A stretch of 60,152 nt of DNA from IMG/VR virus record IMGVR_UViG_3300011115_000619, positions 1-60,152 of that record. One strand, written 5' to 3'. The first letter of the stretch is position 1; each line of letters begins with the position of its first letter. Shown one piece after another: positions 1 to 60,152 of this stretch. A program made the translations under genes and the position numbers. This DNA is from a virus. The notes beneath the pieces are model-generated. The model searched no databases. It saw only the letters and a list, made by a program, of their open reading frames with translations, and was not told where the DNA came from.

Positions 1-169
1 TGCACCAATCAAGCGGGGATCTAGCCTAAGACGGGTGTGTCCGTTGAGGGTGGTAGTAAGCGATGCGTGGCTCCGTCAGTCATGGTCCCCTACCCGGAAC
101 AACCCGCTGAGCAGCAGGAATGCATCTCTGTGAGTTGTCCTTGGGTAGGTTGCTCCACGTTCACCATCA
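1..169. repeat. Left copy of terminal direct repeat
   Basis: The first 169 bases match 59984-60152 with three differences (positions 127, 163 and 167 of the left copy). This means a circular or terminally redundant molecule, or an assembly overlap. Possible pairing inside it: CTACCC (about 90-95) with GGGTAG (about 142-147), and ACAAC with GTTGT inside that. No gene was recognised in bases 1-271. Confidence 0.9.
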
Positions 170-271
170 GTCATAGGGGGTTAGTAGGGGTTGAATGGGT
201 AATCACATGACGAAGTCATATGATACAGGCACACCTGATACAGCCACCTGATGCAGGTGCGGAGAGGAAAA

Positions 272-799
272 ATGACAAAGCGATCAACCCCAAGAACATT
301 CGAGGTCTGCACGGCAAAGTTGCAAGAGAGGGTGCCAAGAAAAAAGCCCAAGGAAAAGAAAAGAGTCGTTTCAAAAAAAACAAAGCCAAAGATACCCGCG
401 ACTGCATTAGTTATCGAGAAAACAAAACCGATAACGAAAAGGATCATTCCATCAATTCAAAATGAGCAAAAGGTTATTTATGAAAATAAGAAACCAAAGC
501 TCACGCCATACACTGAGCAATACGCAGCCAAAGCCAAAGAGTTCTACTTTTCACCTGCGTGGAGATACCTTCGATATGATGTCTTCCTGCGTGACGGCAA
601 GATCTGCGCTGTCTGCGGAGCAACACCAGAGGACGGCACGCGCTTGCACGTCGATCACATCATTCCACTCAGGCAGGACTGGAGCCTGCGTCTGAAGGCA
701 GAGAACCTGCAGGTCCTGTGCGAGGAGTGCAATCAAGGTAAGGGCAGCAGGGACAGTACGGATTGGCGTCCCCGGCGGGGGAGACCAACCCAGAACTGA
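272..799 (+). CDS. HNH endonuclease
   Basis: A 175-residue protein with a long Lys/Arg-rich N-terminus and a C-terminal HNH nuclease domain. The zinc knuckles are Cys112/Cys115 and Cys150/Cys153, and the HNH core has Asp128-His129 and Asn145. It probably nicks or cuts DNA with a metal ion. Free-standing phage HNH proteins act in packaging or as homing nucleases; which applies here is unknown. The ATG at 272 was chosen over one at 251 because GGAGAGG lies four bases upstream. The gene ends just before a 24-bp inverted repeat and converges on the next gene. Confidence 0.88.
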   Translation: MTKRSTPRTFEVCTAKLQERVPRKKPKEKKRVVSKKTKPKIPATALVIEKTKPITKRIIPSIQNEQKVIYENKKPKLTPYTEQYAAKAKEFYFSPAWRYLRYDVFLRDGKICAVCGATPEDGTRLHVDHIIPLRQDWSLRLKAENLQVLCEECNQGKGSRDSTDWRPRRGRPTQN

Positions 800-801
800 C
801 A

Positions 802-825
802 TTTGAGATGCAAATGTATCTCAAA
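802..825. repeat. Degenerate 24-bp palindrome between convergent genes
   Basis: Arms TTTGAGAT and ATCTCAAA flank a CAAA-containing centre. It follows the HNH stop codon (797-799) and overlaps the end of the leftward gene. It is the most diverged member of the genome-wide palindrome family but keeps the TTT/AAA ends, and it could act as a bidirectional hairpin. Confidence 0.6.
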
Positions 826-1153
826 GGATACCGGCAGGATCGTAGTCAGGACCTTTCCAGTAGCTACATGCACCCGTCAGAATGACGACAGGTCCATGCA
901 GGAATGTCGGTGTGTTTTCGATGTCCAGCTTAATGAGTTCTGAAGCTAAGGCATTGAGAACATGGACGTTTTTGTCTGGGTTCATGACCCTGAACACTGT
1001 GGCCCGCTCCTTCATGAAGTGAGACCACAGGAACGTTGCCATCATCTTGTGGCCAGCCAATTCGTCAATCTTCCACCTCGGCGGTTCGAGATCGGATATC
1101 TCCATCTCAATACGCCCGTCCTCTCTGAGGATGATGATCTTCCCGTCAGCCAT
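821..1153 (-). CDS. Hypothetical protein, 110 aa
   Basis: Function not recognised. A 110-residue protein, mixed in composition, with no membrane segment and no cysteine motif. Its start overlaps the end of the preceding leftward gene by eight bases, so the two are probably co-translated. The 3' end runs into the palindrome shared with the convergent HNH gene. Confidence 0.7.
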   Translation of the reverse strand: MADGKIIILREDGRIEMEISDLEPPRWKIDELAGHKMMATFLWSHFMKERATVFRVMNPDKNVHVLNALASELIKLDIENTPTFLHGPVVILTGACSYWKGPDYDPAGIL

Positions 1154-1571
1154 TGGGGATCAACAGAACAAGAGGTCCACGCAGGCGAGCCAGACGCGAC
1201 AGAACGGCAGGGTCACGATTGTTGCGGGCAAGCTCCTCTGCGAAATCATTGAACTCCCACTGATCATCGTACTGGCACTTGAGGTTCATGAAGGCTGAGA
1301 TGCCCTTGTACTTTCCGAAGCTCACGATGTCGCTCACCCGCCAGCAACTGACCGGGAAGTTCAGGAGAACCTTGTCGCACGCTTCCGTGAGAAGGTCCTT
1401 GGCATACTGCATACCCGCATACTGATTGATGTGGTGGAAGCTGACCTCTCCCGTGGGGCAGTAAACCATCACCCCGGTCTTCTGAGGGAAGCCAGAGAAG
1501 ACCTTCTTGAATTGCTCCACAATCTCATCATCTAGCCCCATGATGTTAGTGGGATTGGTAATATTGCTCAT
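1146..1571 (-). CDS. Hypothetical protein, 141 aa
   Basis: Function not recognised. The start at 1571 was chosen because GGAGAG lies just upstream; an in-frame start at 1625 would read through the regulatory palindrome. The product is soluble-looking, with scattered aromatic residues and no obvious motif. It is transcribed divergently from the primase-helicase gene. Confidence 0.72.
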   Translation of the reverse strand: MSNITNPTNIMGLDDEIVEQFKKVFSGFPQKTGVMVYCPTGEVSFHHINQYAGMQYAKDLLTEACDKVLLNFPVSCWRVSDIVSFGKYKGISAFMNLKCQYDDQWEFNDFAEELARNNRDPAVLSRLARLRGPLVLLIPNG

Positions 1572-1603
1572 GGTCTCTCCTTTCAGGTTGAAAGATGTGG
1601 TGA

Positions 1604-1627
1604 TTTCAGGCGCATTTGCATCCAAGA
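1604..1627. promoter_or_regulatory. Palindrome variant in divergent intergenic region
   Basis: Core GGCGCA-TT-TGCATC, two mismatches from the consensus, with the TTTCA left arm. It lies between the divergent gene at 1571 and the primase-helicase at 1691, where a regulator could affect both directions. Confidence 0.6.
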
Positions 1628-1690
1628 AATCTATCGCGTTGGTATTGTAAGTGCTTGGCTTGGTGTTTGCTAGTGTCTAGGATGTGCGTC

Positions 1691-3406
1691 ATGTCGATCC
1701 CAGAAGAGATCTTGCACGACGCGCTGAGGGTGGGTGAGGGGCAGCATCGTCTGTCCTGCCCGGCCTGCACCCATACGAGGTCGCGAGCGAACCAACGTGC
1801 CCGCACCCTTTCCGTCCGCTTCGAGGATGGCAAGGTGGCCTACACCTGCTGGCACTGCGACCTCACGGGCATTGTCAGCGAAGAAGAGTTTCAGGAAAGG
1901 AGACCAGCACAAATGACCAAGCCCATGAAGGTCGAACCTTTGCATGGCCCTGCCATCGAGTTTCTGGAAGCGCGTGGCATCAGCCCTGAGACCGCTCAGG
2001 CTGCCGGTCTGTTCTTCACCCGCGCCTACTTCAATCGTATGGGCAGGGAGGGTGACGCTATCGGTATGCCGTATGCCGATGAGAACGGCGTGCGCACCGG
2101 GGCCAAGCTGCGCTCCATCGATGGCAAGGACTTCACCATCCAAGGCACGGTCAACACCATGTTTGGTGCTGAGCGGTGCAGGAAGGGCGAGGATGTTTAC
2201 ATCTGCGAGGGCGAACTGGATGCGGTCGCGTTCCTGCAGGCAGGTATCCACAACGCCATCAGCGTGCCCCATGGAGCGCCTCCTCCGGGCAAGGGCAATG
2301 CTCAGGGCAATGAGCGCCGTCTGTCCGCCCTGTGGGCCAACAGGGAGGTTCTTAAGGACGCTGCCCGTGTGATCATCGCGGTGGACAACGACGCCCCCGG
2401 TGAAGCTCTGGCAGAAGAGGTTGCCCGGCGTGTTGGCAAGGCGCGGTGCTGGGTTCTGAACTGGCCGGAAGGCACGAAGGACGCCAACGACTTTCTGCTG
2501 ACCAACGGGGCGGAAGCCCTTGCCACCTACGCCACAACCAAGGTTGCCATGTGGCCGCTGTCTGGCTTGAAGACGGTGGAAGAGTTCAGGATGGATGTGG
2601 AGAGCCTCTATGATAGAGGACTTCCTCCGGGGATGCAGACCGGCTGGTCGAACGTGGACAGTATCTTCACGGTGGCCCCCGGCACACTCAACATCCTGAC
2701 GGGCATACCGGGTAGCGGTAAGTCCACATGGCTGGATGCATTGCTCTGCAATTTGGCCAACACCTACAACAGCAAGGTGGCGCTGGCCTCCTTCGAGAAC
2801 CCCATCACCACGCACATCAGCAAGCTGATCTCCCAGAAGGTGGGCAAGCCGTTCCGGGATGGCCTCGGCGACCGCATGACCAAGCAGGAGATGAGCGAAG
2901 CGACTGACTGGGTGAATGATCATTTCCTCTTCCTCTCTCAAGATGGTGAGCCTCCCACCACAGAGAACCTGATCGAGCGGTTCTCGATGGCGGTGATGCG
3001 CATGGGTTGCAGGGTGGGTGTGATCGACCCGTTCAACTTCATCAGACTCGGCGGGGAGAACGAGACCCACGCCATCAACGAGATGCTCTCTGCCCTCAAG
3101 ACATTCGCGACCGCGTCTGAGATGGCCATTTTCCTTGTTGCCCATCCTTCCAAGCCGCCCATGCCTGCGTCCAAGGACTGGGTGCCCACCGGCTACCACA
3201 TCAGCGGCAGCGCCCACTTCTACAACCGCGCCGACTTCGGCCTGACGGTCCAGCGTGGTATGGGCAGTGAGACAAAGATCCATGTGTGGAAGTCCCGGTT
3301 CGAGCATCTCGGCACAGTTGGCGTGGTCCCTCTCAAGTATGAGTATGGGGTGGGCCGGTACTACGAAGGCCCGGAGATCGACAATCTGGATGACCTCGAC
3401 TTTTGA
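1691..3406 (+). CDS. TOPRIM primase-helicase, T7 gp4-like
   Basis: A 571-residue replication protein, probably the phage's primase plus replicative helicase. Domains in order: a zinc-binding domain with Cys23/Cys26 and Cys53/Cys56; a TOPRIM primase fold with Glu173 in CEGELDA and the Asp-Asn-Asp motif at 232-234; and a DnaB/RecA-type helicase with Walker A GIPGSGKST (Lys344). The order matches T7 gp4 and Twinkle. The ATG at 1691 has AGGA eight bases upstream; an upstream ATG at 1682 has no spacing for one. The stop codon lies inside a palindrome copy that leads into the next gene. No phage DNA polymerase was found, so it may load host polymerase. Confidence 0.93.
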   Translation: MSIPEEILHDALRVGEGQHRLSCPACTHTRSRANQRARTLSVRFEDGKVAYTCWHCDLTGIVSEEEFQERRPAQMTKPMKVEPLHGPAIEFLEARGISPETAQAAGLFFTRAYFNRMGREGDAIGMPYADENGVRTGAKLRSIDGKDFTIQGTVNTMFGAERCRKGEDVYICEGELDAVAFLQAGIHNAISVPHGAPPPGKGNAQGNERRLSALWANREVLKDAARVIIAVDNDAPGEALAEEVARRVGKARCWVLNWPEGTKDANDFLLTNGAEALATYATTKVAMWPLSGLKTVEEFRMDVESLYDRGLPPGMQTGWSNVDSIFTVAPGTLNILTGIPGSGKSTWLDALLCNLANTYNSKVALASFENPITTHISKLISQKVGKPFRDGLGDRMTKQEMSEATDWVNDHFLFLSQDGEPPTTENLIERFSMAVMRMGCRVGVIDPFNFIRLGGENETHAINEMLSALKTFATASEMAIFLVAHPSKPPMPASKDWVPTGYHISGSAHFYNRADFGLTVQRGMGSETKIHVWKSRFEHLGTVGVVPLKYEYGVGRYYEGPEIDNLDDLDF

Positions 3407-3425
3407 GATGCAATTGCACGCGAAA
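3402..3425. promoter_or_regulatory. Palindromic leader overlapping a stop codon
   Basis: Core GATGCA-AT-TGCACG with TTT and AAA ends. It contains the primase-helicase stop codon (3404-3406), and the Shine-Dalgarno of the next gene begins two bases after it. Confidence 0.7.
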
Positions 3426-3435
3426 TGGGGAACAC

Positions 3436-3921
3436 ATGCCAAAGCCGACACTCCGTCTTGAGTACCATGCGCCCAATGCGCGCAAGAAGATCCGCGTCCG
3501 CAACGTCACAAGCACAGAGCTTGATCGTCTGCGTCATCTCGAACTGATAACCCGTGAGCAGCACGACGCTGGGGAAGCTGCTCTCAGGGATCTGTGGCAG
3601 GCCAAGATGCTAGGTCCTGCCGCAGCGAACTTCGCTGGTGGGGGTGGTGGGGGAGGTGACCCTGCCCCCATGTCCTCGTCCAGATCTCGTGGCATCAAAG
3701 CCGTCAATGAATGGATCAGGCATCTTGATGCTGACGTGGGGATGGGTCCTCGCCGTGTCCTGATGACGCTGCTCTGCGACGACAGGTTCATCGACACCCC
3801 GTCCACCATCGTGGTCATCAGGCAGGCCCTGACAGCCACGATGAAGGTGCATGAGGCGAGGAGGATCAATCGACCCACCCTCGCCTCGATGTTCGCTCAG
3901 GCCTTCTCTGGGAACGACTGA
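3436..3921 (+). CDS. Hypothetical protein, 161 aa, glycine linker
   Basis: Function not recognised. It has a basic N-terminal half, a run of seven glycines near residues 67-73, and a helical C-terminal half. The start at 3436 has GGGGA just upstream and follows the palindromic leader. It is placed directly after the primase-helicase, so a replication role is possible but only by context. Its 3' end overlaps the convergent ribbon-helix-helix gene by 25 bases. Confidence 0.72.
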   Translation: MPKPTLRLEYHAPNARKKIRVRNVTSTELDRLRHLELITREQHDAGEAALRDLWQAKMLGPAAANFAGGGGGGGDPAPMSSSRSRGIKAVNEWIRHLDADVGMGPRRVLMTLLCDDRFIDTPSTIVVIRQALTATMKVHEARRINRPTLASMFAQAFSGND

Positions 3922-4055
3922 GCGTAGGCCTGCGAGATGATGCGAGCAGCCATGTTGGAAAGGCTGCGCTCCTCCTTCTCGGCCATCTGCTTCAACATAT
4001 CCATGGCCTCGTCCTTGAGGTTGAGGCTCAGGCGCTTGCGGTTATCTTCAGCCAT
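3897..4055 (-). CDS. Ribbon-helix-helix (Arc/CopG-like) protein
   Basis: A 52-residue protein starting MAEDNRKRLSLNL and continuing with two helices separated by a short turn, the pattern of ribbon-helix-helix repressors. These bind palindromic operators as dimers through the N-terminal strand. The start at 4055 has AAGGAG six bases upstream, and its ATG overlaps the stop of the preceding gene by one base (TAATG). It is the smallest clear DNA-binding protein here and a candidate reader of the dispersed palindrome, although nothing in the sequence proves this. Its end overlaps a convergent gene. Confidence 0.8.
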   Translation of the reverse strand: MAEDNRKRLSLNLKDEAMDMLKQMAEKEERSLSNMAARIISQAYAQSFPEKA

Positions 4056-4756
4056 TAGTCTTCTCCTTCGTTGTCGCCTTCCATGGCACTGAACACGGCC
4101 TTGGAGGCGATCCTGTTGATGGCACCAACACACCGCTGCACTGAGCCAGCGGTTCTGTAGATGCCGTTGCACACGCCCACATAGACGGGTGATGAATAGA
4201 GGTGCTTGAGGTCAAAGGCCTCGACGTACCAGACTTCGCCGCCATCGAATGGCCTGCCCATCAAGCTGCCCCGCAGAAAGACGTAGTTACCAACTGCAGG
4301 CGATCCGATCTTCTTGAGGAACCGCAGGTATCCGGGGGACACAGTGAAGTAGGCGGTGGTGCCGTTCATGCCCGTGAACACGGTCATATTCCCAGACACC
4401 ACATTTGTCTGGAGGTTTGACCTTGGTTTCAGGTGCAAATGCACCTTCAATAAGTGGGCGCTCTCGTCCCTCTTCAGATCCATGAAGGGTATGTGGGTGT
4501 ACTTCTTCCACAGTGTCTGCCTGAAGTTCTTGAGATCAACAGACTGCCTGCGGATGGAGTAGCTGAGGCTTTGGACGGCAGCCCCGTTCATTGTGTCACG
4601 GCCAATGGCGTTCTGGATGTCGTACTCACTCAGACGATTACTCTTCATCGTTTGATACAGTGCTGCCCTGCGTTCTGCGGGCACTGCCTTGATGGCCGCT
4701 GCTACGCCAATCTTGGCTGCATCAGTGGCGAGGCGGTCATACTTGTTTGGTCTCAT
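4055..4756 (-). CDS. Hypothetical protein, 233 aa
   Basis: Function not recognised. The start at 4756 has GGAGAG five bases upstream. The N-terminal third is helical and rich in Arg/Lys; the rest is mixed alpha/beta without known motifs. A full palindrome copy (4427-4450) lies inside the gene and is read in the Val-His-Leu-His frame (KVHLHLK), an unusual frame for this element. It is the second-to-last gene of the MoxR/VWA operon, coupled to the downstream repressor-like gene. Confidence 0.78.
   Translation of the reverse strand: MRPNKYDRLATDAAKIGVAAAIKAVPAERRAALYQTMKSNRLSEYDIQNAIGRDTMNGAAVQSLSYSIRRQSVDLKNFRQTLWKKYTHIPFMDLKRDESAHLLKVHLHLKPRSNLQTNVVSGNMTVFTGMNGTTAYFTVSPGYLRFLKKIGSPAVGNYVFLRGSLMGRPFDGGEVWYVEAFDLKHLYSSPVYVGVCNGIYRTAGSVQRCVGAINRIASKAVFSAMEGDNEGED
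4427..4450. repeat. Dispersed palindrome inside a gene
   Basis: Exact core GGTGCA-AA-TGCACC at 4432-4445, with TTTCA on the left. In frame within the 233-residue leftward gene. Confidence 0.85.
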
Positions 4757-4892
4757 GTTGCTCTCCTGCTCGTGCTGCCTTTGCAGCAACCTCTAGGTAC
4801 CGTTTCTGTGTCTTGGGGGATGCGTTGATCCACCCCCCACGCCACGGGTTGATGTCCTCATAGATGGCCTTCGCCATGGCTTCGAGGTTCAT
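4737..4892 (-). CDS. Small hypothetical protein, 51 aa
   Basis: Starts MNLEAMAKAIYEDINPW and continues with basic helices. The pattern (aromatic N-terminal helix, Trp, then Arg/Lys-rich helix) is common in short phage proteins of unknown role. The ATG overlaps the stop of the VWA gene (ATGA) and the 3' end overlaps the next gene by 20 bases, so it fills the gap in a tightly coupled operon. This coupling is the main reason to call it. Confidence 0.68.
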   Translation of the reverse strand: MNLEAMAKAIYEDINPWRGGWINASPKTQKRYLEVAAKAARAGEQHETKQV

Positions 4893-6070
4893 ACCTTGAC
4901 CTCCACCTCGTCACCGAACGGCGCAGACACGCTGGTGGTCTTGGCCCAGATCACAGGGTAGGACGGTGCCTCTGCTGGGAAGGTGCCGTACATGTCGGTC
5001 AGGTAGATCAGGGCCTGCGGCTCGATGCCCTGCTCCTTGATCCAGTCGAAGACGGGGCGGAAGTCGGTGCCACCACCGCCAACCGGCTCAGGGATCAGTT
5101 CCTCGCCACGCTCAAAGGTCTGGACCTTGTGGACCTTGGAGTCGCACCACACGAGGTGGATGCGCTCAGGGTCAGCGTCCTCGTAGATGGCCTTGACCTC
5201 TGCGAAGAAGGCATCGAGCAGCGCACCTTGGATGGAGCCAGAGGTATCGATACCCACCACGATCTCACCCACACCCTCACGCAGGTGGCTGGGCAGGTAC
5301 ATGCCGCTGGACAGGTAGCGACGATTGCCACGCGCCCATGTGTAGTCGGCAGGGATGGTGGATGAGAACATCCGGCGAAGCTGGTCACGCCAGTCCACGC
5401 TGGGCTTCATCGCCTCAGAGATCAGACGCTTGAGGACAGCGGGCAGCTTGCCCTGCATCTCGGCAGCCTGCGCAGCCTGAGCAACCCGCGTCATGACCTC
5501 GGACTGCTCGACCTCGATCTCTGATTGGGACATGGGCTGGCCGTCAGCACGCACCTTGTCTCGCACGCCACCCATATCCCATGCGTCACCGTCAGGGATA
5601 TGCTTGGTGCCCTTGGGTGCATTTGCACCTGAACCACCATCGTCGTTGGCCTTGGCCTCCTCCTCCAGCAGCTTGTAGATCTGCTCGGCAGACATGTTCC
5701 TGAAGTCTTCAGAGATCAGCGCACCGGCAGGCAGCTTCATGCCAGACGCCACCACGATGGGGTTAATGGCGTAGTCGCAGGCTACGTTCCACAGGCGAGG
5801 GTTGCGCTTGCCACGGCGCAAGTGATGGGCGTTGGTGACGTGCAGAACCTCATGGCACAGCACACCAAGGATCTCGTCCGCGCTGATCTCCTCGACAAAC
5901 TTGGGCGAGTACATGATGCACTTGCCGTCAGTCGCCATGGTGGAGATCTCAGGACGCTCGATCATCTGCATGGGGATGACAAGCGCGCCATAGAAAGGCT
6001 GGTTGAAGAGCAGCTTGATGCGGCCCTTGGTGATCATCAGTTCAGGGGTAAGCTTCTTGGTCGGGGTCAT
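4889..6070 (-). CDS. HExxH and VWA-domain protein, MoxR partner (DUF2201-like)
   Basis: A 393-residue protein. The N-terminal part has a zinc-peptidase-like HEVLH (His73, Glu74, His77); the C-terminal part is a von Willebrand A domain with a MIDAS site beginning DTSGS (Asp275) and later GGGTD and LTD. This matches the DUF2201 metallopeptidase/VWA families that pair with MoxR AAA+ ATPases as metal-dependent chaperones. Its presumed partner is the ATPase at 6618-7646. The linker between the two domains carries an in-frame palindrome (GANAP). The ATG overlaps the stop of the preceding small gene. The substrate is unknown. Confidence 0.88.
   Translation of the reverse strand: MTPTKKLTPELMITKGRIKLLFNQPFYGALVIPMQMIERPEISTMATDGKCIMYSPKFVEEISADEILGVLCHEVLHVTNAHHLRRGKRNPRLWNVACDYAINPIVVASGMKLPAGALISEDFRNMSAEQIYKLLEEEAKANDDGGSGANAPKGTKHIPDGDAWDMGGVRDKVRADGQPMSQSEIEVEQSEVMTRVAQAAQAAEMQGKLPAVLKRLISEAMKPSVDWRDQLRRMFSSTIPADYTWARGNRRYLSSGMYLPSHLREGVGEIVVGIDTSGSIQGALLDAFFAEVKAIYEDADPERIHLVWCDSKVHKVQTFERGEELIPEPVGGGGTDFRPVFDWIKEQGIEPQALIYLTDMYGTFPAEAPSYPVIWAKTTSVSAPFGDEVEVKV
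5616..5629. repeat. Dispersed palindrome core in VWA-protein linker
   Basis: Exact core GGTGCA-TT-TGCACC. Read in frame as Gly-Ala-Asn-Ala-Pro between the HExxH and VWA domains. Confidence 0.85.
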
Positions 6071-6249
6071 TGGTCTGTCTCCAGTTTGGAAATGATGTGC
6101 TCAAGATGTTCAGCCGCCACGAGGTCGGCGTTCTTCTTGCCGGGCTTGGGGATGAACCCGCTGCCCGTGCCGCGCCGCCTACGGTAGGCAGCACGTCCAC
6201 GCAGCATGTTCATCACGGTCTCAAGCTCTGCTTCTGTAAGGTTCTTCAT
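6067..6249 (-). CDS. Small basic hypothetical protein, 60 aa
   Basis: Function not recognised. It has an amphipathic N-terminal helix, a central arginine cluster (YRRRR) and a helical C-terminus. Both ends show ATGA overlaps, with the gene before it and with the VWA gene after it, so it is translated as part of the MoxR/VWA operon and may be an accessory subunit. Confidence 0.75.
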   Translation of the reverse strand: MKNLTEAELETVMNMLRGRAAYRRRRGTGSGFIPKPGKKNADLVAAEHLEHIISKLETDQ

Positions 6250-6551
6250 GTCAGTCTGCCCTTGAGGTAGATCTCCTCGTCACCCTCGCTGGCGCGGCGC
6301 ATGATGGCCTCGGCGTCAGGCATCGTGGAGTTGAGGTCGGGTTGGGTGAGGTCGGTCATGTTGGCCACGCGGTTGACGCCCTTGTAGAGCAGCAGTTCCC
6401 AGATCTTCTTCTTGTCCTGCATGAGGACCAGATACAGGTTCAGCTTGCCCTTCATGCCCGCGAGGGGGACGCCGTTAATCTTGAACTTCGCGCCCTCCAT
6501 CTTGGCGAAGACGATGGCACCAACGATCTCGTTCTTCTCTTCTTCAGTCAT
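6246..6551 (-). CDS. Hypothetical protein, 101 aa
   Basis: Function not recognised. The start at 6551 has GGAGAG five bases upstream, directly after a palindromic leader; longer in-frame starts would translate the leader. It lies between the MoxR ATPase and the VWA protein and is coupled by ATGA to the next small gene, which suggests a role in the same complex. Confidence 0.77.
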   Translation of the reverse strand: MTEEEKNEIVGAIVFAKMEGAKFKINGVPLAGMKGKLNLYLVLMQDKKKIWELLLYKGVNRVANMTDLTQPDLNSTMPDAEAIMRRASEGDEEIYLKGRLT

Positions 6552-6562
6552 GTGTCTCTCCA

Positions 6563-6586
6563 TTTGGGGTGCAATTGCATCCAAAA
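6563..6586 (-). promoter_or_regulatory. Palindromic leader
   Basis: Core GGTGCA-AT-TGCATC on the plus strand with the TTTGG left arm. Read leftward, its CCCCAAA half touches the Shine-Dalgarno of the 101-residue gene. Confidence 0.8.
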
Positions 6587-6617
6587 GGGGGTGGCTTGTA
6601 ACCACCCCCATTGCAGA

Positions 6618-7646
6618 TCAGACCATCAGGGTGAGGTGTTCGCGTGCCCACTTGGCGACAGCCGGAACCTTCTTCAGTTCAGCGTCACGGGCGACAGCCT
6701 CCTTGATGCAGACGGTCGCATGTTCAGCGGGCAGCCGGTCAAGGTAGTCAACGATGGCACCCGCCGTCTTCTTGTCCATGATGCGGGACAGCTTGGACAT
6801 CAGCATGTACATGATGCCGGGACCGTTCTCGCCAGACGGGACCGGCGCATTGCCGGGGCTGGACAAAATCAGGTTGATGTCCGGCACCTGCATGGCGAGG
6901 CGCAGATGCCCCTCAAACACGGTCGCGGCACCCTCACCAACGGCACCAGCGATCAGGCGCTGCCGGATGAACGGCTCCACGGCCATGCCGATGATGCTGT
7001 TCACGAAGTTCCACGCACGGGGCGAGGGGTTGGACCGCTGCGAGGCATCGAACTTGTGCAGCAGGTCATCGTGCAGGCGGAAGAAAGACAGCACCTCCGG
7101 GCAGATGTCATTGGCTGCACCCCATGCGGTGAAGTCATCCACATCGCTGTCCACCTCAAGGAACACGAAGCGGTTGGCGAGATGGCGGGGCATCTCATGG
7201 GTAGCCGCACGGCTGGAGCGAGGGTTGCCAGCCGCCACGATGATGGCACCGTCAGGCAGACGGTACTCACCGATGGAGCGATCCAGCACAAGCTGGCTCA
7301 CGGTGTTCTGCACCAGAGGAACGGCCTGCGGCAGTTCATCGAGGAACAGGATGCCCGCCCAAGCAGGGTCGGACGGCAGTTCATCCGGGGCGTTCCAGAC
7401 GGTGCGCCCGGCGACCACAGAGGGGATGCCGCGCAGGTCCACAGGGTCCATCTGCACAAGGCGCAGATCGATCACCTCCAGACCGTGGCGGGCAGCGGCC
7501 TGCTTCACGAGCGAGGACTTGCCCCCACCCGGAGGGCCTTCAAGGAACAGGCAGATGCGGCTCTCGTCGCGGCCACCAGCGGCAGCCACGGCATTGTTCT
7601 GAACGATGGCCGCATCGAGGGCAGCGGCAACATGGGTCGGCTTCAT
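6618..7646 (-). CDS. MoxR-family AAA+ ATPase
   Basis: A 342-residue ATPase with Walker A GPPGGGKS (37-44), Walker B ILFLDE (Asp104, Glu105) and a sensor-1 Asn142 in VAAGN. MoxR ATPases act with VWA-domain proteins to remodel or activate target complexes, and such a protein lies downstream in the same operon. The ATG at 7646 was chosen because GGAG lies upstream and a good sigma70 promoter lies 37-72 bases before it; a longer start at 7718 would lie in the promoter. Confidence 0.92.
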   Translation of the reverse strand: MKPTHVAAALDAAIVQNNAVAAAGGRDESRICLFLEGPPGGGKSSLVKQAAARHGLEVIDLRLVQMDPVDLRGIPSVVAGRTVWNAPDELPSDPAWAGILFLDELPQAVPLVQNTVSQLVLDRSIGEYRLPDGAIIVAAGNPRSSRAATHEMPRHLANRFVFLEVDSDVDDFTAWGAANDICPEVLSFFRLHDDLLHKFDASQRSNPSPRAWNFVNSIIGMAVEPFIRQRLIAGAVGEGAATVFEGHLRLAMQVPDINLILSSPGNAPVPSGENGPGIMYMLMSKLSRIMDKKTAGAIVDYLDRLPAEHATVCIKEAVARDAELKKVPAVAKWAREHLTLMV

Positions 7647-7689
7647 GGTCTTGGTCTCCTGTCTCGCACCACATTGGTGCTTGGTTGCG

Positions 7690-7718
7690 ACTATAGGGCA
7701 CACACTGCACCCAGTCAA
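7690..7718 (-). promoter_or_regulatory. Sigma70-like promoter for the MoxR operon
   Basis: On the minus strand, TTGACT (7718-7713), a 17-base spacer and TATAGT (7695-7690). This is the best housekeeping-type promoter seen in the window. The spacer reads GGGTGCA...TGTGCCC, which resembles the two halves of the dispersed palindrome set slightly further apart, so a regulator bound there would block transcription. Confidence 0.7.
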
Positions 7719-7740
7719 GTACTATTTTATCCCTTTAGAA

Positions 7741-7806
7741 TCAACGCTTTAGGTCAGCGATTGCTTGGAGAAAGCCAAGCGTCAGCAGGATGATGCTGAT
7801 TGTCAT
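7741..7806 (-). CDS. Possible membrane peptide, 21 aa
   Basis: A hydrophobic mini-ORF (MTISIILLTLGFL then a short charged tail) in the gap between the 7872 gene and the MoxR promoter. A palindromic leader with a GAGG-type ribosome site lies just upstream and elsewhere always precedes a gene. A competing 24-residue ORF starts at 7828 in another frame and is better spaced from that site. Which, if either, is translated cannot be settled here. Confidence 0.3.
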   Translation of the reverse strand: MTISIILLTLGFLQAIADLKR

Positions 7807-7842
7807 CAGGTCCACGGTATGTAACCATTCAGGTTGTCCTCA

Positions 7843-7866
7843 TTTGGGGTGCAATTGCACCTAGGT
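7843..7866 (-). promoter_or_regulatory. Palindromic leader without a clear gene
   Basis: Exact core GGTGCA-AT-TGCACC with the CCCCAAA half facing left, as in the gene leaders, followed by GAGGA. Only mini-ORFs follow. Confidence 0.75.
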
Positions 7867-7871
7867 TGATG

Positions 7872-8099
7872 TCACTTCACGTTGCGCCAAACGATGGTGC
7901 CCTGCTTGTCGGTGAGCAGGTGGTAGTTATCGGTGGCGATGGCGACCCTCACGTTGTAGCCAAGCGACTTGATGATCCCCATGGCACGGGGTGTGAGGGT
8001 CTTGGCGTTCAGCAAGTCCGCGAACTTGCGTGATGTGTCGCAGGCAGGGTAGGTCAGGTCATTGCCGTACACGTTCTTCACAGTGACTAGAAAGTCCAT
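7872..8099 (-). CDS. Hypothetical protein, 75 aa
   Basis: Function not recognised; a compact alpha/beta protein without cysteine or membrane motifs beyond single residues. It starts with MDFLVTVKNVYG, has a good AAGGAGAG ribosome site and follows a palindromic leader. It is one of the cassette-like genes of the leftward accessory cluster. Confidence 0.75.
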   Translation of the reverse strand: MDFLVTVKNVYGNDLTYPACDTSRKFADLLNAKTLTPRAMGIIKSLGYNVRVAIATDNYHLLTDKQGTIVWRNVK

Positions 8100-8113
8100 C
8101 GTCTCTCTCCTTG

Positions 8114-8137
8114 TTTGGGGTGCATTTGCATCTGAAA
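8114..8137 (-). promoter_or_regulatory. Palindromic leader
   Basis: Core GGTGCA-TT-TGCATC, arms TTTGG and TGAAA. It leads the 75-residue gene. Confidence 0.78.
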
Positions 8138-8143
8138 GGTATC

Positions 8144-8162
8144 GGTGGGGATCAACCCCACC
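8144..8162. terminator. Hairpin spanning the end of the DUF6011-like gene
   Basis: GGTGGGG and CCCCACC form a 7-bp stem with a five-base loop containing the stop codon (8152-8154) of the leftward gene. No T run follows, so termination is uncertain. Confidence 0.45.
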
Positions 8163-8760
8163 TCAACCCGTAATGGTCCGCGCAGATGGGACCGTAGCCC
8201 ACATGCACAGACCGCTCGTCCTTCAGGCCACGGCTACAGAAGCAGCAGTTACCAGTCCGCTTGCCATAGGCAGAGGCGGTGCCTGTCGGGTCCTTCGCCA
8301 TGGTGACAAGCGCCATCGCGACCTCGGTGATGGTGTCGATGCTCACCTTACGGGAAGGCTCGAACACCCCGTCACGGGTGATGCGTCCGTACCACGTCCG
8401 ATTCTCAAAGCTACCAAGGCTGGTGACATTGATTGCCCCCGGCACCTTCGATCGCTCGCCTGCCACAGAGATGCGCACGTCCGCACCGTCAGGCATGGCG
8501 ACCACAAAGGCAGGGAACTTCAGGCGCGACCCAGCCTTCTCCAGCAACGCCACGATGCCCGACACGTCACCCACGTTCACGGGTGCGGGCGGCGGGTCAT
8601 CCATCCCGGTCGCACGCTTGTGCAGCACGCCCAGCCAGTGAAGTTGCTTGTGGGACAGGCCACGATTGTGGAACTGATTGAGCAGGGACAGGGCGAACGT
8701 CCGATCCTTGTCGTTCAGGTTGTCGATGTTCTCCAGCAGGGCCTTCGCTTCGATATCCAT
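8152..8760 (-). CDS. DUF6011-like zinc protein, 202 aa
   Basis: The C-terminus carries CCFCSRGL followed by GYGPICADHYG, a four-ligand zinc motif I recognise as DUF6011, found in many phage and actinobacterial proteins of unknown role. The N-terminal half is helical and basic with a Pro-rich linker. The start at 8760 has GGAG eight bases upstream and follows a palindromic leader. The stop codon lies in the loop of a hairpin. Nucleic-acid binding is likely but not shown. Confidence 0.8.
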   Translation of the reverse strand: MDIEAKALLENIDNLNDKDRTFALSLLNQFHNRGLSHKQLHWLGVLHKRATGMDDPPPAPVNVGDVSGIVALLEKAGSRLKFPAFVVAMPDGADVRISVAGERSKVPGAINVTSLGSFENRTWYGRITRDGVFEPSRKVSIDTITEVAMALVTMAKDPTGTASAYGKRTGNCCFCSRGLKDERSVHVGYGPICADHYGLRWG

Positions 8761-8774
8761 GTTCTCACTCCTGA

Positions 8775-8798
8775 TTTGGGGTGCAATTGCACCTGAAA
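8775..8798 (-). promoter_or_regulatory. Palindromic leader
   Basis: Exact core GGTGCA-AT-TGCACC with TTTGG and TGAAA arms. It leads the DUF6011-like gene. Confidence 0.85.
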
Positions 8799-8804
8799 GG
8801 TTAG

Positions 8805-8845
8805 TGTCCCACCGTCCGTGGGTATGGGTTTGGGACAGTGGGACA
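8805..8845. other. Inverted repeat after the Gp88-like gene
   Basis: TGTCCCAC (8805-8812) pairs with GTGGGACA (8838-8845). It lies between the Gp88-like stop codon and the next palindromic leader, the same place where the three-hairpin elements occur in later gaps, and may be a diverged or different version of that punctuation. Confidence 0.45.
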
Positions 8846-8854
8846 GTTGGGCAG

Positions 8855-9628
8855 TTAGAAGCGCACCACGAAACCATTCGTGCTACGCTTGGCCTTGGCA
8901 CCCTTGGGCGACAGCCCCACGACCACACCCTTGGGGTCAAGGTGGCGCAGGTCATGCTTGTCGCCGTTGATCACGGTCGCGCCCCAGTAGGTGGCGGGGA
9001 ACGCCATGCCGAACACCACGGCCACGTTATGCCCAGCGGCAAGCGCAGCCTTGCATTCCTCGTGGTTCTCGCCAGAGAACGAGAATGTCTGGTGTACGTT
9101 GGGTGCAACTGCACCCAAACGCTTGAAGTCCTTGGTGTACTCCACGAATTGAACGTCCGGGAACAGAGCGGGCAGGGTGATCATCGTGCCTTCTGGTACC
9201 CCAGTCATGGCTGCAGTGCGGGCATCCACCTTGAACTTGATGCGCGACCAGTTCAGGTCAGTCGACCCATTCAGGCGGGCGCAGAACTTCTTCAGCAGAC
9301 GCCGGGCTTTGCGCGATGCCCGAACAATGAACCGGGCAATGTGATTCATGTATTCGTTGCGATGCTCCATGAACATGCGAGCCTTGGCAATTCTGGCCGC
9401 ACGAACGTGACCAATCCCTGCCTCAAGGTCAACGACCATTGCAACATGCCCAGCGTACCAACCAAGGCACAGTTCAACGCACTGGGGCGAGGCATTGCCG
9501 CACAGATCACCCACGCCCCCGCTCGTGAAGGGTGCCATGTAGTGGATCGCGTTCAGGTAACCATAACCCTCGGCCTTGACGGCCTTGGCGCTGTCCATGG
9601 ACATGACACGGTCGTAATTGATTGCCAT
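8855..9628 (-). CDS. Gp88-like phage protein
   Basis: A 257-residue protein resembling the phage gene product 88 family (as I recall, Pfam GP88). It has the N-terminal Cys-rich segment (LCGNASPQC...CLG), a central conserved ARLNGSTDLNW and a C-terminal NGDKHDLRHLDP segment. The biochemical role of this family is not known. The start at 9628 has GGAGG seven bases upstream. An in-frame palindrome (GAVAP, 9102-9115) sits in the middle. It belongs to the leftward cassette cluster. Confidence 0.82.
   Translation of the reverse strand: MAINYDRVMSMDSAKAVKAEGYGYLNAIHYMAPFTSGGVGDLCGNASPQCVELCLGWYAGHVAMVVDLEAGIGHVRAARIAKARMFMEHRNEYMNHIARFIVRASRKARRLLKKFCARLNGSTDLNWSRIKFKVDARTAAMTGVPEGTMITLPALFPDVQFVEYTKDFKRLGAVAPNVHQTFSFSGENHEECKAALAAGHNVAVVFGMAFPATYWGATVINGDKHDLRHLDPKGVVVGLSPKGAKAKRSTNGFVVRF
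9102..9115. repeat. Dispersed palindrome core in Gp88-like gene
   Basis: Exact core GGTGCA-AC-TGCACC, read as Gly-Ala-Val-Ala-Pro on the minus strand. Confidence 0.85.
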
Positions 9629-9641
9629 TGCATGGCCTCCA

Positions 9642-9665
9642 TTTGGGGTGCATTTGCACCTGAAA
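9642..9665 (-). promoter_or_regulatory. Palindromic leader
   Basis: Exact core GGTGCA-TT-TGCACC, CCCCAAA half facing the Gp88-like gene's ribosome site. Confidence 0.85.
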
Positions 9666-9667
9666 TC

Positions 9668-9729
9668 CTGACGGCCTCGTCAGTGGGGATCACATCCCGC
9701 AGACCGGGGTTTCCCCCGGTTTCGGCCTT
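9668..9729 (-). ncRNA. Three-hairpin element, copy A
   Basis: Stem 1 CTGACG/CGTCAG (loop GCCT), stem 2 GGGAT/ATCCC (loop CAC), stem 3 ACCGGGG/CCCCGGT (loop TTTC), then TTCGGCCTT. On the transcribed minus strand it begins as AAGGCCGAA two bases after the stop codon of the 92-residue gene. Confidence 0.7.
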
Positions 9730-9731
9730 GG

Positions 9732-10010
9732 TCAGTCCCAGAGTCGCTCCAGATTGTCGGCGACCCAGCGCAGCGATTCCTTGGCTTGCGCGAAATCGTC
9801 CGCAAGAGCATCGCCATTTCCATCGTTGTTCCCGTGAAGGGTCAGGCAGGCACCATGCAGCATCAGCAGCCCCGTCCAATCGTCAGGGTCCACGTCCGCA
9901 GGGTGACCCTTGCCGAACATTGCCATGTACTGCAAACGGTCCCCGATAAAAGTGCAAAGGTGCGACCGCAGGTCATGCCAGCCATCGGGAATCTCAATCA
10001 CGCGCTTCAT
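9732..10010 (-). CDS. Hypothetical protein, 92 aa
   Basis: Function not recognised. Starts MKRVIEIPDGWHDL and is rich in Asp and Leu, soluble and acidic. The ATG at 10010 has GGGAG eight bases upstream and a palindromic leader just before it; a longer reading to 10157 would translate the leader. Flanked downstream by a three-hairpin element. Confidence 0.74.
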   Translation of the reverse strand: MKRVIEIPDGWHDLRSHLCTFIGDRLQYMAMFGKGHPADVDPDDWTGLLMLHGACLTLHGNNDGNGDALADDFAQAKESLRWVADNLERLWD

Positions 10011-10023
10011 TCTCGTTCTCCCA

Positions 10024-10047
10024 TTTGAGATGCAATTGCACCCGAAA
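10024..10047 (-). promoter_or_regulatory. Palindromic leader
   Basis: Core GATGCA-AT-TGCACC, TTT and AAA ends. It abuts the stop codon of the membrane protein gene (10048) and leads the 92-residue gene. Confidence 0.8.
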
Positions 10048-10242
10048 TCAGCGTGCCGCCCACCAAGGGGCATTGTGTTCGCGCACTGCGGCCTGCATTT
10101 CCAGTTCGCGCATGACCTGCGCGCTGGTGCGGTTCCGTCGCGCCACGGTATCGGCATAGAAAAAGTGATAGGTGAGTATCCCGGTGACGACCGGCATCAG
10201 GATAATCAGACCAAACATCTGCAGGCTTGTGGTCACGTCCAT
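10048..10242 (-). CDS. Small membrane protein, 64 aa
   Basis: One predicted membrane segment at about residues 8-28 (MFGLIILMPVVTGILTYHFF), then a charged helical cytoplasmic tail. GGAGA lies eight bases upstream of the start. Function unknown; small single-span phage proteins of this kind often modify host membrane processes, but nothing here shows which. Part of the cassette cluster. Confidence 0.75.
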   Translation of the reverse strand: MDVTTSLQMFGLIILMPVVTGILTYHFFYADTVARRNRTSAQVMRELEMQAAVREHNAPWWAAR

Positions 10243-10255
10243 TTTTATTCTCCAG

Positions 10256-10279
10256 TTTGAGGTGCATTTGCACCTGAAA
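10256..10279 (-). promoter_or_regulatory. Palindromic leader
   Basis: Exact core GGTGCA-TT-TGCACC, arms TTTGA and TGAAA. It leads the small membrane protein gene. Confidence 0.85.
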
Positions 10280-10281
10280 TC

Positions 10282-10341
10282 CTGACGGCCTCGTCAGTGC
10301 CCGCATTACGGGTCAGACACGGGTGACCCCGTGTTTCGGCC
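10282..10341 (-). ncRNA. Three-hairpin element, copy B
   Basis: Stem 1 CTGACG/CGTCAG (loop GCCT), stem 2 CCCG/CGGG (loop CATTA), stem 3 ACACGGG/CCCGTGT (loop TGAC), then TTCGGCC, directly after the TAA of the 86-residue gene on the minus strand. Confidence 0.75.
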
Positions 10342-10602
10342 TTAGAAAGGAATCGGCGACCATACCTCGGCATTGCTCGGTTCCATGGCGATGATATCCC
10401 TGTGGGGCAGGGGCTTGCCGTTGGCGAGCCTGACACTGATGCACAGGTCATCCCAGTCCGCATACTCAGCGGCACGCTCCGCAATTTTGCTGGCGCAAGC
10501 GAGTGTCTCGTAGGTGTTGTGGTTCCAGCGGCGCGTCACGGTCCCGGTGATTTCATCGCGGCTACCGTGAATTGTCAGGGTGACATAGATTGCGAATTGC
10601 AT
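10342..10602 (-). CDS. Hypothetical protein, 86 aa
   Basis: Function not recognised. Starts MQFAIYVTLTIHGS, with alternating beta-like hydrophobics and then charged helices. GGAGA lies upstream of the start at 10602. Its TAA is followed at once by three-hairpin element B. Confidence 0.74.
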   Translation of the reverse strand: MQFAIYVTLTIHGSRDEITGTVTRRWNHNTYETLACASKIAERAAEYADWDDLCISVRLANGKPLPHRDIIAMEPSNAEVWSPIPF

Positions 10603-10614
10603 TGTCGTTCTCCG

Positions 10615-10638
10615 TTTGGGGTGCAATTGCACCCGAAA
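10615..10638 (-). promoter_or_regulatory. Palindromic leader
   Basis: Exact core GGTGCA-AT-TGCACC, CCCCAAA half next to the ribosome site of the 86-residue gene. Confidence 0.85.
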
Positions 10639-10641
10639 GTT

Positions 10642-10803
10642 TCAGATTGCGCGAGCGGCCTTGCCCACAATCAGGGTGGCGGTCGCGGTCGCGTCCACGG
10701 TCCCATCCAGCATGGCACAGCACGCCCCCTTCATGTTGCGGGCATAGACCAGCGCAACGCGAACGGCACCCTTGTCACGAAGGGTCACAAGATAGGCGTT
10801 CAT
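10642..10803 (-). CDS. Small hypothetical protein, 53 aa
   Basis: Starts MNAYLVTLRDKGAVRVALVYAR and ends in an Ala/Thr-rich segment. It has no strong ribosome site of its own; its ATG overlaps the stop codon of the upstream 30-residue gene (ATGA), so translation is probably coupled. The beta-rich pattern and the tight fit between coupled start and downstream palindromic leader support a real gene. Confidence 0.62.
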   Translation of the reverse strand: MNAYLVTLRDKGAVRVALVYARNMKGACCAMLDGTVDATATATLIVGKAARAI

Positions 10804-10892
10804 GCTGCACCATGAAGCAAAGCAATGGCGATCACGAACATCACCAAGCGACCGGGCATGGTGCCCAGCAGAAACCCTGCCACATTTTCCAT
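10800..10892 (-). CDS. Membrane peptide, 30 aa
   Basis: A 30-residue peptide, MENVAGFLLGTMPGRL then a hydrophobic stretch, forming one membrane segment. AAGGA lies seven bases before the ATG, directly after a palindromic leader, and the stop overlaps the next ATG. The leader and the coupling are the evidence; the length is too short for family recognition. Confidence 0.6.
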   Translation of the reverse strand: MENVAGFLLGTMPGRLVMFVIAIALLHGAA

Positions 10893-10906
10893 TGTGTCAT
10901 TCCTTG

Positions 10907-10930
10907 TTTGGGGTGCAATTGCACCTGAAA
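10907..10930 (-). promoter_or_regulatory. Palindromic leader
   Basis: Exact core GGTGCA-AT-TGCACC, arms TTTGG and TGAAA. It leads the 30-residue membrane peptide gene. Confidence 0.85.
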
Positions 10931-10940
10931 GCTAAACCAT

Positions 10941-11000
10941 CTGACGGCCTCGTCAGCACCCGCATCACGGGTGGACACGGGTTGCCCCGTGTTTCGGCCT
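10941..11000 (-). ncRNA. Three-hairpin element, copy C
   Basis: Stem 1 CTGACG/CGTCAG (loop GCCT), stem 2 ACCCG/CGGGT (loop CATCA), stem 3 ACACGGG/CCCGTGT (loop TTGC), then TTCGGCCT, one base before the TAA of the 111-residue gene (plus-strand order). Confidence 0.75.
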
Positions 11001-11001
11001 G

Positions 11002-11337
11002 TTACCATGGTTCCTTGGCATGGTCCGCTTCGTCCCACCAAGGATCATTCTCGCAAGCGGGCACGGGGTCAGTCTCCGCATGGTACTGTTCCTGTAGAAC
11101 GAACAGCCTGTGACGGGTGGCCTCCGCGATATTGTCCCACCGCACGATTTCGGAGTTCAGGATTTCGGCCCGGAAATCATCAGGCTCCACCCCCTCAAAC
11201 TTTGCTTCTGCCATAAGCACCCGCAATTCGTTGCGGCACTTGCGGGCGGCACCCTCCGCACTTTCAGCGAGGGTGCGCATCTGATTGAAATCCTCATTCT
11301 CTGCGATGTACTGAAAGAAGGGGTCAAAGGCAGGCAT
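11002..11337 (-). CDS. Hypothetical protein, 111 aa
   Basis: Function not recognised. Acidic and largely helical, with a Trp-rich end (NDPWWDE). The ATG at 11337 has GGGAG seven bases upstream; a TTG at 11343 is less likely. It is followed by three-hairpin element C and preceded by a palindromic leader. Confidence 0.75.
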   Translation of the reverse strand: MPAFDPFFQYIAENEDFNQMRTLAESAEGAARKCRNELRVLMAEAKFEGVEPDDFRAEILNSEIVRWDNIAEATRHRLFVLQEQYHAETDPVPACENDPWWDEADHAKEPW

Positions 11338-11350
11338 GTTCAATCTCCCA

Positions 11351-11374
11351 TTTGGGGTGCAATTGCACCTGAAA
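11351..11374 (-). promoter_or_regulatory. Palindromic leader
   Basis: Exact core GGTGCA-AT-TGCACC, arms TTTGG and TGAAA. It leads the 111-residue gene. Confidence 0.85.
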
Positions 11375-11380
11375 TCTCAA

Positions 11381-11450
11381 ACGATGGGGCCATCGTCAGT
11401 ATGGGCATCACCCATAGACGCAGGGGCTTGCGCCCCCGCGTTTCGGCCTT
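11381..11450 (-). ncRNA. Three-hairpin element, copy D (covarying)
   Basis: Stem 1 ACGATGG/CCATCGT, stem 2 ATGGG/CCCAT (loop CATCA), stem 3 ACGC then GGGGC paired with GCCCC then GCGT (loop TTGC, one mismatch), then TTTCGGCCTT. Stem sequences differ from copies A-C, but pairing, loops and tail are kept. Confidence 0.78.
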
Positions 11451-11453
11451 GTG

Positions 11454-11996
11454 TTATTCCTCGCTTGCCAGTTCCACGTCACCATCCTTGGCGGCTGCGG
11501 CTGCGAGTTCCTTAAGCACCCGCACCCGTTCCGCGACCGTTGCGTAATCGTCGTCCGACAGTTCCGCGATGCGCTTGGCGAGTGCCTCAAGGGGGTCAAC
11601 CGGCGCAACATGAAGCGCGCGGATCTTGGTTTCAGTGTCGATATCGTTCTCCGCGAACCAGTCGAGCAATTCGCGCTTGCCATTGCGGGCAATCTCCCGA
11701 ATCTCCGGGCAATTTTTGATCACGCCATTGGCGTTGGCGCAATAACGGGTGGCGCAAGCGTCCGTGATACCGTTGGCGAGCATCAGGTCCTTCAGTTTCA
11801 TCACTTGCCCCTTTTCAAGTCCACCAGACTTGAGGGTGCCGACGACGACGATATCGGCCATGAGACCGGCATACACTTCTACCTTGGCTTCATTGCAGAA
11901 ACCGCGTGCGGCCTTGGCATCCTTGTCGCGTTCCATGACAACGGCATGGCCCATGGCAACGCGGGCGACGATATCGTTCAGGTTGAGCGTGTTCAT
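11454..11996 (-). CDS. Hypothetical protein, 180 aa
   Basis: Function not recognised. Starts MNTLNLNDIVARVAMG. It has a mixed N-terminal half with three cysteines and a helical, Glu/Ala-rich C-terminus. GGAG lies nine bases before the ATG. It is the first gene of the leftward cluster, so its product would be made early if transcription starts in the 12 kb intergenic region. Followed by three-hairpin element D. Confidence 0.76.
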   Translation of the reverse strand: MNTLNLNDIVARVAMGHAVVMERDKDAKAARGFCNEAKVEVYAGLMADIVVVGTLKSGGLEKGQVMKLKDLMLANGITDACATRYCANANGVIKNCPEIREIARNGKRELLDWFAENDIDTETKIRALHVAPVDPLEALAKRIAELSDDDYATVAERVRVLKELAAAAAKDGDVELASEE

Positions 11997-12010
11997 TTTG
12001 GTAGTCTCCA

Positions 12011-12034
12011 TTTGGGGTGCAATTGCACCCATAA
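12011..12034 (-). promoter_or_regulatory. Palindromic leader
   Basis: Exact core GGTGCA-AT-TGCACC. It leads the 180-residue gene at the head of the leftward cluster. Confidence 0.85.
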
Positions 12035-12532
12035 TCGGGCGAGATTGCCCGGCGCACTAGACCGTGATCCAGTGGGCGGGACACACTCGCTTGTGGGTGG
12101 CACGCAATCGCGCCACCCCCCATATCGTTGAAGCACCCCTTGCTATCGGGGCGCCACACAACGACTAGTTAAACCGATCTTATATTGTTAGGGCATAGCC
12201 GTTCCCATTGCAGGGTGGCTCACATCTCTACCGTTCCATAGGGGCTTCTGCTTGCTCTGCCCGGCGATGTGTTCTCTTGATTGGAACATTCATTGCGACG
12301 AACAGCCTATGGGCAACTTTGATGTGGCCTACCTTTTTCATAAGTCATCGCGGTAGGAGCGACCGCCCCTCACGCGGGGCTAGCTATTCGATTGTCAAAG
12401 AACGGTCAGGGGCTTGTACCATCCCCCCCGGGGGACTTGCGCTGTTTCCCCCGCCGGGGCCGGTCGGGGTGTCCCCCGCCGGTGAATTGATAACGCCATG
12501 GGACCGGGGCTGGATGCAAGCAAAAAATGCGA

Positions 12533-12555
12533 TTTGGGGTGCATTGCATCGAAAA
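12533..12555. repeat. Palindrome variant with one-base centre
   Basis: TTTGGGGTGCA-T-TGCATC: the central pair is reduced to one base. No ribosome site follows on either strand. Confidence 0.65.
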
Positions 12556-12594
12556 AAGGGGAGAGTTTGGTAAAAGGTGAATGATTTCAATGGG

Positions 12595-12624
12595 TTGAGC
12601 GTTTGCCTGTGTCGCGTATATATT
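12595..12624 (+). promoter_or_regulatory. Putative promoter for the terminase small subunit
   Basis: TTGAGC (12595-12600), then TATATA after 16 bases or TATATT (12619-12624) after 18. The AT-rich -10 stands out from the GC-rich surroundings and lies about 80 bases before the first rightward gene. Confidence 0.5.
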
Positions 12625-12705
12625 ATAAAGAGTGGGCGCGGAAATCGGAGCGTATGTTCCGGTTTTGTTCCGCCCGGAATCAGAGCGAAGCGAGAGGAAA
12701 GCCGA

Positions 12706-13203
12706 ATGAGGGGACCGAAACTACCTAGTGGACTAACACCCAAACAGGAAGGCTTTGCCCGTATGGTGGCAAAAGGGTCAAATCTAACAATGGCTTACCG
12801 TGAAGTGTATGACACTGGAACCATGGCAGATAAGACTATCTGGCAAGAGGCATGGACACTTTCAAGAAACCAGAAGGTGGCCGATATGATTGAAAGCCTG
12901 CAAAAGGCTAATGAAAGCATGGAGTTGCATGATTCCGAGAAAGCAAAGGCATGGGCTTTGGAAAGACTAAAGGTAGAGGCAACCAGTGCAGAGACTGACG
13001 GTGCTCGTATTCGTGCCGTGGAATTAGTTATGAAGCACCATGGTTTACTTACTGACAAGTTGGTGACCAAGGATGAAACCGAATTGAATGCTGTAGACTT
13101 GCGAGCAATGCTTGAGTCTAAACTTGCAGATCGGTTGGGATTACTTATTGACCATGAGGATATACTTGAAGACAGCGAGGAGGAGGAGAGCGAGGAAGGC
13201 TAA
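12706..13203 (+). CDS. Terminase small subunit
   Basis: A 165-residue protein. The N-terminus reads LTPKQEGFARMVAKGSN and continues with a helix-turn-helix-like segment and NQKVADMIE, the usual small-terminase pattern that recognises the packaging site. The C-terminus ends in a run of Glu/Asp. The ATG at 12706 has AGAGGA seven bases upstream; an earlier ATG would translate the promoter. Codon use is visibly more AT-rich (TTA, CTA, AAA) than in its neighbours, and it sits 4 kb from the large subunit, so it may be a recent acquisition. Confidence 0.8.
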   Translation: MRGPKLPSGLTPKQEGFARMVAKGSNLTMAYREVYDTGTMADKTIWQEAWTLSRNQKVADMIESLQKANESMELHDSEKAKAWALERLKVEATSAETDGARIRAVELVMKHHGLLTDKLVTKDETELNAVDLRAMLESKLADRLGLLIDHEDILEDSEEEESEEG

Positions 13204-13224
13204 GTCCTTGATATCATTGGGTTT

Positions 13225-13247
13225 TTTGGGGTGCATTGTACCAGTGG
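13225..13247. repeat. Palindrome variant with one-base centre
   Basis: TTTGGGGTGCA-T-TGTACC, one base shorter in the centre and with one arm change. It has no gene leader role. Confidence 0.6.
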
Positions 13248-13476
13248 GGGGTTCACCCCACCCTAGGGGCACCCCCCCGCTGGGACTGAAGGTACCCGCG
13301 CTGTGTATGTATAATATTCCACTCACTCCATCCCTACATCTACAAATCGTTGTACCCCCTCCCCCTCCCCTGCCCTTTTACCCCGTGTTTTACCTACCCC
13401 CGGTTGAATTAGCCTCCGTTTCCCCTGAAAATCCTCATTTGCGTGGGTCCCATACCCACCCCCTGAAAATTTTGCG

Positions 13477-13505
13477 TTGATTTTTCAAATACCCTGTTCT
13501 ATCCC
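13477..13505 (+). promoter_or_regulatory. Putative promoter for the small-gene string
   Basis: TTGATT (13477-13482), a 17-base spacer, then TATCCC (13500-13505), 29 bases before the first start codon of the 13.5-17.1 kb operon. Confidence 0.45.
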
Positions 13506-13533
13506 TGTTCACAGTTCATACAGGGAGGCACCA

Positions 13534-13746
13534 ATGAACTGGGAGAAGAGACTGTATGTGGCAGGTGCATTTGCATCTGTAGCCATGGTCGTGTGCTGGT
13601 ATCTGACAGCCCAGCAGGACCGGCGGGACTTCATGATCGAGTGCCAGACGGATGGCATGAAGCACTACTACTGTGTGTCGCTCTGGAATGGTGGCGGCAT
13701 CCCCGTGTTTCGCAGCAGGGACATGATCCCACTGGATGTGAACTGA
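13534..13746 (+). CDS. Small membrane protein, 70 aa
   Basis: MNWEKRLYV followed by a membrane segment (about residues 8-27), then a charged tail with two cysteines. GGGAGG lies six bases before the ATG. A palindrome core (13563-13576) is embedded in the membrane segment and read as Gly-Ala-Phe-Ala. The stop overlaps the next ATG (TGATG). Function unknown. Confidence 0.72.
   Translation: MNWEKRLYVAGAFASVAMVVCWYLTAQQDRRDFMIECQTDGMKHYYCVSLWNGGGIPVFRSRDMIPLDVN
13563..13576. repeat. Dispersed palindrome variant inside a gene
   Basis: GGTGCA-TT-TGCATC, in frame as Gly-Ala-Phe-Ala-Ser within a membrane helix. Confidence 0.7.
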
Positions 13747-13910
13747 TGGCCAATCGCTTCACGACGTTGACCAAGGAACTGGCGGAAGCTGAGTTTGAGC
13801 TGGCAGAGGCCACAAGGGCGGTGAATGACGCTCAGAGGCATCTCAGACGCATGACTGGTTGGCACGCAGAGATTCTGCGGCTTTTGGAGGAGGAGGACAA
13901 ACATGGATGA
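13746..13910 (+). CDS. Small coiled-coil protein, 54 aa
   Basis: MANRFTTLTKELAEAEFELAEA and onward forms an almost uninterrupted amphipathic helix with heptad spacing, likely a coiled coil. It starts on the overlapping TGATG of the gene before and ends inside the start of the gene after. Function unknown. Confidence 0.68.
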   Translation: MANRFTTLTKELAEAEFELAEATRAVNDAQRHLRRMTGWHAEILRLLEEEDKHG

Positions 13911-14187
13911 CAACTTTGTTTGGTGCGTTTTGATTGGCGCACTGGCTTATGTCTTTAGGGACACGCTTCCCAGCTACAGAGAACTGACCGATTGGTATGA
14001 TGCCAAGCGGTTGGACAGCATCAACGATGCTGTTGATGACAACGAGCAGACCATGTTGGCTATCGCCAATCGGGTTGATGAAATGCAGTCGGATGTGGCA
14101 GGCCACCTCACCCGCATTGATGACCTTGAGGCAAGGATTGCGGTGGTGGAGGGGAAGGCCAAGGGGTTTGTGGGGGATGCGTCATGA
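13903..14187 (+). CDS. Membrane-anchored coiled-coil protein, 94 aa
   Basis: An N-terminal membrane segment (about residues 5-20) is followed by a polar region and a heptad-repeat helix near residues 45-85. It has a very strong GGAGGAGG ribosome site inside the preceding gene. The layout (TM, then coiled coil) resembles spanin- or anchor-like phage proteins, but its place far from the lysis genes argues against a lysis role. Confidence 0.72.
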   Translation: MDDNFVWCVLIGALAYVFRDTLPSYRELTDWYDAKRLDSINDAVDDNEQTMLAIANRVDEMQSDVAGHLTRIDDLEARIAVVEGKAKGFVGDAS

Positions 14188-14474
14188 CCAACGACAAGTG
14201 CAAGCTTGAGTTCAACTGCCCGGTCTGCAACCCGCCCAAGCAGGATAGCAAGGACATCGTCAAGGCCATGCGTAATAGGCTTGATGATGGACGGGTTGGG
14301 CTTTGGCCCACTGACCAATCTCTGATGTCCAAAGCCGTCACGGAGATTGAAAAGCTCAGGGCATATGTCAGGACCCTGACGGGTCAGCTTTCTCATGTTG
14401 GCGGTATCAGCACCAGCACAGTGGAGAATGTGAAGAGAAATCTGAAGATTGATGGAGGGTGGGACCTTGAGTGA
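14184..14474 (+). CDS. Hypothetical protein, 96 aa
   Basis: Function not recognised. An N-terminal CPVC pair might bind metal together with Cys7, and the rest is helical. The start overlaps the preceding stop (ATGA). The 3' end overlaps the next gene by a few bases. Part of a densely packed operon of tiny genes. Confidence 0.7.
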   Translation: MTNDKCKLEFNCPVCNPPKQDSKDIVKAMRNRLDDGRVGLWPTDQSLMSKAVTEIEKLRAYVRTLTGQLSHVGGISTSTVENVKRNLKIDGGWDLE

Positions 14475-14709
14475 ACATGGCCATTGCCCCGCCTGCAAGG
14501 CAGATATGACCGGCGGATTGATCTGGCAGACCATGCTGGAGCAGTCCGAGGGCAACGAAGAGGAGGCTGACCGCAAGGCCGATATGTATGGGGCGACCCG
14601 TACATCAGGACACTGGGGCAGGAAGATTGGCCTCTATGACATGGCGGCTGACAGGACCGCAAAGTACATGTGCCCTGACTGCAACCATGTCTGGGCGCGG
14701 GAGGACTGA
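14467..14709 (+). CDS. Small zinc-ribbon protein, 80 aa
   Basis: CPACKADMTGG near the N-terminus and CPDCNHVWARED at the C-terminus form a split four-cysteine zinc site. The likely start is the TTG at 14467, which has GGAGGG seven bases upstream; an ATG at 14452 is the alternative and lacks a good ribosome site. The widely spaced CxxC pairs recall phage proteins of unknown role; nucleic-acid binding is plausible. Confidence 0.68.
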   Translation: MSEHGHCPACKADMTGGLIWQTMLEQSEGNEEEADRKADMYGATRTSGHWGRKIGLYDMAADRTAKYMCPDCNHVWARED

Positions 14710-15039
14710 ATGACTGACATTGTGAAGGAGATACGCGAAGTTGCTCTGATCGCCAAGATGGCGAGAGTCATGGACCTGATGTATCGCGCCGCTGAAGAGA
14801 TCGAGCGGCTGCGTTCTGTGATCGACGCAACGGCCAACCACTGGCTGGCATTGCAGCACGAGCGCCCGGTCAAGTGGGAAGGTGCAATTGACGGAGCGAT
14901 GGAAGCGGCTTGCGCCAAGATCGTGGAGCTTGATGCCTTCCTCGTTATAGCCAACGAGCAGCAAGTCGCCGTGGAGAACGAGAACGGGAAGCTGCGTGAA
15001 GAGGTGCGGCGTCTGAGGGTGGAGGCTGGATATGACTGA
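14710..15039 (+). CDS. Coiled-coil hypothetical protein, 109 aa
   Basis: Mostly helical. The C-terminus LREEVRRLRVEAGYD is repeated, with its DNA, in the gene at 15181-15339. GGAGG precedes the start. Function unknown; probably oligomeric. Confidence 0.7.
   Translation: MTDIVKEIREVALIAKMARVMDLMYRAAEEIERLRSVIDATANHWLALQHERPVKWEGAIDGAMEAACAKIVELDAFLVIANEQQVAVENENGKLREEVRRLRVEAGYD
14992..15037 (+). repeat. Direct repeat, copy 1
   Basis: 46 bases repeated at 15292-15337 with three differences. It encodes a coiled-coil C-terminus, supplies the ribosome site (GGAGG) and includes the start codon of the next gene. Confidence 0.85.
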
Positions 15040-15184
15040 CCTGCACGTCACACCAATCAACGATCTGCGCGATCACATCTCGTCTGCGGATTGCTGGTGC
15101 AAACCAGAATGGGACGAGGGTGTCTTTGTCCATAACTCTATGGACCGCAGGGAGGAGTATGAAGAAGGGAGGGAGCCGCAATGA
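15032..15184 (+). CDS. Conserved short phage protein, 50 aa
   Basis: MTDLHVTPINDLRDH followed by a CWC motif and a VFVHNSMDRREEYEEG tail. I recognise this pattern from many short phage and proteobacterial proteins with a conserved DLxxH...CWC...WxHxxxDxRE layout; the function is unknown. The start lies in the direct repeat and the stop overlaps the next ATG. Confidence 0.78.
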   Translation: MTDLHVTPINDLRDHISSADCWCKPEWDEGVFVHNSMDRREEYEEGREPQ

Positions 15185-15339
15185 CCGACATCGTCAAACG
15201 GATTGACGCGCACTTGGAGAGCGATAACGCAGAGCAGAGATGGCTGGCCTCAGACGGATTGCTGGAAGAGGCGCAGGCTGAAATAGAACGACTGCGCGAG
15301 GAAGTGCGGCGTCTGAGGGTGGAGGCTGGATATGACTAA
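15181..15339 (+). CDS. Small coiled-coil protein, 52 aa
   Basis: MTDIVKRIDAHLES then a helix ending in LREEVRRLRVEAGYD, the same C-terminus as the protein at 14710. The repeated N-terminus MTDIVK is also shared with that protein, so the gene looks like a shortened duplicate. Coupled by overlap at both ends. Confidence 0.7.
   Translation: MTDIVKRIDAHLESDNAEQRWLASDGLLEEAQAEIERLREEVRRLRVEAGYD
15292..15337 (+). repeat. Direct repeat, copy 2
   Basis: Second copy of the 46-base repeat, exactly 300 bases after the first, again spanning a gene end and the next gene's ribosome site and start. Confidence 0.85.
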
Positions 15340-15568
15340 CATCAAAGACATGCTTGCTGCTGCGACGATCCCTCATGACAGCCAGTTCCTTGCCTCCATG
15401 CTCAAAGATGCGGCCAAAGAATTGGTGGCTTTGAGAAGGCGGATAAACGACATGAGCAGGGATATTGAATCGCTGCAGGAGGAGAGCAGAACCCGGAAGC
15501 AGATGATCGATGTTTTGAACAGCATCATAAACGAGTTTGAAAATCAGAGGGGGAAAGAGAATGACTGA
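15332..15568 (+). CDS. Coiled-coil hypothetical protein, 78 aa
   Basis: Function not recognised. After a short N-terminus it is one long amphipathic helix (ELVALRRRINDMSRDIESLQ and onward). The ribosome site and start come from direct repeat copy 2. It overlaps the dCMP deaminase start by eight bases. Confidence 0.68.
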   Translation: MTNIKDMLAAATIPHDSQFLASMLKDAAKELVALRRRINDMSRDIESLQEESRTRKQMIDVLNSIINEFENQRGKEND

Positions 15569-15986
15569 CTGGGACACAAGGATGCTGGCGCTGGCAGAAC
15601 ATGTCGCCCAGTGGAGCAAAGACCCGTCTACCAAGGTGGGCTGTGTTATTGCCGATGAGGACCACCGGGTTCTGAGCATTGGCTTCAACGGGTTCCCCAA
15701 GGGCATTCCTGATGCAGGTTTGGATGACCGGGAGTTCAAGTATGCCCGTGTGGTCCATGCTGAACTGAATGCCTTGATGTTTGCCCGTGGCTCTGTGGCA
15801 GGTGCCACGATGTATGTCTGGCCCATGCCTCCTTGCTCACGCTGTGCCGGGCCGATCATTCAGGCAGGCATCCTGCGCGTGGTGTCGCCTCCGGCTGGTG
15901 AGCGTTGGAGAGAAGCCTGTGCAGTAGGTGAGCAGATGTTCAGGCAGGCGTGGATTGATGTCGCGGAGGTGCCCCATGAAGGTTGA
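15561..15986 (+). CDS. dCMP/cytidine deaminase family protein
   Basis: A 141-residue zinc deaminase with HAE at 66-68 and PCSRC at 91-95 (Cys92, Cys95). It probably converts dCMP to dUMP, feeding the ThyX enzyme encoded next to it to make dTMP for phage DNA. The start at 15561 overlaps the preceding gene; the end overlaps the thyX start by eleven bases. Confidence 0.88.
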   Translation: MTDWDTRMLALAEHVAQWSKDPSTKVGCVIADEDHRVLSIGFNGFPKGIPDAGLDDREFKYARVVHAELNALMFARGSVAGATMYVWPMPPCSRCAGPIIQAGILRVVSPPAGERWREACAVGEQMFRQAWIDVAEVPHEG

Positions 15987-16809
15987 ACTGGTAGACAAGA
16001 TGGGAACTGACCTGATGACCGTGAATACGGCACGGGTGAGCTTCGCCAAGCACAAGACCGAAATGGATGCGAGCGACGAGAAGCTGATTGCATACCTTGC
16101 CAAGCACAACCATTGGCTCCCGTTTGCTCATGCGACCATCCAGTTTCGGGTCGCCGCCCCGATCTTTGTCGCGAGGCAGCTTGCCAAGCATCAGGTGGGT
16201 GCTGTCTGGTCTGAGGAGTCCCGCCGGTACATTGACGATGACCCTGAGATCTATGTTCCGGGCAAATGGCGCACGAGGCCTGCAAACGTCAAGCAAGGCT
16301 CTGGAGGGGATCTTCACCCCGGCGACGGCTATCTGGCAGGATCAACCTACGAAACCGCCATGAGGGACGCTGCGACGGCTTACAGGACGCTGCTCAAGCG
16401 TGGCGTGGCTCCTGAAATGGCACGGATGACCCTGCCGCAGTCTGCCGTCACTGAGTGGATCTGGACCGGGAGCCTTTTGTTTTTCTCCCGCGTTTGTCAG
16501 CTGCGCCTCGATGGCCATGCCCAGTCGGAAACCCGCACTGTGGCAGAGAAGATCCATGACATCTGCGCCATCCTGTTCCCGATTTCGTGGCGGGAGTTGA
16601 TGGCAAGGCGTGATGCGCCTGACGCTGAAGAGATGGCCCACCTGCGGGCTGAGGTTGAGAACTTGAAGAAGGCCCTGAACAAGGCCAACAGTGAGAACAG
16701 CAAGATCCTTCAGCGTATGTATGACCAAAAACAGGGCAAAACCGTGCCTACGGATGGGCTGACCAACCCGCTTTCAGGTGCATTGCACCCCAAAGGATGG
16801 AAGTCATGA
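15976..16809 (+). CDS. thyX: FAD-dependent thymidylate synthase ThyX
   Basis: A 277-residue flavin-dependent thymidylate synthase, converting dUMP to dTMP. The core matches phage ThyX forms: AHATIQFRV, then ARQLAKHQVG (66-75) and SEESRRY (79-85), a relaxed version of the RHR-x7-S signature. The C-terminal 60 residues add a coiled-coil helix not needed for catalysis. GGAGG lies seven bases before the ATG. The last codons cross a palindrome variant (16772-16794), read as GALHPK, so the 3' end has been shaped by the element. It follows dCMP deaminase in the same operon. Confidence 0.9.
   Translation: MKVELVDKMGTDLMTVNTARVSFAKHKTEMDASDEKLIAYLAKHNHWLPFAHATIQFRVAAPIFVARQLAKHQVGAVWSEESRRYIDDDPEIYVPGKWRTRPANVKQGSGGDLHPGDGYLAGSTYETAMRDAATAYRTLLKRGVAPEMARMTLPQSAVTEWIWTGSLLFFSRVCQLRLDGHAQSETRTVAEKIHDICAILFPISWRELMARRDAPDAEEMAHLRAEVENLKKALNKANSENSKILQRMYDQKQGKTVPTDGLTNPLSGALHPKGWKS
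16772..16794 (+). promoter_or_regulatory. Palindromic leader, one-base centre
   Basis: GGTGCA-T-TGCACC with arms TTTCA and CCAAA. It lies inside the thyX 3' end and its CCCCAAA half touches the AAGGA ribosome site of the LexA-like gene, the same orientation as in the leftward leaders. Confidence 0.75.
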
Positions 16810-17081
16810 CACCCGGTCAGAGGAAAATGATGGATGCGGTCCATGATCATTGGAAAGAGCATGGATACGCACCATCGATGAGGGAGCTTCAGGAGAAGCT
16901 GGGGTACAAATCTGTATCTCAGGCTCACTCTACCCTGAAAGCCCTGATCAATCGCGGTTGGTTGATGTACACACCCAACCAAGCAAGGTCGCTGCGCTTG
17001 TCCACACATGCCATCCGCCTGTTCAACGGCGAGGCACGCAGGAAAGAGAAGTGGCCTCTTGAGATGCTAGGTGAGTGCTGA
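16806..17081 (+). CDS. LexA-like winged-helix DNA-binding protein
   Basis: A 91-residue protein matching the LexA N-terminal DNA-binding domain: TPGQRKMMDAV, YAPSMRELQEKLGY as the helix-turn-helix, and HSTLKALINRGWL. The protease domain of LexA is missing, so it should not be inactivated by RecA. It probably represses phage or host promoters; an inverted repeat just downstream (17089-17122) is a candidate operator. The ATG overlaps the thyX stop (ATGA). Confidence 0.83.
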   Translation: MTPGQRKMMDAVHDHWKEHGYAPSMRELQEKLGYKSVSQAHSTLKALINRGWLMYTPNQARSLRLSTHAIRLFNGEARRKEKWPLEMLGEC

Positions 17082-17088
17082 GTAATTG

Positions 17089-17122
17089 GTATTTGAAAGT
17101 CTTGACTATGCACGTCAAATAC
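17089..17122. promoter_or_regulatory. Inverted repeat, possible operator
   Basis: GTATTTGA (17089-17096) and TCAAATAC (17115-17122) flank a TTGACT (17102-17107) that could be a -35 box, though no -10 is found at the right distance. Placed between the LexA-like gene and large terminase. Confidence 0.45.
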
Positions 17123-17198
17123 CCCGAACTGTGTACATTGGACGGTAAACGGCTGGTCACCTAACCGTTCATGCAGTTCCTCCCTGTCTCCTGCACGG

Positions 17199-17227
17199 AA
17201 GCCCCGCCCCTCAAAGGTGGGGCTTTT
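17199..17227 (+). terminator. Intrinsic terminator before the large terminase gene
   Basis: AAGCCCCGCC pairs with GGTGGGGCTT (one wobble), followed by more T. The descending arm ends three bases before the terminase ATG and is its only ribosome-site candidate (GGTGGGG), so the hairpin may also control translation. Confidence 0.75.
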
Positions 17228-17229
17228 GC

Positions 17230-18738
17230 ATGTCTGCCCTGAAATCATACCTCAGCAAGCTTGATCGTCTGCCCCTTGAGGAACAGCGAGAGATCCTGCG
17301 CCTGCTGCAGGAATTGGAGACTGCGGAACAACGAGATCTTGCCCGTGAGCAGTTCTTGCCCTTCGTCAAGGCGATGTGGCCGGGGTTCATTGAAGGCCGT
17401 CACCATGAAATCATGGCAGATGCCTTTGAACGGGTGGCCAACGGTCAGTTGAAGCGCCTGATCATCAACATGCCGCCCCGACATACCAAGTCGGAGTTCG
17501 CGAGCTACCTGCTCCCGGCATGGTTTCTGGGCAGGTTCCCAACCAAGAAGGTGATTCAGGCCTCCCACACTGCTGAATTGGCGGTGGGATTTGGTCGTAA
17601 GGTGCGAAATCTGGTTGGGTCCAAGCCATTCCAGAAGATTTTCCCGGAAGTGGGACTGAAGGCAGACAACAAGGCCTCTGGCCGGTGGGCCACCAACCAA
17701 GGTGGTGACTACTTTGCCGTTGGCGTTGACGGTGCCGTGACTGGTAAGGGCGCAGACGTGCTGATCATCGACGATCCGCACTCTGAGCAGGAAGCCAAGA
17801 TCGCGGAATACAGCCCGGAAGTCTTTGACGGCGTCTATGAGTGGTACACCTCTGGACCTCGTCAGCGTCTCCAGCCGGGTGGTGCCATCATCATCGTGAT
17901 GACCCGGTGGGCCAAGCGAGATCTGACTGGTCAGATCATGAAGGCCGCTCAGGAGCGTGAGGATGACGAGTGGGAGATCATTGAACTCCCCGCCATCATG
18001 CCTTCTGGCAAGCCTCTCTGGCCGGGCTTCTGGTCTCTGGAGGAGCTTGAGAAGCTCAAAGCGGAACTGCCCCTCACCAAGTGGCAGGCTCAGTATCAGC
18101 AGCAGCCAACCTCTGAGGCAGGCGCGCTGGTCAAGCGAGACTGGTGGCGCGTGTGGGAAGGTAACGGCCCTCCCCCGTGTGAGTTTATCATTCAGTCGTG
18201 GGACACGGCTTTTGAGAAGACGCAACGAGCGGACTACTCGGCCTGCACCACATGGGGTGTGTTTTACCACCCTGACGATACTGGACAGGCAAGGGCGAAC
18301 ATCATTTTGATCGACGCCTACAAGGAGCGTCTGGAGTTCCCGGACCTGAAGAAAGCGGCTCTCAGGTTCTACAAAGAGTACAACCCAGACGCCTGCATCG
18401 TTGAAAAGAAGGCGGCAGGTACGCCCCTCCTCTATGAGCTTCGCTCCATGGGCATTCCTCTTTCGGAATACACCCCGGTGCGAGGACAGGACAAGATTGC
18501 TCGCGTGAATGCGGTCTCTGACCTCTTTCAGTCTGGCATCGTGTGGGCACCTCCCACGCGCTGGGCAGAAGAGGTTGTTGAAGAGTTTGCCAGCTTCCCA
18601 GCCGGTGAGCATGACGACTTGGTGGATAGCTCCACACAGGCGCTGCTCAGGTTCAGGCAGGGGGGTTTCATTCGTCTGGCCTCTGACGAGGAAGATGAAG
18701 TCCCGAATTTTCGGCGCAATCGCGTCGAGTATTACTAG
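17230..18738 (+). CDS. Terminase large subunit
   Basis: A 502-residue packaging motor. The ATPase has a Walker A-like PPRHTKS (82-88) and Walker B LIIDDP (178-183); the RNase H-like nuclease begins QSWDTAFE (Asp325) and ends with DDLVDSS. It pumps DNA into the prohead with the portal. The start follows the intrinsic terminator by two bases. Confidence 0.95.
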   Translation: MSALKSYLSKLDRLPLEEQREILRLLQELETAEQRDLAREQFLPFVKAMWPGFIEGRHHEIMADAFERVANGQLKRLIINMPPRHTKSEFASYLLPAWFLGRFPTKKVIQASHTAELAVGFGRKVRNLVGSKPFQKIFPEVGLKADNKASGRWATNQGGDYFAVGVDGAVTGKGADVLIIDDPHSEQEAKIAEYSPEVFDGVYEWYTSGPRQRLQPGGAIIIVMTRWAKRDLTGQIMKAAQEREDDEWEIIELPAIMPSGKPLWPGFWSLEELEKLKAELPLTKWQAQYQQQPTSEAGALVKRDWWRVWEGNGPPPCEFIIQSWDTAFEKTQRADYSACTTWGVFYHPDDTGQARANIILIDAYKERLEFPDLKKAALRFYKEYNPDACIVEKKAAGTPLLYELRSMGIPLSEYTPVRGQDKIARVNAVSDLFQSGIVWAPPTRWAEEVVEEFASFPAGEHDDLVDSSTQALLRFRQGGFIRLASDEEDEVPNFRRNRVEYY

Positions 18739-18747
18739 GAGACCTGA

Positions 18748-21249
18748 ATGGCCGTCGCCAAGGCCCTCACATCAGACACCCTGCCGGAAGGCGAAGATCT
18801 CGATATTGAGGTCATTGAAGTGCCTGATGGCACGATGTCTGAGGAGACTCCTGACGGCGGCGTAGTCATCACGTTTGGTGTGATTGAGGATGAGGGTTCC
18901 ACAGAGGAACTGGAGCACGCTGACAACCTCGTCGAACACATGGATGATGGTGACATTGCTGTTCTGGTCAGTGAGCTTCAGTCTCAGTATGACGCTGACA
19001 GACGCAGTCGCTCTGACTGGGAACGTGCCTATGTAAAGGGTCTGGAGTTTCTGGGCACCCGTTTTGAGGACCGCACCCAGCCTTGGGAGGGTGCCTGCGG
19101 CGTCTACCATCCGATCCTGTCAGAAGCTGCCATGCGGTTTCAGGCCAACGCCATCATGGAGATTTTCCCTGCTGGTGGCCCGGTTATGACGGAGATCATT
19201 GGCAAGCTGACCCCGGAGAAGGCCGCTCAGGCGACCCGTGTCGAAGACGACATGAACTACATCGTCACTGAGGTGATGACTGAGTACCGGGCAGAGACTG
19301 AGCGTCTACTGTTCAATCTGGCACTGGCAGGATGCGCCGTCCGCAAGGTCTACTTTGACCCCGTGATGAAGCGCCCGGCGGCTCTGTTCATCCCGGCAGA
19401 AGACTTTGTCGTGAGCTATGGGGCGAGTGATCTCACCTCCTGCACGCGCTACACGCAGGTCCTGCGCCTGCCCAAGAACGAAGTAAGGAAGTTGCAGGTC
19501 GCTGGCCTGTATGCCGACATTGACCTGCCTGACCCGTCTCCTGAGCGCAGTGACCTCGAAGACGCCAAAGATCGCACTGAGCTTGAGGTGCGGACGTGGG
19601 AATATGATGACCGCCTGACGTTGCTGGAGATGCACGTCGATCTCGACCTTCCGGGTTTTGAGAGCGATGACGGTGTGGCTCTGCCTTACGTCGTGACGTT
19701 CATCAAGGACAGCGGTGACATTCTCTCGATCCGGCGGAACTGGAACGAGGAAGATGAGACGAAGAAGAAGATCATTCACTTCGCCATCTACAACTACCTG
19801 CCGGGGATGGGCTTCTACGGCTTCGGCCTGATCCATCTGATTGGTGGCATTGCCAAGTCCGCCACTGGCATCCTGCGTCAGCTTGTGGACGCTGGCACGG
19901 TGTCCAACCTGCCGGGTGGCCTGAAAAGCCGTGGTCTGCGCATCAAGGGTGACGATAGCCCGATCCAGCCCGGCGAGTTCAGGGACGTTGATGTCCCCGG
20001 CGGGTCCATCAGGGACAACATCACCTTCCTGCCGTACAAGGAGCCGTCTGGCGTCCTGTACCAGCTTCTCGGCACCATCGTTGAAGAAGGTCGACGCTTC
20101 GCATCCATCTCCGAAATGAACGTCGGAGAGATGAAGCAGGATGCTCCGGTTGGCACCACGCTGGCCATCCTTGAGCGCAGCCAGAAGGTCATGTCTGCGG
20201 TTCAGGCTCGCCTGCACGCAAGTATGAAGGTTGAGTTCAAGCTGCTCGCTGGCATCGTCAAAGACTACATGGACGTTGAGTACCCCTACGAAGTCGAGGG
20301 TAACAGCGACCGCTCCAAGGACTACTCCGACATCGTCGATGTGCTGCCGGTCTCTGACCCCAACAGCACCACGATGGCTCAGCGCATCATGCAGTATCAG
20401 GCGGCTCTGCAGCTTGCCCAGAACCAGCCCGACATCTACGACATGCCCGCGCTGCACCGGAAGATGATCTACACGCTGGGTATCAAAGACCCGGACAGCA
20501 TCATCCCCGACAAGAACAACATGAAGCCGACTGACCCCGTGACGGAGAACATGGCTCTCCTGAACGGCAAGCCGATCAAGGCGTTCCTGTCGCAGGATCA
20601 CGAAGCGCACATCACGGTTCACACCTCGATGCTGCAGGACCCCAAGATCACTCAGATGGTTGGGCAATCCCCCAATGCTCCGGCCATTCAGGCGGCTCTT
20701 GCTGCACATGTGCAGGAGCATCTGGCGTTCGCCTACCGCCGCAAGATCGAAGAGCAGCTTGGTGTGCCCCTGCCGTCGCCGGAGGACGTGCTGCCAGAGG
20801 ATGTGGAGATCCAGATGTCTCCGCTCCTTGCCAAGGCCGCTCAGCGCGTCCTGCAGGGTTCTCAGGCAGAGGCTCAGCAGCAGCAGGCAGAGCAGCAGGC
20901 TCAGGACCCGGTCATCCAGATGCAGCAGGCGGACCTGCAGATTCGTCAGCAGGAAGTCCAGCGCAAGGCCCAGAAGGATCAGGTCGAGGCTCAGATTGCT
21001 CAGGCAATGATGGCTCAGGATGCCGCTCTGGAGCGCGAGAAGCTCGCAACTCAGGAGCGCATTGCTGGCGCAAGGATTGGCTCGGAAGTTGCCCGCAGCA
21101 AGGCGGACATCTCCGTGAGGGACAAGCAGATCTCCTCAGCAGAACGCACCGCAGGAGCCAATCTCGGTGTGCAGATAGCGAAAGACAACCGTGGATCAAC
21201 TGGACCGACTGCGCCGCCGCCTGCGCGACGTAATGAACGACTACGCTGA
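18748..21249 (+). CDS. Portal protein, P22-like
   Basis: An 833-residue portal, long like P22 gp1. The N-terminal acidic stretch is followed by the RSDWERAYVKGLEFLG and QPWEGACGVYHPIL segments typical of this podoviral group. The C-terminal 150 residues are a Gln/Ala-rich coiled coil, matching the long barrel of P22 portals that reaches into the capsid. Ribosome site GGAGA. It overlaps the next gene by 59 bases. Confidence 0.9.
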   Translation: MAVAKALTSDTLPEGEDLDIEVIEVPDGTMSEETPDGGVVITFGVIEDEGSTEELEHADNLVEHMDDGDIAVLVSELQSQYDADRRSRSDWERAYVKGLEFLGTRFEDRTQPWEGACGVYHPILSEAAMRFQANAIMEIFPAGGPVMTEIIGKLTPEKAAQATRVEDDMNYIVTEVMTEYRAETERLLFNLALAGCAVRKVYFDPVMKRPAALFIPAEDFVVSYGASDLTSCTRYTQVLRLPKNEVRKLQVAGLYADIDLPDPSPERSDLEDAKDRTELEVRTWEYDDRLTLLEMHVDLDLPGFESDDGVALPYVVTFIKDSGDILSIRRNWNEEDETKKKIIHFAIYNYLPGMGFYGFGLIHLIGGIAKSATGILRQLVDAGTVSNLPGGLKSRGLRIKGDDSPIQPGEFRDVDVPGGSIRDNITFLPYKEPSGVLYQLLGTIVEEGRRFASISEMNVGEMKQDAPVGTTLAILERSQKVMSAVQARLHASMKVEFKLLAGIVKDYMDVEYPYEVEGNSDRSKDYSDIVDVLPVSDPNSTTMAQRIMQYQAALQLAQNQPDIYDMPALHRKMIYTLGIKDPDSIIPDKNNMKPTDPVTENMALLNGKPIKAFLSQDHEAHITVHTSMLQDPKITQMVGQSPNAPAIQAALAAHVQEHLAFAYRRKIEEQLGVPLPSPEDVLPEDVEIQMSPLLAKAAQRVLQGSQAEAQQQQAEQQAQDPVIQMQQADLQIRQQEVQRKAQKDQVEAQIAQAMMAQDAALEREKLATQERIAGARIGSEVARSKADISVRDKQISSAERTAGANLGVQIAKDNRGSTGPTAPPPARRNERLR

Positions 21250-21379
21250 CACCATCGCTGGTGGCAGTGCAAAGGACTTCCCAGAGTACAAACACCTCTG
21301 TGGGGTCATCGAGGGTCTTGCCCTCGCTGAAAGAGAGCTTCTCGACGTTCGCCAGAAGGCGGTGGCCGAAGAAGACTGA
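21191..21379 (+). CDS. Small conserved phage protein, 62 aa
   Basis: A helical protein (MDQLDRLRRRLRDVMNDYAD) starting at a GTG inside the portal gene, in another frame. I recognise the pattern ending in IEGLALAERELLD from the same place in related phages, which supports the overlapping start. Function unknown; a later ATG at 21236 is possible. Confidence 0.72.
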   Translation: MDQLDRLRRRLRDVMNDYADTIAGGSAKDFPEYKHLCGVIEGLALAERELLDVRQKAVAEED

Positions 21380-21432
21380 ACCGCTCTGCGGAGCGCCATG
21401 GGTTCGTGATCCCTAATCACGCCGGAGAAAAC

Positions 21433-21807
21433 ATGAAGGAAATCAATCTCGATAACCCTATCGGGGCAGAAAAAGCACGTCAGCTTCCTGACCCAAAGGG
21501 CTACCGAATGCTCATTATGCTCCCCCAGATGGAGGAGAAGACTGAGGGTGGTGTGATCCTCCCTGACGAGCATCGCGCTCGTGAGGAGACCGCAACCATC
21601 GTTGGCTTCGTCCTGAAGATGGGTGACCTCTGCTACAAGGACCCGGACAAGTTCCCGACAGGCCCTTGGTGCAAAGAGGGCGACTGGGTTCTGTTCCGTT
21701 CCTACTCAGGGACCCGGATCAAGATCCACAGTGCTGAGTTCCGTATCATCAACGATGACACGGTTGAGGCCGTGGTTCAGGACCCAAGAGGAGTGAAGCG
21801 GGCATGA
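21433..21807 (+). CDS. GroES-like co-chaperonin
   Basis: A 124-residue protein with the Cpn10 beta-barrel pattern: YRMLIMLPQMEEKTEGGVILP, a mobile-loop region, then GDWVLFRSYSGTRIKI. It likely caps host GroEL to fold phage capsid protein, as gp31 does in T4. It lies between portal and scaffold genes, fitting that role. GGAG precedes the ATG by five bases. Confidence 0.85.
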   Translation: MKEINLDNPIGAEKARQLPDPKGYRMLIMLPQMEEKTEGGVILPDEHRAREETATIVGFVLKMGDLCYKDPDKFPTGPWCKEGDWVLFRSYSGTRIKIHSAEFRIINDDTVEAVVQDPRGVKRA

Positions 21808-22736
21808 GTATGGACAAGTCCACTCGTGATGACCTCGATGAGGATCTGGTAATCGAGATCGTTGACGACACCCCCGAAGAAGACCGGGGAAAGTCGAAGC
21901 GCCCAGCGGATGCTGCGCCTGATGTGCCGGAAGACGACGAGATCGCGTCATATTCCGACAACGTGCAGAAGCGCATCAAGAAGCTGAAGTACGAGTACCA
22001 TGAAGAACGCCGTGCCAAAGAGGCGGCGCTGAGGGAAAATCAGGAAGCGGTCACGTTGGCCCGTAAGCTGATCGAGGAGAGGAATCAACTCTCTGAGCGG
22101 CTGGCGATGGGCGAGCAGGCCGTCATCGAGCAGGCAAAACGACGTGTTCAGGCGCAGCTTGAGCAGGTCGAGCGACAGTATCGTAATGCCTACGAAAGTG
22201 GAGACACGGACAACGTGTTGGCCGCCCAGAAGGACATTACACGCCTCACTCTTGAGCAGCAGCAGATCGATGCCTATCGCCCGTCCGCTCCCCAGCGGTT
22301 TGAGCCGGAACAGGTGCAAATGCACCCCAACGCTCGACAGCAGAATGAGCCGGATGAAAAGGCAAAGACTTGGCTGAAGTCCAACCCGTGGTTCGGGCAG
22401 GAAGAAGAGATGAGCGGGTACGCTTATGGCGTACATGAGCGCCTGATCAAGAGGGAAGGCATCACGCCTCTTTCTGATGACTACTACAACCGTATCGATG
22501 CCGCCATGCGTCATCGTTTCCCTGAGTATTTCGATGAGGAAGGTGGGCAGGAGGTTGACCTTCGCCCTCAAGCCGCTCCTCGAAAGACTTCCGTCGTGGC
22601 TCCGGCCCGCCGGGTTTCGGCCTCAGCGCCGCGCAAAGTATCACTGACTGCCACCCAAGTGGCTCTCGCAAAACGCTTGGGCCTTACCCCTGAGCAGTAC
22701 GCTGCCTCAATGGTCAAGGAGATGATGAATGGCTAA
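21804..22736 (+). CDS. Scaffolding protein
   Basis: A 310-residue, acidic N-terminus followed by long coiled-coil helices (residues about 50-160), the usual build of podoviral scaffolds that guide capsid assembly and leave before packaging. A palindrome core (22313-22326) sits in the linker, read as EQVQMHP. It overlaps both neighbours. Assigned from composition and position, not from catalytic motifs. Confidence 0.75.
   Translation: MSMDKSTRDDLDEDLVIEIVDDTPEEDRGKSKRPADAAPDVPEDDEIASYSDNVQKRIKKLKYEYHEERRAKEAALRENQEAVTLARKLIEERNQLSERLAMGEQAVIEQAKRRVQAQLEQVERQYRNAYESGDTDNVLAAQKDITRLTLEQQQIDAYRPSAPQRFEPEQVQMHPNARQQNEPDEKAKTWLKSNPWFGQEEEMSGYAYGVHERLIKREGITPLSDDYYNRIDAAMRHRFPEYFDEEGGQEVDLRPQAAPRKTSVVAPARRVSASAPRKVSLTATQVALAKRLGLTPEQYAASMVKEMMNG
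22313..22326. repeat. Dispersed palindrome core in the scaffold gene
   Basis: Exact core GGTGCA-AA-TGCACC, in frame in the Val-Gln-Met-His reading. Confidence 0.85.
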
Positions 22737-23184
22737 TAATCGCGCTGATCGTGACACTGGCACTCGTGAGGCCACAACTCGCGCTAAATCATGGGCACCC
22801 CCTTCGACCCTTCCAGATCCGACGCCAGCGCCGGGTTGGAAGTACCGTTGGATCAGGACTTCTATGCTCGGTCAGTCAGACTTGCAGAATGTTTCTGTGA
22901 GGATGCGCGAGGGCTGGGAGCCGGTTCCCTCTGAGGAGGTCCCTGAACTTCGTCTTCGCACCGATCCGAAGAGTGAGTTCAAGGGGAACATTGAGGTTGG
23001 TGGCCTGCTCCTGTGTAAGGCTCCCGTGGAAATGGCTGAAGGTCGTCAGCGTTACTACGAGGATCTTGCTGCGCGTCAGATCCAGTCCGTAGACAACAAC
23101 ATCATGCGTGAGCAGGACTCGCGTATGCCGCTGTTGAACCCGGAACGTCGGACTCGCGTCACCTTTGGTCGCGACGACAAGTGA
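22729..23184 (+). CDS. Hypothetical virion-region protein, 151 aa
   Basis: Function not recognised. Contains GWKYRWIRTSMLGQSD and MREGWEPVP, a pattern I have seen in proteins between scaffold and capsid of marine and freshwater podoviruses. The C-terminus is basic. Probably a minor head or assembly protein. Confidence 0.75.
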   Translation: MANNRADRDTGTREATTRAKSWAPPSTLPDPTPAPGWKYRWIRTSMLGQSDLQNVSVRMREGWEPVPSEEVPELRLRTDPKSEFKGNIEVGGLLLCKAPVEMAEGRQRYYEDLAARQIQSVDNNIMREQDSRMPLLNPERRTRVTFGRDDK

Positions 23185-23225
23185 TTGTCGCCGCATCTCT
23201 TCCACTTTCCTAAAAGGAAACCATC

Positions 23226-23828
23226 ATGGCCACTACTGCGGCTCCTTATGGTGGTCGGGTAGTCAAGCTCGCGGGCAATCGCCCCAACGCGCTTGGCAAC
23301 AGTCTCTACCCGATTGCCTCGAACTACGGCACGTCGATTTACTTCGGCCAGCCGGTTGTTTATTCGGCTACCAACTCCAGCGTTGAGGTTCCTGCTGCTG
23401 CCGATCTCGGCGGTGCCACGCAGGAACTCTACATTGGTATCTTCATGGGTTGCACCTACACGGACCCCAACCTGAAGTATACCGTGTTCAAGCAGTTCTA
23501 CCCTTCGGGCACGGTTGCGTCTGACATTCAGGCGTATGTCATGGACGACCCCAACGCCATCATTCAGATGGAGGCCTCGACGACTGCGTTCGATGTCTGG
23601 GCCAACATTGGCAAGAACTACGCTCTGTCGGCAGCTTCTGGCGGCAGCGCAACCACGGGCAACAGCAACCTTGCTCTCAACACGTCTTCGGCGGGTAACA
23701 ACAACCCGTTCAAGCTCGTTGGGATTGCTCAGGGTCCGCTGAACATCAACGCGCAGACTGGGAACTACGTTCAGGTTCTCGTGCAGGCGCGTGCTGGCAC
23801 CCATCTCTTCAACCGTCAGAACGCATAA
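23226..23828 (+). CDS. Putative head decoration or stabilising protein
   Basis: A 200-residue beta-rich protein, Thr/Ser/Gly/Asn-rich, placed directly before the major capsid gene. The size and position suit a capsid decoration protein. It has a strong AAAGGA ribosome site and codon use like the capsid gene, suggesting high expression. No motif proves the role. Confidence 0.62.
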   Translation: MATTAAPYGGRVVKLAGNRPNALGNSLYPIASNYGTSIYFGQPVVYSATNSSVEVPAAADLGGATQELYIGIFMGCTYTDPNLKYTVFKQFYPSGTVASDIQAYVMDDPNAIIQMEASTTAFDVWANIGKNYALSAASGGSATTGNSNLALNTSSAGNNNPFKLVGIAQGPLNINAQTGNYVQVLVQARAGTHLFNRQNA

Positions 23829-23839
23829 GGAGCTGACCC

Positions 23840-24754
23840 ATGGCTATTAGTCGCGCACAGCTCCTCAAGGAGCTTCTGCCGGGTCTGAACGCTCTGTTCG
23901 GCCTGACATACAAGACCTATGAGGAAGAGCATAAGGAAATCTTCGAGATCGAGACCTCGGAGCGTTCCTTTGAAGAGGAAGTGAAGCTGTCTGGCTTCTC
24001 GTCCGCCCCGGTGAAGAACGAAGGTTCTTCCATCAGCTACGACAACGCGCAGGAAGTGTGGTCGGCTCGTTACACTCACGAGACGATTGCCCTTGGCTTC
24101 TCCATCACGGAAGAAGCCATGGAAGACAATCTGTACGACAGCCTGTCGGCCCGCTACACGAAGAGCTTGGCTCGCGCCATGGCTTACACGAAGCAGGTCA
24201 AGGGTGCGTCGGTGCTGAACAACGCCTTTGCGGCTTCGGGTTACACCGGCGGCGACGGCGTGACGCTCTGCGCCACGAACCACCCGACTGTTGCTGGTGG
24301 CGTCAACTCCAACCGCCCGACTACGGGTGCGGACCTGAACGAAACGTCGCTTGAGGCGGCGGTCATTCAGATCGCGGCGTGGACGGACGAGCGTGGTTTG
24401 CTCATCGCGGCTCGCCCGAAGAAGCTGATCATCCCGCCTGCCCTGATGTTCGTTGCCACGCGCATCCTGCAGACGGAACTCCGCACCAGCACCTCGGACA
24501 ACGACATCAATGCTCTGAAGAGCATGTCGGCCATCCCCGGTGGCTACGCTGTAAACCACTATCTGACGGACACCAACGCTTGGTTCCTGATGACGGATGT
24601 TCCCAACGGCCTGAAGCACTTCATCCGCGCCCCGCTCAAGCAGGCCATGGATGGTGACTTCGACACGGGCAACGTGCGGTACAAGAGCCGCGAGCGTTAC
24701 TCGTTTGGTTGGTCTGATCCCCTTGGGATCTTCGGCTCGCCGGGTTCGACCTAA
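23840..24754 (+). CDS. Major capsid protein, Mu gpT-like HK97 fold
   Basis: A 304-residue capsid protein. The pattern (ALFGLTYKTYEEEHKEIFE, GFSSAPVKNEG, VNHYLTD..WFLMTDVP, KSRERYSFGWSDP) matches the Mu major head subunit-like group. Ribosome site AAGGAG. A strong terminator follows, as is common after the most highly expressed structural gene. Confidence 0.87.
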   Translation: MAISRAQLLKELLPGLNALFGLTYKTYEEEHKEIFEIETSERSFEEEVKLSGFSSAPVKNEGSSISYDNAQEVWSARYTHETIALGFSITEEAMEDNLYDSLSARYTKSLARAMAYTKQVKGASVLNNAFAASGYTGGDGVTLCATNHPTVAGGVNSNRPTTGADLNETSLEAAVIQIAAWTDERGLLIAARPKKLIIPPALMFVATRILQTELRTSTSDNDINALKSMSAIPGGYAVNHYLTDTNAWFLMTDVPNGLKHFIRAPLKQAMDGDFDTGNVRYKSRERYSFGWSDPLGIFGSPGST

Positions 24755-24766
24755 CGGTCCACTGAG

Positions 24767-24791
24767 GGTGGGGGCTTCGGCCCCCGCCTTT
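24767..24791 (+). terminator. Intrinsic terminator after the major capsid gene
   Basis: GGTGGGGGC-TTCG-GCCCCCGCC, a 9-bp stem with the very stable TTCG tetraloop, followed by TTT. A full palindrome copy starts at the T run. Confidence 0.85.
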
Positions 24792-24812
24792 CAGGTGCAT
24801 TTGCACCTCTGG
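24789..24812. repeat. Dispersed palindrome after the capsid terminator
   Basis: Exact core GGTGCA-TT-TGCACC (24794-24807) with the TTTCA left arm. Not adjacent to a ribosome site. The rest of the gap to 24889 holds no gene. Confidence 0.85.
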
Positions 24813-24889
24813 GTCCATAGCCGCTTCGACCGCGCCCAGCGGACGATGCAGAGACGAAGTGGCGACTTCTGCATAAAGGATACCTCACC

Positions 24890-25372
24890 ATGGGTACGTC
24901 TACTTTTTCGGGTCCGCTTCAGGCTGGCACAGTTCGTCAGGGCGCATACGCCAATATTGGTGCGGTTCAGCTTGCTGAGACGCTCTCAATTCAGGCTGTT
25001 GCGGCTCTGACCACGGACTATGGCCCGATATACATTCCGGCCAACTCCACCGTCATTGGCATGACCACGTTTACCGGCGTTGCTTTCACTGGCGCTACGG
25101 CGACAATTTCCGTTGGCTCGACCCTTGGTGGGGCTGAGTATGTGGCCGCCACCACCGTCAAGGCTGCTGGCACTTTTGCCCATACGCTTGTTGCTGGCGC
25201 TCTTGGCGACAAGGCCACGGCTGGTTCCGGCCTGATGAACACGGCGGCCAACAGCACCGTGAGCGGGCTTGCTGGTGCCCCCACCACTCCGATCTACGTC
25301 CGCATCACGCAGACGGCCACGACTACTGCTGTGGGCACTGCCACTCTCGTTGTCCAGTACGTCCAGAACTAA
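24890..25372 (+). CDS. Virion structural protein, 160 aa
   Basis: A beta-rich, Ala/Thr/Gly-rich 160-residue protein, likely a minor head or decoration component. It begins MGTSTFSGPLQAG, a common start for such podoviral proteins. No precise function recognised. Confidence 0.65.
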   Translation: MGTSTFSGPLQAGTVRQGAYANIGAVQLAETLSIQAVAALTTDYGPIYIPANSTVIGMTTFTGVAFTGATATISVGSTLGGAEYVAATTVKAAGTFAHTLVAGALGDKATAGSGLMNTAANSTVSGLAGAPTTPIYVRITQTATTTAVGTATLVVQYVQN

Positions 25373-25403
25373 GCTGGTCTCTAACTAAAAGGAGAACCCG
25401 CTT

Positions 25404-25892
25404 ATGTCGCAGCAATTTGACGTTAAATCTCAGCACATGAACGCCTCTGGCGTTGCTGTGCCGTATCGGACGCGCTTCAAGGGAGCGGTCATTTCCCCTG
25501 ACACGGGCGCAACCGGCCAGACCACTTTCTACGACGCAGCTTACACAGCCGTGACGTACACCCGCACCGGAACAACTGTTACCGTCACCGTTCCAAATGG
25601 CCACAATCTTTTCACCAACCAGTGGGTCTACCTTGACTTCATCACCGGTGGTGCGTTGGATGGTGTTTATCAGGTCACGGTAACCACCGGAACGACCTTC
25701 ACGGTCACCACGGTTGCGTCTGGGGCAATCACAACCAGCGATGTCAACCTACACAGCAATGTGCTGTGCTTGATCGACACGTCGTCTCAGACGGCAGTTA
25801 ACATCGTGATCCCCGATCAGGGCATCTTGGCTCAGGGCGGCATTGCCGTAGTACTGCCCGCCAGCATCTACACAACCCTCTTCTACGGGTGA
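25404..25892 (+). CDS. Virion structural protein, 162 aa
   Basis: Beta-rich protein. The middle, VTVTVPNGHNLFTNQWVYLDF, resembles a small beta domain found in many phage fibre and virion proteins that precedes NGH-LxxGxxV patterns. Strong AAGGAGA ribosome site. Exact role unknown. Confidence 0.67.
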   Translation: MSQQFDVKSQHMNASGVAVPYRTRFKGAVISPDTGATGQTTFYDAAYTAVTYTRTGTTVTVTVPNGHNLFTNQWVYLDFITGGALDGVYQVTVTTGTTFTVTTVASGAITTSDVNLHSNVLCLIDTSSQTAVNIVIPDQGILAQGGIAVVLPASIYTTLFYG

Positions 25893-25896
25893 TGCC

Positions 25897-26085
25897 ATGA
25901 AGGGCAAGACCGGCTCCAAGGTCAACGCCGCTGGCAACTACACCAAGCCAGAGATGCGGAAGTCCTTGTTCAACAAGATCAAGGGTTCCGCAACTCAGGG
26001 CACGGGTGCCGGTCAGTGGTCTGCGCGCAAGGCTCAGCTTCTGGCGAAGCAGTACAAGGCCAAGGGCGGGGGCTACAAATCATGA
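25897..26085 (+). CDS. Small basic phage protein, 62 aa
   Basis: MKGKTGSKVNAAGNYTKPEMRK and a basic C-terminus (KGGGYKS). I recognise this family from the same position in related podoviruses, always in a row with the next two genes. Strongly positively charged, perhaps DNA-associated in the head. Confidence 0.78.
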   Translation: MKGKTGSKVNAAGNYTKPEMRKSLFNKIKGSATQGTGAGQWSARKAQLLAKQYKAKGGGYKS

Positions 26086-26324
26086 AGTCCCCGCAGAAGA
26101 GCCTGAAGGCTTGGACTGAGCAAGACTGGCGCACCAAGTCAGGCAAGCCGTCCTCAAAGACCGGAGAGCGGTATCTTCCTGCCGCAGCCATCAAATCACT
26201 GTCTCCCTCTGAGTATGCCTCCACGACCGCTGCAAAGCGGGCAGGAAAGGCCAAGGGGAAGCAGTTTGTAGCCCAACCGAAGTCCATAGCGGCCAAGGTC
26301 AAACCCTTCAGAGGTGCGAAATGA
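26082..26324 (+). CDS. DUF5872-like basic protein, 80 aa
   Basis: MKSPQKSLKAWTEQDWRTKSG through GKQFVAQPKSIA matches what I recall as DUF5872. Very Lys/Arg-rich. The start overlaps the previous stop (ATGA). Function unknown; the family occurs in phage head-gene clusters and some bacteria. Confidence 0.8.
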   Translation: MKSPQKSLKAWTEQDWRTKSGKPSSKTGERYLPAAAIKSLSPSEYASTTAAKRAGKAKGKQFVAQPKSIAAKVKPFRGAK

Positions 26325-26584
26325 AAGGCAAGACTGGCTCTCCCGCATGGACACGCAAGGAAGGCAAGAACCCCAGCGGCGGCTTGAACGCCAAGGGACG
26401 CGCTTCCTACAACGCAGCCAACCCCGGCAAGCCGGGTTTGAAGCGCCCGCAGCCTGAAGGCGGTTCTCGTCGCGATAGCTTCTGTGCCCGCATGAAGGGC
26501 ATGAAGAGCAAGCTGACTTCCGCCAAAACTGCCAACGATCCCAACTCCCGTATCAACAAGAGCCTCCGGGCATGGAAGTGCTAG
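26321..26584 (+). CDS. DUF6321-like basic protein, 87 aa
   Basis: AWTRKEGKNPSGGLNAKGRASYN and SFCARMKGMK, ending in SLRAWKC, match what I recall as DUF6321. It shares the MKGKTGS opening with the protein at 25897. Basic, probably nucleic-acid associated. Confidence 0.8.
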   Translation: MKGKTGSPAWTRKEGKNPSGGLNAKGRASYNAANPGKPGLKRPQPEGGSRRDSFCARMKGMKSKLTSAKTANDPNSRINKSLRAWKC

Positions 26585-26593
26585 GAGGTAAGG

Positions 26594-26842
26594 ATGGACG
26601 ATGGGTTGAAGGTGGTCTGGCAGGTTGTTCTGACGGCGGTCTTGGGTTTCATGGCTTGGATATTTAAAGCCACCCTCTCAGACATCCGGCGTATCGAAAA
26701 AGAACTGGCCAGTCACAAGACTGAGGTCGCCAAGGACTACGCAACCAAGTCCGATCTGACCGAAAGCACAAGGCAGTTGCTGAGTCGGTTTGATCGTCTC
26801 GAAGAGAAGATTGACCGTTTGGTCGAAAGGTCCAAGACATGA
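26594..26842 (+). CDS. Membrane plus coiled-coil protein, 82 aa
   Basis: An N-terminal membrane helix (about residues 8-27) and a coiled-coil tail with DRLEEKIDRLVE. GGAGG ribosome site. This layout suits a holin-like or membrane-anchoring protein, but a clear holin exists at 52106, so the role is open. Confidence 0.7.
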   Translation: MDDGLKVVWQVVLTAVLGFMAWIFKATLSDIRRIEKELASHKTEVAKDYATKSDLTESTRQLLSRFDRLEEKIDRLVERSKT

Positions 26843-27126
26843 GCAAGGACGCGCTGAAGAAGTTCCGGCCATCCTCCGGCGTGCCAAACTTCAAGCAGAA
26901 GTTCAGGCGCATGGGATACATGGCTGATGGCGGCGGCGTCACTGCAGGCGAAGCAATGGACACGTCTGCCACCATGGACACGATGGTATCTAAGCCCGTT
27001 GGCGTGACACCGACACCGCTGCCCACTGGGGATGAACTGCCCCCTATGACCATGATGAAGCGCGGCGGTAAGGTTCGTGGCTGCGGCGCTGCGGTCAAGG
27101 GCAAGACGAAAGGACGGATGGTCTAA
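26839..27126 (+). CDS. Small virion protein with GG motif, 95 aa
   Basis: Contains MGYMADGGGV near residue 30 and ends KRGGKVRGCGAAVKGKTKGRMV-like in short blocks, a basic tail seen in many podoviral proteins. Carries two copies of the Gly-Gly-x-Val motif that recurs across this region. Function unknown. Confidence 0.72.
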   Translation: MSKDALKKFRPSSGVPNFKQKFRRMGYMADGGGVTAGEAMDTSATMDTMVSKPVGVTPTPLPTGDELPPMTMMKRGGKVRGCGAAVKGKTKGRMV

Positions 27127-27860
27127 TGGCAACTTCCGGCACCGCTACCCTCACGTTTGATATTCAGGAGCTTGCTGAGGAAGCTTTTGAGCGTGCCGGT
27201 ATGGATCTCCGCACCGGCTTCCAGATGCGCTCTGCACGGCGCAGCCTGAACTTCCTGACAATGGAGTGGGCCAACCGTGGGCTGAACCTCTGGACCATCG
27301 AGAGCAACATCTCAAATCCTCTGGTTCTGACCCCCGGAACTGCCACCTACACTCTGCCCAGTGACACCATCGATCTGATCGAGCAGGTTGTGAGATTGAA
27401 CAGTGGCGGCCAGAACACAGACTACAATCTGGAGCGCATTTCGGTTTCGACCTATGCTCAGATCCCCAACAAGTCCACGCAGGGCAGGCCGGTTCAGGTC
27501 TATGTGCAGAGGATTGGTGGCGGGTCTGGTCCGGTAGGGTCTGTGGATGCAACTGCACCTCAACTCTCACAATTCACCTTGTGGCCTGTGCCAGATCAAG
27601 CCTATAGTGTGGTGTATTGGCGCTTGACGCGCATCCAAGACACCGGGGCCAGCGCATCCAACACCATGGATGTCCCCTTCCGGTTTGTCCCTGCTCTCGT
27701 GGCAGGCCTCGCCTACTACTCGGCGCTCAAATCCCCCAATGCTGAAGTGCGCGGAAACATCGCGATGCTGAAGCAAGTCTATGAAGAGCAATTTGATCTG
27801 GCGGCTGCGGAAGACCGTGACCGTGCGTCAGTGCGCTTCGTGCCATGGATTAGTGTCTGA
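27126..27860 (+). CDS. Head-tail adaptor, P22 gp4-like
   Basis: A 244-residue protein: helical N-terminus (ELAEEAFERAGMD, RRSLNFLTMEWANRG) then beta-rich middle, ending with a helix that packs on the portal. This matches tail accessory factors that bind the portal ring after packaging. A palindrome variant (27546-27559) is read in frame as DATAPQ. Confidence 0.82.
   Translation: MATSGTATLTFDIQELAEEAFERAGMDLRTGFQMRSARRSLNFLTMEWANRGLNLWTIESNISNPLVLTPGTATYTLPSDTIDLIEQVVRLNSGGQNTDYNLERISVSTYAQIPNKSTQGRPVQVYVQRIGGGSGPVGSVDATAPQLSQFTLWPVPDQAYSVVYWRLTRIQDTGASASNTMDVPFRFVPALVAGLAYYSALKSPNAEVRGNIAMLKQVYEEQFDLAAAEDRDRASVRFVPWISV
27546..27559. repeat. Dispersed palindrome variant inside the adaptor gene
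   Basis: GATGCA-AC-TGCACC, one mismatch. In frame, Asp-Ala-Thr-Ala-Pro. Confidence 0.7.
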
Positions 27861-28261
27861 TGCCGTTGTTTGCAGTAGGCAAGCGGGCCTTTGGCTTCTG
27901 TGACCGCTGCGCCCAACGCTACCCGCTGAACGTCCTGAAAAAGCAAATCTACAACCAGCGTCCGATTGACCTTCGCGTCTGTCCCGACTGTCTGGATGTG
28001 GACCAGCCTCAGCTTCAGCTTGGCAAGTATCCGGTTCTTGATCCGATTGCTCTGCGGAACCCGCGCCCCGATACGTCCCAGACCCAGAGCCGCGCTCTGT
28101 TTGGTTGGACGCCAATCGAGGGCTTGAACAATGACAATCCGTCGCGTGAACCGCCGCTGCCGCCGATAGTCAATATTGGCGGTGTCGTTGGCAACAACGC
28201 AGTGGATATGACCGGCTACGTTGGCACCGCCTTCGTCTACATCGACGGAGTTGAGGTATGA
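27860..28261 (+). CDS. Zinc-ribbon virion-region protein, 133 aa
   Basis: FCDRCAQRYPL and VCPDCLD give a four-cysteine zinc ribbon at the N-terminus, followed by a Pro-rich part. Seen next to adaptor genes in related phages. Probably structural or assembly-related. Confidence 0.75.
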   Translation: MPLFAVGKRAFGFCDRCAQRYPLNVLKKQIYNQRPIDLRVCPDCLDVDQPQLQLGKYPVLDPIALRNPRPDTSQTQSRALFGWTPIEGLNNDNPSREPPLPPIVNIGGVVGNNAVDMTGYVGTAFVYIDGVEV

Positions 28262-30090
28262 AGAAGAGACGCCTCCAGACAGGGGGCAACATCAACACTG
28301 TTCCGGCTTCCCGCCAGAACATTGAGCAGCGCACGCCATCCGGGGTGCGTCCCGTAGGTTCGCCCGTCATCCCAGTGAAGAGTGATGTACAGGGCACGAT
28401 GAAACATGGTGGGGAGTTAAAGATGAAGAAGCCCAAGAAGATGGCTATGGGCGGTATGCCCGGTCCTATGCCCGTTGATCGTGGTCGCGGCGTGAGCCGT
28501 GGTGGTGGCGGTGCAGGTTTTGCTGGCACTGGCCGTCCTCCCCAGAGCTATGTCGGCACCGCTGGCAACCTGCCGGGTGGTTTCATGGGTCCGGGCGCTG
28601 GCGGTATGCCGATTGGTGGCGGCATGGGCGCTATGCCTCGTGGTCCCGGCAGTCTGCCTTCTGGCGGCATTGGCCTCACCACCCAGCCCGGCGGTGGCGT
28701 TGATCAGGGTGGCTATGCGGATTTTCTGGCCCAGCGTCAGGCCGCTCGCCCTCCCGGAATGAAGAAGGGTGGCAAGGTGTCAGCCTCGTCTTACAACGAC
28801 ATGACCGGCGGCGCTGGTGGCGGCATTGGTCGCCTTGAGAAGACCAGCATTGCTTCTAAGACCAAGTCCCAGAAACTCAAGAAAGGTGGCAAAGTGAAGG
28901 GTTACGCTGACGGTGGGGAACTTTCCCTTGGTGATCGCCTTGCCCTTGAGAGGGCGGGTTTTGATCCTGAGACGCGCCGCATGAAGCGCAGCGACAATTC
29001 TCTGTATGGCGTCAAGCCGGTCGAGATTCGCGAGCTTCCGGCCCCCAGAAAGAAGGAGGCGTCCGCCCCCACTCCTCGCCCGCGCCCGAAGGTATCTCCC
29101 GCGACTTCCGTTCGCATGGACCGTGCGGAAACCCGCAACGAGACTGACCGCGCCAATGCAGGCATCCGCAGCCAGCAGAGCAGCGCCATTACTAAGATGA
29201 TGGACGTTGCTCGTCGCAACGACAATCAGCGCGAAATGGACCGCCTGACCAAGCTTAACCCGGCCGCCGCAGCCATGAGCAAGCCTCGCCCTGCTGTGCC
29301 CACAGCGCCGGTCCCCCGCCCCCGCCCCAAGGCTGCTGACAGGCCCTCGGCAGCGGAGGCTGTTGTTGGACAGGGTCGTGCGGAACAGCGTGCTGCAACT
29401 GACCGCACAAATGCTGGCATTCGCAGTCAGCAGAGCGGTGCAATCGACAAGATGCTTGATCTGGCTCGTCGCAACGGCAACCAGCGCGAGATCGACCGCC
29501 TGACCGCTCTCAAGGCCTCCAAGGGCATGAAGAAGGGCGGCAAGGTTGAGGCGTTTGAGGGAACGGCCCGTGACATGGCCGAAGACAAGAAGCTGGCCAA
29601 GAAGCGTGGCATGAGCCTCAAGGCTTGGGAGAAGTCCTCGGCCGATGAGAAGCATGACACGCAGCAGAACATGAAGGGCCTGAAGAAGGGCGGTAAGGCC
29701 GAAATGCACGACAAGGGCTGCAAGTGCATGGCCTGCGGCGGCGTGGCCAAGTACGCCATGGGCGGCAAGGTCTCGACCTCGCAGACCGGCATGAAGGCCC
29801 CGCTGCGTCCGAAGCCCACGGCCATGGCCAAGGGTGGCGCTGTCGGCAAGACGTTTGGCAAGCCGCTCCCCGGCACCAAGGTCAGCAGTCAGAAGATCCG
29901 TTCGACCGTCAGCACTGATGGCGCGAACATGAAGAAGGATGGCATGAAGGGTCAGCTTCGTGCGAAGGCCAGCGGTACCAAGGCCACCAGCATGATGAAG
30001 CCCCTCGGCATGACCAAGATGGCTTCTGGCGGCAAGGTTCGTGGTGCTGGCATTGCTCAGCGCGGCACCAAGTTCATTGGTGAAGTGTAA
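28258..30090 (+). CDS. Repeat-rich basic virion protein, 610 aa
   Basis: A basic, Gly/Met/Pro-rich protein with at least eight copies of a K-G-G-K-[VA] or related motif, an internal duplication of about 47 residues (around residues 282-328 and 373-419, both containing NAGIRSQQS and DRL) and a short Cys cluster (KCMACG). No known fold. Such proteins lie among adaptor and internal virion genes in podoviruses; DNA or membrane contact during ejection is possible. Confidence 0.7.
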   Translation: MKKRRLQTGGNINTVPASRQNIEQRTPSGVRPVGSPVIPVKSDVQGTMKHGGELKMKKPKKMAMGGMPGPMPVDRGRGVSRGGGGAGFAGTGRPPQSYVGTAGNLPGGFMGPGAGGMPIGGGMGAMPRGPGSLPSGGIGLTTQPGGGVDQGGYADFLAQRQAARPPGMKKGGKVSASSYNDMTGGAGGGIGRLEKTSIASKTKSQKLKKGGKVKGYADGGELSLGDRLALERAGFDPETRRMKRSDNSLYGVKPVEIRELPAPRKKEASAPTPRPRPKVSPATSVRMDRAETRNETDRANAGIRSQQSSAITKMMDVARRNDNQREMDRLTKLNPAAAAMSKPRPAVPTAPVPRPRPKAADRPSAAEAVVGQGRAEQRAATDRTNAGIRSQQSGAIDKMLDLARRNGNQREIDRLTALKASKGMKKGGKVEAFEGTARDMAEDKKLAKKRGMSLKAWEKSSADEKHDTQQNMKGLKKGGKAEMHDKGCKCMACGGVAKYAMGGKVSTSQTGMKAPLRPKPTAMAKGGAVGKTFGKPLPGTKVSSQKIRSTVSTDGANMKKDGMKGQLRAKASGTKATSMMKPLGMTKMASGGKVRGAGIAQRGTKFIGEV

Positions 30091-30093
30091 GCC

Positions 30094-30765
30094 ATGTCCT
30101 TGAACTATTCACAGCTTGTTGCGGCGATTGAAGACTATCTTCAGTACAATGACCCGGTGTTTGTTGATAACCTCCCGGTCATCATCCAGCAGGCTGAGGA
30201 TAGGATTTACCAGTCGGTTCAGGCCCCGGTTGAGCGTAAAAACTCAATCGGGGCGCTGGCGGCTCACAATCAGTACCTCGGCGCTCCTTCAGACATGCTG
30301 TCGGTTGCGAGCATTGCCGTGGTTTCAGGGAGCAACTACACGTTCCTTGTCCCCCGTGAGGTGAGCTTCATTCGCGAGGCGTTTCCCTCTACGGCTTCGT
30401 CTGGAGAGGGCTTGCCCAAGTGCTACGCTCTGTTCGACCAGACCACGTTCATCTTTGGCCCGACGCCTGACATAAGCTACAACGTGGAACTGAACTACCA
30501 CGCGAAGCCTGCCAGCATCGTGCAGTATGTGGACAACGTGATTGTCCCAACCACCACGACGTGGATCAGCCTGAACTTCGAGAGCGTTCTGCTCTCGGCC
30601 TGCATCCTCGAAGCCTACATCTTCCTGAAGGGTGACCAAGACCTCATTCAGCTTTACGATGCCCGTTACAAAGATGCCCTCTCGACGTTCCAGCTTCTGG
30701 GTGAAGGTCTGGATGAGCAGGACAGCTTCCGCAACGGCACCAAGCGTATGAAGGTCAACCCATGA
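30094..30765 (+). CDS. Second adaptor-like tail protein, 223 aa
   Basis: Resembles gp4/gp6-like adaptors: helical start (YSQLVAAIEDYLQYND), IIQQAEDRIYQSVQ, then a beta-rich core and helical end. A likely part of the short tail, stacked under the first adaptor. It overlaps the next gene by ATGA. Confidence 0.78.
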   Translation: MSLNYSQLVAAIEDYLQYNDPVFVDNLPVIIQQAEDRIYQSVQAPVERKNSIGALAAHNQYLGAPSDMLSVASIAVVSGSNYTFLVPREVSFIREAFPSTASSGEGLPKCYALFDQTTFIFGPTPDISYNVELNYHAKPASIVQYVDNVIVPTTTTWISLNFESVLLSACILEAYIFLKGDQDLIQLYDARYKDALSTFQLLGEGLDEQDSFRNGTKRMKVNP

Positions 30766-31049
30766 TTGGACATGAGAGTGTTCCCACCCTTGGGAACGTA
30801 TCAGTGATGACCACCAGCAACCGTGGTCACTCTGTCGAGGAAATGACTGAGCTTCTGCTCCGTCGCATCATCTCGGTGGCAGACACCGCGCCTCCGGCAA
30901 TTCGCGCTCAGGCTATCGAGTTCCAAGACAGTCTTCGCAGGCTGATCCACCACTACATGGCAGAGGCCGTGAGATCGGATCGGATCACCGTAGCTGCCAA
31001 ACTGCGGGCGGAAGCGCCTCACTTGGCCGACCTCATCGAGCAGATCTAG
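30762..31049 (+). CDS. Conserved small phage protein, 95 aa
   Basis: TTSNRGHSVEEMTELLLRR and DTAPPAIRAQA form a pattern common in podoviral tail regions (I recall DUF7681-like proteins). Helical, no catalytic motif. The stop codon (31047-31049) lies within a palindrome copy. Confidence 0.77.
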   Translation: MIGHESVPTLGNVSVMTTSNRGHSVEEMTELLLRRIISVADTAPPAIRAQAIEFQDSLRRLIHHYMAEAVRSDRITVAAKLRAEAPHLADLIEQI

Positions 31050-31067
31050 GTGCATTTGCACCTGAAA
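31044..31067 (+). promoter_or_regulatory. Palindromic leader overlapping a stop codon
   Basis: Exact core GGTGCA-TT-TGCACC then TGAAA. The GGAG ribosome site of the next gene starts three bases later. Confidence 0.85.
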
Positions 31068-31080
31068 ACGGAGTAGCAAC

Positions 31081-31521
31081 ATGGCAATTTCTCAGGCCCT
31101 CTGCACCAGCTTCAAGGTTGAGCTTATGCAGGGCTACCACAACTTCACGACCTCGACTGGCAACGTGTTCAAGCTGGCTCTGTACACCAGCGCAGCCACG
31201 CTTGGTGCAACCACGACGGCCTACAGCACCACCAACGAGGCCACCGGCACCAACTACACGGCTGGCGGCGGCACCCTGACCAACGTGACCCCGACTTCGT
31301 CTGGAACCACGGCTTTCACCGACTTTGCGGACCTGACGTTCTCCAACGTCACGATCACTGCCAACGGCGCGTTGATCTACAACTCCAGCACGGTTGGCGG
31401 CAGCGCGGTTCGAGCGGTTGCGGTGCTTGCGTTTGGTTCCGACAAGACCGCCACGGCTGGTAACTTCACCATCGTGTTTCCGACTGCCGACGCCAGCAAC
31501 GCCATCATCCGCATCGCGTAA
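31081..31521 (+). CDS. Virion structural protein, 146 aa
   Basis: MAISQALCTSFKVELMQG and FKLALYTSAATLG match a small beta-rich protein found beside tail fibres in many aquatic podoviruses. Thr-rich. Probably a tail or fibre base component. Confidence 0.74.
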   Translation: MAISQALCTSFKVELMQGYHNFTTSTGNVFKLALYTSAATLGATTTAYSTTNEATGTNYTAGGGTLTNVTPTSSGTTAFTDFADLTFSNVTITANGALIYNSSTVGGSAVRAVAVLAFGSDKTATAGNFTIVFPTADASNAIIRIA

Positions 31522-31554
31522 GCAAAGGCCATTGGGTCTGGATGAGGTGATCTG

Positions 31555-33333
31555 ATGGCGACAATTATCCTCACCAGCGGGACAACGTGGACTGTCCCTG
31601 CTGATTGGACTGATGCCGGAAGCACCATCAGGGTCATTGGCGGTGGTGCTGGTGGCGCAAGGCCAACTGCCGCAAATGTGATTGGCGCTGTTGGTGGTGG
31701 CGGTGGTGCGTTCTCATCCGTTTCTGCGATTGGCCTCACCGCCGGGGCGACCGTCTACATAAACATTGGCGCTGCCGGTGCTGGTGGTTCTGCCACCGGA
31801 AACTCTGGAACGGGAGGCGGTGACACTTGGCTTAACAAAGCCGCAAACTCAGCCCCAGCTTCCGCAGCAAATGGTGCGCTTGCTAAAGGCGGCGCGGCTT
31901 ATACTGGAAGTGGTATTGCTGGTGGTGTTGGTGGCGCTGCTGCCTCCGGCATTGGCTCAACAACGTACTCTGGTGGCAATGGCGGCCTCCAGACGATTGC
32001 CATCACAAACAACGGCGGGTCAGGCGGCGGCTCTGCCGCCGACAATAACGGCAATGGTTTTGATGGCGGCAACAGAGGGACAAACGCTCGCGCAAGCGGC
32101 GGCGGTGGCGGTGGAACCGGAGGCCTTGGTGCCGATGGTAGTTCCGCAGCAGCAGCCGCTGGTGGCGCTGGCGGTCTTAGCTACTCTGGTGGTGCTGGCG
32201 GCACAGCAGGCGCTGCAAACGGTGGCGCAGGTGGTGTTGGGGCAAATGGCGCTGGCGGTGGCGGTGGTGGCGGCGGCGTCAGTGGCGCGGCATCTGGTGC
32301 TGGCGGTGCAGGCGGCACTGGCACTGAATACAGCATCACTGCAGGCGGCACTGCTGGTTCTGGCGGTGGCGGTGGCGGCAGTGGTGGTTCTGCTGGTGCG
32401 GGAAGCTCCAGTGGCGTGGGCGGTTCTGCTGGCCTTTACGGCGGCGGTGGCGGCGGTTCTGGCGGTGCTGGTGTTACCCGTGCAAACGGTGGTGCAGGCG
32501 CTCAGGGCGCAATTATCATCACCTACACGGCAGTCACCAATGTCAGCGTCACGGGAAGCGCCGGTACTGGCAGCGTAGGATCTGTCACCGTCACGGCGGC
32601 AGCCAATGTTGACGAGACCGGGGTATCTGGCACCGGCAGCGTTGGCACAGTCACCACAACAGCAGCCGCAAACGTTCCCGTCACTGGCAACTCTTCGACA
32701 GCAGACGTCGGCACTGTCTCCGTCATCATCACTGTTGACGCCAGCGTCAATGTTACTGGAAATCTTGCAACTGGCAGCGTTGGTTCCGTAACGGTCACTG
32801 GAGACGCCAGTGTCAATGTCACGGGCAACTCTGCGACAGCCGACGTTGGCTCAGTAACGGCATCTCTGCCGGTTGATGTCAACGTCACCGGGGAAACTGC
32901 CACAGCCTCTGTAGGCGACGTTACGGTCACTGGCGCAGCCAATGTTTCTCCCACTGGCATTGCAGCAACCGGATCTGTCGGAAGCGTCACCGTCAATGCC
33001 GATGCAAATGTGCCGGTCACTGGCGAAGAAGCGACATCCGCCCTTGGCGACGTTGTCATCTTCCTTGACGTTGTGGCGGATGTTGTTGGCTTTGAGGCCA
33101 CGGCATTTCTTGGCGACGTTGAGGTGGAGGCAGACGCCAACACTGACGTTGAGGGGTTCCTTGTCATCATGGCTCTGGGCAACATCATCGTCTCTGGCAC
33201 TTGGGACCCAGTCACCCCAACCACTCCTTCAGGTGCATTTGCACCCGTACCCACTGCACCATCCGCCGGATGGACCGTTATCTCTGACCCGACCACGACA
33301 TGGGTCCCGGTCAACACTGGAGCAGCCGCATGA
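31555..33333 (+). CDS. Glycine-rich adhesin with repeat stalk, 592 aa
   Basis: Starts TSGTTWTVPADW, then about 300 residues of Gly-rich sequence like the polyglycine-II helix adhesins that bind host receptors (T4-type gp38). The next 220 residues are about ten repeats of a 20-22 residue unit (xVTGxxxTxxVGxVTV). The end has an in-frame palindrome (33232-33245, GAFAP). Likely at the tip or side of a tail fibre. Confidence 0.8.
   Translation: MATIILTSGTTWTVPADWTDAGSTIRVIGGGAGGARPTAANVIGAVGGGGGAFSSVSAIGLTAGATVYINIGAAGAGGSATGNSGTGGGDTWLNKAANSAPASAANGALAKGGAAYTGSGIAGGVGGAAASGIGSTTYSGGNGGLQTIAITNNGGSGGGSAADNNGNGFDGGNRGTNARASGGGGGGTGGLGADGSSAAAAAGGAGGLSYSGGAGGTAGAANGGAGGVGANGAGGGGGGGGVSGAASGAGGAGGTGTEYSITAGGTAGSGGGGGGSGGSAGAGSSSGVGGSAGLYGGGGGGSGGAGVTRANGGAGAQGAIIITYTAVTNVSVTGSAGTGSVGSVTVTAAANVDETGVSGTGSVGTVTTTAAANVPVTGNSSTADVGTVSVIITVDASVNVTGNLATGSVGSVTVTGDASVNVTGNSATADVGSVTASLPVDVNVTGETATASVGDVTVTGAANVSPTGIAATGSVGSVTVNADANVPVTGEEATSALGDVVIFLDVVADVVGFEATAFLGDVEVEADANTDVEGFLVIMALGNIIVSGTWDPVTPTTPSGAFAPVPTAPSAGWTVISDPTTTWVPVNTGAAA
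33232..33245. repeat. Dispersed palindrome core in the adhesin gene
   Basis: Exact core GGTGCA-TT-TGCACC, read as Gly-Ala-Phe-Ala-Pro in a Pro-rich linker near the C-terminus. Confidence 0.85.
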
Positions 33334-34820
33334 GTACCTACTCAACCAACCTCAAGATTGAGCTTATCGGCAACGGTGAGCAGTCGGGTACATGGGGCAC
33401 CACCACCAACGGCAACCTCGGAACGGTGTTGGAAGAGGCTGTAGTTGGCAAGGCTTCCGTCGCCATGAGCGACCCGGCCAACACAACCATCACAATGGGG
33501 AATGGCCCGGCCACAAGCCCTGCGCGTTGTCTGTATCTGACGCTGACTGGCGCTCTGACGGCCAACCGCACCCTCACGGTCCCTTCGATCAACAAGACCT
33601 ACATCATCAACAACGCGACCACTGGCGGGTTCTCGGTCATTGTCACGTCAGGGGCAGGAACAACCACCACTATCGCCAGCGGCAAGACAATGCTGGTGTA
33701 TGTTGATACGACGGTTGGCGTCTTTCAGCAGTTTGACGACTTGCTCTCCACCACCACACTGGGTGGCCTGACCATTGCCAACACCAGTTCTGCCCAGACA
33801 CTCACCAACAAGACCCTGACATCGCCGCTGTTGAACTACCCCACTCTGGTGGCTCCGCTGGCGTCTGTGATCCGCACTGCCTACTTCCGCACCACAACCC
33901 TGAGTGCGGCTTCTATTGCCACGACCAATGGCAGTAGCACGATCACCATCACCGACAACGCAAATGGTGCTGTGGCAGGAGACTACGTCCTGATTTCAGG
34001 TGCAGTTGCTGTTGGCGGCATCTCTGCAGACACTCTGAACCAGACCTTCTTGGTTGCGACCGCAGCGACCAACAGCATCACGCTCAATACTGGCGTCAAC
34101 GCCACCTCCACCACGACTGGCGGCGGCACACCGACTCTCTACTACTACCACGCAGCGACAATCCCGGTGGCCACCACCACGCTGATTGGCACGTCCGACA
34201 CGGCCACGCTGACCAACAAGACCATCACGCCTCGCGTCAACACGGTCACGTCTAGCGCATCAATCACTCCGACCTTCAGCGCGTCGGATATGTACACAAT
34301 CACCGCGCTTGCCTTGAACACCACGATCAACGCCCCCACCACGGGAACCCCGTCTGATGGGCAGAAGCTGATCATTCGGATCAAAGACGCTGGCGTCAGG
34401 AAGACCAGCACGCTTGGCATCAATGCCATTGCCACCACCAATGGCTCTGCCAGCATTGTGATCACCGACAGCGCCAATGGCGCAGTGGTTGGAAACTATG
34501 TGACCATCTCTGGCGTCAGCGCAGCGATTGGCGGCATCCCGGCAGCGAGCATCAACACACGCTTTGCCATCACTGCCGTGGCAACCAACACCATCACCGT
34601 GGCAACCGCATCCACCGCAACATCCACCGCTACCGGCACCGCAACAGCCAGCGGCACCCTTTCCTACGATGGCTACAAGATCACTTGGAACAGCATCTTC
34701 AGGGCTGTTGGGGTAACCCTTCCCGCAGGCACTGTTGCCACCAAGACCATTTATGTGGGCTGCATCTACAATGCGGCAGATGCAAAATGGGATGTCGTTG
34801 CGGTATCCACTCAGGCGTAG
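33330..34820 (+). CDS. Tail fibre protein, 496 aa
   Basis: Starts MSTYSTNLKIELIGNGEQSGTW, a fibre N-terminus common in podoviruses, followed by Thr/Asn-rich beta repeats, including two similar ATTNGS...ITDxANGAV blocks (around residues 195-260 and 370-430). It overlaps the adhesin stop by ATGA. Probably trimeric and receptor-binding. Confidence 0.8.
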   Translation: MSTYSTNLKIELIGNGEQSGTWGTTTNGNLGTVLEEAVVGKASVAMSDPANTTITMGNGPATSPARCLYLTLTGALTANRTLTVPSINKTYIINNATTGGFSVIVTSGAGTTTTIASGKTMLVYVDTTVGVFQQFDDLLSTTTLGGLTIANTSSAQTLTNKTLTSPLLNYPTLVAPLASVIRTAYFRTTTLSAASIATTNGSSTITITDNANGAVAGDYVLISGAVAVGGISADTLNQTFLVATAATNSITLNTGVNATSTTTGGGTPTLYYYHAATIPVATTTLIGTSDTATLTNKTITPRVNTVTSSASITPTFSASDMYTITALALNTTINAPTTGTPSDGQKLIIRIKDAGVRKTSTLGINAIATTNGSASIVITDSANGAVVGNYVTISGVSAAIGGIPAASINTRFAITAVATNTITVATASTATSTATGTATASGTLSYDGYKITWNSIFRAVGVTLPAGTVATKTIYVGCIYNAADAKWDVVAVSTQA

Positions 34821-34829
34821 GAGGTGCCA

Positions 34830-35030
34830 ATGAACTCCGCTGTTGTTGAGCAGGACACACTGATTGTGATGAACATCATCGTGGCCGATCCAGTTACTGA
34901 CCCGCCGCCGGTTGGCTGCGTTCTGATTGGTCTTGTCCCTGATGAGCCGTGCAATATCGGCTGGCTGTACGATCCCGCCACCAACACGTTCTCCAACCCC
35001 AACCCACCTCCTGAAGAGGCTGCTGCCTGA
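34830..35030 (+). CDS. Small fibre-region protein, 66 aa
   Basis: Ends CNIGWLYDPATNTFSNPNPP, the pattern of small tail-fibre assembly or tip proteins (xxGWxYDxxTxxFxxP). GGAGG precedes the ATG. Lies between the fibre and the second adhesin. Confidence 0.72.
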   Translation: MNSAVVEQDTLIVMNIIVADPVTDPPPVGCVLIGLVPDEPCNIGWLYDPATNTFSNPNPPPEEAAA

Positions 35031-35815
35031 TGCCCGACACGATTGTCTACATCACCAGCGGAACCACTTGGACCGTCCCCACTGACTTTGGAACCGTTAA
35101 TAGCATCGAGGTGATTGGTGGCGGCGGCGGAACGGGCGGAAGCGGAGGCAGTGGCGGCCTGACTGGTGGCGGTGGCGGTGGAGCTTATGCAAAGGTCGCA
35201 AACCTAGCCCTCACTCCGGGATCAACCGTCACTATCGCCATTGGCGCTGGCGGTTCTGGTGGCGTTGGTAACAACGATGGAACCGGCGGTGGAAGCACTT
35301 GGCTTTCCACGACCGGCTCTTCTCCCACATCAAGCTCTCAGGGCGCGCTTGCGGTTGGCGGCGGTTTTAGTCAGTCAGCAAACGGCTCCGGTTCTTTCAG
35401 TGCCGGTGCTTCTGGCGGCTCTTCCGCAAGCTGCATAGGCACCACCGTCTACAGTGGCGGCAATGGTTCGAGCGGAACGTCAAGCGTATCTGGCGCAGGC
35501 GGCGGCGCTGCCGGTGATGCGGGTGCCGGTGGAAATGGCTCAAGCACAACCGGCGGTACTGGCAATGCGGGAACGGGTGGCGCTGGCGGAACTGCCGACA
35601 CGGCTGGCAGTAGCGGAAGTGAATTTGGTTCTGGCTACGGTACGGGCGGTGGCGGTGGTGGCAACACATCCGGCGCGGACGGCAGGTCTGGCGGCCTGTA
35701 TGGCGCTGGCGGCGGCGGTTCCAGAGGGGCCAGTAACACTGGTGGCGCAGGGCGTCAGGGGCTGATCATCGTCACCTACACGCCTCCCTCCTCCAGCTTC
35801 CTGACAATGTTTTAG
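35030..35815 (+). CDS. Second glycine-rich adhesin, 261 aa
   Basis: Starts TSGTTWTVPTDF, nearly the same entry as the adhesin at 31555, followed by a Gly/Ser-rich body ending in RQGLIIVTYTPP. It lacks the repeat stalk. A paralogue, likely an alternative or additional receptor-binding tip. Confidence 0.8.
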   Translation: MPDTIVYITSGTTWTVPTDFGTVNSIEVIGGGGGTGGSGGSGGLTGGGGGGAYAKVANLALTPGSTVTIAIGAGGSGGVGNNDGTGGGSTWLSTTGSSPTSSSQGALAVGGGFSQSANGSGSFSAGASGGSSASCIGTTVYSGGNGSSGTSSVSGAGGGAAGDAGAGGNGSSTTGGTGNAGTGGAGGTADTAGSSGSEFGSGYGTGGGGGGNTSGADGRSGGLYGAGGGGSRGASNTGGAGRQGLIIVTYTPPSSSFLTMF

Positions 35816-35824
35816 GAAACAGAA

Positions 35825-38029
35825 ATGGCCCTTCAGAAAATACAGCTTCGTCCCGGCGTTTTTCGCGAAGGAACAGAGTATTCAAATCAGGGCGGCTGGT
35901 ATGATTGCGACAAGATCCGCTTTAGGTCTGGCCTGCCGGAGAAGATGAAGGGCTGGGTAAAAAACACCACAACTCAGTTCATTGGCACATGCCGGTCATT
36001 GATCGCGTGGGGAACTTTGAGCGGTCAGAACTACCTTGGGCTTGGCACCACCTCCAAGTACTACGTTCAGACTTCTTCAGGCGGCTCGTTCATCGACATC
36101 ACCCCCATCAGGGTGACCACCACCCTGACGGCAAACCAGATGTCTGCCAACAACGGTAGCGCCATCATTTACATTCGCGATGTAACAAATGCCCCCAGCG
36201 CAACGGTGGGTGACTATGTGAACATCGCCAATGCTGTCGCCTTTGCTGGCATCCCGGCAGCTTCAATCAACACGCAGACTGGCTGGGTCATCACTGGCGT
36301 GTTTTCAGTCAACGCCCCGACCGTCACCGACCCCATCACCACCACCAACGGCACCAAGACCATCAGTGTGGCTTGGGCCAACAACCCTCTTGCGGTAGGG
36401 AACTTCATTTCTGTGGTTGGCCTGACCGGCGGCTCCATAGGCGGCATCACCACCGCTGAAATGGAAGGGGTGTTTGTGGTTACCGGGATCTTGACCTCCG
36501 GTTCTACCGTCACTGGCTTCACCTATTCGGTGCCCACCACCAACGCGACCAGCACAGCAAGTGGCGGCGGCAGCACCTACACGATTGGCGTTGATGACAT
36601 CAAGCTCACTGTAGGGGCGGCGGCGACCTCAACGGCGGTTGGCGGCAGCACCGCAGGTCCTCCGGCGACCACCCTCTCGTACCAGCTTAGCGTTGGCTTG
36701 AACGTACAGGTGACTGGTGATGGCTGGGGCGCTGGACCTTGGTCCCGCAACGGTTGGGGCGACAGCTATGGCGCTCTGACCACAACCCAGACACTGCGCC
36801 TCTGGAGCAACGACACCTACGGGCAGGACCTGATCATCAACCCTCGCGACAACGGCATCTTCTACGAGACGCAGGCAAGCATTGCCGCCTCGACCGTTAC
36901 CGCGCCCGTGAGGGCGGTCAACATCACCACCCTGACCGGAGCCAACAACTGCCCAACGATCTCTCGTGAGGTGGCTGTATCGGGCACCAGCAGGCATGTG
37001 CTGGCCTTTGCCTGCAACCCCTACGGCGAGACCACCGCTGACCCCATGCTGATACGCTGGTCTGCGGCAGAAGACATTGCTGACTGGCAACCCCGGATCG
37101 AGAACGACAGCGGCGACATCCGCATGTCCACCGGCTCGCAGTTCATAACTCAGATCCACTCCAAGCAGCAGATCGTCATTTGGACCGACATCTCGATGTA
37201 CGCCTTGGAGTTTGTTGGCGCGCCCTACACCTTTGCTCTTCAACAGATTGGCTACGGCACCTCGATCATTGGCCCGAACGCCAAGTCTGCCGTCGATGAT
37301 GTTGTCTACTGGATGGGCGACACGACCTTCTACCGCTATGGCGGTCGCATTGAGCAGATCCCCTGCACGGTGAAGGACTACATCTTCTCACGCCTCAACT
37401 TCTCTCAGGCAGAGAAGATCACGTCAGGCACCAACCTTGCTCTGGGCGAGGTCATGTGGTTCTACGTTTCCAATTCTTCTCCAGCACCAGACTACCCCAT
37501 CGACAGTTACGTCACTTACAACTACCTTCAGGACGTATGGTACTACGGGTCTCTGGCCCGCACGGCATGGCTGGACTTTGCTCAAGATGGTCTGCCGATT
37601 GCGACTGGCGAGGATCTGTATCTGTACAACCACGAGAGTGGTTATGACGATGGCTCAACCACCCCAGCCTCACCTATCACAGCGTACATCGAGAGCAGTG
37701 GCATCGAGATTGGGGACGGCGACAGCATGATGTTCGTGCGCCAGATCTACCCTGACCTGACGTTTGCCAACAGCACTGCCTCAGATCCTCTTGCAACTTT
37801 CACCATCAGCGCCAGAAACTACCCCGGTGCTGGCGTGAGCCAAACGGACAATGCTCCGGTTGACCGGACATACAACGGGGTCACGGTGCCGGTTGGTCAG
37901 TTCACCGAACAGCTTTCTCTCAGGCTTCGTGGCAGGGCTGTCGCGGTCAGGATTGGAAGTGATGCCCTTGGGGTTGCTTGGAGGCTGGGCGCTCCGCGCT
38001 TTGAAATGCGCAGCGACGGTCGCCGCTAA
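35825..38029 (+). CDS. P22 gp10-like phage stabilisation protein, 734 aa
   Basis: MALQKIQLRPGVFREGTEY and GGWYDCDKIRFR match the stabilisation or tail-hub family of which P22 gp10 is the model. Contains VILRWSAAED-like segment LIRWSAAEDIADW and a late PGAGVSQTD region. It closes the tail after packaging. Fibre-like beta insertions occur near residues 120-270. Confidence 0.87.
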   Translation: MALQKIQLRPGVFREGTEYSNQGGWYDCDKIRFRSGLPEKMKGWVKNTTTQFIGTCRSLIAWGTLSGQNYLGLGTTSKYYVQTSSGGSFIDITPIRVTTTLTANQMSANNGSAIIYIRDVTNAPSATVGDYVNIANAVAFAGIPAASINTQTGWVITGVFSVNAPTVTDPITTTNGTKTISVAWANNPLAVGNFISVVGLTGGSIGGITTAEMEGVFVVTGILTSGSTVTGFTYSVPTTNATSTASGGGSTYTIGVDDIKLTVGAAATSTAVGGSTAGPPATTLSYQLSVGLNVQVTGDGWGAGPWSRNGWGDSYGALTTTQTLRLWSNDTYGQDLIINPRDNGIFYETQASIAASTVTAPVRAVNITTLTGANNCPTISREVAVSGTSRHVLAFACNPYGETTADPMLIRWSAAEDIADWQPRIENDSGDIRMSTGSQFITQIHSKQQIVIWTDISMYALEFVGAPYTFALQQIGYGTSIIGPNAKSAVDDVVYWMGDTTFYRYGGRIEQIPCTVKDYIFSRLNFSQAEKITSGTNLALGEVMWFYVSNSSPAPDYPIDSYVTYNYLQDVWYYGSLARTAWLDFAQDGLPIATGEDLYLYNHESGYDDGSTTPASPITAYIESSGIEIGDGDSMMFVRQIYPDLTFANSTASDPLATFTISARNYPGAGVSQTDNAPVDRTYNGVTVPVGQFTEQLSLRLRGRAVAVRIGSDALGVAWRLGAPRFEMRSDGRR

Positions 38030-38349
38030 TGCCCAGCAGATACCCTACAGCTCCGGCTGAGTACGATCCTCGTCAGCTTGATCAGTTGATGAGAACGCTG
38101 GTTACCGACCTCACGCAACTCAGCCAGCCCATCGCCCTCAATTACAGTTCAGGTGCATTTGCACCTATGAGCCAGATGATTGGCGGCGGCAGGACCTACG
38201 CTACCGGCGCAGTCGGTACTGTCAGCGTTGAGACAAACGGTGGCGTGAGCGTGGCTGTGAACAGCGGCGTTGAACCGAACCTATACAATATCGCAGAGGC
38301 TCTTGCGGCCTTGATCACCGATCTGAAAAACAGAGGGATGTTGGGCTAA
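38029..38349 (+). CDS. Hypothetical tail-region protein, 106 aa
   Basis: A short protein with a helical N-terminus and a beta-like C-terminus. A palindrome (38152-38165) is in frame, read as SGAFAP, between the two parts. Starts on TAATG with the stabilisation gene. Function unknown. Confidence 0.72.
   Translation: MPSRYPTAPAEYDPRQLDQLMRTLVTDLTQLSQPIALNYSSGAFAPMSQMIGGGRTYATGAVGTVSVETNGGVSVAVNSGVEPNLYNIAEALAALITDLKNRGMLG
38152..38165. repeat. Dispersed palindrome core inside a gene
   Basis: Exact core GGTGCA-TT-TGCACC, read as Gly-Ala-Phe-Ala-Pro. Confidence 0.85.
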
Positions 38350-39776
38350 TGGAATATCTTCGCCGTGCGTCACAGCACATCTCCAAGCAAGGTCGCGGTC
38401 CTGACAACGCCCTCATGCATGTCACGAGCAATGAGCTTCAGGCCCTTGGTCGCCTGCACCCCAGTGGCCAGCTTCCTCGCAATCCAAAGACTGGCCTGCC
38501 GGAGGCTGGGTTTCTTGAGGACATCCTGCCCTCGATTGTTGGCATTGGCCTGAACTTTATTCCCGGCGTTGGCCCTCTTATCTCCGCTGCGGCCAGTGGT
38601 TTGACCAGCACGGCAATGACCGGAGACCTTGGCAAAGGCATCATGTCCGGCCTGCTGAGCTATGGCGCTGGCAGTGCATTAAATGGACTTGCTGGCGAGG
38701 GTGCTGCCGCTGCGTCGGCCACCACTCCTGCGGCGTCCAATATAGGTGCCGAATCCTTCAACGCCGCCACTCAGAGCGTTGGGGATCTTGGTTCTTCTGC
38801 AGGCGCTTCATCGTTTGGCCTTCCCTCTCCCGCCGCGCCCGCAATGAATCTTGGCGGTGGTCTGCCGACTGCCCCCAGCCAGTCACTTCTTCAAAGTGCT
38901 AATCCCTTTGGCTCAGCCACAAGCGCAAATCCTGCGTTTGAAAGTTTGCAGGGCATGGGGACCTCGATAAATCCGGCGGACCTGCCGTTTGGTTTGCAGC
39001 CGGGCATGGACCCGCTTGATTTCAGCAAGATGCCGCTCGGCGACAAGTTGAATGCAGCCGCAACCAACCTTGGGAACGATCCGACCGGGACCCTGAAAAG
39101 AACATTTGTGGACAATGCCATGAGGACCTCCTTGCCTCTTGGCGTTGGTCTTGTTGGCTCCATGGGTCAGCAGGGGATGGATGTTCCCAAAGAACCGACC
39201 AGCGCGGAACTTAACAGGAAGTACCCAGAGCAGTTCCCGGATGAACGTCGAGTCCTCACCCCTCCTTCCGACTACCGTCCCGGCTTTGATCCTGAGTTCG
39301 ACTACTTCGAGCCAATGGCTGCTGGCGGTGGTGTGCATGGCTACTATGCCAAGGGCGGGATTGCTGACGCCAACCCCAAGGCCTCGATCAAGGCAAACAT
39401 CGAGGCTGAGGCCAAGATGGCCCTGCTGGACCATCACCCCAAGGCCAAGGAAGCTCTTCGTCGCTATGCGGACATGTTTGGTGAGGATGCTCTCAGGGCG
39501 CTCACTGAGAAGGTGTCTTCCATGGGTGGGCGCATCCGTGGCGCTGGGGGCGGTCTGGACGATCTGATCCCCGGCACCATCGAGGGGCGCAAGGAAGTTC
39601 GTCTGGCAGATGGGGAATTTGTTGTGCCTGCTGACGTTGTCAGCCATCTTGGTGACGGATCGTCGGACCATGGTGTCCGAAAGCTCACTGAGATGATGGA
39701 TCGCATCCGCAAGGTGAAGACCGGGACCACAAAGCAGGCCGGTCACATCAAAGACAAGAAGGTCATGCCCGCCTAA
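38349..39776 (+). CDS. Internal virion or ejection protein, 475 aa
   Basis: Has a hydrophobic Gly/Ala-rich part (IVGIGLNFIPGVGPLISAA), an Ala/Ser-rich middle, then MAAGGGVHGYYAKGGI and a conserved end with IEGRKEVRLADGEFVVPADVV. The end recurs in podoviral proteins between the stabilisation gene and large internal proteins. Probably ejected with DNA. Confidence 0.76.
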   Translation: MEYLRRASQHISKQGRGPDNALMHVTSNELQALGRLHPSGQLPRNPKTGLPEAGFLEDILPSIVGIGLNFIPGVGPLISAAASGLTSTAMTGDLGKGIMSGLLSYGAGSALNGLAGEGAAAASATTPAASNIGAESFNAATQSVGDLGSSAGASSFGLPSPAAPAMNLGGGLPTAPSQSLLQSANPFGSATSANPAFESLQGMGTSINPADLPFGLQPGMDPLDFSKMPLGDKLNAAATNLGNDPTGTLKRTFVDNAMRTSLPLGVGLVGSMGQQGMDVPKEPTSAELNRKYPEQFPDERRVLTPPSDYRPGFDPEFDYFEPMAAGGGVHGYYAKGGIADANPKASIKANIEAEAKMALLDHHPKAKEALRRYADMFGEDALRALTEKVSSMGGRIRGAGGGLDDLIPGTIEGRKEVRLADGEFVVPADVVSHLGDGSSDHGVRKLTEMMDRIRKVKTGTTKQAGHIKDKKVMPA

Positions 39777-40195
39777 TGGGTGTCTGCGTCAGTGCGGTCA
39801 CCAAAGAGTATGTCCTTGAGATCGAGGAGCAACTCAGGCCGCTGATCAGGAAACTTGGTTCCCACCTTGGGAACAGATTCGATGAGGACACACTCATCGC
39901 TGCCCTTGCCGCTGGCAGGATGGATCTCTGGATTGCCTTTGATGATGACGGCGTGATCCTCGCGTTTGGCGCAACTGCCATTCATGAGTACCCGCTCAGG
40001 AAGGTCTTCTCAGCGATATTCTCCGCTGGCACCAAGCTGGACCAGTGGGCAGACGACATGATGTTCATGTGGATGCAGTACGCAAAGGAATGCGGATGCT
40101 CGTCCATTGAGGTCACTGGCAGGCCGGGCTGGACCCGTTTCCTGAAACGCTATGGTTTTGATTTTCTCTGCACGACAGTAGAGAGGGAGCTTTGA
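39776..40195 (+). CDS. GNAT-like protein, 139 aa
   Basis: The layout (beta strands around MDLWIAFDDDGVILAFGAT, a helix, then IEVTGRPGWTRFLKRYGF) resembles the GNAT fold used by podoviral internal protein A-type genes. Acetyl-CoA contacts cannot be confirmed from the sequence. Likely a virion-associated protein or acetyltransferase. Confidence 0.68.
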   Translation: MGVCVSAVTKEYVLEIEEQLRPLIRKLGSHLGNRFDEDTLIAALAAGRMDLWIAFDDDGVILAFGATAIHEYPLRKVFSAIFSAGTKLDQWADDMMFMWMQYAKECGCSSIEVTGRPGWTRFLKRYGFDFLCTTVEREL

Positions 40196-40196
40196 A

Positions 40197-41207
40197 ATGA
40201 AGATGCACATCCCCGGCATGATCCGGGATACGGGTCTGTTTGCTGGTGGTGCCGTTCATGGCAAAGGCGGCGGCAGTCAGCCCACCACCTCAAACGTCAA
40301 CCAGAGCAATCTGCCAGCCTACATGCGCCCGTACTTCGAGCGTCTGATGAAGCGGGCTGAAGCCACCTCCAACCGTGAGTACGAGGCATACCCCGGTCAG
40401 CGTATAGCAGACCCCTCTGCCGATACTGAGGCGTCCTACGATGCCGCTCGCAACCTCCACAACACCTACCTGCCCTCGTTCAATCAGGCGTCTGAGGCGT
40501 ACACTGGCGCTCTGGATCAGGCTGGCCGGGCGGTCTCTAGCTACGACCCAAACGTGGAAACGTGGAACGAGACCAATCGCCAGAACTACATGAACCCGTA
40601 CATCAGCGATGTGATTGGTCAGGCGCAGCAGGCTGCACAGCAGAACTTTCTTGAGAGTCAGGCTGGCCGCGCAGGGAGCGCAGTGAAGTCGGGTGCCTTT
40701 GGTGGATCTCGCGCTGCTCTGGCAGATGAAGCTGCTCGCCGCACCTACGACAGCCAGTTCCAGAGCCTGACCTCTGACCTGTTGAACAAGGGCTACTCCA
40801 ACGCTCAGGCTCAGTTCATTGCCGACCGCACCGCCAAGGATGCAGCCAATCAGTTCGCCTCCAAGCTTGGACTTGAAGGCGCTCAGTTTGGTCTTGAGGC
40901 TGGTCAGCGGATGCAGGGTCTTGGTGAAAGCGCGTTTGGTTTGGCCGGAAAGCAGGCCGGTATGCTGAACCAGTATGGTGGGCAGCAGTATGACCAGCGG
41001 CAGAAGGCACTGGATCAGGAGTACGAGAAGTTCATCAACCAGCGCGACTACGAACGTCAGAACACCAACTACCTGTCTGGCATCCTGCGCGGCGTTCCGT
41101 ACAGTCCTCAGTCCAACACCATCACATATCAGCCCAGCGGCACAAGCGTAAATCAGGCACTGGGCCTTGGGATTGCCGGTCTCGGCGCTCTCAACGGCGT
41201 GAAGTAA
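40197..41207 (+). CDS. Internal virion protein, 336 aa
   Basis: Mostly helical and Gln/Ala-rich, with an N-terminal GLFAGGAVHGKGGG and a central AGSAVKSGAFGGSRAA. The pattern matches podoviral ejection proteins that form part of the internal core. GGGAG lies before the start. Confidence 0.76.
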   Translation: MKMHIPGMIRDTGLFAGGAVHGKGGGSQPTTSNVNQSNLPAYMRPYFERLMKRAEATSNREYEAYPGQRIADPSADTEASYDAARNLHNTYLPSFNQASEAYTGALDQAGRAVSSYDPNVETWNETNRQNYMNPYISDVIGQAQQAAQQNFLESQAGRAGSAVKSGAFGGSRAALADEAARRTYDSQFQSLTSDLLNKGYSNAQAQFIADRTAKDAANQFASKLGLEGAQFGLEAGQRMQGLGESAFGLAGKQAGMLNQYGGQQYDQRQKALDQEYEKFINQRDYERQNTNYLSGILRGVPYSPQSNTITYQPSGTSVNQALGLGIAGLGALNGVK

Positions 41208-41217
41208 GGAGCCAGAG

Positions 41218-43173
41218 ATGAACATCCTGAAGATACAGGACACCCTGAAAAACCTGTCGGACGATCAGCTTGCTCAGGAAATGCGCCTGCCTTCAGGCTC
41301 CACTCCTCAGTATCTGGTCATGACTGAGATGCAGCGCCGTCAGAAGATGCGCGAGGAGTTCTCAGGCAGCCAGCCCCCGAAGACCACCATGGCAGAGGAG
41401 ATGTCTGGCGAGGCCCCTCCTCCCATGGGCGGTATGCCTCCGGGCGATGAGGCAAATGCGCAGGGCCTGATGGGTCTTCCTGATCAGACGATGGCCGGTG
41501 GAGCCATGCGGGCAATGATCAGTGGTCAGCCCCAGCAGATGGAAGACATGACCGCTATGCCGCCGCAGGGCATGGCAGCGGGTGGCGCTGTGCAGTTTGG
41601 TAGCCCATTCTCCAACGCTCCTCAGCAGGGCGCTGTGCAGGCGCAGGGCTATGGCCCGATCCAGAGCTACGCACCCAAGTACTACGCTCCGAACAAGGAA
41701 CCTGATCTGGGCACCATCCGTCACCAGTTTGACGGGATCTTCAACACCACTCGCGGCGCGCCCAACCCTCGTGTGCGCATGTCTGACGCTGAGCGGTATG
41801 GTCTCCCCAAAGGCATGGCGGCACCAACCTATGGCACCCCCGGCCTGAACCGCACGATCACCGGCAGGGACGGTCAGAGGACCCGCTACTCATGGGAGAA
41901 CGACGCAGCCCGTGACGCCTACATCCGGTACATGACACCCCCGGCCAAGACTGAGGCTCCCGTAGCCAAGGCTGGTGGCGGACCCATTCGCATGGCTGGT
42001 GGCGGCATCTTTGACGACTGGGCCAGTGACGAGGCTACGCCGGAAGAAGTCTACGCGACGATGCGCGACAGCGATATCACGGACATGCTTCGCAAGAAGC
42101 CTGAAGAACTGAACACAACTTTTGGTGCGTTTGGCGGCAATCCGGTAACACTTACCCGCGAGGGTCTTCTGGCTGAGGCCAAGCGTCGAAATCAAATGAA
42201 CCCTCTTGAGAGAGGGGTGAAGGATGTTGGCCGTTTTGCCTTTCCGGTTGTTGACACCATAGCCGGTGCGGCCAAGTACGTTCCGCGTTCTTTTGCACAG
42301 GCAAACGAAGGACTCTACAATCGGGTGAAGAATTACGCTTTTGGTGACGTTCCGCTCCCAGAAGATGCGTATGGCACGAGTGAACGCGGTCACGGTTCTG
42401 GTCCGTCAAAGCCCAGCGACAGGATCGCGCCTACAGGTGCAGTTGCACCCCAAAAGAGTGCTACTCCCCCCACCGCTTCCGTATCCGGCAACCCGAAGAA
42501 GGAAGAGAAGCCTGCCTCTGAAGGTGGTCTGGCCGCCCTCCTGCAGCAGCGGCAGGATCGTGCCAAGGCATACGAGGACCGGGCAAACGCCCTGCTCGAC
42601 AAGCAGCGTGGCGACAAGGATGCGCTGGCAAACCGGGACTTCAACGCCGCTCTGATGCAGTTGGGTCTTGGTCTGGCCGGATCAAAGGCCAACAACCTCA
42701 TGGCAGGGATTGCTGAGGCAGGTCTCCCTGCTCTGCAGCAGTACACTGCGGCCCGTGAGGGTAGGCGCAAGGACGAGGGTGCGCTCACTGAGAGCGAGCT
42801 TGCCATTCTGGGCAAGTCCAACGAAATCGCGCAGGCTGAGGATAAGGCTGCTCAGGACGCCTACGATGCCGAGCGCAAGTATGAACTTGACAAGCAGACC
42901 TTGGCCATAGAGCGCGACAAGGCCAATGCTCAGAACAGGTACTACGATGCCCGGTCTGCACTTGGTAACAACCCGTACACCAAGGGTCAGATTGACTGGG
43001 CAAAGCGCGTAGACATGGACCTGCGTGATCCGGTCAAGGCCATGAGCATCAGCGACGATGACAAGCGTCTGGCCAGAGAGATCCTGTTTGGCTCTGGCGC
43101 TGTTGAGGCTGGCGGTGGCCAGACCATATCCTACGACGCTACATATGATGCGAGCGGCAAGGCTACCCAGTAA
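41218..43173 (+). CDS. Internal virion protein, 651 aa
   Basis: Starts MNILKIQDTLKNLSDDQLAQEM, has Met/Pro/Gly-rich segments with AAGGAVQFG and MAGGGIFDDW, and a long helical C-terminus. A palindrome (42436-42449) sits in the linker as TGAVAP. Very likely an ejectosome or core component, from position and composition. Confidence 0.75.
   Translation: MNILKIQDTLKNLSDDQLAQEMRLPSGSTPQYLVMTEMQRRQKMREEFSGSQPPKTTMAEEMSGEAPPPMGGMPPGDEANAQGLMGLPDQTMAGGAMRAMISGQPQQMEDMTAMPPQGMAAGGAVQFGSPFSNAPQQGAVQAQGYGPIQSYAPKYYAPNKEPDLGTIRHQFDGIFNTTRGAPNPRVRMSDAERYGLPKGMAAPTYGTPGLNRTITGRDGQRTRYSWENDAARDAYIRYMTPPAKTEAPVAKAGGGPIRMAGGGIFDDWASDEATPEEVYATMRDSDITDMLRKKPEELNTTFGAFGGNPVTLTREGLLAEAKRRNQMNPLERGVKDVGRFAFPVVDTIAGAAKYVPRSFAQANEGLYNRVKNYAFGDVPLPEDAYGTSERGHGSGPSKPSDRIAPTGAVAPQKSATPPTASVSGNPKKEEKPASEGGLAALLQQRQDRAKAYEDRANALLDKQRGDKDALANRDFNAALMQLGLGLAGSKANNLMAGIAEAGLPALQQYTAAREGRRKDEGALTESELAILGKSNEIAQAEDKAAQDAYDAERKYELDKQTLAIERDKANAQNRYYDARSALGNNPYTKGQIDWAKRVDMDLRDPVKAMSISDDDKRLAREILFGSGAVEAGGGQTISYDATYDASGKATQ
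42436..42449. repeat. Dispersed palindrome core in a virion protein linker
   Basis: Exact core GGTGCA-GT-TGCACC, read as Gly-Ala-Val-Ala-Pro. Confidence 0.85.
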
Positions 43174-43184
43174 GGAGCGGACCT

Positions 43185-46100
43185 ATGGTCAAGCGCGTAA
43201 GTTTTGCCGGTAACACCATTGAGTTTCCTGATGAATTTTCACGGGAACAGATCGACCAGATCATCAAAGAACGCGCCCCGGAATACAGAAAGATCTTTGG
43301 TATAAAAGAACCTGAAAAGCCTTCTGGCTTCAAGGCAGCGGTTGGCTCTGGCATAGATGCACTTCAGCAGCAGCTTTACTCAGCCGGTGAGGGTGCGGCT
43401 GGGGCGTTGGGCCTTGAGAGTCTGGCCAAATTTGCAGGCGAGGGTGCCGCAAGGAACAAAGCTGAGGCAGCAGCAGCCTTGCCTGAGCAGATGCAGTTTG
43501 GTAAGGCTGAAAGCCTTGGTGACTACTGGCGGGCTGCGAAGGAAGCACTGGGCACAAGCTTGCCTCAGATGGCTCCTTCTGTTGTCGCTGGCGCTCTGAC
43601 CGGCGCTGCCGCAGGCTCTGCCGTTCCTGTTCTTGGCACTGGCATTGGTGCGCTCATTGGCGGCACAGCGGCTGGTCTGCCTCAGTTCTTTGGTGCCAAC
43701 CGCGAACGTCAGAAAGAAGAGAACGCTGGCGTTGTGAAGTCTGAAGGGGCCGCTCTGCTTGCTGCCGTTCCGCAGGCCGCGATGGACAGCTTACTGGGTA
43801 AGTTCATCCCCGGCGCTGGCCGTGCTGTGGCTGGTGGTGTCCTGACCCGTGCGGTCAAGAGTGGCGCTGAGGGCGTCATCACCGAAGTTCCAACTGAAGT
43901 GGGTCAGTCCATCCTTGAGCGTCTGCAGGCAGGCCTGCCTCTGGATGATGACGAAGCGATTGGCGAGTACAAAGAGGCCGCGATTGCTGCCGGTATTCTG
44001 GGCGGTGGCATTGGCTCTGTCAGTGGCGCGGCTCAGAAGCGTGCCATGACCGATCAGGAGATGCGTGCGCTGGCTGGTCAGGAGCAGTCGGACCAGCTTC
44101 AGCAAAACATCAACGATGCCCGTATGGCGGCTCCTGCCGCCGCTCCCGCCGCTCTCCCGACCGCGCCTGCTGGAACGCCTCCTGCGACCACCACGGCTCC
44201 TGCAACGGCTTCTGCAACGGCCACCACGACAACCCCCGCCACAGCCCCTGCTACAGGTGCAACTGCACCCAACGCCCTAGCAGCCACCCCTCCTGCCGCC
44301 ACTCCTTCCGCTGCACCAGCATCAAGCTTGGTCAACCAGCAGGCGGCAGAAACAGCCGCGCAGATTGAAGCGGCCACCGCGCCGGAACCCGCGCCCACCC
44401 TGCCAAAAGGTAAGCCCGTCAGGGTCACCTACCTAAATGATGATGGTTCAGACGCCGACGTTGCGCAGGAGATGCAGCTTGTCGGCAACGAACCTGACGG
44501 AACCCCGATCCTTATCAACCCCCAAGGCCTGCCCTTCAAGCCCGAACCTAACCGCGTCAGGATTGAGCCACTTGAAGTCACGACCCCCTCCCCCGCTCAG
44601 CAGGTAGCTCAGGCAGAAGAACTGCCCTCTGCCACTGAACTCACGGCAGAACCTGCGCCTGAGCAGGAAATGGATCTCTCCACGGCCCTCAAGGAACTCA
44701 TCGACAGGGCAGACCTCAAAGCTGCACCCGCTCCTGTTGAGAACGCTCCCGCGCCTGAGCAGACGACGGGTCTGCTCGAAGATATCAAGACGCTCATTGA
44801 AAACGCAGACCTCAAGGCGGCTCCGGCTCCTGCCGAAAACGTACCTTCTACGGTACAGCCTGAAACTGCCGCACCGGCATCCAAGAGGGTAAGGAAGTCT
44901 CAGGCAAAGCCCGATACCCTGACCCCTGAGCAGGAAGTGGTATTTGAGCAGGCCATTAACTCGCTGCCTGCTGGCATCCGCATCATAAACACGACGGATC
45001 TGGGGAGGCAGCTTGGTTTCAGTGCTACCGCCATGTTCAAAACACTTGGCAGGCTGGCCGAAGAGGGGAAGGTTCAGAAGACCGGCAAGGGTCCGTACAT
45101 GCGCGTGGAGGCGTCAGTTGCTCCCGCCGCAAACGAAATAATCGAAGCGCCCGCAGCACAGCCCACCCCTCAGCCTGCCACTCAGGCTCAGCCAAACATC
45201 TTTGATGCGCTGGTCAACTTGGCAAGCACTCAGGCGCGAAAGATGTATCCGGGAGAGATAATTAGCGCCGAGGAATTTGCCGAACAGCGGAATATCACCC
45301 TTGAGCAGGCACAAGAAGCTCTTGGCAGCAACCCCTTCTTCAAGGAAGAGGATGGTGTCTTTGAGCGCCTTGAGAAGCCTCAAGACGACACCCCGCCCGC
45401 CCCCGCCGCAAAGCCCAAGGCAGCAGCCCCCAAGAAGGCACCTGCTCAGAAGGCGGCACCAGCAGCAGCCACCGAGCCAAAGCAGAAGGCCGCTCGCAAG
45501 CCCAAGGCCACCCCTGAGCAGCTTCAGGCAGCACGGGACAGCATCATTGCCGCGCCCGTCAAGACCAAGCTGGACTTGCCCGCGCTCATGAAACAGCACG
45601 ACATGACCATGGAAGAGGTCAGGGGCGTTGCTAGGTCCCTTGTTGACGAGGGGTTTGTTGTCCTCCCGTCCAAAAGCAAGGGGTACATCCGCACTGCCAA
45701 GGAGGCTCCGAAGGCGGCAGCGCCCAAGGTCGAAGCGCCCAAGGTCGAGAAGGTGGCTGAGGCCCCGAAAGTTCCGAGTCAGGAACAGGCCGCACCTGAA
45801 ACCAAACCAGTTGAGCAGGTTGTTGAAAAGCCGGTCGAGCCAAAGGCAGAGGTTGCGCCCCAGCCCCCTGCACCAGCAGCCGAAGAAACAGAAGCAGAGA
45901 CCGTCACGGAAAAGGTTGATGTCGCCGATCTGCTGGCCGCCCTCAAGAAAGAAGCTGCAGCCGCTCCTCAATTGACGGACAGCGAAAAGCTTGCGATGGC
46001 AGGCATCAACAAACTGTCGCTCAAACCCGACAGCGTTGTGTCGGCCCTCACTTTGATGGCCAAGATCAGGGAGATCAATCCTAATTCGGGGCTGACAGCG

Positions 46101-49100
46101 GCCAAGATTAAGAATGAAATTTTTCCAGAGCTTGTAAAGAAAGGCATTCTTGTGCCGGGCGAAAAGGGAACGGGCAACTTCCTGATCCCGCCCAAGCAGA
46201 AGGCTGCTCCCAAGCCCAGAGGCCCCAGAACTCAGGAGAGCAGGCGTGCTGGCGCTGAGCGTGCTGCGGCCAAGAAGAACATCGACAAAGCCAAGACCGC
46301 CGCTCCTGTTGAAGAAGAGGTTGAGGCTGAGGAAGGCGCGAGCATTCGCGAGATCTTGAACAGCCAGAAAGATCCAGACCAGCGTCTGGAGACACTCACT
46401 GAAGACAGTGCCCTCGACCTTGATATCGATGACTTCATTGCTGAGGTCGAGAAGATCAAGAACGAGAAACTTGCCGCTGCCCCGAAAGACGATCCGTTTG
46501 ACGCAAGCTTCTTAATGGATGCGCTTGGTTTCATGGAGGATATTGATCCGGCAGATCCTGAAGCCGTCTTCGAGGCTCAGAAGCTTCTGGTGAATGCAAT
46601 TGGCAAAACTGACAACCTGCTTGCCCCTGAAGTTCGTGAAGATCTTCAGAAGGCTTGGGCAGAGGGTGGCGAAGGAGACGGCACCCCCGGCGAACTGACG
46701 GAAGATCAAAAACTCAAGAAGAGATTCGATGTTCTGAATGAATTTGGAAACAAGATAACCCTTGGAAATATGGGTTCGTTTATAAATAGCCTTAACAATG
46801 AAGGGTTGATTGACGCCAAGTCAAAGTATTGGCAAGACACATTGAGCCAGCTTTACGGCATATTCTCAAACGAAGGAAAGATATCTGCACTTTCCTACCT
46901 TGAGAACAGGTTCAATCAGTATCGCGCTGATTTGAAAAGCAAGCCTGCTGATAAGTCAATGACTCCAAAGCAGGAGGCTCAGAAAGAAATTGACAATCTT
47001 CACGACAACAATCAAATCAACACAAACTCACTCTTGGGCCTTGTTGATGATTTTGTGAAGAGGGGTCTTTTCAACGAAGACATTGCCAAGGTTGTTCGCT
47101 CAAGCATTAAGAGCAATGCATACCAAGGCTCGATTGTTCTTGAGCGTGCGCTGAGCGCAAAGAGCATCGAGGAACTCTCCACCAGAGGTGCAAATGCACT
47201 TGAAACTGAAGCAGAGGCAGAAGCAAAGCCCAAGCGCACCAAGCGCCGGAAGGGCAAGAAGAAAGCCGCCAAGGAAGCCAAGGCAGCGCCCGAACTCACC
47301 CCTGAGCAGATCGCAGAGCGGGAGGCCCGTCGTGCAGAGGCACAGAGTTTCCTTAACGAGCGGCTGGCGAAGATGGAAGCCAGCGGTCCCTTTGGCCAGA
47401 AGGCTGCTGCGGAGGTGCGCAGAGTCCTCGCAGATGGCGATATATCGAACGTACAGGCCCATCACGCCTTCGTCATGGCGGAGATCGCCACGAAGCTCCT
47501 GAAGGGCACTGCAGCCAATCCTGACATCCGTTTCCTCAAGAGCGTGGACTACGATGGCAGGCGTCTGCGGCGCGGCAATCCAGATGCTCTGGCAGGACTG
47601 ATCGAGTTCTCCCTGAACGATGCTGAGGGCAAGAGCGTCCTTGGCTACTCTCGTGAGACTGCTGCCCACGAGCCGTTCCATGTCCTGCAAGATCTGATGG
47701 AGCAGTATGACCCTGCCACGTCCAAGATCCTCTTTGGTCAGCGTACTGGCATCGACCCGGACACCGGCCACGGCATCTACAAGGGTGGTGCGTTCCGTGA
47801 CGGCATGACCCTCGCTGACATCAGCCCGTCCATCCAGCGCACCCTGAAGAACCTGTCTCCTGAGCCGGGTGGCGGAAGCTACTGGAGTCGGTTCAGCGAG
47901 CAGTACAATGCTCAGGATGCGGCAGGAGAGAGGCTGCGTTCTGAGTTTGGCAAGCAGCGCGAAGCCATGGCCTATGTGTTTGGTATGTTGGCTGACGCCA
48001 AGGAGCGTGGGTTCAACACCAACTCTCTAGACCCTGCGTTCAAGCGGTTCGTGAACTTCCTTGCTGCCTTCCGGGAGAAGATGGGCAGTTTCCTGCGTGG
48101 TGAGGGCTACCGCTCCACCGATCAGGTGCTGGAGGACTACATTTCGGGAGAGCGCCAGAAGGGCTATGGCGAGGAGGTGGATCGAGGCGGGCTTGGTGAG
48201 TTCAGCGTCAGGGGCAATGATCCGGTTTTTGTCAGGACCTATAAGGAGCTTCGTGAAAGCGCCAGAAGCAGGTCTGATTGGAAAGATTGGTATGATCGTC
48301 ATGACAAGCTCTTGCGCGACACCTTTGGTAATGACGCTGAGTTGTTCCAGACGATCCTTTCGGCAACCTCTCAGGCAGCCAGCGTAGCCGCCAATGTTGG
48401 TTTGGCTCTCAAGGCTTACCGGCAGATGAAGTCCAACGCCAATCAATTTGAGGGTTTTCTCCCGGCGGTCATCAAGAACCTTGAGCGCATCAGGGCTGAC
48501 GAGGCCTTGCGCGGTGCGAAGATCAGCGAGTATGGCAAGGCCAGCGCCGGAGATGAGGCTGGCATTGCTGTTGACCGACACATCGCCATGATCATGTTCG
48601 ACAAGAAGTCTCCCAACGCACGAGAAATTGCTGTTGCGAAGGAGTGGATCAGGGACATTGCGCGAGACCTTGGCTGGAAGCCTCGCGAGGTTCAAGCTGC
48701 TCTCTGGGCCGCAAATCAAGTCATCCAAGGAAAGGACCCGGCAGATGTCAGAAGCTACGACTACTTCCTCGACCGCAAGGCCAACCAAATCGCAGCCCTT
48801 CGATCCGCGTTCCCTGACGTTGGAAGAGAGGCAGGCGGCATTCGAGAAAGCAGCAAAGCTGTTCAGTCTGGCGAAGAGCGCTCGCAGCGTGGAGGAGTAG
48901 GGTCTGACGGCGAGTTCTCTGTGCGTGGTGGCCGTCTGTCTGAAAAGGCAGAGATGGCCATCAACCGTGGTCAGCTTCAGAACGCCAGCAAGAACCTGAC
49001 GATCATGCAGCGTCTGAAGAAGATGGCTCAGCGCGTCTTTGATCCGCTGGCAGACATGACTGGCCGTGACGAGTACCTGATGCAGCGTTACCGTGCGCTG

Positions 49101-51317
49101 GGCAACGTCAGCCGTCTGGAGAAGCAGGCGAAGGCTTTCTATGACGCCATCCACAAGGCGACTGAAACTCAGAAGAAGGCCATCTTCAGCTACCTGACCA
49201 CTAAGGGTGCAATTGCACCCAACCTGCCCCCTGCCCTGCAGAAGGCGGCGGTCGAGGTCAAGAAGCAGATCAACGAGATTGGCGAGAACATGGTCTCTCG
49301 CGGGATGCTCTCGCAGGAGAGCCTCGACGAGTACAAGGACAGCTACCTGCCCCGCCTGTACATGAAGTACCTGCTGGAGGGGAAGAACATCAGCACCGGC
49401 CTGCGCGTTGGATCTCAGGAGTATCTGAACCAGCGCAAGAAGCTGACGGTCGAGGAGCGCGTGGCTCTGGGTGAGGTGGAGGAGCCTAGCTTCTTGGCCT
49501 TCACCGCCATGTACCGTCCGCAGCGTGACATGGCCATCATGGACTTCCTGTCTGGCATTGCTCAGACCGGGAACGATTGGGTTCTGCCCGACACCCTGAT
49601 TGACTGGAACGGCAGGAAGGTCACGGCGTACTGGCTGGCTGATGAGGCTCATGCCTTGCGCGAGCGTATGAAGTACGAGCCTGACCCCAAGAAGAGCAAG
49701 TCGATGGGCAAGACCGCACAGCGGATGCAGAAGCTTGCTGACCCCATCATGAATGGCCGCATCCCGGAGAACTACAAGCAGCTTCCCAAGACCAGCCGGT
49801 ATGGTGCCCTCAAAGGCATGACCGTCAGGAAAGAGATCTACGACGATCTCGTGGGCGCTGCCCAGTTCAATGCCGATGCCAGCATGGTAGATAACCTCTT
49901 TGGCGACAGGAACTCCGCGCTCGCAAAGGGCACGCAGTTCTGGAAGATGACCAAGACGATCCTCAACCCGCCGACGCAGGTCCGCAACTTCATCTCGAAC
50001 GCAGTGATGCTCAACCTCTCCGGCGTCAGTCCGCTCATGGTTGGCCCTCGTATGCTTCAGGCCATGAAGGAAATGCGCACCAATGGTCCCGCTTGGCAGA
50101 TCGCCAAGGAGTATGGCGTTGAGGCGACCGGCTTCAACGAGCAGGAGATGCGTGAAGTCAATGAGGCCCTGCAGGAGTACCTGTCGAAGAACACCACCGG
50201 GGTGATGAACGTCAAGGTTCTGGCGAACATCTTCTCGAAGGTCTCGAACAAGGCTGGCAACTGGTATCAGTGGAGCGAGCAGGTCTTCAAGACGGCGAAG
50301 ATCATCGACGAACTGGAGAAGAACAAGGTCTACTCGATGCCCAAGGGATCGAAGGCCCGTCAGAATGCTGAAGGCGCTGCCGCTCTGCAGGCGCACAAGT
50401 GGTTCTTCGACTACAGCCTTGTGCCCCCGTCCATCCGGTCTCTGCGCACAATGCCTTTCGGCGCACCGTTCATCACCTACTACTACAAGGCCCTGCCGGT
50501 TCTTGCTGAGGTGGCGATGAACCCAAGGACGGCATTCCGCTTTGCTCCGTATGTGGCTCTGGCGACCGTGCTTCCTGCCGCAATCGCAAGCTCTTACGAT
50601 GTGGAGGATGAGGACATCGAGAAGCTCAGGATGAGCATGTCGGAACAGCTTCGTGACAAGCCAAACATGTTGCTCATCCCGTGGAAGGACGAGAACGGCA
50701 ACTGGCAGTTCCTCGATGCCGGTTATTTCTTTCCTTGGACGATGTTCCTCACCACAGCAACAAGCATTGCAAAGGGGGATGTATCGGGCGCTTTGAGCAG
50801 CGTGGGCGCTTTGTCCAGCCCGGCTTTGTCTGCCGTGACCGCAATCAAGACCAACATCGATCCGTTCTCAGGCAGGGAGATCATCAACAAGGCTGACCCG
50901 CCGCATGAACAGATGATGTCCCTTGTTCACTATGTGAACAACCTGATCTCGCCTCCGTTCCTGACCCAGTATGGCTTCGCTGGCAAGCTCTATGACAACG
51001 CAACCAACTCTGGCATGAACCGCTATGGCGAACCCAATCAAGACGCCGCACAGATCACTGGCCGTTTCTTTGGCTTCAACTTCTACCCGGTCGTGCCTGA
51101 GATGCAGCGCGGCAGAAACCTTGTGAAAATGCAGGCTGATATCAACGACGTGAAGATGCGGATGCGCTACACAGTGAAGGACCTCAGCCTGACGGATGAG
51201 CAGCGCAGGCGGGCAATTGAGGACTACACTGCGGAGATCCTGAAACGCACCGAGGAACTCGTTCAGTATGCCAAGGACAGCGACATACCGGGCGTCCTCA
51301 AGAAGAAGCAGGGGTAG
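43185..51317 (+). CDS. Giant polyvalent internal virion protein, 2710 aa
   Basis: The largest gene. In order: a short conserved N-terminus; a Gly/Ala-rich possible membrane segment (about 130-170); Ala/Pro linkers joining several winged-helix-like units (about 570-640, 680-740, 785-840 and 920-1000); a low-GC helical insert (about 1170-1325); a zincin-like domain with HEPFH (His1495, Glu1496, His1499) and a possible third ligand Glu1593; a 232-residue domain between two GEFSVRG motifs (1671 and 1909); and a long helical C-terminus with NPPTQVRNFISN. It probably is ejected into the host, as T7 gp16 is, and carries cell-wall or protein-cutting activity. Three palindromes lie in frame in it. Confidence 0.85.
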   Translation: MVKRVSFAGNTIEFPDEFSREQIDQIIKERAPEYRKIFGIKEPEKPSGFKAAVGSGIDALQQQLYSAGEGAAGALGLESLAKFAGEGAARNKAEAAAALPEQMQFGKAESLGDYWRAAKEALGTSLPQMAPSVVAGALTGAAAGSAVPVLGTGIGALIGGTAAGLPQFFGANRERQKEENAGVVKSEGAALLAAVPQAAMDSLLGKFIPGAGRAVAGGVLTRAVKSGAEGVITEVPTEVGQSILERLQAGLPLDDDEAIGEYKEAAIAAGILGGGIGSVSGAAQKRAMTDQEMRALAGQEQSDQLQQNINDARMAAPAAAPAALPTAPAGTPPATTTAPATASATATTTTPATAPATGATAPNALAATPPAATPSAAPASSLVNQQAAETAAQIEAATAPEPAPTLPKGKPVRVTYLNDDGSDADVAQEMQLVGNEPDGTPILINPQGLPFKPEPNRVRIEPLEVTTPSPAQQVAQAEELPSATELTAEPAPEQEMDLSTALKELIDRADLKAAPAPVENAPAPEQTTGLLEDIKTLIENADLKAAPAPAENVPSTVQPETAAPASKRVRKSQAKPDTLTPEQEVVFEQAINSLPAGIRIINTTDLGRQLGFSATAMFKTLGRLAEEGKVQKTGKGPYMRVEASVAPAANEIIEAPAAQPTPQPATQAQPNIFDALVNLASTQARKMYPGEIISAEEFAEQRNITLEQAQEALGSNPFFKEEDGVFERLEKPQDDTPPAPAAKPKAAAPKKAPAQKAAPAAATEPKQKAARKPKATPEQLQAARDSIIAAPVKTKLDLPALMKQHDMTMEEVRGVARSLVDEGFVVLPSKSKGYIRTAKEAPKAAAPKVEAPKVEKVAEAPKVPSQEQAAPETKPVEQVVEKPVEPKAEVAPQPPAPAAEETEAETVTEKVDVADLLAALKKEAAAAPQLTDSEKLAMAGINKLSLKPDSVVSALTLMAKIREINPNSGLTAAKIKNEIFPELVKKGILVPGEKGTGNFLIPPKQKAAPKPRGPRTQESRRAGAERAAAKKNIDKAKTAAPVEEEVEAEEGASIREILNSQKDPDQRLETLTEDSALDLDIDDFIAEVEKIKNEKLAAAPKDDPFDASFLMDALGFMEDIDPADPEAVFEAQKLLVNAIGKTDNLLAPEVREDLQKAWAEGGEGDGTPGELTEDQKLKKRFDVLNEFGNKITLGNMGSFINSLNNEGLIDAKSKYWQDTLSQLYGIFSNEGKISALSYLENRFNQYRADLKSKPADKSMTPKQEAQKEIDNLHDNNQINTNSLLGLVDDFVKRGLFNEDIAKVVRSSIKSNAYQGSIVLERALSAKSIEELSTRGANALETEAEAEAKPKRTKRRKGKKKAAKEAKAAPELTPEQIAEREARRAEAQSFLNERLAKMEASGPFGQKAAAEVRRVLADGDISNVQAHHAFVMAEIATKLLKGTAANPDIRFLKSVDYDGRRLRRGNPDALAGLIEFSLNDAEGKSVLGYSRETAAHEPFHVLQDLMEQYDPATSKILFGQRTGIDPDTGHGIYKGGAFRDGMTLADISPSIQRTLKNLSPEPGGGSYWSRFSEQYNAQDAAGERLRSEFGKQREAMAYVFGMLADAKERGFNTNSLDPAFKRFVNFLAAFREKMGSFLRGEGYRSTDQVLEDYISGERQKGYGEEVDRGGLGEFSVRGNDPVFVRTYKELRESARSRSDWKDWYDRHDKLLRDTFGNDAELFQTILSATSQAASVAANVGLALKAYRQMKSNANQFEGFLPAVIKNLERIRADEALRGAKISEYGKASAGDEAGIAVDRHIAMIMFDKKSPNAREIAVAKEWIRDIARDLGWKPREVQAALWAANQVIQGKDPADVRSYDYFLDRKANQIAALRSAFPDVGREAGGIRESSKAVQSGEERSQRGGVGSDGEFSVRGGRLSEKAEMAINRGQLQNASKNLTIMQRLKKMAQRVFDPLADMTGRDEYLMQRYRALGNVSRLEKQAKAFYDAIHKATETQKKAIFSYLTTKGAIAPNLPPALQKAAVEVKKQINEIGENMVSRGMLSQESLDEYKDSYLPRLYMKYLLEGKNISTGLRVGSQEYLNQRKKLTVEERVALGEVEEPSFLAFTAMYRPQRDMAIMDFLSGIAQTGNDWVLPDTLIDWNGRKVTAYWLADEAHALRERMKYEPDPKKSKSMGKTAQRMQKLADPIMNGRIPENYKQLPKTSRYGALKGMTVRKEIYDDLVGAAQFNADASMVDNLFGDRNSALAKGTQFWKMTKTILNPPTQVRNFISNAVMLNLSGVSPLMVGPRMLQAMKEMRTNGPAWQIAKEYGVEATGFNEQEMREVNEALQEYLSKNTTGVMNVKVLANIFSKVSNKAGNWYQWSEQVFKTAKIIDELEKNKVYSMPKGSKARQNAEGAAALQAHKWFFDYSLVPPSIRSLRTMPFGAPFITYYYKALPVLAEVAMNPRTAFRFAPYVALATVLPAAIASSYDVEDEDIEKLRMSMSEQLRDKPNMLLIPWKDENGNWQFLDAGYFFPWTMFLTTATSIAKGDVSGALSSVGALSSPALSAVTAIKTNIDPFSGREIINKADPPHEQMMSLVHYVNNLISPPFLTQYGFAGKLYDNATNSGMNRYGEPNQDAAQITGRFFGFNFYPVVPEMQRGRNLVKMQADINDVKMRMRYTVKDLSLTDEQRRRAIEDYTAEILKRTEELVQYAKDSDIPGVLKKKQG
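44256..44269. repeat. Dispersed palindrome core in the giant protein linker
   Basis: Exact core GGTGCA-AC-TGCACC, read as Gly-Ala-Thr-Ala-Pro in a Thr/Ala/Pro linker. Confidence 0.85.
47187..47200. repeat. Dispersed palindrome variant in the giant gene
   Basis: GGTGCA-AA-TGCACT, one mismatch, read as Gly-Ala-Asn-Ala-Leu just before a Lys-rich linker. Confidence 0.75.
49206..49219. repeat. Dispersed palindrome core in the giant gene
   Basis: Exact core GGTGCA-AT-TGCACC, read as Gly-Ala-Ile-Ala-Pro. Confidence 0.85.
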
Positions 51318-51322
51318 ACATC

Positions 51323-51565
51323 ATGGCAAAGGAACGTGACTACAAGAACGAGTACCTGACCTACCACGCGAAGCCGGAGCAAAAGAAAAACCGCGCTCAG
51401 CGCAACGCGGCTCGCGCCACCATGATGAAGGCTGGAAAGGTGGCAAAGGGTGATGGTAAGGATGTGGATCACCTGAAGCCGATCCGCTCTTCAGGTACAA
51501 ATGCACCCAAAAACCTTCGGGTCACATCCGTCAAGGCCAACCGTGGTTGGCGAGGCAAGCCATGA
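51323..51565 (+). CDS. HNH-like small basic protein, 80 aa
   Basis: DYKNEYLTYHAKPEQKKNR then DGKDVDHLKPIRS and NLRVTSVKANR. The DxDH...N pattern resembles a minimal HNH fold common before phage lysis genes; cysteines are absent. A palindrome variant (51494-51507) interrupts it in frame as SGTNAP. Nuclease activity is not certain. Confidence 0.68.
   Translation: MAKERDYKNEYLTYHAKPEQKKNRAQRNAARATMMKAGKVAKGDGKDVDHLKPIRSSGTNAPKNLRVTSVKANRGWRGKP
51494..51507. repeat. Dispersed palindrome variant in a small gene
   Basis: GGTACA-AA-TGCACC, one mismatch, in frame as Gly-Thr-Asn-Ala-Pro. Confidence 0.7.
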
Positions 51566-51978
51566 TCTATGACCGTGATACCCTCATGCAAGAACTCGTC
51601 CGCGATGAGGGGGTGAAGTTGCAGCCTTATCGTTGCACCGCAGGCAAGCTGACCATTGGTGTGGGCAGGAACATTGAGGACCGTGGCATCACCAACGCGG
51701 AAGCCATGTACCTTCTGAACAACGACATCGCCATCTGCGAGAGCGAACTGACCGCCGTCCTGCCCAAGTGGCGGGAACTCTCAGACACCCGTCAGCGTGT
51801 GCTTCTGAACATGGTGTTCAATCTTGGTCGCGCTAGGCTTTCTGGCTTCACAAAGTTCATCGCCTGCCTGAAGATGAATGACTTCCCCGGTGCTGCCGAA
51901 CAGATGATGGACAGCCTCTGGGCCAAACAAGTCGGGCAGCGGGCAGTGCGCCTGCGCGACATGCTGTTGAGGGGATAA
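51562..51978 (+). CDS. Endolysin, GH24 lysozyme
   Basis: A 138-residue T4-type lysozyme that cuts peptidoglycan at the end of infection. The catalytic triad fits the spacing E-(8)-C-(5)-T: Glu16, Cys25, Thr31, in DEGVKLQPYRCTAGKLTIG. Cys in place of Asp is a known variant of the family. There is no signal peptide, so a holin is needed; one is encoded 130 bases downstream. The ATG overlaps the stop before it. Confidence 0.92.
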   Translation: MIYDRDTLMQELVRDEGVKLQPYRCTAGKLTIGVGRNIEDRGITNAEAMYLLNNDIAICESELTAVLPKWRELSDTRQRVLLNMVFNLGRARLSGFTKFIACLKMNDFPGAAEQMMDSLWAKQVGQRAVRLRDMLLRG

Positions 51979-52106
51979 TGAACTTCTGGGTCTTCCTCCT
52001 GTGCGCTTTCGCCATGGGCCTTATCATCATGCCGGTGATCTTTGCGCTGGCTGCTGATCCTTCCCCTCCCCGCCCCAACCAGCCTCGCAAGAAGCGTCCT
52101 TTCTGA
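51978..52106 (+). CDS. Small membrane protein in the lysis operon, 42 aa
   Basis: One membrane segment (MNFWVFLLCAFAMGLIIM and onward to about residue 25) followed by a Pro/Arg/Lys tail. It overlaps the endolysin stop by one base (TAATG) and the holin start (TGATG). A likely antiholin or accessory lysis protein, from position only. Confidence 0.65.
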   Translation: MNFWVFLLCAFAMGLIIMPVIFALAADPSPPRPNQPRKKRPF

Positions 52107-52507
52107 TGGACCCAATCTCAACTCTCGCCACCCTTGGCAACACGCTGATCAGCCGGATCTGGCCAGATCCCAAAGATCAGGCCACGGCAGAGGCGATGCT
52201 GATCAAGGCCCAGATGGATGCGGCCATTGCTCAGGCGCAGCAGCAGATCGACATCAACAAGATCGAGGCCGCCAGTACGAACGTCTTCGTATCAGGTTGG
52301 CGTCCATTTGTGGGCTGGGCGTGTGGAGCGGCTTTTGCCGGACACTTCATTGTGATCCCGTCACTCAACTGGATCGTGCAATTGTTTGGTCACGCCCCGA
52401 TTGTGGTGCCGTTTGACATGTCCACCCTCTCAACCGTCCTCATGGGTCTCCTCGGCTTGGGAACTCTTCGCACGGTGGAGAAGGTGAGCGGGGTCGCAAG
52501 CAAGTAG
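52106..52507 (+). CDS. Holin, GTA 3-TM type
   Basis: A 133-residue protein with an N-terminal amphipathic region, the motif FVSGWRPFVGW, and three hydrophobic segments (about residues 66-85, 90-110 and 112-125). This fits the 3-TM holin family used by gene transfer agents of alphaproteobacteria. It would open the inner membrane for the endolysin. Confidence 0.86.
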   Translation: MDPISTLATLGNTLISRIWPDPKDQATAEAMLIKAQMDAAIAQAQQQIDINKIEAASTNVFVSGWRPFVGWACGAAFAGHFIVIPSLNWIVQLFGHAPIVVPFDMSTLSTVLMGLLGLGTLRTVEKVSGVASK

Positions 52508-52512
52508 TCTGG

Positions 52513-52926
52513 TCAGAACCAGATGAACTCCTTGAGGTCGATGAGGACGACCGGCTCGATGTCATCAGGATCGTTGCGGTCAGTGCGTCCGCCCATCTCC
52601 AGTTCAAACGGGCAGGGGAAGAACACAAAGCCAATCCTGTCTGTCCACTGAACCACAAGCAGCGCCTTGGTGTCTGTCATGCGGGCCAGTTCACACATGG
52701 CCATGTACTTCCCCAGAGACAGCAAGTAGGTGGGGTAGCGCGAGGAGGGGAATGGCCTGCACTTCGCCTCAGCGAAGGCCGCGATCTTCCCCTTGCGGGT
52801 GAGGGAGAAGTCGGCCCGGTATGACTTGGGGTTCTTGTGGGCCTCGCAGTTCCACTTCTCGCTGACCCTGTCGATCAGGTCGCGCTCTGCTTTGAGCGTG
52901 GCTGCGTTCTCGTAGGTTGGTCTCAT
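52513..52926 (-). CDS. PD-(D/E)XK nuclease-like protein, 137 aa
   Basis: Asp39 in YRADFSL followed by FAEAKC (Glu53-x-Lys55) forms the core of a PD-(D/E)XK nuclease; a helix YLLSLGKYMAM follows as usual. It could be a small DNA repair or restriction-like nuclease. It faces the holin gene tail to tail with only five bases between. Confidence 0.72.
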   Translation of the reverse strand: MRPTYENAATLKAERDLIDRVSEKWNCEAHKNPKSYRADFSLTRKGKIAAFAEAKCRPFPSSRYPTYLLSLGKYMAMCELARMTDTKALLVVQWTDRIGFVFFPCPFELEMGGRTDRNDPDDIEPVVLIDLKEFIWF

Positions 52927-53141
52927 CCTGTTTCCTTAAAGCTGATCCACCGGCCAGAGGACGTTGTGAGGTGCGCCATTCCGGGGGAACACACCAGAGG
53001 AAAACCCTGCACACAACGCGATCTCTGACCGATGGGGAGTGGCCATCCCCGTGCTTCTGTGGCCACCCGTCAGGCGCTGAGGAACCGCTAGTATTCCCCC
53101 ACGGGACGAACTGATATTTTGGATGCAAATGCACCCGTGGG
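52927..53141. other. Gene-poor gap
   Basis: 215 bases between two leftward genes. It holds a palindrome variant at 53122-53135 and a weak 36-residue reading frame (52936-53046, minus strand, starting MATPHRSEIAL) without a clear ribosome site. I do not call that frame a gene. Confidence 0.5.
53122..53135. repeat. Dispersed palindrome variant
   Basis: GATGCA-AA-TGCACC, one mismatch, preceded by TTTTG. No ribosome site follows. Confidence 0.7.
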
Positions 53142-53492
53142 CTAGGTGCCATCGCCCCATTTGTGGACGTGGCAGAGCCGGTTCTGAGGCCCAGCACTCT
53201 TGAACAGCACGCCACAAGTCATGCACTTCCTCATGGCAGGCTTGTCATTGATCATGGGTTCATCGCCCTCGATCCTGCCACGAGCCTGCACAAAGAACTG
53301 GTGCCTTTTCTTCCTCTCCTGCGCCTTCAGGTTCTTGAAGAACATCTGGAAGGAGTAGGCCTTGTGGCGGATGCCATTGGGCGTACGGCCCGGAAACAAG
53401 GCTACGACCTCGCTTCCGTCCGCACGTCTTGCCCAAAGCTCATGGAGCAACTGCTCCTCTTCAGGCGACCAAGGTCCCATTCGCTTGTACAA
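53142..53492 (-). CDS. SANT/Myb-like and zinc-finger protein, 116 aa
   Basis: The N-terminus WSPEEEQLLHELWAR and IRHKAYSF resembles a SANT/Myb-like DNA-binding helix bundle. The C-terminus has CMTCG...RLCHVH, a likely zinc site. The start is a TTG at 53492 right after the preceding TAA, with AAGGGG upstream; the next ATG (53480) has no ribosome site. A possible regulator of late or early genes. Confidence 0.72.
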   Translation of the reverse strand: MYKRMGPWSPEEEQLLHELWARRADGSEVVALFPGRTPNGIRHKAYSFQMFFKNLKAQERKKRHQFFVQARGRIEGDEPMINDKPAMRKCMTCGVLFKSAGPQNRLCHVHKWGDGT

Positions 53493-54155
53493 TTACGACC
53501 CCTTGTTGCTCAGCTTGCTGATGCGGAGATCGATTGTATCAAGGGTGCTGCGCAGATCTCTAGCACTCTGCATGAGAGCCTCGACCTGCGTGGTGAGGAA
53601 GCGGGCGCTCCTGACCTGAGCGTCCACCTTCTCACCCACCGCCTTGGCCTCTGCCATCAGAGCCTCGATCTCAGGGTCGAGCTTGAAGTCGCCAAAGGCT
53701 TCCCTGCGGACCTTGGCGATAACGGCAGATGGCAGGCCCATCTCTAGACCGATTTTCTCGTCTGAGTATCCGCCCGTGTACTGGCCACTGGGTGAGTGCC
53801 AGTACATCTCCAGTGCCTCGAAGATGTCCCTCATCTGCCGCATCGTCGGCTCAGCCAGTGATACTGGCTTTGCCTTGACCGCCTCGACCTGCTGCTTCGG
53901 TGCAACGATCACCATCTCTGCCTCCTGCTTTGGGGCTGGCTTATCCGCCATCTTGCAGGCAGGGCATGTACCGTTGGTGCGGTTCACATCCCAGCCCATC
54001 ATGCCAAACTTCTTTGCAATCACCTCCGGCGGGAGATGCTTGCGCAAAGAGACAACCTCACGGCTCTGGCAGGACTTGCACTCAAGCTGCGCAGCCATGG
54101 TGGTTGCTCCACCGGGACCTCTCTCCCGGATGCGTGTCCAAGGAACCTCACTCAT
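53493..54155 (-). CDS. Zinc-finger and coiled-coil protein, 220 aa
   Basis: CKSC and CPAC near the N-terminus form a zinc finger; then a HTH-like segment (YSDEKIGLEMGLPSAVIAKVRRE) and a C-terminal coiled coil. Start at 54155 overlaps the upstream stop (ATGA). A DNA-binding regulator is likely; the target is unknown. Confidence 0.72.
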   Translation of the reverse strand: MSEVPWTRIRERGPGGATTMAAQLECKSCQSREVVSLRKHLPPEVIAKKFGMMGWDVNRTNGTCPACKMADKPAPKQEAEMVIVAPKQQVEAVKAKPVSLAEPTMRQMRDIFEALEMYWHSPSGQYTGGYSDEKIGLEMGLPSAVIAKVRREAFGDFKLDPEIEALMAEAKAVGEKVDAQVRSARFLTTQVEALMQSARDLRSTLDTIDLRISKLSNKGS

Positions 54156-54484
54156 TTCGTTTCCTCGAACATGGGGATCTGCTTCCCGGTTACATCGAGG
54201 GGCGGGGGAGTGGGTGCCCATGTGTCTGTGGGCACAAACTCAATGTTGATGTAGTGGCCAAGGAACTCACCAATCCGTGAGATCTCAGAAAGGTTGAAGT
54301 CCAGCCGCTCGCGTGCCCTGCCGCTCAGCAGGTCAACAAGACGAAGTTCTGCAATCTCAGTCTCCCGTGCCAACGTCGCGGTCGAGATACGACGCAGGGA
54401 CATGGCGTAGTGGATCTCTGAGGCCATGCCGTGGCGAAGGGCGTTCTCAGCGGCGGCAACCTCGTGCTGCTTCTTTCCGGTCAT
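54152..54484 (-). CDS. Putative helix-turn-helix protein, 110 aa
   Basis: The segment ISTATLARETEIAELRLVDLL resembles a Cro/CI-type helix-turn-helix. AAGGAGA precedes the ATG. No repressor cleavage domain is present. Heads the regulator pair with the downstream zinc-finger gene. Confidence 0.65.
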   Translation of the reverse strand: MTGKKQHEVAAAENALRHGMASEIHYAMSLRRISTATLARETEIAELRLVDLLSGRARERLDFNLSEISRIGEFLGHYINIEFVPTDTWAPTPPPLDVTGKQIPMFEETK

Positions 54485-54519
54485 CTCTATCTCCTTGTCT
54501 GGTGCATTAAGGGTGGGGG

Positions 54520-54816
54520 TTATTTCACCGGCATGTTCGTTTCGTTGAACATCTCGATGGTGCGCATGTCATTGAGCATCAGGGTGGCGTAGCCAATGAT
54601 ATCCACGACATTGTCTTGGTAGGTGACATCCCCATTAAGCATCCTGCCCAGCTTGTGGGCGATCATCTCTAGGGCCTCCTTTTGACTGGAGGTGAGGTTC
54701 CTCCACTTGGGGGAATTGTGCATGACCCGCTTGAGGTCCTGCGTGATCTGAGCATGGCGGTCGAAGGCTCCATATCGATTGCCACGCTCTGCCAGAACAT
54801 TGTTGATCTCCGTCAC
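54520..54816 (-). CDS. DUF6378-like protein, 98 aa
   Basis: ERGNRYGAFDRHAQITQDLK and EALEMIAHKLGRMLNGD followed by YQDNVVDIIGYA match what I recall as DUF6378, widespread in phages, related in pattern to MazG-like helical proteins. Function not proven. The start overlaps the stop of the gene before it. Confidence 0.82.
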   Translation of the reverse strand: MTEINNVLAERGNRYGAFDRHAQITQDLKRVMHNSPKWRNLTSSQKEALEMIAHKLGRMLNGDVTYQDNVVDIIGYATLMLNDMRTIEMFNETNMPVK

Positions 54817-55244
54817 CTTGTGTCTCCCTTGAACCTGTCCACGATGTTGAGGAACGTCTTGCGGGCGTCCGCGTCTGACTTCAATTCAGACCGGCTCTCG
54901 ATGCCAGCCATCTCACATACAGCGTCGGCAGCGGCTCTCTCAGAGGCATCAAACGCCATGCCCTGTGTGACCAGCCATTTCTGGAACTTAGGCTCCCTGC
55001 ACAAGGCTCCGGCGATCTGGACTGCCTTCTTGCCCTCGGTGACATCCGCAGGCTCTACAGGCTTATCATCGTCGTCCAGCTTGACCAGCGCCGCCACATA
55101 CCTGCTGCCCACCCAGTCGGTGAACAGGCTGGGCGGAACCTCATTCGGATGTATCGCCAGCGTCAGGATGATCCCCGACTTGTCCTGCTTGAGCGATATC
55201 TTCACCGCCTCGAAATTGATTGCTGCGTCCCTGATATCGGTCAT
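54813..55244 (-). CDS. Hypothetical protein, 143 aa
   Basis: Contains FEAVKISLKQDKSGIILTLAIHP and PADVTEGKKAVQIAGALCR, a pattern seen in phages of alphaproteobacteria. Start at 55244 is nine bases after GGAGG; an ATG at 55253 is too close to that site. Its 5' end overlaps the previous gene by 104 bases, which is unusual. Confidence 0.72.
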   Translation of the reverse strand: MTDIRDAAINFEAVKISLKQDKSGIILTLAIHPNEVPPSLFTDWVGSRYVAALVKLDDDDKPVEPADVTEGKKAVQIAGALCREPKFQKWLVTQGMAFDASERAAADAVCEMAGIESRSELKSDADARKTFLNIVDRFKGDTR

Positions 55245-55521
55245 ATTCTGCATCCTCCTTTCGCATCTCCTCGACTGCTTCCTCGTACAGATTCTGTACA
55301 TGCATGGACAAGTCCATCAGAACGTCAGCTTTGAAAAGAGCGTTCTCTTTCATGAACCTACGACTGAACTTGAAGCTATACATCTCTCCGGTCTCGTAGC
55401 TGCACTCAGCTTCAAAGAACTTCCTGACACATGCGCTTTCATATTCCAGTCGATCCTCCTTCTCCTCGTCAGTCATGTCTGGTCCTGCGTCATAGCAGCC
55501 AAGAACATATTGCTTCGCCAT
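55141..55521 (-). CDS. Hypothetical protein, 126 aa
   Basis: Function not recognised. Acidic, with a conserved-looking N-terminus (MAKQYVLGCYDAG) and helical middle. Preceded by a palindromic leader. The last 35 codons overlap the next gene in another frame; the true end could be shorter if a frameshift exists. Confidence 0.65.
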   Translation of the reverse strand: MAKQYVLGCYDAGPDMTDEEKEDRLEYESACVRKFFEAECSYETGEMYSFKFSRRFMKENALFKADVLMDLSMHVQNLYEEAVEEMRKEDAEYDRYQGRSNQFRGGEDIAQAGQVGDHPDAGDTSE

Positions 55522-55532
55522 CTTCTTTGTCC

Positions 55533-55556
55533 TTTCGGATGCAATTGCACCTATGG
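55533..55556 (-). promoter_or_regulatory. Palindromic leader
   Basis: Core GATGCA-AT-TGCACC; read leftward, CATCCGAAAGGA runs into the ribosome site of the 126-residue gene. Confidence 0.78.
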
Positions 55557-56228
55557 GGTTTGCTTCTGCAGGATCGACCCAATGGCATGAACGCCCTGAA
55601 CAAGGTCGCGCAAATTGGGCAGAGTGTCTGGGTAGAGACCGCTCTCCTTGCCTTCCATCACCGCAAACGCAACCCGCTCACACTCCTTCTTGTACCAATC
55701 CTTTGGTGTGTAGGCGGTGAAGTAGGGAGCAAACTGCTTGTTCTTTTCTGCCCAATGCTGAAGAACCGCGAAGCCATTGAGGTTGGTCATGTACAGGTGC
55801 CTGTAACCATCCTTCACGTCATTCATCAGCCCTGACTCGTAGAGATCACGAGCCGCCTTGTCGCGGATGGCTGCGCCGTTGCTGGTGCTTTTCACGCCGG
55901 GGCTAACCTTCCTGCGAAGGCCGGTGAGCAGAAGCATCGCAACCTTGTTGGGAGTTCCCAAGTACATGCAGGGAGACTTCTTCCATTCTTCGGCAAGGTG
56001 GGCCGCAAGGACGGCTGAGTCCGATCCGTTCTCTCCAATCTTGTTCATCTCCTTCAGGGCGCGGAACAGCTTGAGGTCGCCATCCTTTGCCCTGTTGACC
56101 ATGTCCTGCGCCAAGAAAATGTGCTTCACGTTGACGTGGTCGGTTGTCCCGTCCGCATACCGCAGGGTCACCTTCGTGCAGTCATGCTCAAGAGTGTTAA
56201 CCTCCACTACGGCAGTGGGTCTCTTCAT
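55551..56228 (-). CDS. Hypothetical protein, 225 aa
   Basis: Function not recognised. The N-terminus has beta strands (VTLRYADGTTDHVNVKHIFL), the rest is helical with several Trp and Tyr. The start overlaps the previous stop by ATGA. The gene lies among recombination and regulatory genes. Confidence 0.72.
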   Translation of the reverse strand: MKRPTAVVEVNTLEHDCTKVTLRYADGTTDHVNVKHIFLAQDMVNRAKDGDLKLFRALKEMNKIGENGSDSAVLAAHLAEEWKKSPCMYLGTPNKVAMLLLTGLRRKVSPGVKSTSNGAAIRDKAARDLYESGLMNDVKDGYRHLYMTNLNGFAVLQHWAEKNKQFAPYFTAYTPKDWYKKECERVAFAVMEGKESGLYPDTLPNLRDLVQGVHAIGSILQKQTP

Positions 56229-56584
56229 GCTGAACCCTCCGGCTTGCCGAGAAGGCGCATGGTGTTGGGGTCAACCTTCTCACGCACATACTCAGACACG
56301 TCATCCAGAAGAGAGGCGATCCCGTCTGCCGTCATCAGTACGCCTGCAATTGCACCCGGCTCCTGCGCGGCAGAGATGCTCTGCTTCAGGATGCCTGCGA
56401 TCATGTTTGCCATGGCGTAGCAAATGCAGCTTCCGTGGAGCGGACCAAGCTCCTGCCGGTACATCACGCCAGTGAAGTGTTCCATGATCGTGTAGATCTC
56501 TTTGGCCTCAAGCTCCCCCATCCATGTGGGGGTGTAGACCTCCATCGAGCCATCGACGGTGATCTCCTCAGCGGTCTTTTCCAT
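56225..56584 (-). CDS. Hypothetical protein, 119 aa
   Basis: Function not recognised. Helical, with CICYAMANMIAGIL as a hydrophobic stretch. A palindrome variant (56343-56356) is in frame as PGAIAG. Its 5' end overlaps the HNH gene by 17 bases. Confidence 0.7.
   Translation of the reverse strand: MEKTAEEITVDGSMEVYTPTWMGELEAKEIYTIMEHFTGVMYRQELGPLHGSCICYAMANMIAGILKQSISAAQEPGAIAGVLMTADGIASLLDDVSEYVREKVDPNTMRLLGKPEGSA
56343..56356. repeat. Dispersed palindrome variant inside a gene
   Basis: CCTGCA-AT-TGCACC, two mismatches at the edge, in frame as Gly-Ala-Ile-Ala. Confidence 0.6.
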
Positions 56585-56828
56585 AATTCTCTCCTACCCA
56601 TTTGATGGGATCGACGCCCTCAGTCGCCCACCACAGTGGCTCATCACCGAAACGGTGAAGGGCTGTGTGATGGTCTGCGCACAGAGGCACCGCCCAGTTG
56701 TCTCCTGACCTCTTGCCCATGGCGCTGGGTTCAGCGTGCTGCAGGTGGTGGGCTTGCGCCCACCTCCCACAGATCAAGCACGGGATGCGCCGGACTTCCC
56801 GGAGCCACTTCTCATCACGAACCCGCAT
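56568..56828 (-). CDS. HNH nuclease, DUF968/Ref-like
   Basis: An 86-residue protein with CLICGRWAQAHHLQHAEP and PLCADHHTALHRFGDE, the DUF968/Ref type of HNH fold. Such proteins cut DNA at RecA-bound sites or act in recombination. It sits in the recombination cluster. Confidence 0.82.
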   Translation of the reverse strand: MRVRDEKWLREVRRIPCLICGRWAQAHHLQHAEPSAMGKRSGDNWAVPLCADHHTALHRFGDEPLWWATEGVDPIKWVGENYGKDR

Positions 56829-57100
56829 TTGGCCTCCACCAGAGCCTTGAGTTTGGGAGGGAGGCGGACCCCCTTGATGCGAACGGTCAGCAATGCCCGC
56901 TCCTCATCAGTTGGTCTGCCTGCCCTCTGGTAGTTCCCAATCCGCCCCGCCTTCTTGAGGTGGTAGCGAATGGTGTTGTGGTTCCTGTTCAAGATCCTCG
57001 CGATCTCTTTGACGTTGTGCCCACGGTCCCAAAGGATCAGTGCGTACTGCGGCAAGAGGTGAGGGTAGAACGCAGGCTCAGAACGGGATTTCGTCATCAT
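56774..57100 (-). CDS. Helix-turn-helix protein, 108 aa
   Basis: HNVKEIARILNRNHNTIRYHLKKAG is a clear helix-turn-helix of resolvase/RNA polymerase sigma type. A basic C-terminus follows. It overlaps the SSB-like gene by 23 bases and the HNH gene by 55. Likely a regulator or adaptor in replication. Confidence 0.77.
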   Translation of the reverse strand: MMTKSRSEPAFYPHLLPQYALILWDRGHNVKEIARILNRNHNTIRYHLKKAGRIGNYQRAGRPTDEERALLTVRIKGVRLPPKLKALVEAKCGFVMRSGSGKSGASRA

Positions 57101-57374
57101 CGTAGCTTCCTACCGGGCTGCTCTTGGGAGGGGGCGCAGCCTGCTTCTCGTAGGGCTTGTCAGCCTTCAGAGAGATGAACGTCCCAGCCTTCGGGCTTTC
57201 CTTTTCCCAGCCAGCGATCGACAGCTTGATGGGCTGACGGGCCTTGGCCTTCTCGACGAGGACACGGAGGAGGTCGGCATCCAGTTCGATGTCGCCCTTC
57301 CACTGAGGGGCCTTCGGGTGATCGTCCCGGTTGTTGCGGAACAACGCCCCAGTGTTTGGATAACTGCCAGCCAT
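57078..57374 (-). CDS. SSB-like protein with acidic tip
   Basis: A 98-residue protein. GALFRNNRDDHPKAPQWKG starts a small beta-barrel type domain, and the end DDDEIPF closely matches the SSB tail that recruits other replication proteins. Probably binds single-stranded DNA with the ERF protein encoded just upstream. Confidence 0.75.
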   Translation of the reverse strand: MAGSYPNTGALFRNNRDDHPKAPQWKGDIELDADLLRVLVEKAKARQPIKLSIAGWEKESPKAGTFISLKADKPYEKQAAPPPKSSPVGSYDDDEIPF

Positions 57375-57378
57375 AGTC

Positions 57379-58170
57379 TCAACCCTTCTTCAGTGCGGTA
57401 CGCCGCTCGTTGAATGCAGTCTTCACCTTGGAGTGAAGCTTCGGTGCTTCCTTCTCCATGCGCTCGATCACGCCAATGTTGGACTGCCAGAGACGACGGA
57501 GAACGTCGGTGCCTTCGGCAGTGTGGGCGATGCGAGCCAGCACGGTAGCCGCCGTGATGAAGTCGGTGGTGTCTGCCTTCAGAGTGGGCAGGCCATCGTC
57601 ATCAACACTGGCAGTGATGGCAGTCTCAGGGGACGGGTCAGGTGCAACTGCACCCGAAACCTTGGGACGCACGTCGGTGATGGTGGCATCCGGGAACGCC
57701 TTCAGCACCTCTTTGACGGCAGGCTGCTCAGCCTTCACCTTGTCCTTGATCTTCAGGTCATCAGGGTCAGAAGCGTCAGCATCCTGCTCGCCCGTGACAA
57801 CCTTGAAGGCGCTCCGCATAAAGAGCTTGTCAGCGTAGGACAGAGCAGAGCCTGCCGTCTGAGCGCCCTGAATGGGATGCAGGATGGTGAACTTGGAGAA
57901 CTCCTCAATCGAGTCTCCGCTCTCGTGGTACAGGTCGAACGCATAGGTAATGCGCAAGGCCCCGTCCTTACCTATTTCCCGCTCAACCACCGTGCTGATC
58001 TCACGGGGTTGCCACATGATGCCGTTGGCTGCGGCAAGTTTGGCGATACCTTCGTAGTACTTGTCGATGCTGACATAGTTGTATTTCGCAAATGCATTGC
58101 GGTCAGCCTTACCAAGCTGCGGCACTGCCTGCGCGATCTTCATCATCGCCATGGCGATATTCGGTGTCAT
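57379..58170 (-). CDS. ERF-family single-strand annealing protein
   Basis: A 263-residue recombinase of the Erf type: AQAVPQLGKADRNAFAKYNYVSIDKYYEGI at the N-terminus (in short blocks), then SALSYADKLFMRSAFK. It pairs complementary strands during phage recombination, typically with a partner exonuclease; the Cas4-like gene upstream fits. A palindrome (57641-57654) is in the linker as SGAVAP. Start at 58170. Confidence 0.87.
   Translation of the reverse strand: MTPNIAMAMMKIAQAVPQLGKADRNAFAKYNYVSIDKYYEGIAKLAAANGIMWQPREISTVVEREIGKDGALRITYAFDLYHESGDSIEEFSKFTILHPIQGAQTAGSALSYADKLFMRSAFKVVTGEQDADASDPDDLKIKDKVKAEQPAVKEVLKAFPDATITDVRPKVSGAVAPDPSPETAITASVDDDGLPTLKADTTDFITAATVLARIAHTAEGTDVLRRLWQSNIGVIERMEKEAPKLHSKVKTAFNERRTALKKG
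57641..57654. repeat. Dispersed palindrome core in the ERF gene linker
   Basis: Exact core GGTGCA-AC-TGCACC with TCA before it, read as Gly-Ala-Val-Ala-Pro. Confidence 0.85.
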
Positions 58171-59036
58171 TCTGCCTCTCCCTTCTCGGTCTGCCACTGG
58201 GTACACCACTGGCTGACACTGCAAAAATCCACGCAACGTGTAGGCGCGCCCGGCCTCTCGACCACCTCGGTGCCAGCATTGTCAGTGCTGAAAGCGTCGG
58301 CTTCGGCCTTGGTGTCGAACACCCGGACTGCGGTTTTCCTTCCCGGCTTCATCACCGCGAACTTGCTCTGCTTCAACCACCGCTCTTCATCAGTGCAGTG
58401 GGGCAGGTCATCACCAAACTGGTCTGCCGTGGCAGCAGCCTGATGGAGACGAATGCGCTCATGGATGAACGCCTCCTGCTGCTCAACGGACCACAGGGGC
58501 AATTGCACCCGAACGACAGGCGCTGCAGGGTAGCCATCCTGCGAAGCTTTCATGCGAGACCAGTCACGAATGAAGGCGACAACATTGACACCCTCAACGC
58601 GCCAGCCCTTTACCTTGTGAACAAGGTAGGCATATACGTTCAACTGTTGGACCCATTCCGGCTTGTCGTGCATCACTGCCCAAGCCGACGTGACCTTGTA
58701 GTCTTCAATGATCGCCACACCGTCCCGGAGGGTCTGCAGATCCATACCGCCAGACAGAGTCCAACCAAGAATACTAGTGTGCAGACGCTCCTCAGCGATG
58801 TGGTTCTCATCCGCACCAGCTTCAGCAAGGCTGTGCATGGCACGGCCCATCATCGACCAGATGCCATCAACAACATCCATCTCGATCTCGTCATCGTGAC
58901 GGGCGCGGAGGATGCTGATACGGGGCGAGCCAATCAACTGGGTGACGGACAAGCGGGCACCACCCCTTGTGTACGGGTCTCTTTCCAAGACATTCACGAG
59001 GGTCTGGGGCAGACCGCTCTTGTTGGTGATCTTCAT
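58167..59036 (-). CDS. Cas4/RecB-like Fe-S exonuclease
   Basis: A 289-residue PD-(D/E)XK exonuclease: Asp99 in GGMDLQ, then IIEDYK (Asp112-x-Lys114). One early-middle Cys (LPHCTDEERW) and three C-terminal Cys (CVDFCSVSQWC) make the 4Fe-4S site of Cas4-like enzymes. It would make single strands for the ERF protein. Ribosome site AGGAGAG, start at 59036. A palindrome variant (58496-58509) is in frame. Confidence 0.85.
   Translation of the reverse strand: MKITNKSGLPQTLVNVLERDPYTRGGARLSVTQLIGSPRISILRARHDDEIEMDVVDGIWSMMGRAMHSLAEAGADENHIAEERLHTSILGWTLSGGMDLQTLRDGVAIIEDYKVTSAWAVMHDKPEWVQQLNVYAYLVHKVKGWRVEGVNVVAFIRDWSRMKASQDGYPAAPVVRVQLPLWSVEQQEAFIHERIRLHQAAATADQFGDDLPHCTDEERWLKQSKFAVMKPGRKTAVRVFDTKAEADAFSTDNAGTEVVERPGAPTRCVDFCSVSQWCTQWQTEKGEAE
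58496..58509. repeat. Dispersed palindrome variant in the exonuclease gene
   Basis: GGGGCA-AT-TGCACC, one mismatch, read as Val-Gln-Leu-Pro on the minus strand. Confidence 0.65.
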
Positions 59037-59101
59037 TGGTTGGTCTCTCCTGTCTCTGAGGACAATAACAAAGGTTGGCATTAAAGGCAAGGGGGTTAGT
59101 A

Positions 59102-59515
59102 ATGATTCTTTTCAGGCTTGAGGTAGAGGGTGAGCCTGCCAGCAAGGCCAACTCCAGACGCATCGTCAAAAGAGGTAACCGCACAGCATCAATCAAGTCT
59201 GCCAAGGCCCTCAACTATTCGGATGCATTTCGGATGCAAATGCCCCCGAACATGATCCCATATGCAGACGGGGACGTGAAGGTTGAGATTGACGTTTGGT
59301 ACGCCAGTCGCAGGCCTGACCTCGACATCTCTCTGATTCTTGATCTCTTGCAGGGGTACGCATATGCCAACGACAGACAAGCCCGCGAGCAGCACGCCCG
59401 CTGGCACCTCGACCCAGACAGGCCTCGATGTGTCATCGTCATCTCGGCTCTGCCGCGCAACGATAAGGCAGGCGGTGGAAGACGCCGTAAGGGGAAAGGG
59501 CAAGATCAAGCGTGA
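59102..59515 (+). CDS. RusA-like Holliday junction resolvase
   Basis: A 137-residue protein with RPDLDISLILDLLQGYAYANDRQ, the RusA signature with the acidic cluster that cuts four-way junctions. GPASKANSRR-like EGEPASKANSRR opens it. AGGGGG precedes the ATG. It resolves recombination intermediates before packaging. Its 5' half has a palindrome variant. Confidence 0.86.
   Translation: MILFRLEVEGEPASKANSRRIVKRGNRTASIKSAKALNYSDAFRMQMPPNMIPYADGDVKVEIDVWYASRRPDLDISLILDLLQGYAYANDRQAREQHARWHLDPDRPRCVIVISALPRNDKAGGGRRRKGKGQDQA
59233..59246. repeat. Dispersed palindrome variant in the RusA gene
   Basis: GATGCA-AA-TGCCCC, two mismatches, in frame as Arg-Met-Gln-Met-Pro. Confidence 0.55.
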
Positions 59516-59675
59516 GGCGCTGGCCTACTTCTCGTCAGAACGGTTTGTGCTTGACTGCCGGTCTGTCGGCGTAGATCATCGCGTGATCGGCCAACTCGTG
59601 GTCAGGATACTGGATCTGCCAGAGGCAGAGCAGTCCGGCGAGGTGGCAAAGATGAAGGCCTTGGTTAAGGCCTGA
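59364..59675 (+). CDS. Hypothetical protein overlapping RusA, 103 aa
   Basis: The C-terminal half (REALAYFSSERFVLDCRSVGVD) looks like a small conserved helical domain found near replication genes in other phages. The first half overlaps the RusA gene by 152 bases in another frame and is Ser/Thr-rich, so the real start may be later, for example a GTG near 59473. AGGGG lies before the ATG at 59364. Confidence 0.6.
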   Translation: MPTTDKPASSTPAGTSTQTGLDVSSSSRLCRATIRQAVEDAVRGKGKIKREALAYFSSERFVLDCRSVGVDHRVIGQLVVRILDLPEAEQSGEVAKMKALVKA

Positions 59676-59690
59676 TACCCCCGAACGAAA

Positions 59691-59725
59691 AACCCCGCCA
59701 CGGCAGGGGGCTACCGGGCGGGGTT
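59691..59725. terminator. Strong intrinsic terminator, bidirectional
   Basis: AACCCCGCC and GGCGGGGTT form a 9-bp GC-rich stem flanked by A's on the left and T's on the right. It ends rightward transcription after the RusA operon and could stop transcription from the other side. Confidence 0.85.
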
Positions 59726-59983
59726 CTTGGGCGGGCAGGTTGTCAAGACCTTCACCCGCCTTGCGCTGTAGATCTTGGCGGATCAGCGCGTTGGGTCAGA
59801 ACGTACCATGGTGAACCATGGCGTCAAGTCTCACCGCATCTCTCCAAGTCTACATCGAAGCGCCAGCAGTGTCCGGTCGGTAAACGGCGGCGGACATTGC
59901 TGACTAGCCTGCCCCTACCGTGGGAACTTCCCAAGGGGCGTCGGTGGTCCTCACGATCCGGGCCGATGGAAGTGGTGCGCACA
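59726..59983. other. Non-coding junction region
   Basis: About 260 bases with no gene, continuing across the contig end into bases 1-271. It contains the short palindrome GGGAACTTCCC near 59922 and GGTGC...GCACC near 59974-59989. A packaging site, origin or structured RNA could lie here; nothing identifies which. Confidence 0.5.
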
Positions 59984-60152
59984 TGCACCAATCAAGCGGG
60001 GATCTAGCCTAAGACGGGTGTGTCCGTTGAGGGTGGTAGTAAGCGATGCGTGGCTCCGTCAGTCATGGTCCCCTACCCGGAACAACCCGCTGAGCAGCAG
60101 GAATGCATCCCTGTGAGTTGTCCTTGGGTAGGTTGCTCCACGTTCCCCAGCA
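59984..60152. repeat. Right copy of terminal direct repeat
   Basis: Repeats bases 1-169 with three mismatches, two of them in the last seven bases. The mismatches suggest either population variation or lower read quality at the contig end rather than exact physical terminal repeats. Confidence 0.9.

Follow-up and report, generated by a model that had tools for sequence, protein, structure and literature searches.

Predicted type II hammerhead ribozymes between phage genes with a covarying 3′ tail complementary to the catalytic strand

Judged from their sequence, four intergenic elements of a phage are type II hammerhead ribozymes, predicted to cleave themselves, and each ends in a short 3′ tail complementary to its own catalytic strand. 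They lie in IMG/VR record IMGVR_UViG_3300011115_000619, whose 60,152 nucleotides we call the window, and the minus strand shows one order of parts in all four gaps: GGCC, GAAA, a hairpin (stem III), UC, the predicted cut, a second hairpin (stem I), CUGACGA, another GGCC (preceded by a U in one copy) and the tail. Stem II is long-range: the 5′ GGCC pairs with its counterpart some 50 nt further 3′. The invariant core CUGANGA ... GAAA with its A15.1-U16.1 pair is present in 4/4 copies; in copy D an additional U follows A9 and may reduce activity. Cleavage is predicted after the GUC that occupies the NUH site between stems III and I in all four copies; a structural scan permitting any NUH found GUC in 376 of 383 unique matches, at loci that had been retrieved with GTC-containing patterns. 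Stems I and III are closed by loops, stem II is open and the stems show compensatory changes, which is the type II architecture. The parts are listed below with their scores against Rfam RF02276 and against R1, a covariance model built from 44 sequences, the four window copies among them; the fold is the third basis in each case.

Ribozyme A, 9668..9727, minus strand (Rfam 24.8 bits, R1 52.0 bits, fold): stem II 5′ GGCC 9727-9724; GAAA 9723-9720; stem III hairpin 9720-9703; C17 9702, predicted cleavage between 9702 and 9701; stem I hairpin 9701-9684; CUGACGA 9683-9677; stem II 3′ GGCC 9676-9673; tail GUCAG 9672-9668.
Ribozyme B, 10282..10341, minus strand (Rfam 26.4 bits, R1 58.2 bits, fold): GGCC 10341-10338; GAAA 10337-10334; stem III 10334-10317; predicted cleavage between 10316 and 10315; stem I 10315-10298; CUGACGA 10297-10291; GGCC 10290-10287; tail GUCAG 10286-10282.
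Ribozyme C, 10941..10999, minus strand (Rfam 33.6 bits, E 4e-4, R1 66.7 bits, fold): GGCC 10999-10996; GAAA 10995-10992; stem III 10992-10975; predicted cleavage between 10974 and 10973; stem I 10973-10957; CUGACGA 10956-10950; GGCC 10949-10946; tail GUCAG 10945-10941.
Ribozyme D, 11376..11448, minus strand (Rfam 20.0 bits, R1 57.3 bits, fold): GGCC 11448-11445; GAAA 11444-11441; stem III 11441-11418; predicted cleavage between 11417 and 11416; stem I 11416-11400; CUGACGA 11399-11393; extra U 11392; GGCC 11391-11388; tail CCAUCGU 11387-11381, pairing with ACGAUGG.

An Rfam cmscan of positions 8000-13000 in e-value mode returned exactly four matches, all to RF02276 (Hammerhead_II) and all at the four elements. 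The gathering cutoff of that family is 37 bits, which none of the four copies reaches, and for this reason the default Rfam scan of the region at that cutoff was empty. With a long-range stem II and Hammerhead_II scores of 20-34 bits such ribozymes are easily overlooked, and because the current Rfam model misses them at its cutoff their abundance in phages is probably underestimated. Building a covariance model had been suggested as a check on the elements, and R1 recovers the four copies at 52.0-66.7 bits with the next-best window match at 11.4, scores that are not independent since the copies were part of the model. Coincidence is a very poor explanation: the window contains four matches to the hammerhead pattern, its reversed control 0. 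Folded alone and without its tail, each copy is predicted to adopt the hammerhead as its minimum-energy structure. A scan for tRNA or tmRNA gave nothing.

A first-pass annotation had placed a covarying three-hairpin RNA element in each of these gaps, and that description is confirmed. The elements are where it put them, all on the minus strand, and GGCCGAAA does lie soon after a stop codon, 3-8 nt past the first stop base of a minus-strand gene (TGA 9734-9732, TAA 10344-10342, TAA 11004-11002 and TAA 11456-11454). Each holds a GC stem of 6-10 bp, a stem whose loop is of UGAUG/UAAUG type (plus-strand CATCA) and a third stem of about 6-7 bp, after which comes the palindromic leader, GGTGCAWWTGCACC; copy D, as noted there, is changed on both sides of all three stems with pairing kept. 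Its reading of the structure was right but incomplete, since from four copies it did not see that the two GGCC strands pair or that the third hairpin competes with them: the three hairpins are real, but together they are not the active fold, and represent instead the catalytically inactive or post-cleavage alternative of a known ribozyme. Its first hairpin is stem III and its second stem I, and the third pairs the catalytic bases CUGAY(G) with the tail immediately 3′ of stem II, which reads RUCAG in copies A-C and CCAUCGU in D. Modeled in this way, the tail hairpin and the active core cannot coexist.

The annotation took the covariation of four copies as the signature of a selected RNA structure, a claim that could have failed with more homologues. 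In 52 tailed ribozymes pairing is kept in 99.9% of cells and both sides are changed in 250; two-sided changes affect 13/20 pairs, among them 3/4 in stem II, 6/6 in stem I and 3/5 in stem III, with CG, GC, UA and AU all occurring at the third pair of stem II. All controls, comprising 500 shuffles and slid partners, fall far below the real score, and 0/500 shuffles reach it; the covariation seen in four copies is therefore real and general. The same data speak to its other proviso, that the stems might be inverted repeats of a known transposable element. That origin is rejected because the stems vary from copy to copy with pairing kept while the catalytic letters stay fixed; terminal inverted repeats with a mobility gene were not found, and no tested operon gene has a transposase match in PHROG or Pfam.

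Relatives of these ribozymes are common in viral sequence. The core pattern with a GGCC stem II occurs in at least 119 viral stretches of IMG/VR, as against 1 for a composition-matched scrambled core, and the patterns with GGGC and GGTC stem II gave a further 65 and at least 120 matches, respectively. An independent structural scan requiring all three stems found 406 matches (383 unique) in the fetched loci and 0 in reversed sequences, and some phages (L008, L317) carry arrays of eight or more ribozymes. In the species-genome collection, the strict GGCC pattern with a tail was found only in a Rhodobacteraceae MAG contig (L328, JAPOSK010000116.1), at 212-268 and 553-613, both between a stop codon and the following RBS.

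The ribozymes are tightly fitted between genes. Among the 349 with enough flanking sequence, 310 start at, or no more than 17 nt from, the stop codon of an open frame, and 302 have both this stop and a start codon within 90 nt (median start distance 26 nt), where random positions give 17% (stop) and 11% (stop and start). In 99 cases the stop is a UAG whose last base doubles as the first G of stem II. The median spacing from one ribozyme to the next is 466 nt, and in all but 1 of 274 loci they keep to a single strand. In the window the surrounding genes are the following.

11454..11996, minus strand: gene preceding ribozyme D (ORF and RBS identified by eye; unmatched in PHROG and Pfam).
11002..11337, minus strand: the one gene separating ribozymes D and C (matching no PHROG or Pfam family).
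10342..10602, minus strand: final gene in the group of about three small ones separating ribozymes C and B.
10048..10242, minus strand: first gene of the pair separating ribozymes B and A.
9732..10010, minus strand: second gene of that pair.
8855..9628, minus strand: gene following ribozyme A, a member of the Gene product 88 family (PF17338, phrog_1617).
9647..9660, minus strand: palindromic leader GGTGCAAATGCACC after ribozyme A.
10261-10274, 10912-10925 and 11356-11369: leaders of the same kind after ribozymes B, C and D, each directly before an RBS.

From this arrangement, four cuts would divide the window mRNA into a block of one gene between D and C, about three between C and B, two between B and A, and then gp88 onward. 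Scans for sigma-70 promoters and terminators found no more than in shuffled sequence. A strong terminator-like hairpin with a T run lies inside the operon at 6609-6587 (minus strand), just ahead of a palindromic leader, and at the operon's far end a DUF2201 metallopeptidase/VWA-like protein (4889-6070, minus) adjoins a MoxR-like AAA ATPase (6618-7682, minus). The palindrome GGTGCAWWTGCACC stands ahead of the RBS in most genes of the operon. Copies in the window span 4432-59246 (for example at 6568, 7848, 8119, 8780, 9647, 10029, 10261, 10620, 10912, 11356 and 12016), and some fall elsewhere, even within ORFs (42436, 44256, 49206). At the equivalent position relatives have other CANNTG-centred palindromes, namely AACGCATATGCGTT in L329 (4239-11733) and CCGGGACAGCTGTCCCGG in L165 and L183, beside their ribozymes; the position of the leader is common to these phages and its sequence specific to each.

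The packing of stop codons against stem II raises the question of whether translation controls the tail. A ribosome at the overlapping stop would mask the 5′ GGCC/GAAA and leave the RNA uncut, and untranslated RNA would be cut, making the tail a translation-coupled off-switch. In most of the 349 ribozymes stem II touches or shares bases with the stop codon, and a masked 5′ strand would leave the 3′ strand only the tail hairpin to form. Tight packing at stop codons may, however, merely reflect compact phage genomes, and we regard such a switch as unlikely. Our preferred interpretation of the tail, as a lock on the cleaved product and/or a timer, draws on its covariation with the core and on folding predictions.

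A tail of the form (N)RUCA is present immediately 3′ of stem II in 90/385 phage type II hammerheads (~23%), in stem II groups GGCC, GGGC, GGTC and GGAC. Catalytic position 7 is otherwise free, and in tailed ribozymes it matches the tail base: the pair is C-G in 56, U-A in 32 and U.G in 2, with C-A in 0 and no other combination (Fisher p=2e-22). Grouped by flank similarity, the tailed ribozymes form 66 clusters, 34 of them purely C-G and 29 purely U-A. Homologous sites show the double change itself, CUGACGA/CGUCAG in L094 and L061 against CUGAUGA/CAUCAG in L010, and also a wobble intermediate, U.G in L165 against C-G in L183. Ribozymes with a purine at N7 might be expected to carry YUCAG tails; 0/40 have a tail directly behind stem II, and one distal UUCAG was seen by eye (L180). 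A second candidate tail class picked out by eye, AGNNGYCUC pairing with GAGGC, was weakly enriched and was set aside. Arrays often contain tailed and tailless copies together, and since ~77% of relatives are without it the tail is not essential.

The tail might instead be the 3′ partner of a loop I pseudoknot that helps the active fold, given that most type II hammerheads are reported to have a pseudoknot between loop I and the 3′ tail (Perreault et al. 2011, PMC3088659) and that three window copies allow a 4-bp loop I pairing by eye (UGAU x GUCA in A and C, GAUG x CAUC in D). Copy B cannot form it, however, and across 383 ribozymes the complementarity of the tail to loop I is not in excess (Z 1.6, with none in the GGCC, GGGC and GGTC groups), as against Z 16 for its complementarity to CUGANGA. 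The loop base G needed for a UGA x UCA pseudoknot is not enriched among tailed ribozymes (p 0.62). Covariation links the tail to base 7 but not to the loop. These comparisons make a pseudoknot role very improbable. The tail thus occupies the position of the pseudoknot strand of other type II hammerheads and yet appears to favor the opposite, inactive fold.

Folding predictions are consistent with such an opposition. For the window copies the predicted probability of stem II is 0.99 when the transcript stops at the 3′ GGCC and 0.005-0.10 once the tail is added, and in the predicted fold of the 3′ cleavage product the core strand is paired inside the tail hairpin. In 81 tailed relatives the mean probability of stem II is 0.96 before the tail and drops to 0.16 once the real tail is present, but only to 0.59 when the tail is shuffled; for 280 tailless ribozymes, real and shuffled flanks give similar values (0.57 vs 0.50). 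The calculations use two-dimensional nearest-neighbour energies and ignore hammerhead tertiary contacts and Mg2+ stabilisation, and the gap between the active and tail folds is only 1-3 kcal/mol with these terms left aside.

Predicted at full length, the RNA has its energy minimum in the three-hairpin fold, which raises the alternative that the elements are simply mRNA-stability or boundary hairpins in three-hairpin form, derived from ribozymes that no longer cleave. The extra U in the core of copy D would fit decay, as would the closest relative by terminase (L329, TerL 82%), which lacks a hammerhead and carries another kind of element, with two hairpins, ahead of gp88. However, GAA, G8A9 and the cleavage-site C17, which are unpaired and have no role in the hairpins, are invariant across many phage families while the stems vary, and these are the positions that decayed ribozymes would be first to lose. 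We therefore think it improbable that the elements serve only as hairpins.

The interpretation we favor, and consider likely, is that the hammerheads process polycistronic phage mRNA during its transcription, with the tail as product lock and/or timer. Behind the moving RNA polymerase, stem III would fold first, followed by stem I and finally stem II (GGCC x GGCC), and the RNA would cut itself after GUC before the tail hairpin wins. Such cuts would split the minus-strand polycistronic mRNA into gene blocks, the upstream one ending just past a stop codon in the stem III hairpin with a 2′,3′-cyclic phosphate and the downstream one beginning with a 5′-OH and the stem I hairpin in front of an RBS. 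Once the tail is transcribed, or once cleavage frees the strand, the CUGAY-GAGGCC-RUCAG hairpin would form and exclude the active fold. As a product lock, refolding of the freed strand would block religation, shield the new 5′ end and make cleavage one-way; as a timer, the tail would confine cleavage to a brief co-transcriptional window. The tail would hamper uncleaved RNA too, and so could lower rather than support processing. A stronger form of the idea, which we hold only tentatively, is that the tailed ribozymes are a widespread phage subclass of type II with a built-in timer, in which a tail covarying with position 7 stops the ribozyme once the tail has been transcribed. If so, cleavage would race the polymerase at every gene junction, the outcome would decide what fraction of transcripts is cut there, and a phage could tune cutting gene by gene within one array.

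The distribution of the ribozymes among related phages is patchy. The closest terminase relatives (L329/L409, 82%) share this type of operon but differ in palindromic leader and carry no hammerhead, and a hammerhead is nearby in only 4/78 newly fetched terminase relatives; for these reasons we suggest that the ribozymes come and go like exchangeable modules. L329 has four intergenic two-hairpin elements of its own (about 5150-5210, 5510-5555, 5925-5970 and 7100-7147; GTCGGCAT..ATGCCGAC-NNC-CGACCA-TTG-TGGTCG) with no Rfam match; the one upstream of gp88 is at the position of window ribozyme A. A general association with the gp88 gene was considered and dropped, with 0 hammerheads at 79 loci around gp88 homologues. 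We found no close cultured relative by DNA. The cultured relatives by TerL protein are phage 023Pt_psg01, Pelagibacter phage HTVC027P and phage DSL-LC04, and no hammerheads were found in their fetched regions.

Type II hammerheads, their clusters and the idea that they process mRNA date from 2011, and phage clusters were shown to self-cleave in vitro and, in one case, in E. coli as well (PMC3088659); the role of prokaryotic hammerheads is still called an open question (PMC6155905). Hammerhead arrays are thus already known. The tail appears to be new, as we found no description of a covarying anti-catalytic tail in the main texts of the openly readable literature. The present data offer a testable design, in which a single phage mRNA would be divided into gene-sized pieces by ribozymes fused with its stop codons, together with a natural self-antagonising tail in about a fifth of sampled relatives. 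Viroid hammerheads (Avsunviroidae) are reportedly selected for co-transcriptional function, with activity tied to folding during transcription (PMC3185496), and in this respect resemble what is proposed here. They differ in hammerhead type and genome, in serving unit-length processing of circular RNA rather than of phage mRNA, and in having no described RUCAG tail. Streptomyces phage Janus (NC_054660.1, L488) likewise has eight ribozymes by R1, six of them at the Rfam cutoff, between small genes, but most of its copies pass that cutoff and fit an Rfam-type consensus better than ours, and its host and phage group are different. The Janus array spans 45189-50632, and the record of this cultured, annotated phage annotates none of the eight. 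With the type II family of RF02276 (PMC3088659) the window copies share the catalytic core, the permutation with open stem II and the GUC site, and also the clustering, described for that family between prophage genes with transcript processing proposed. They differ in scoring under the cutoff, in a stem II of 4 bp, and in a loop I that is short and of UNANG type where others have the loop I-tail pseudoknot, a common but not universal type II feature that gained no support among the window copies and their relatives. In the window copies it is instead the catalytic strand with which the tail is predicted to pair.
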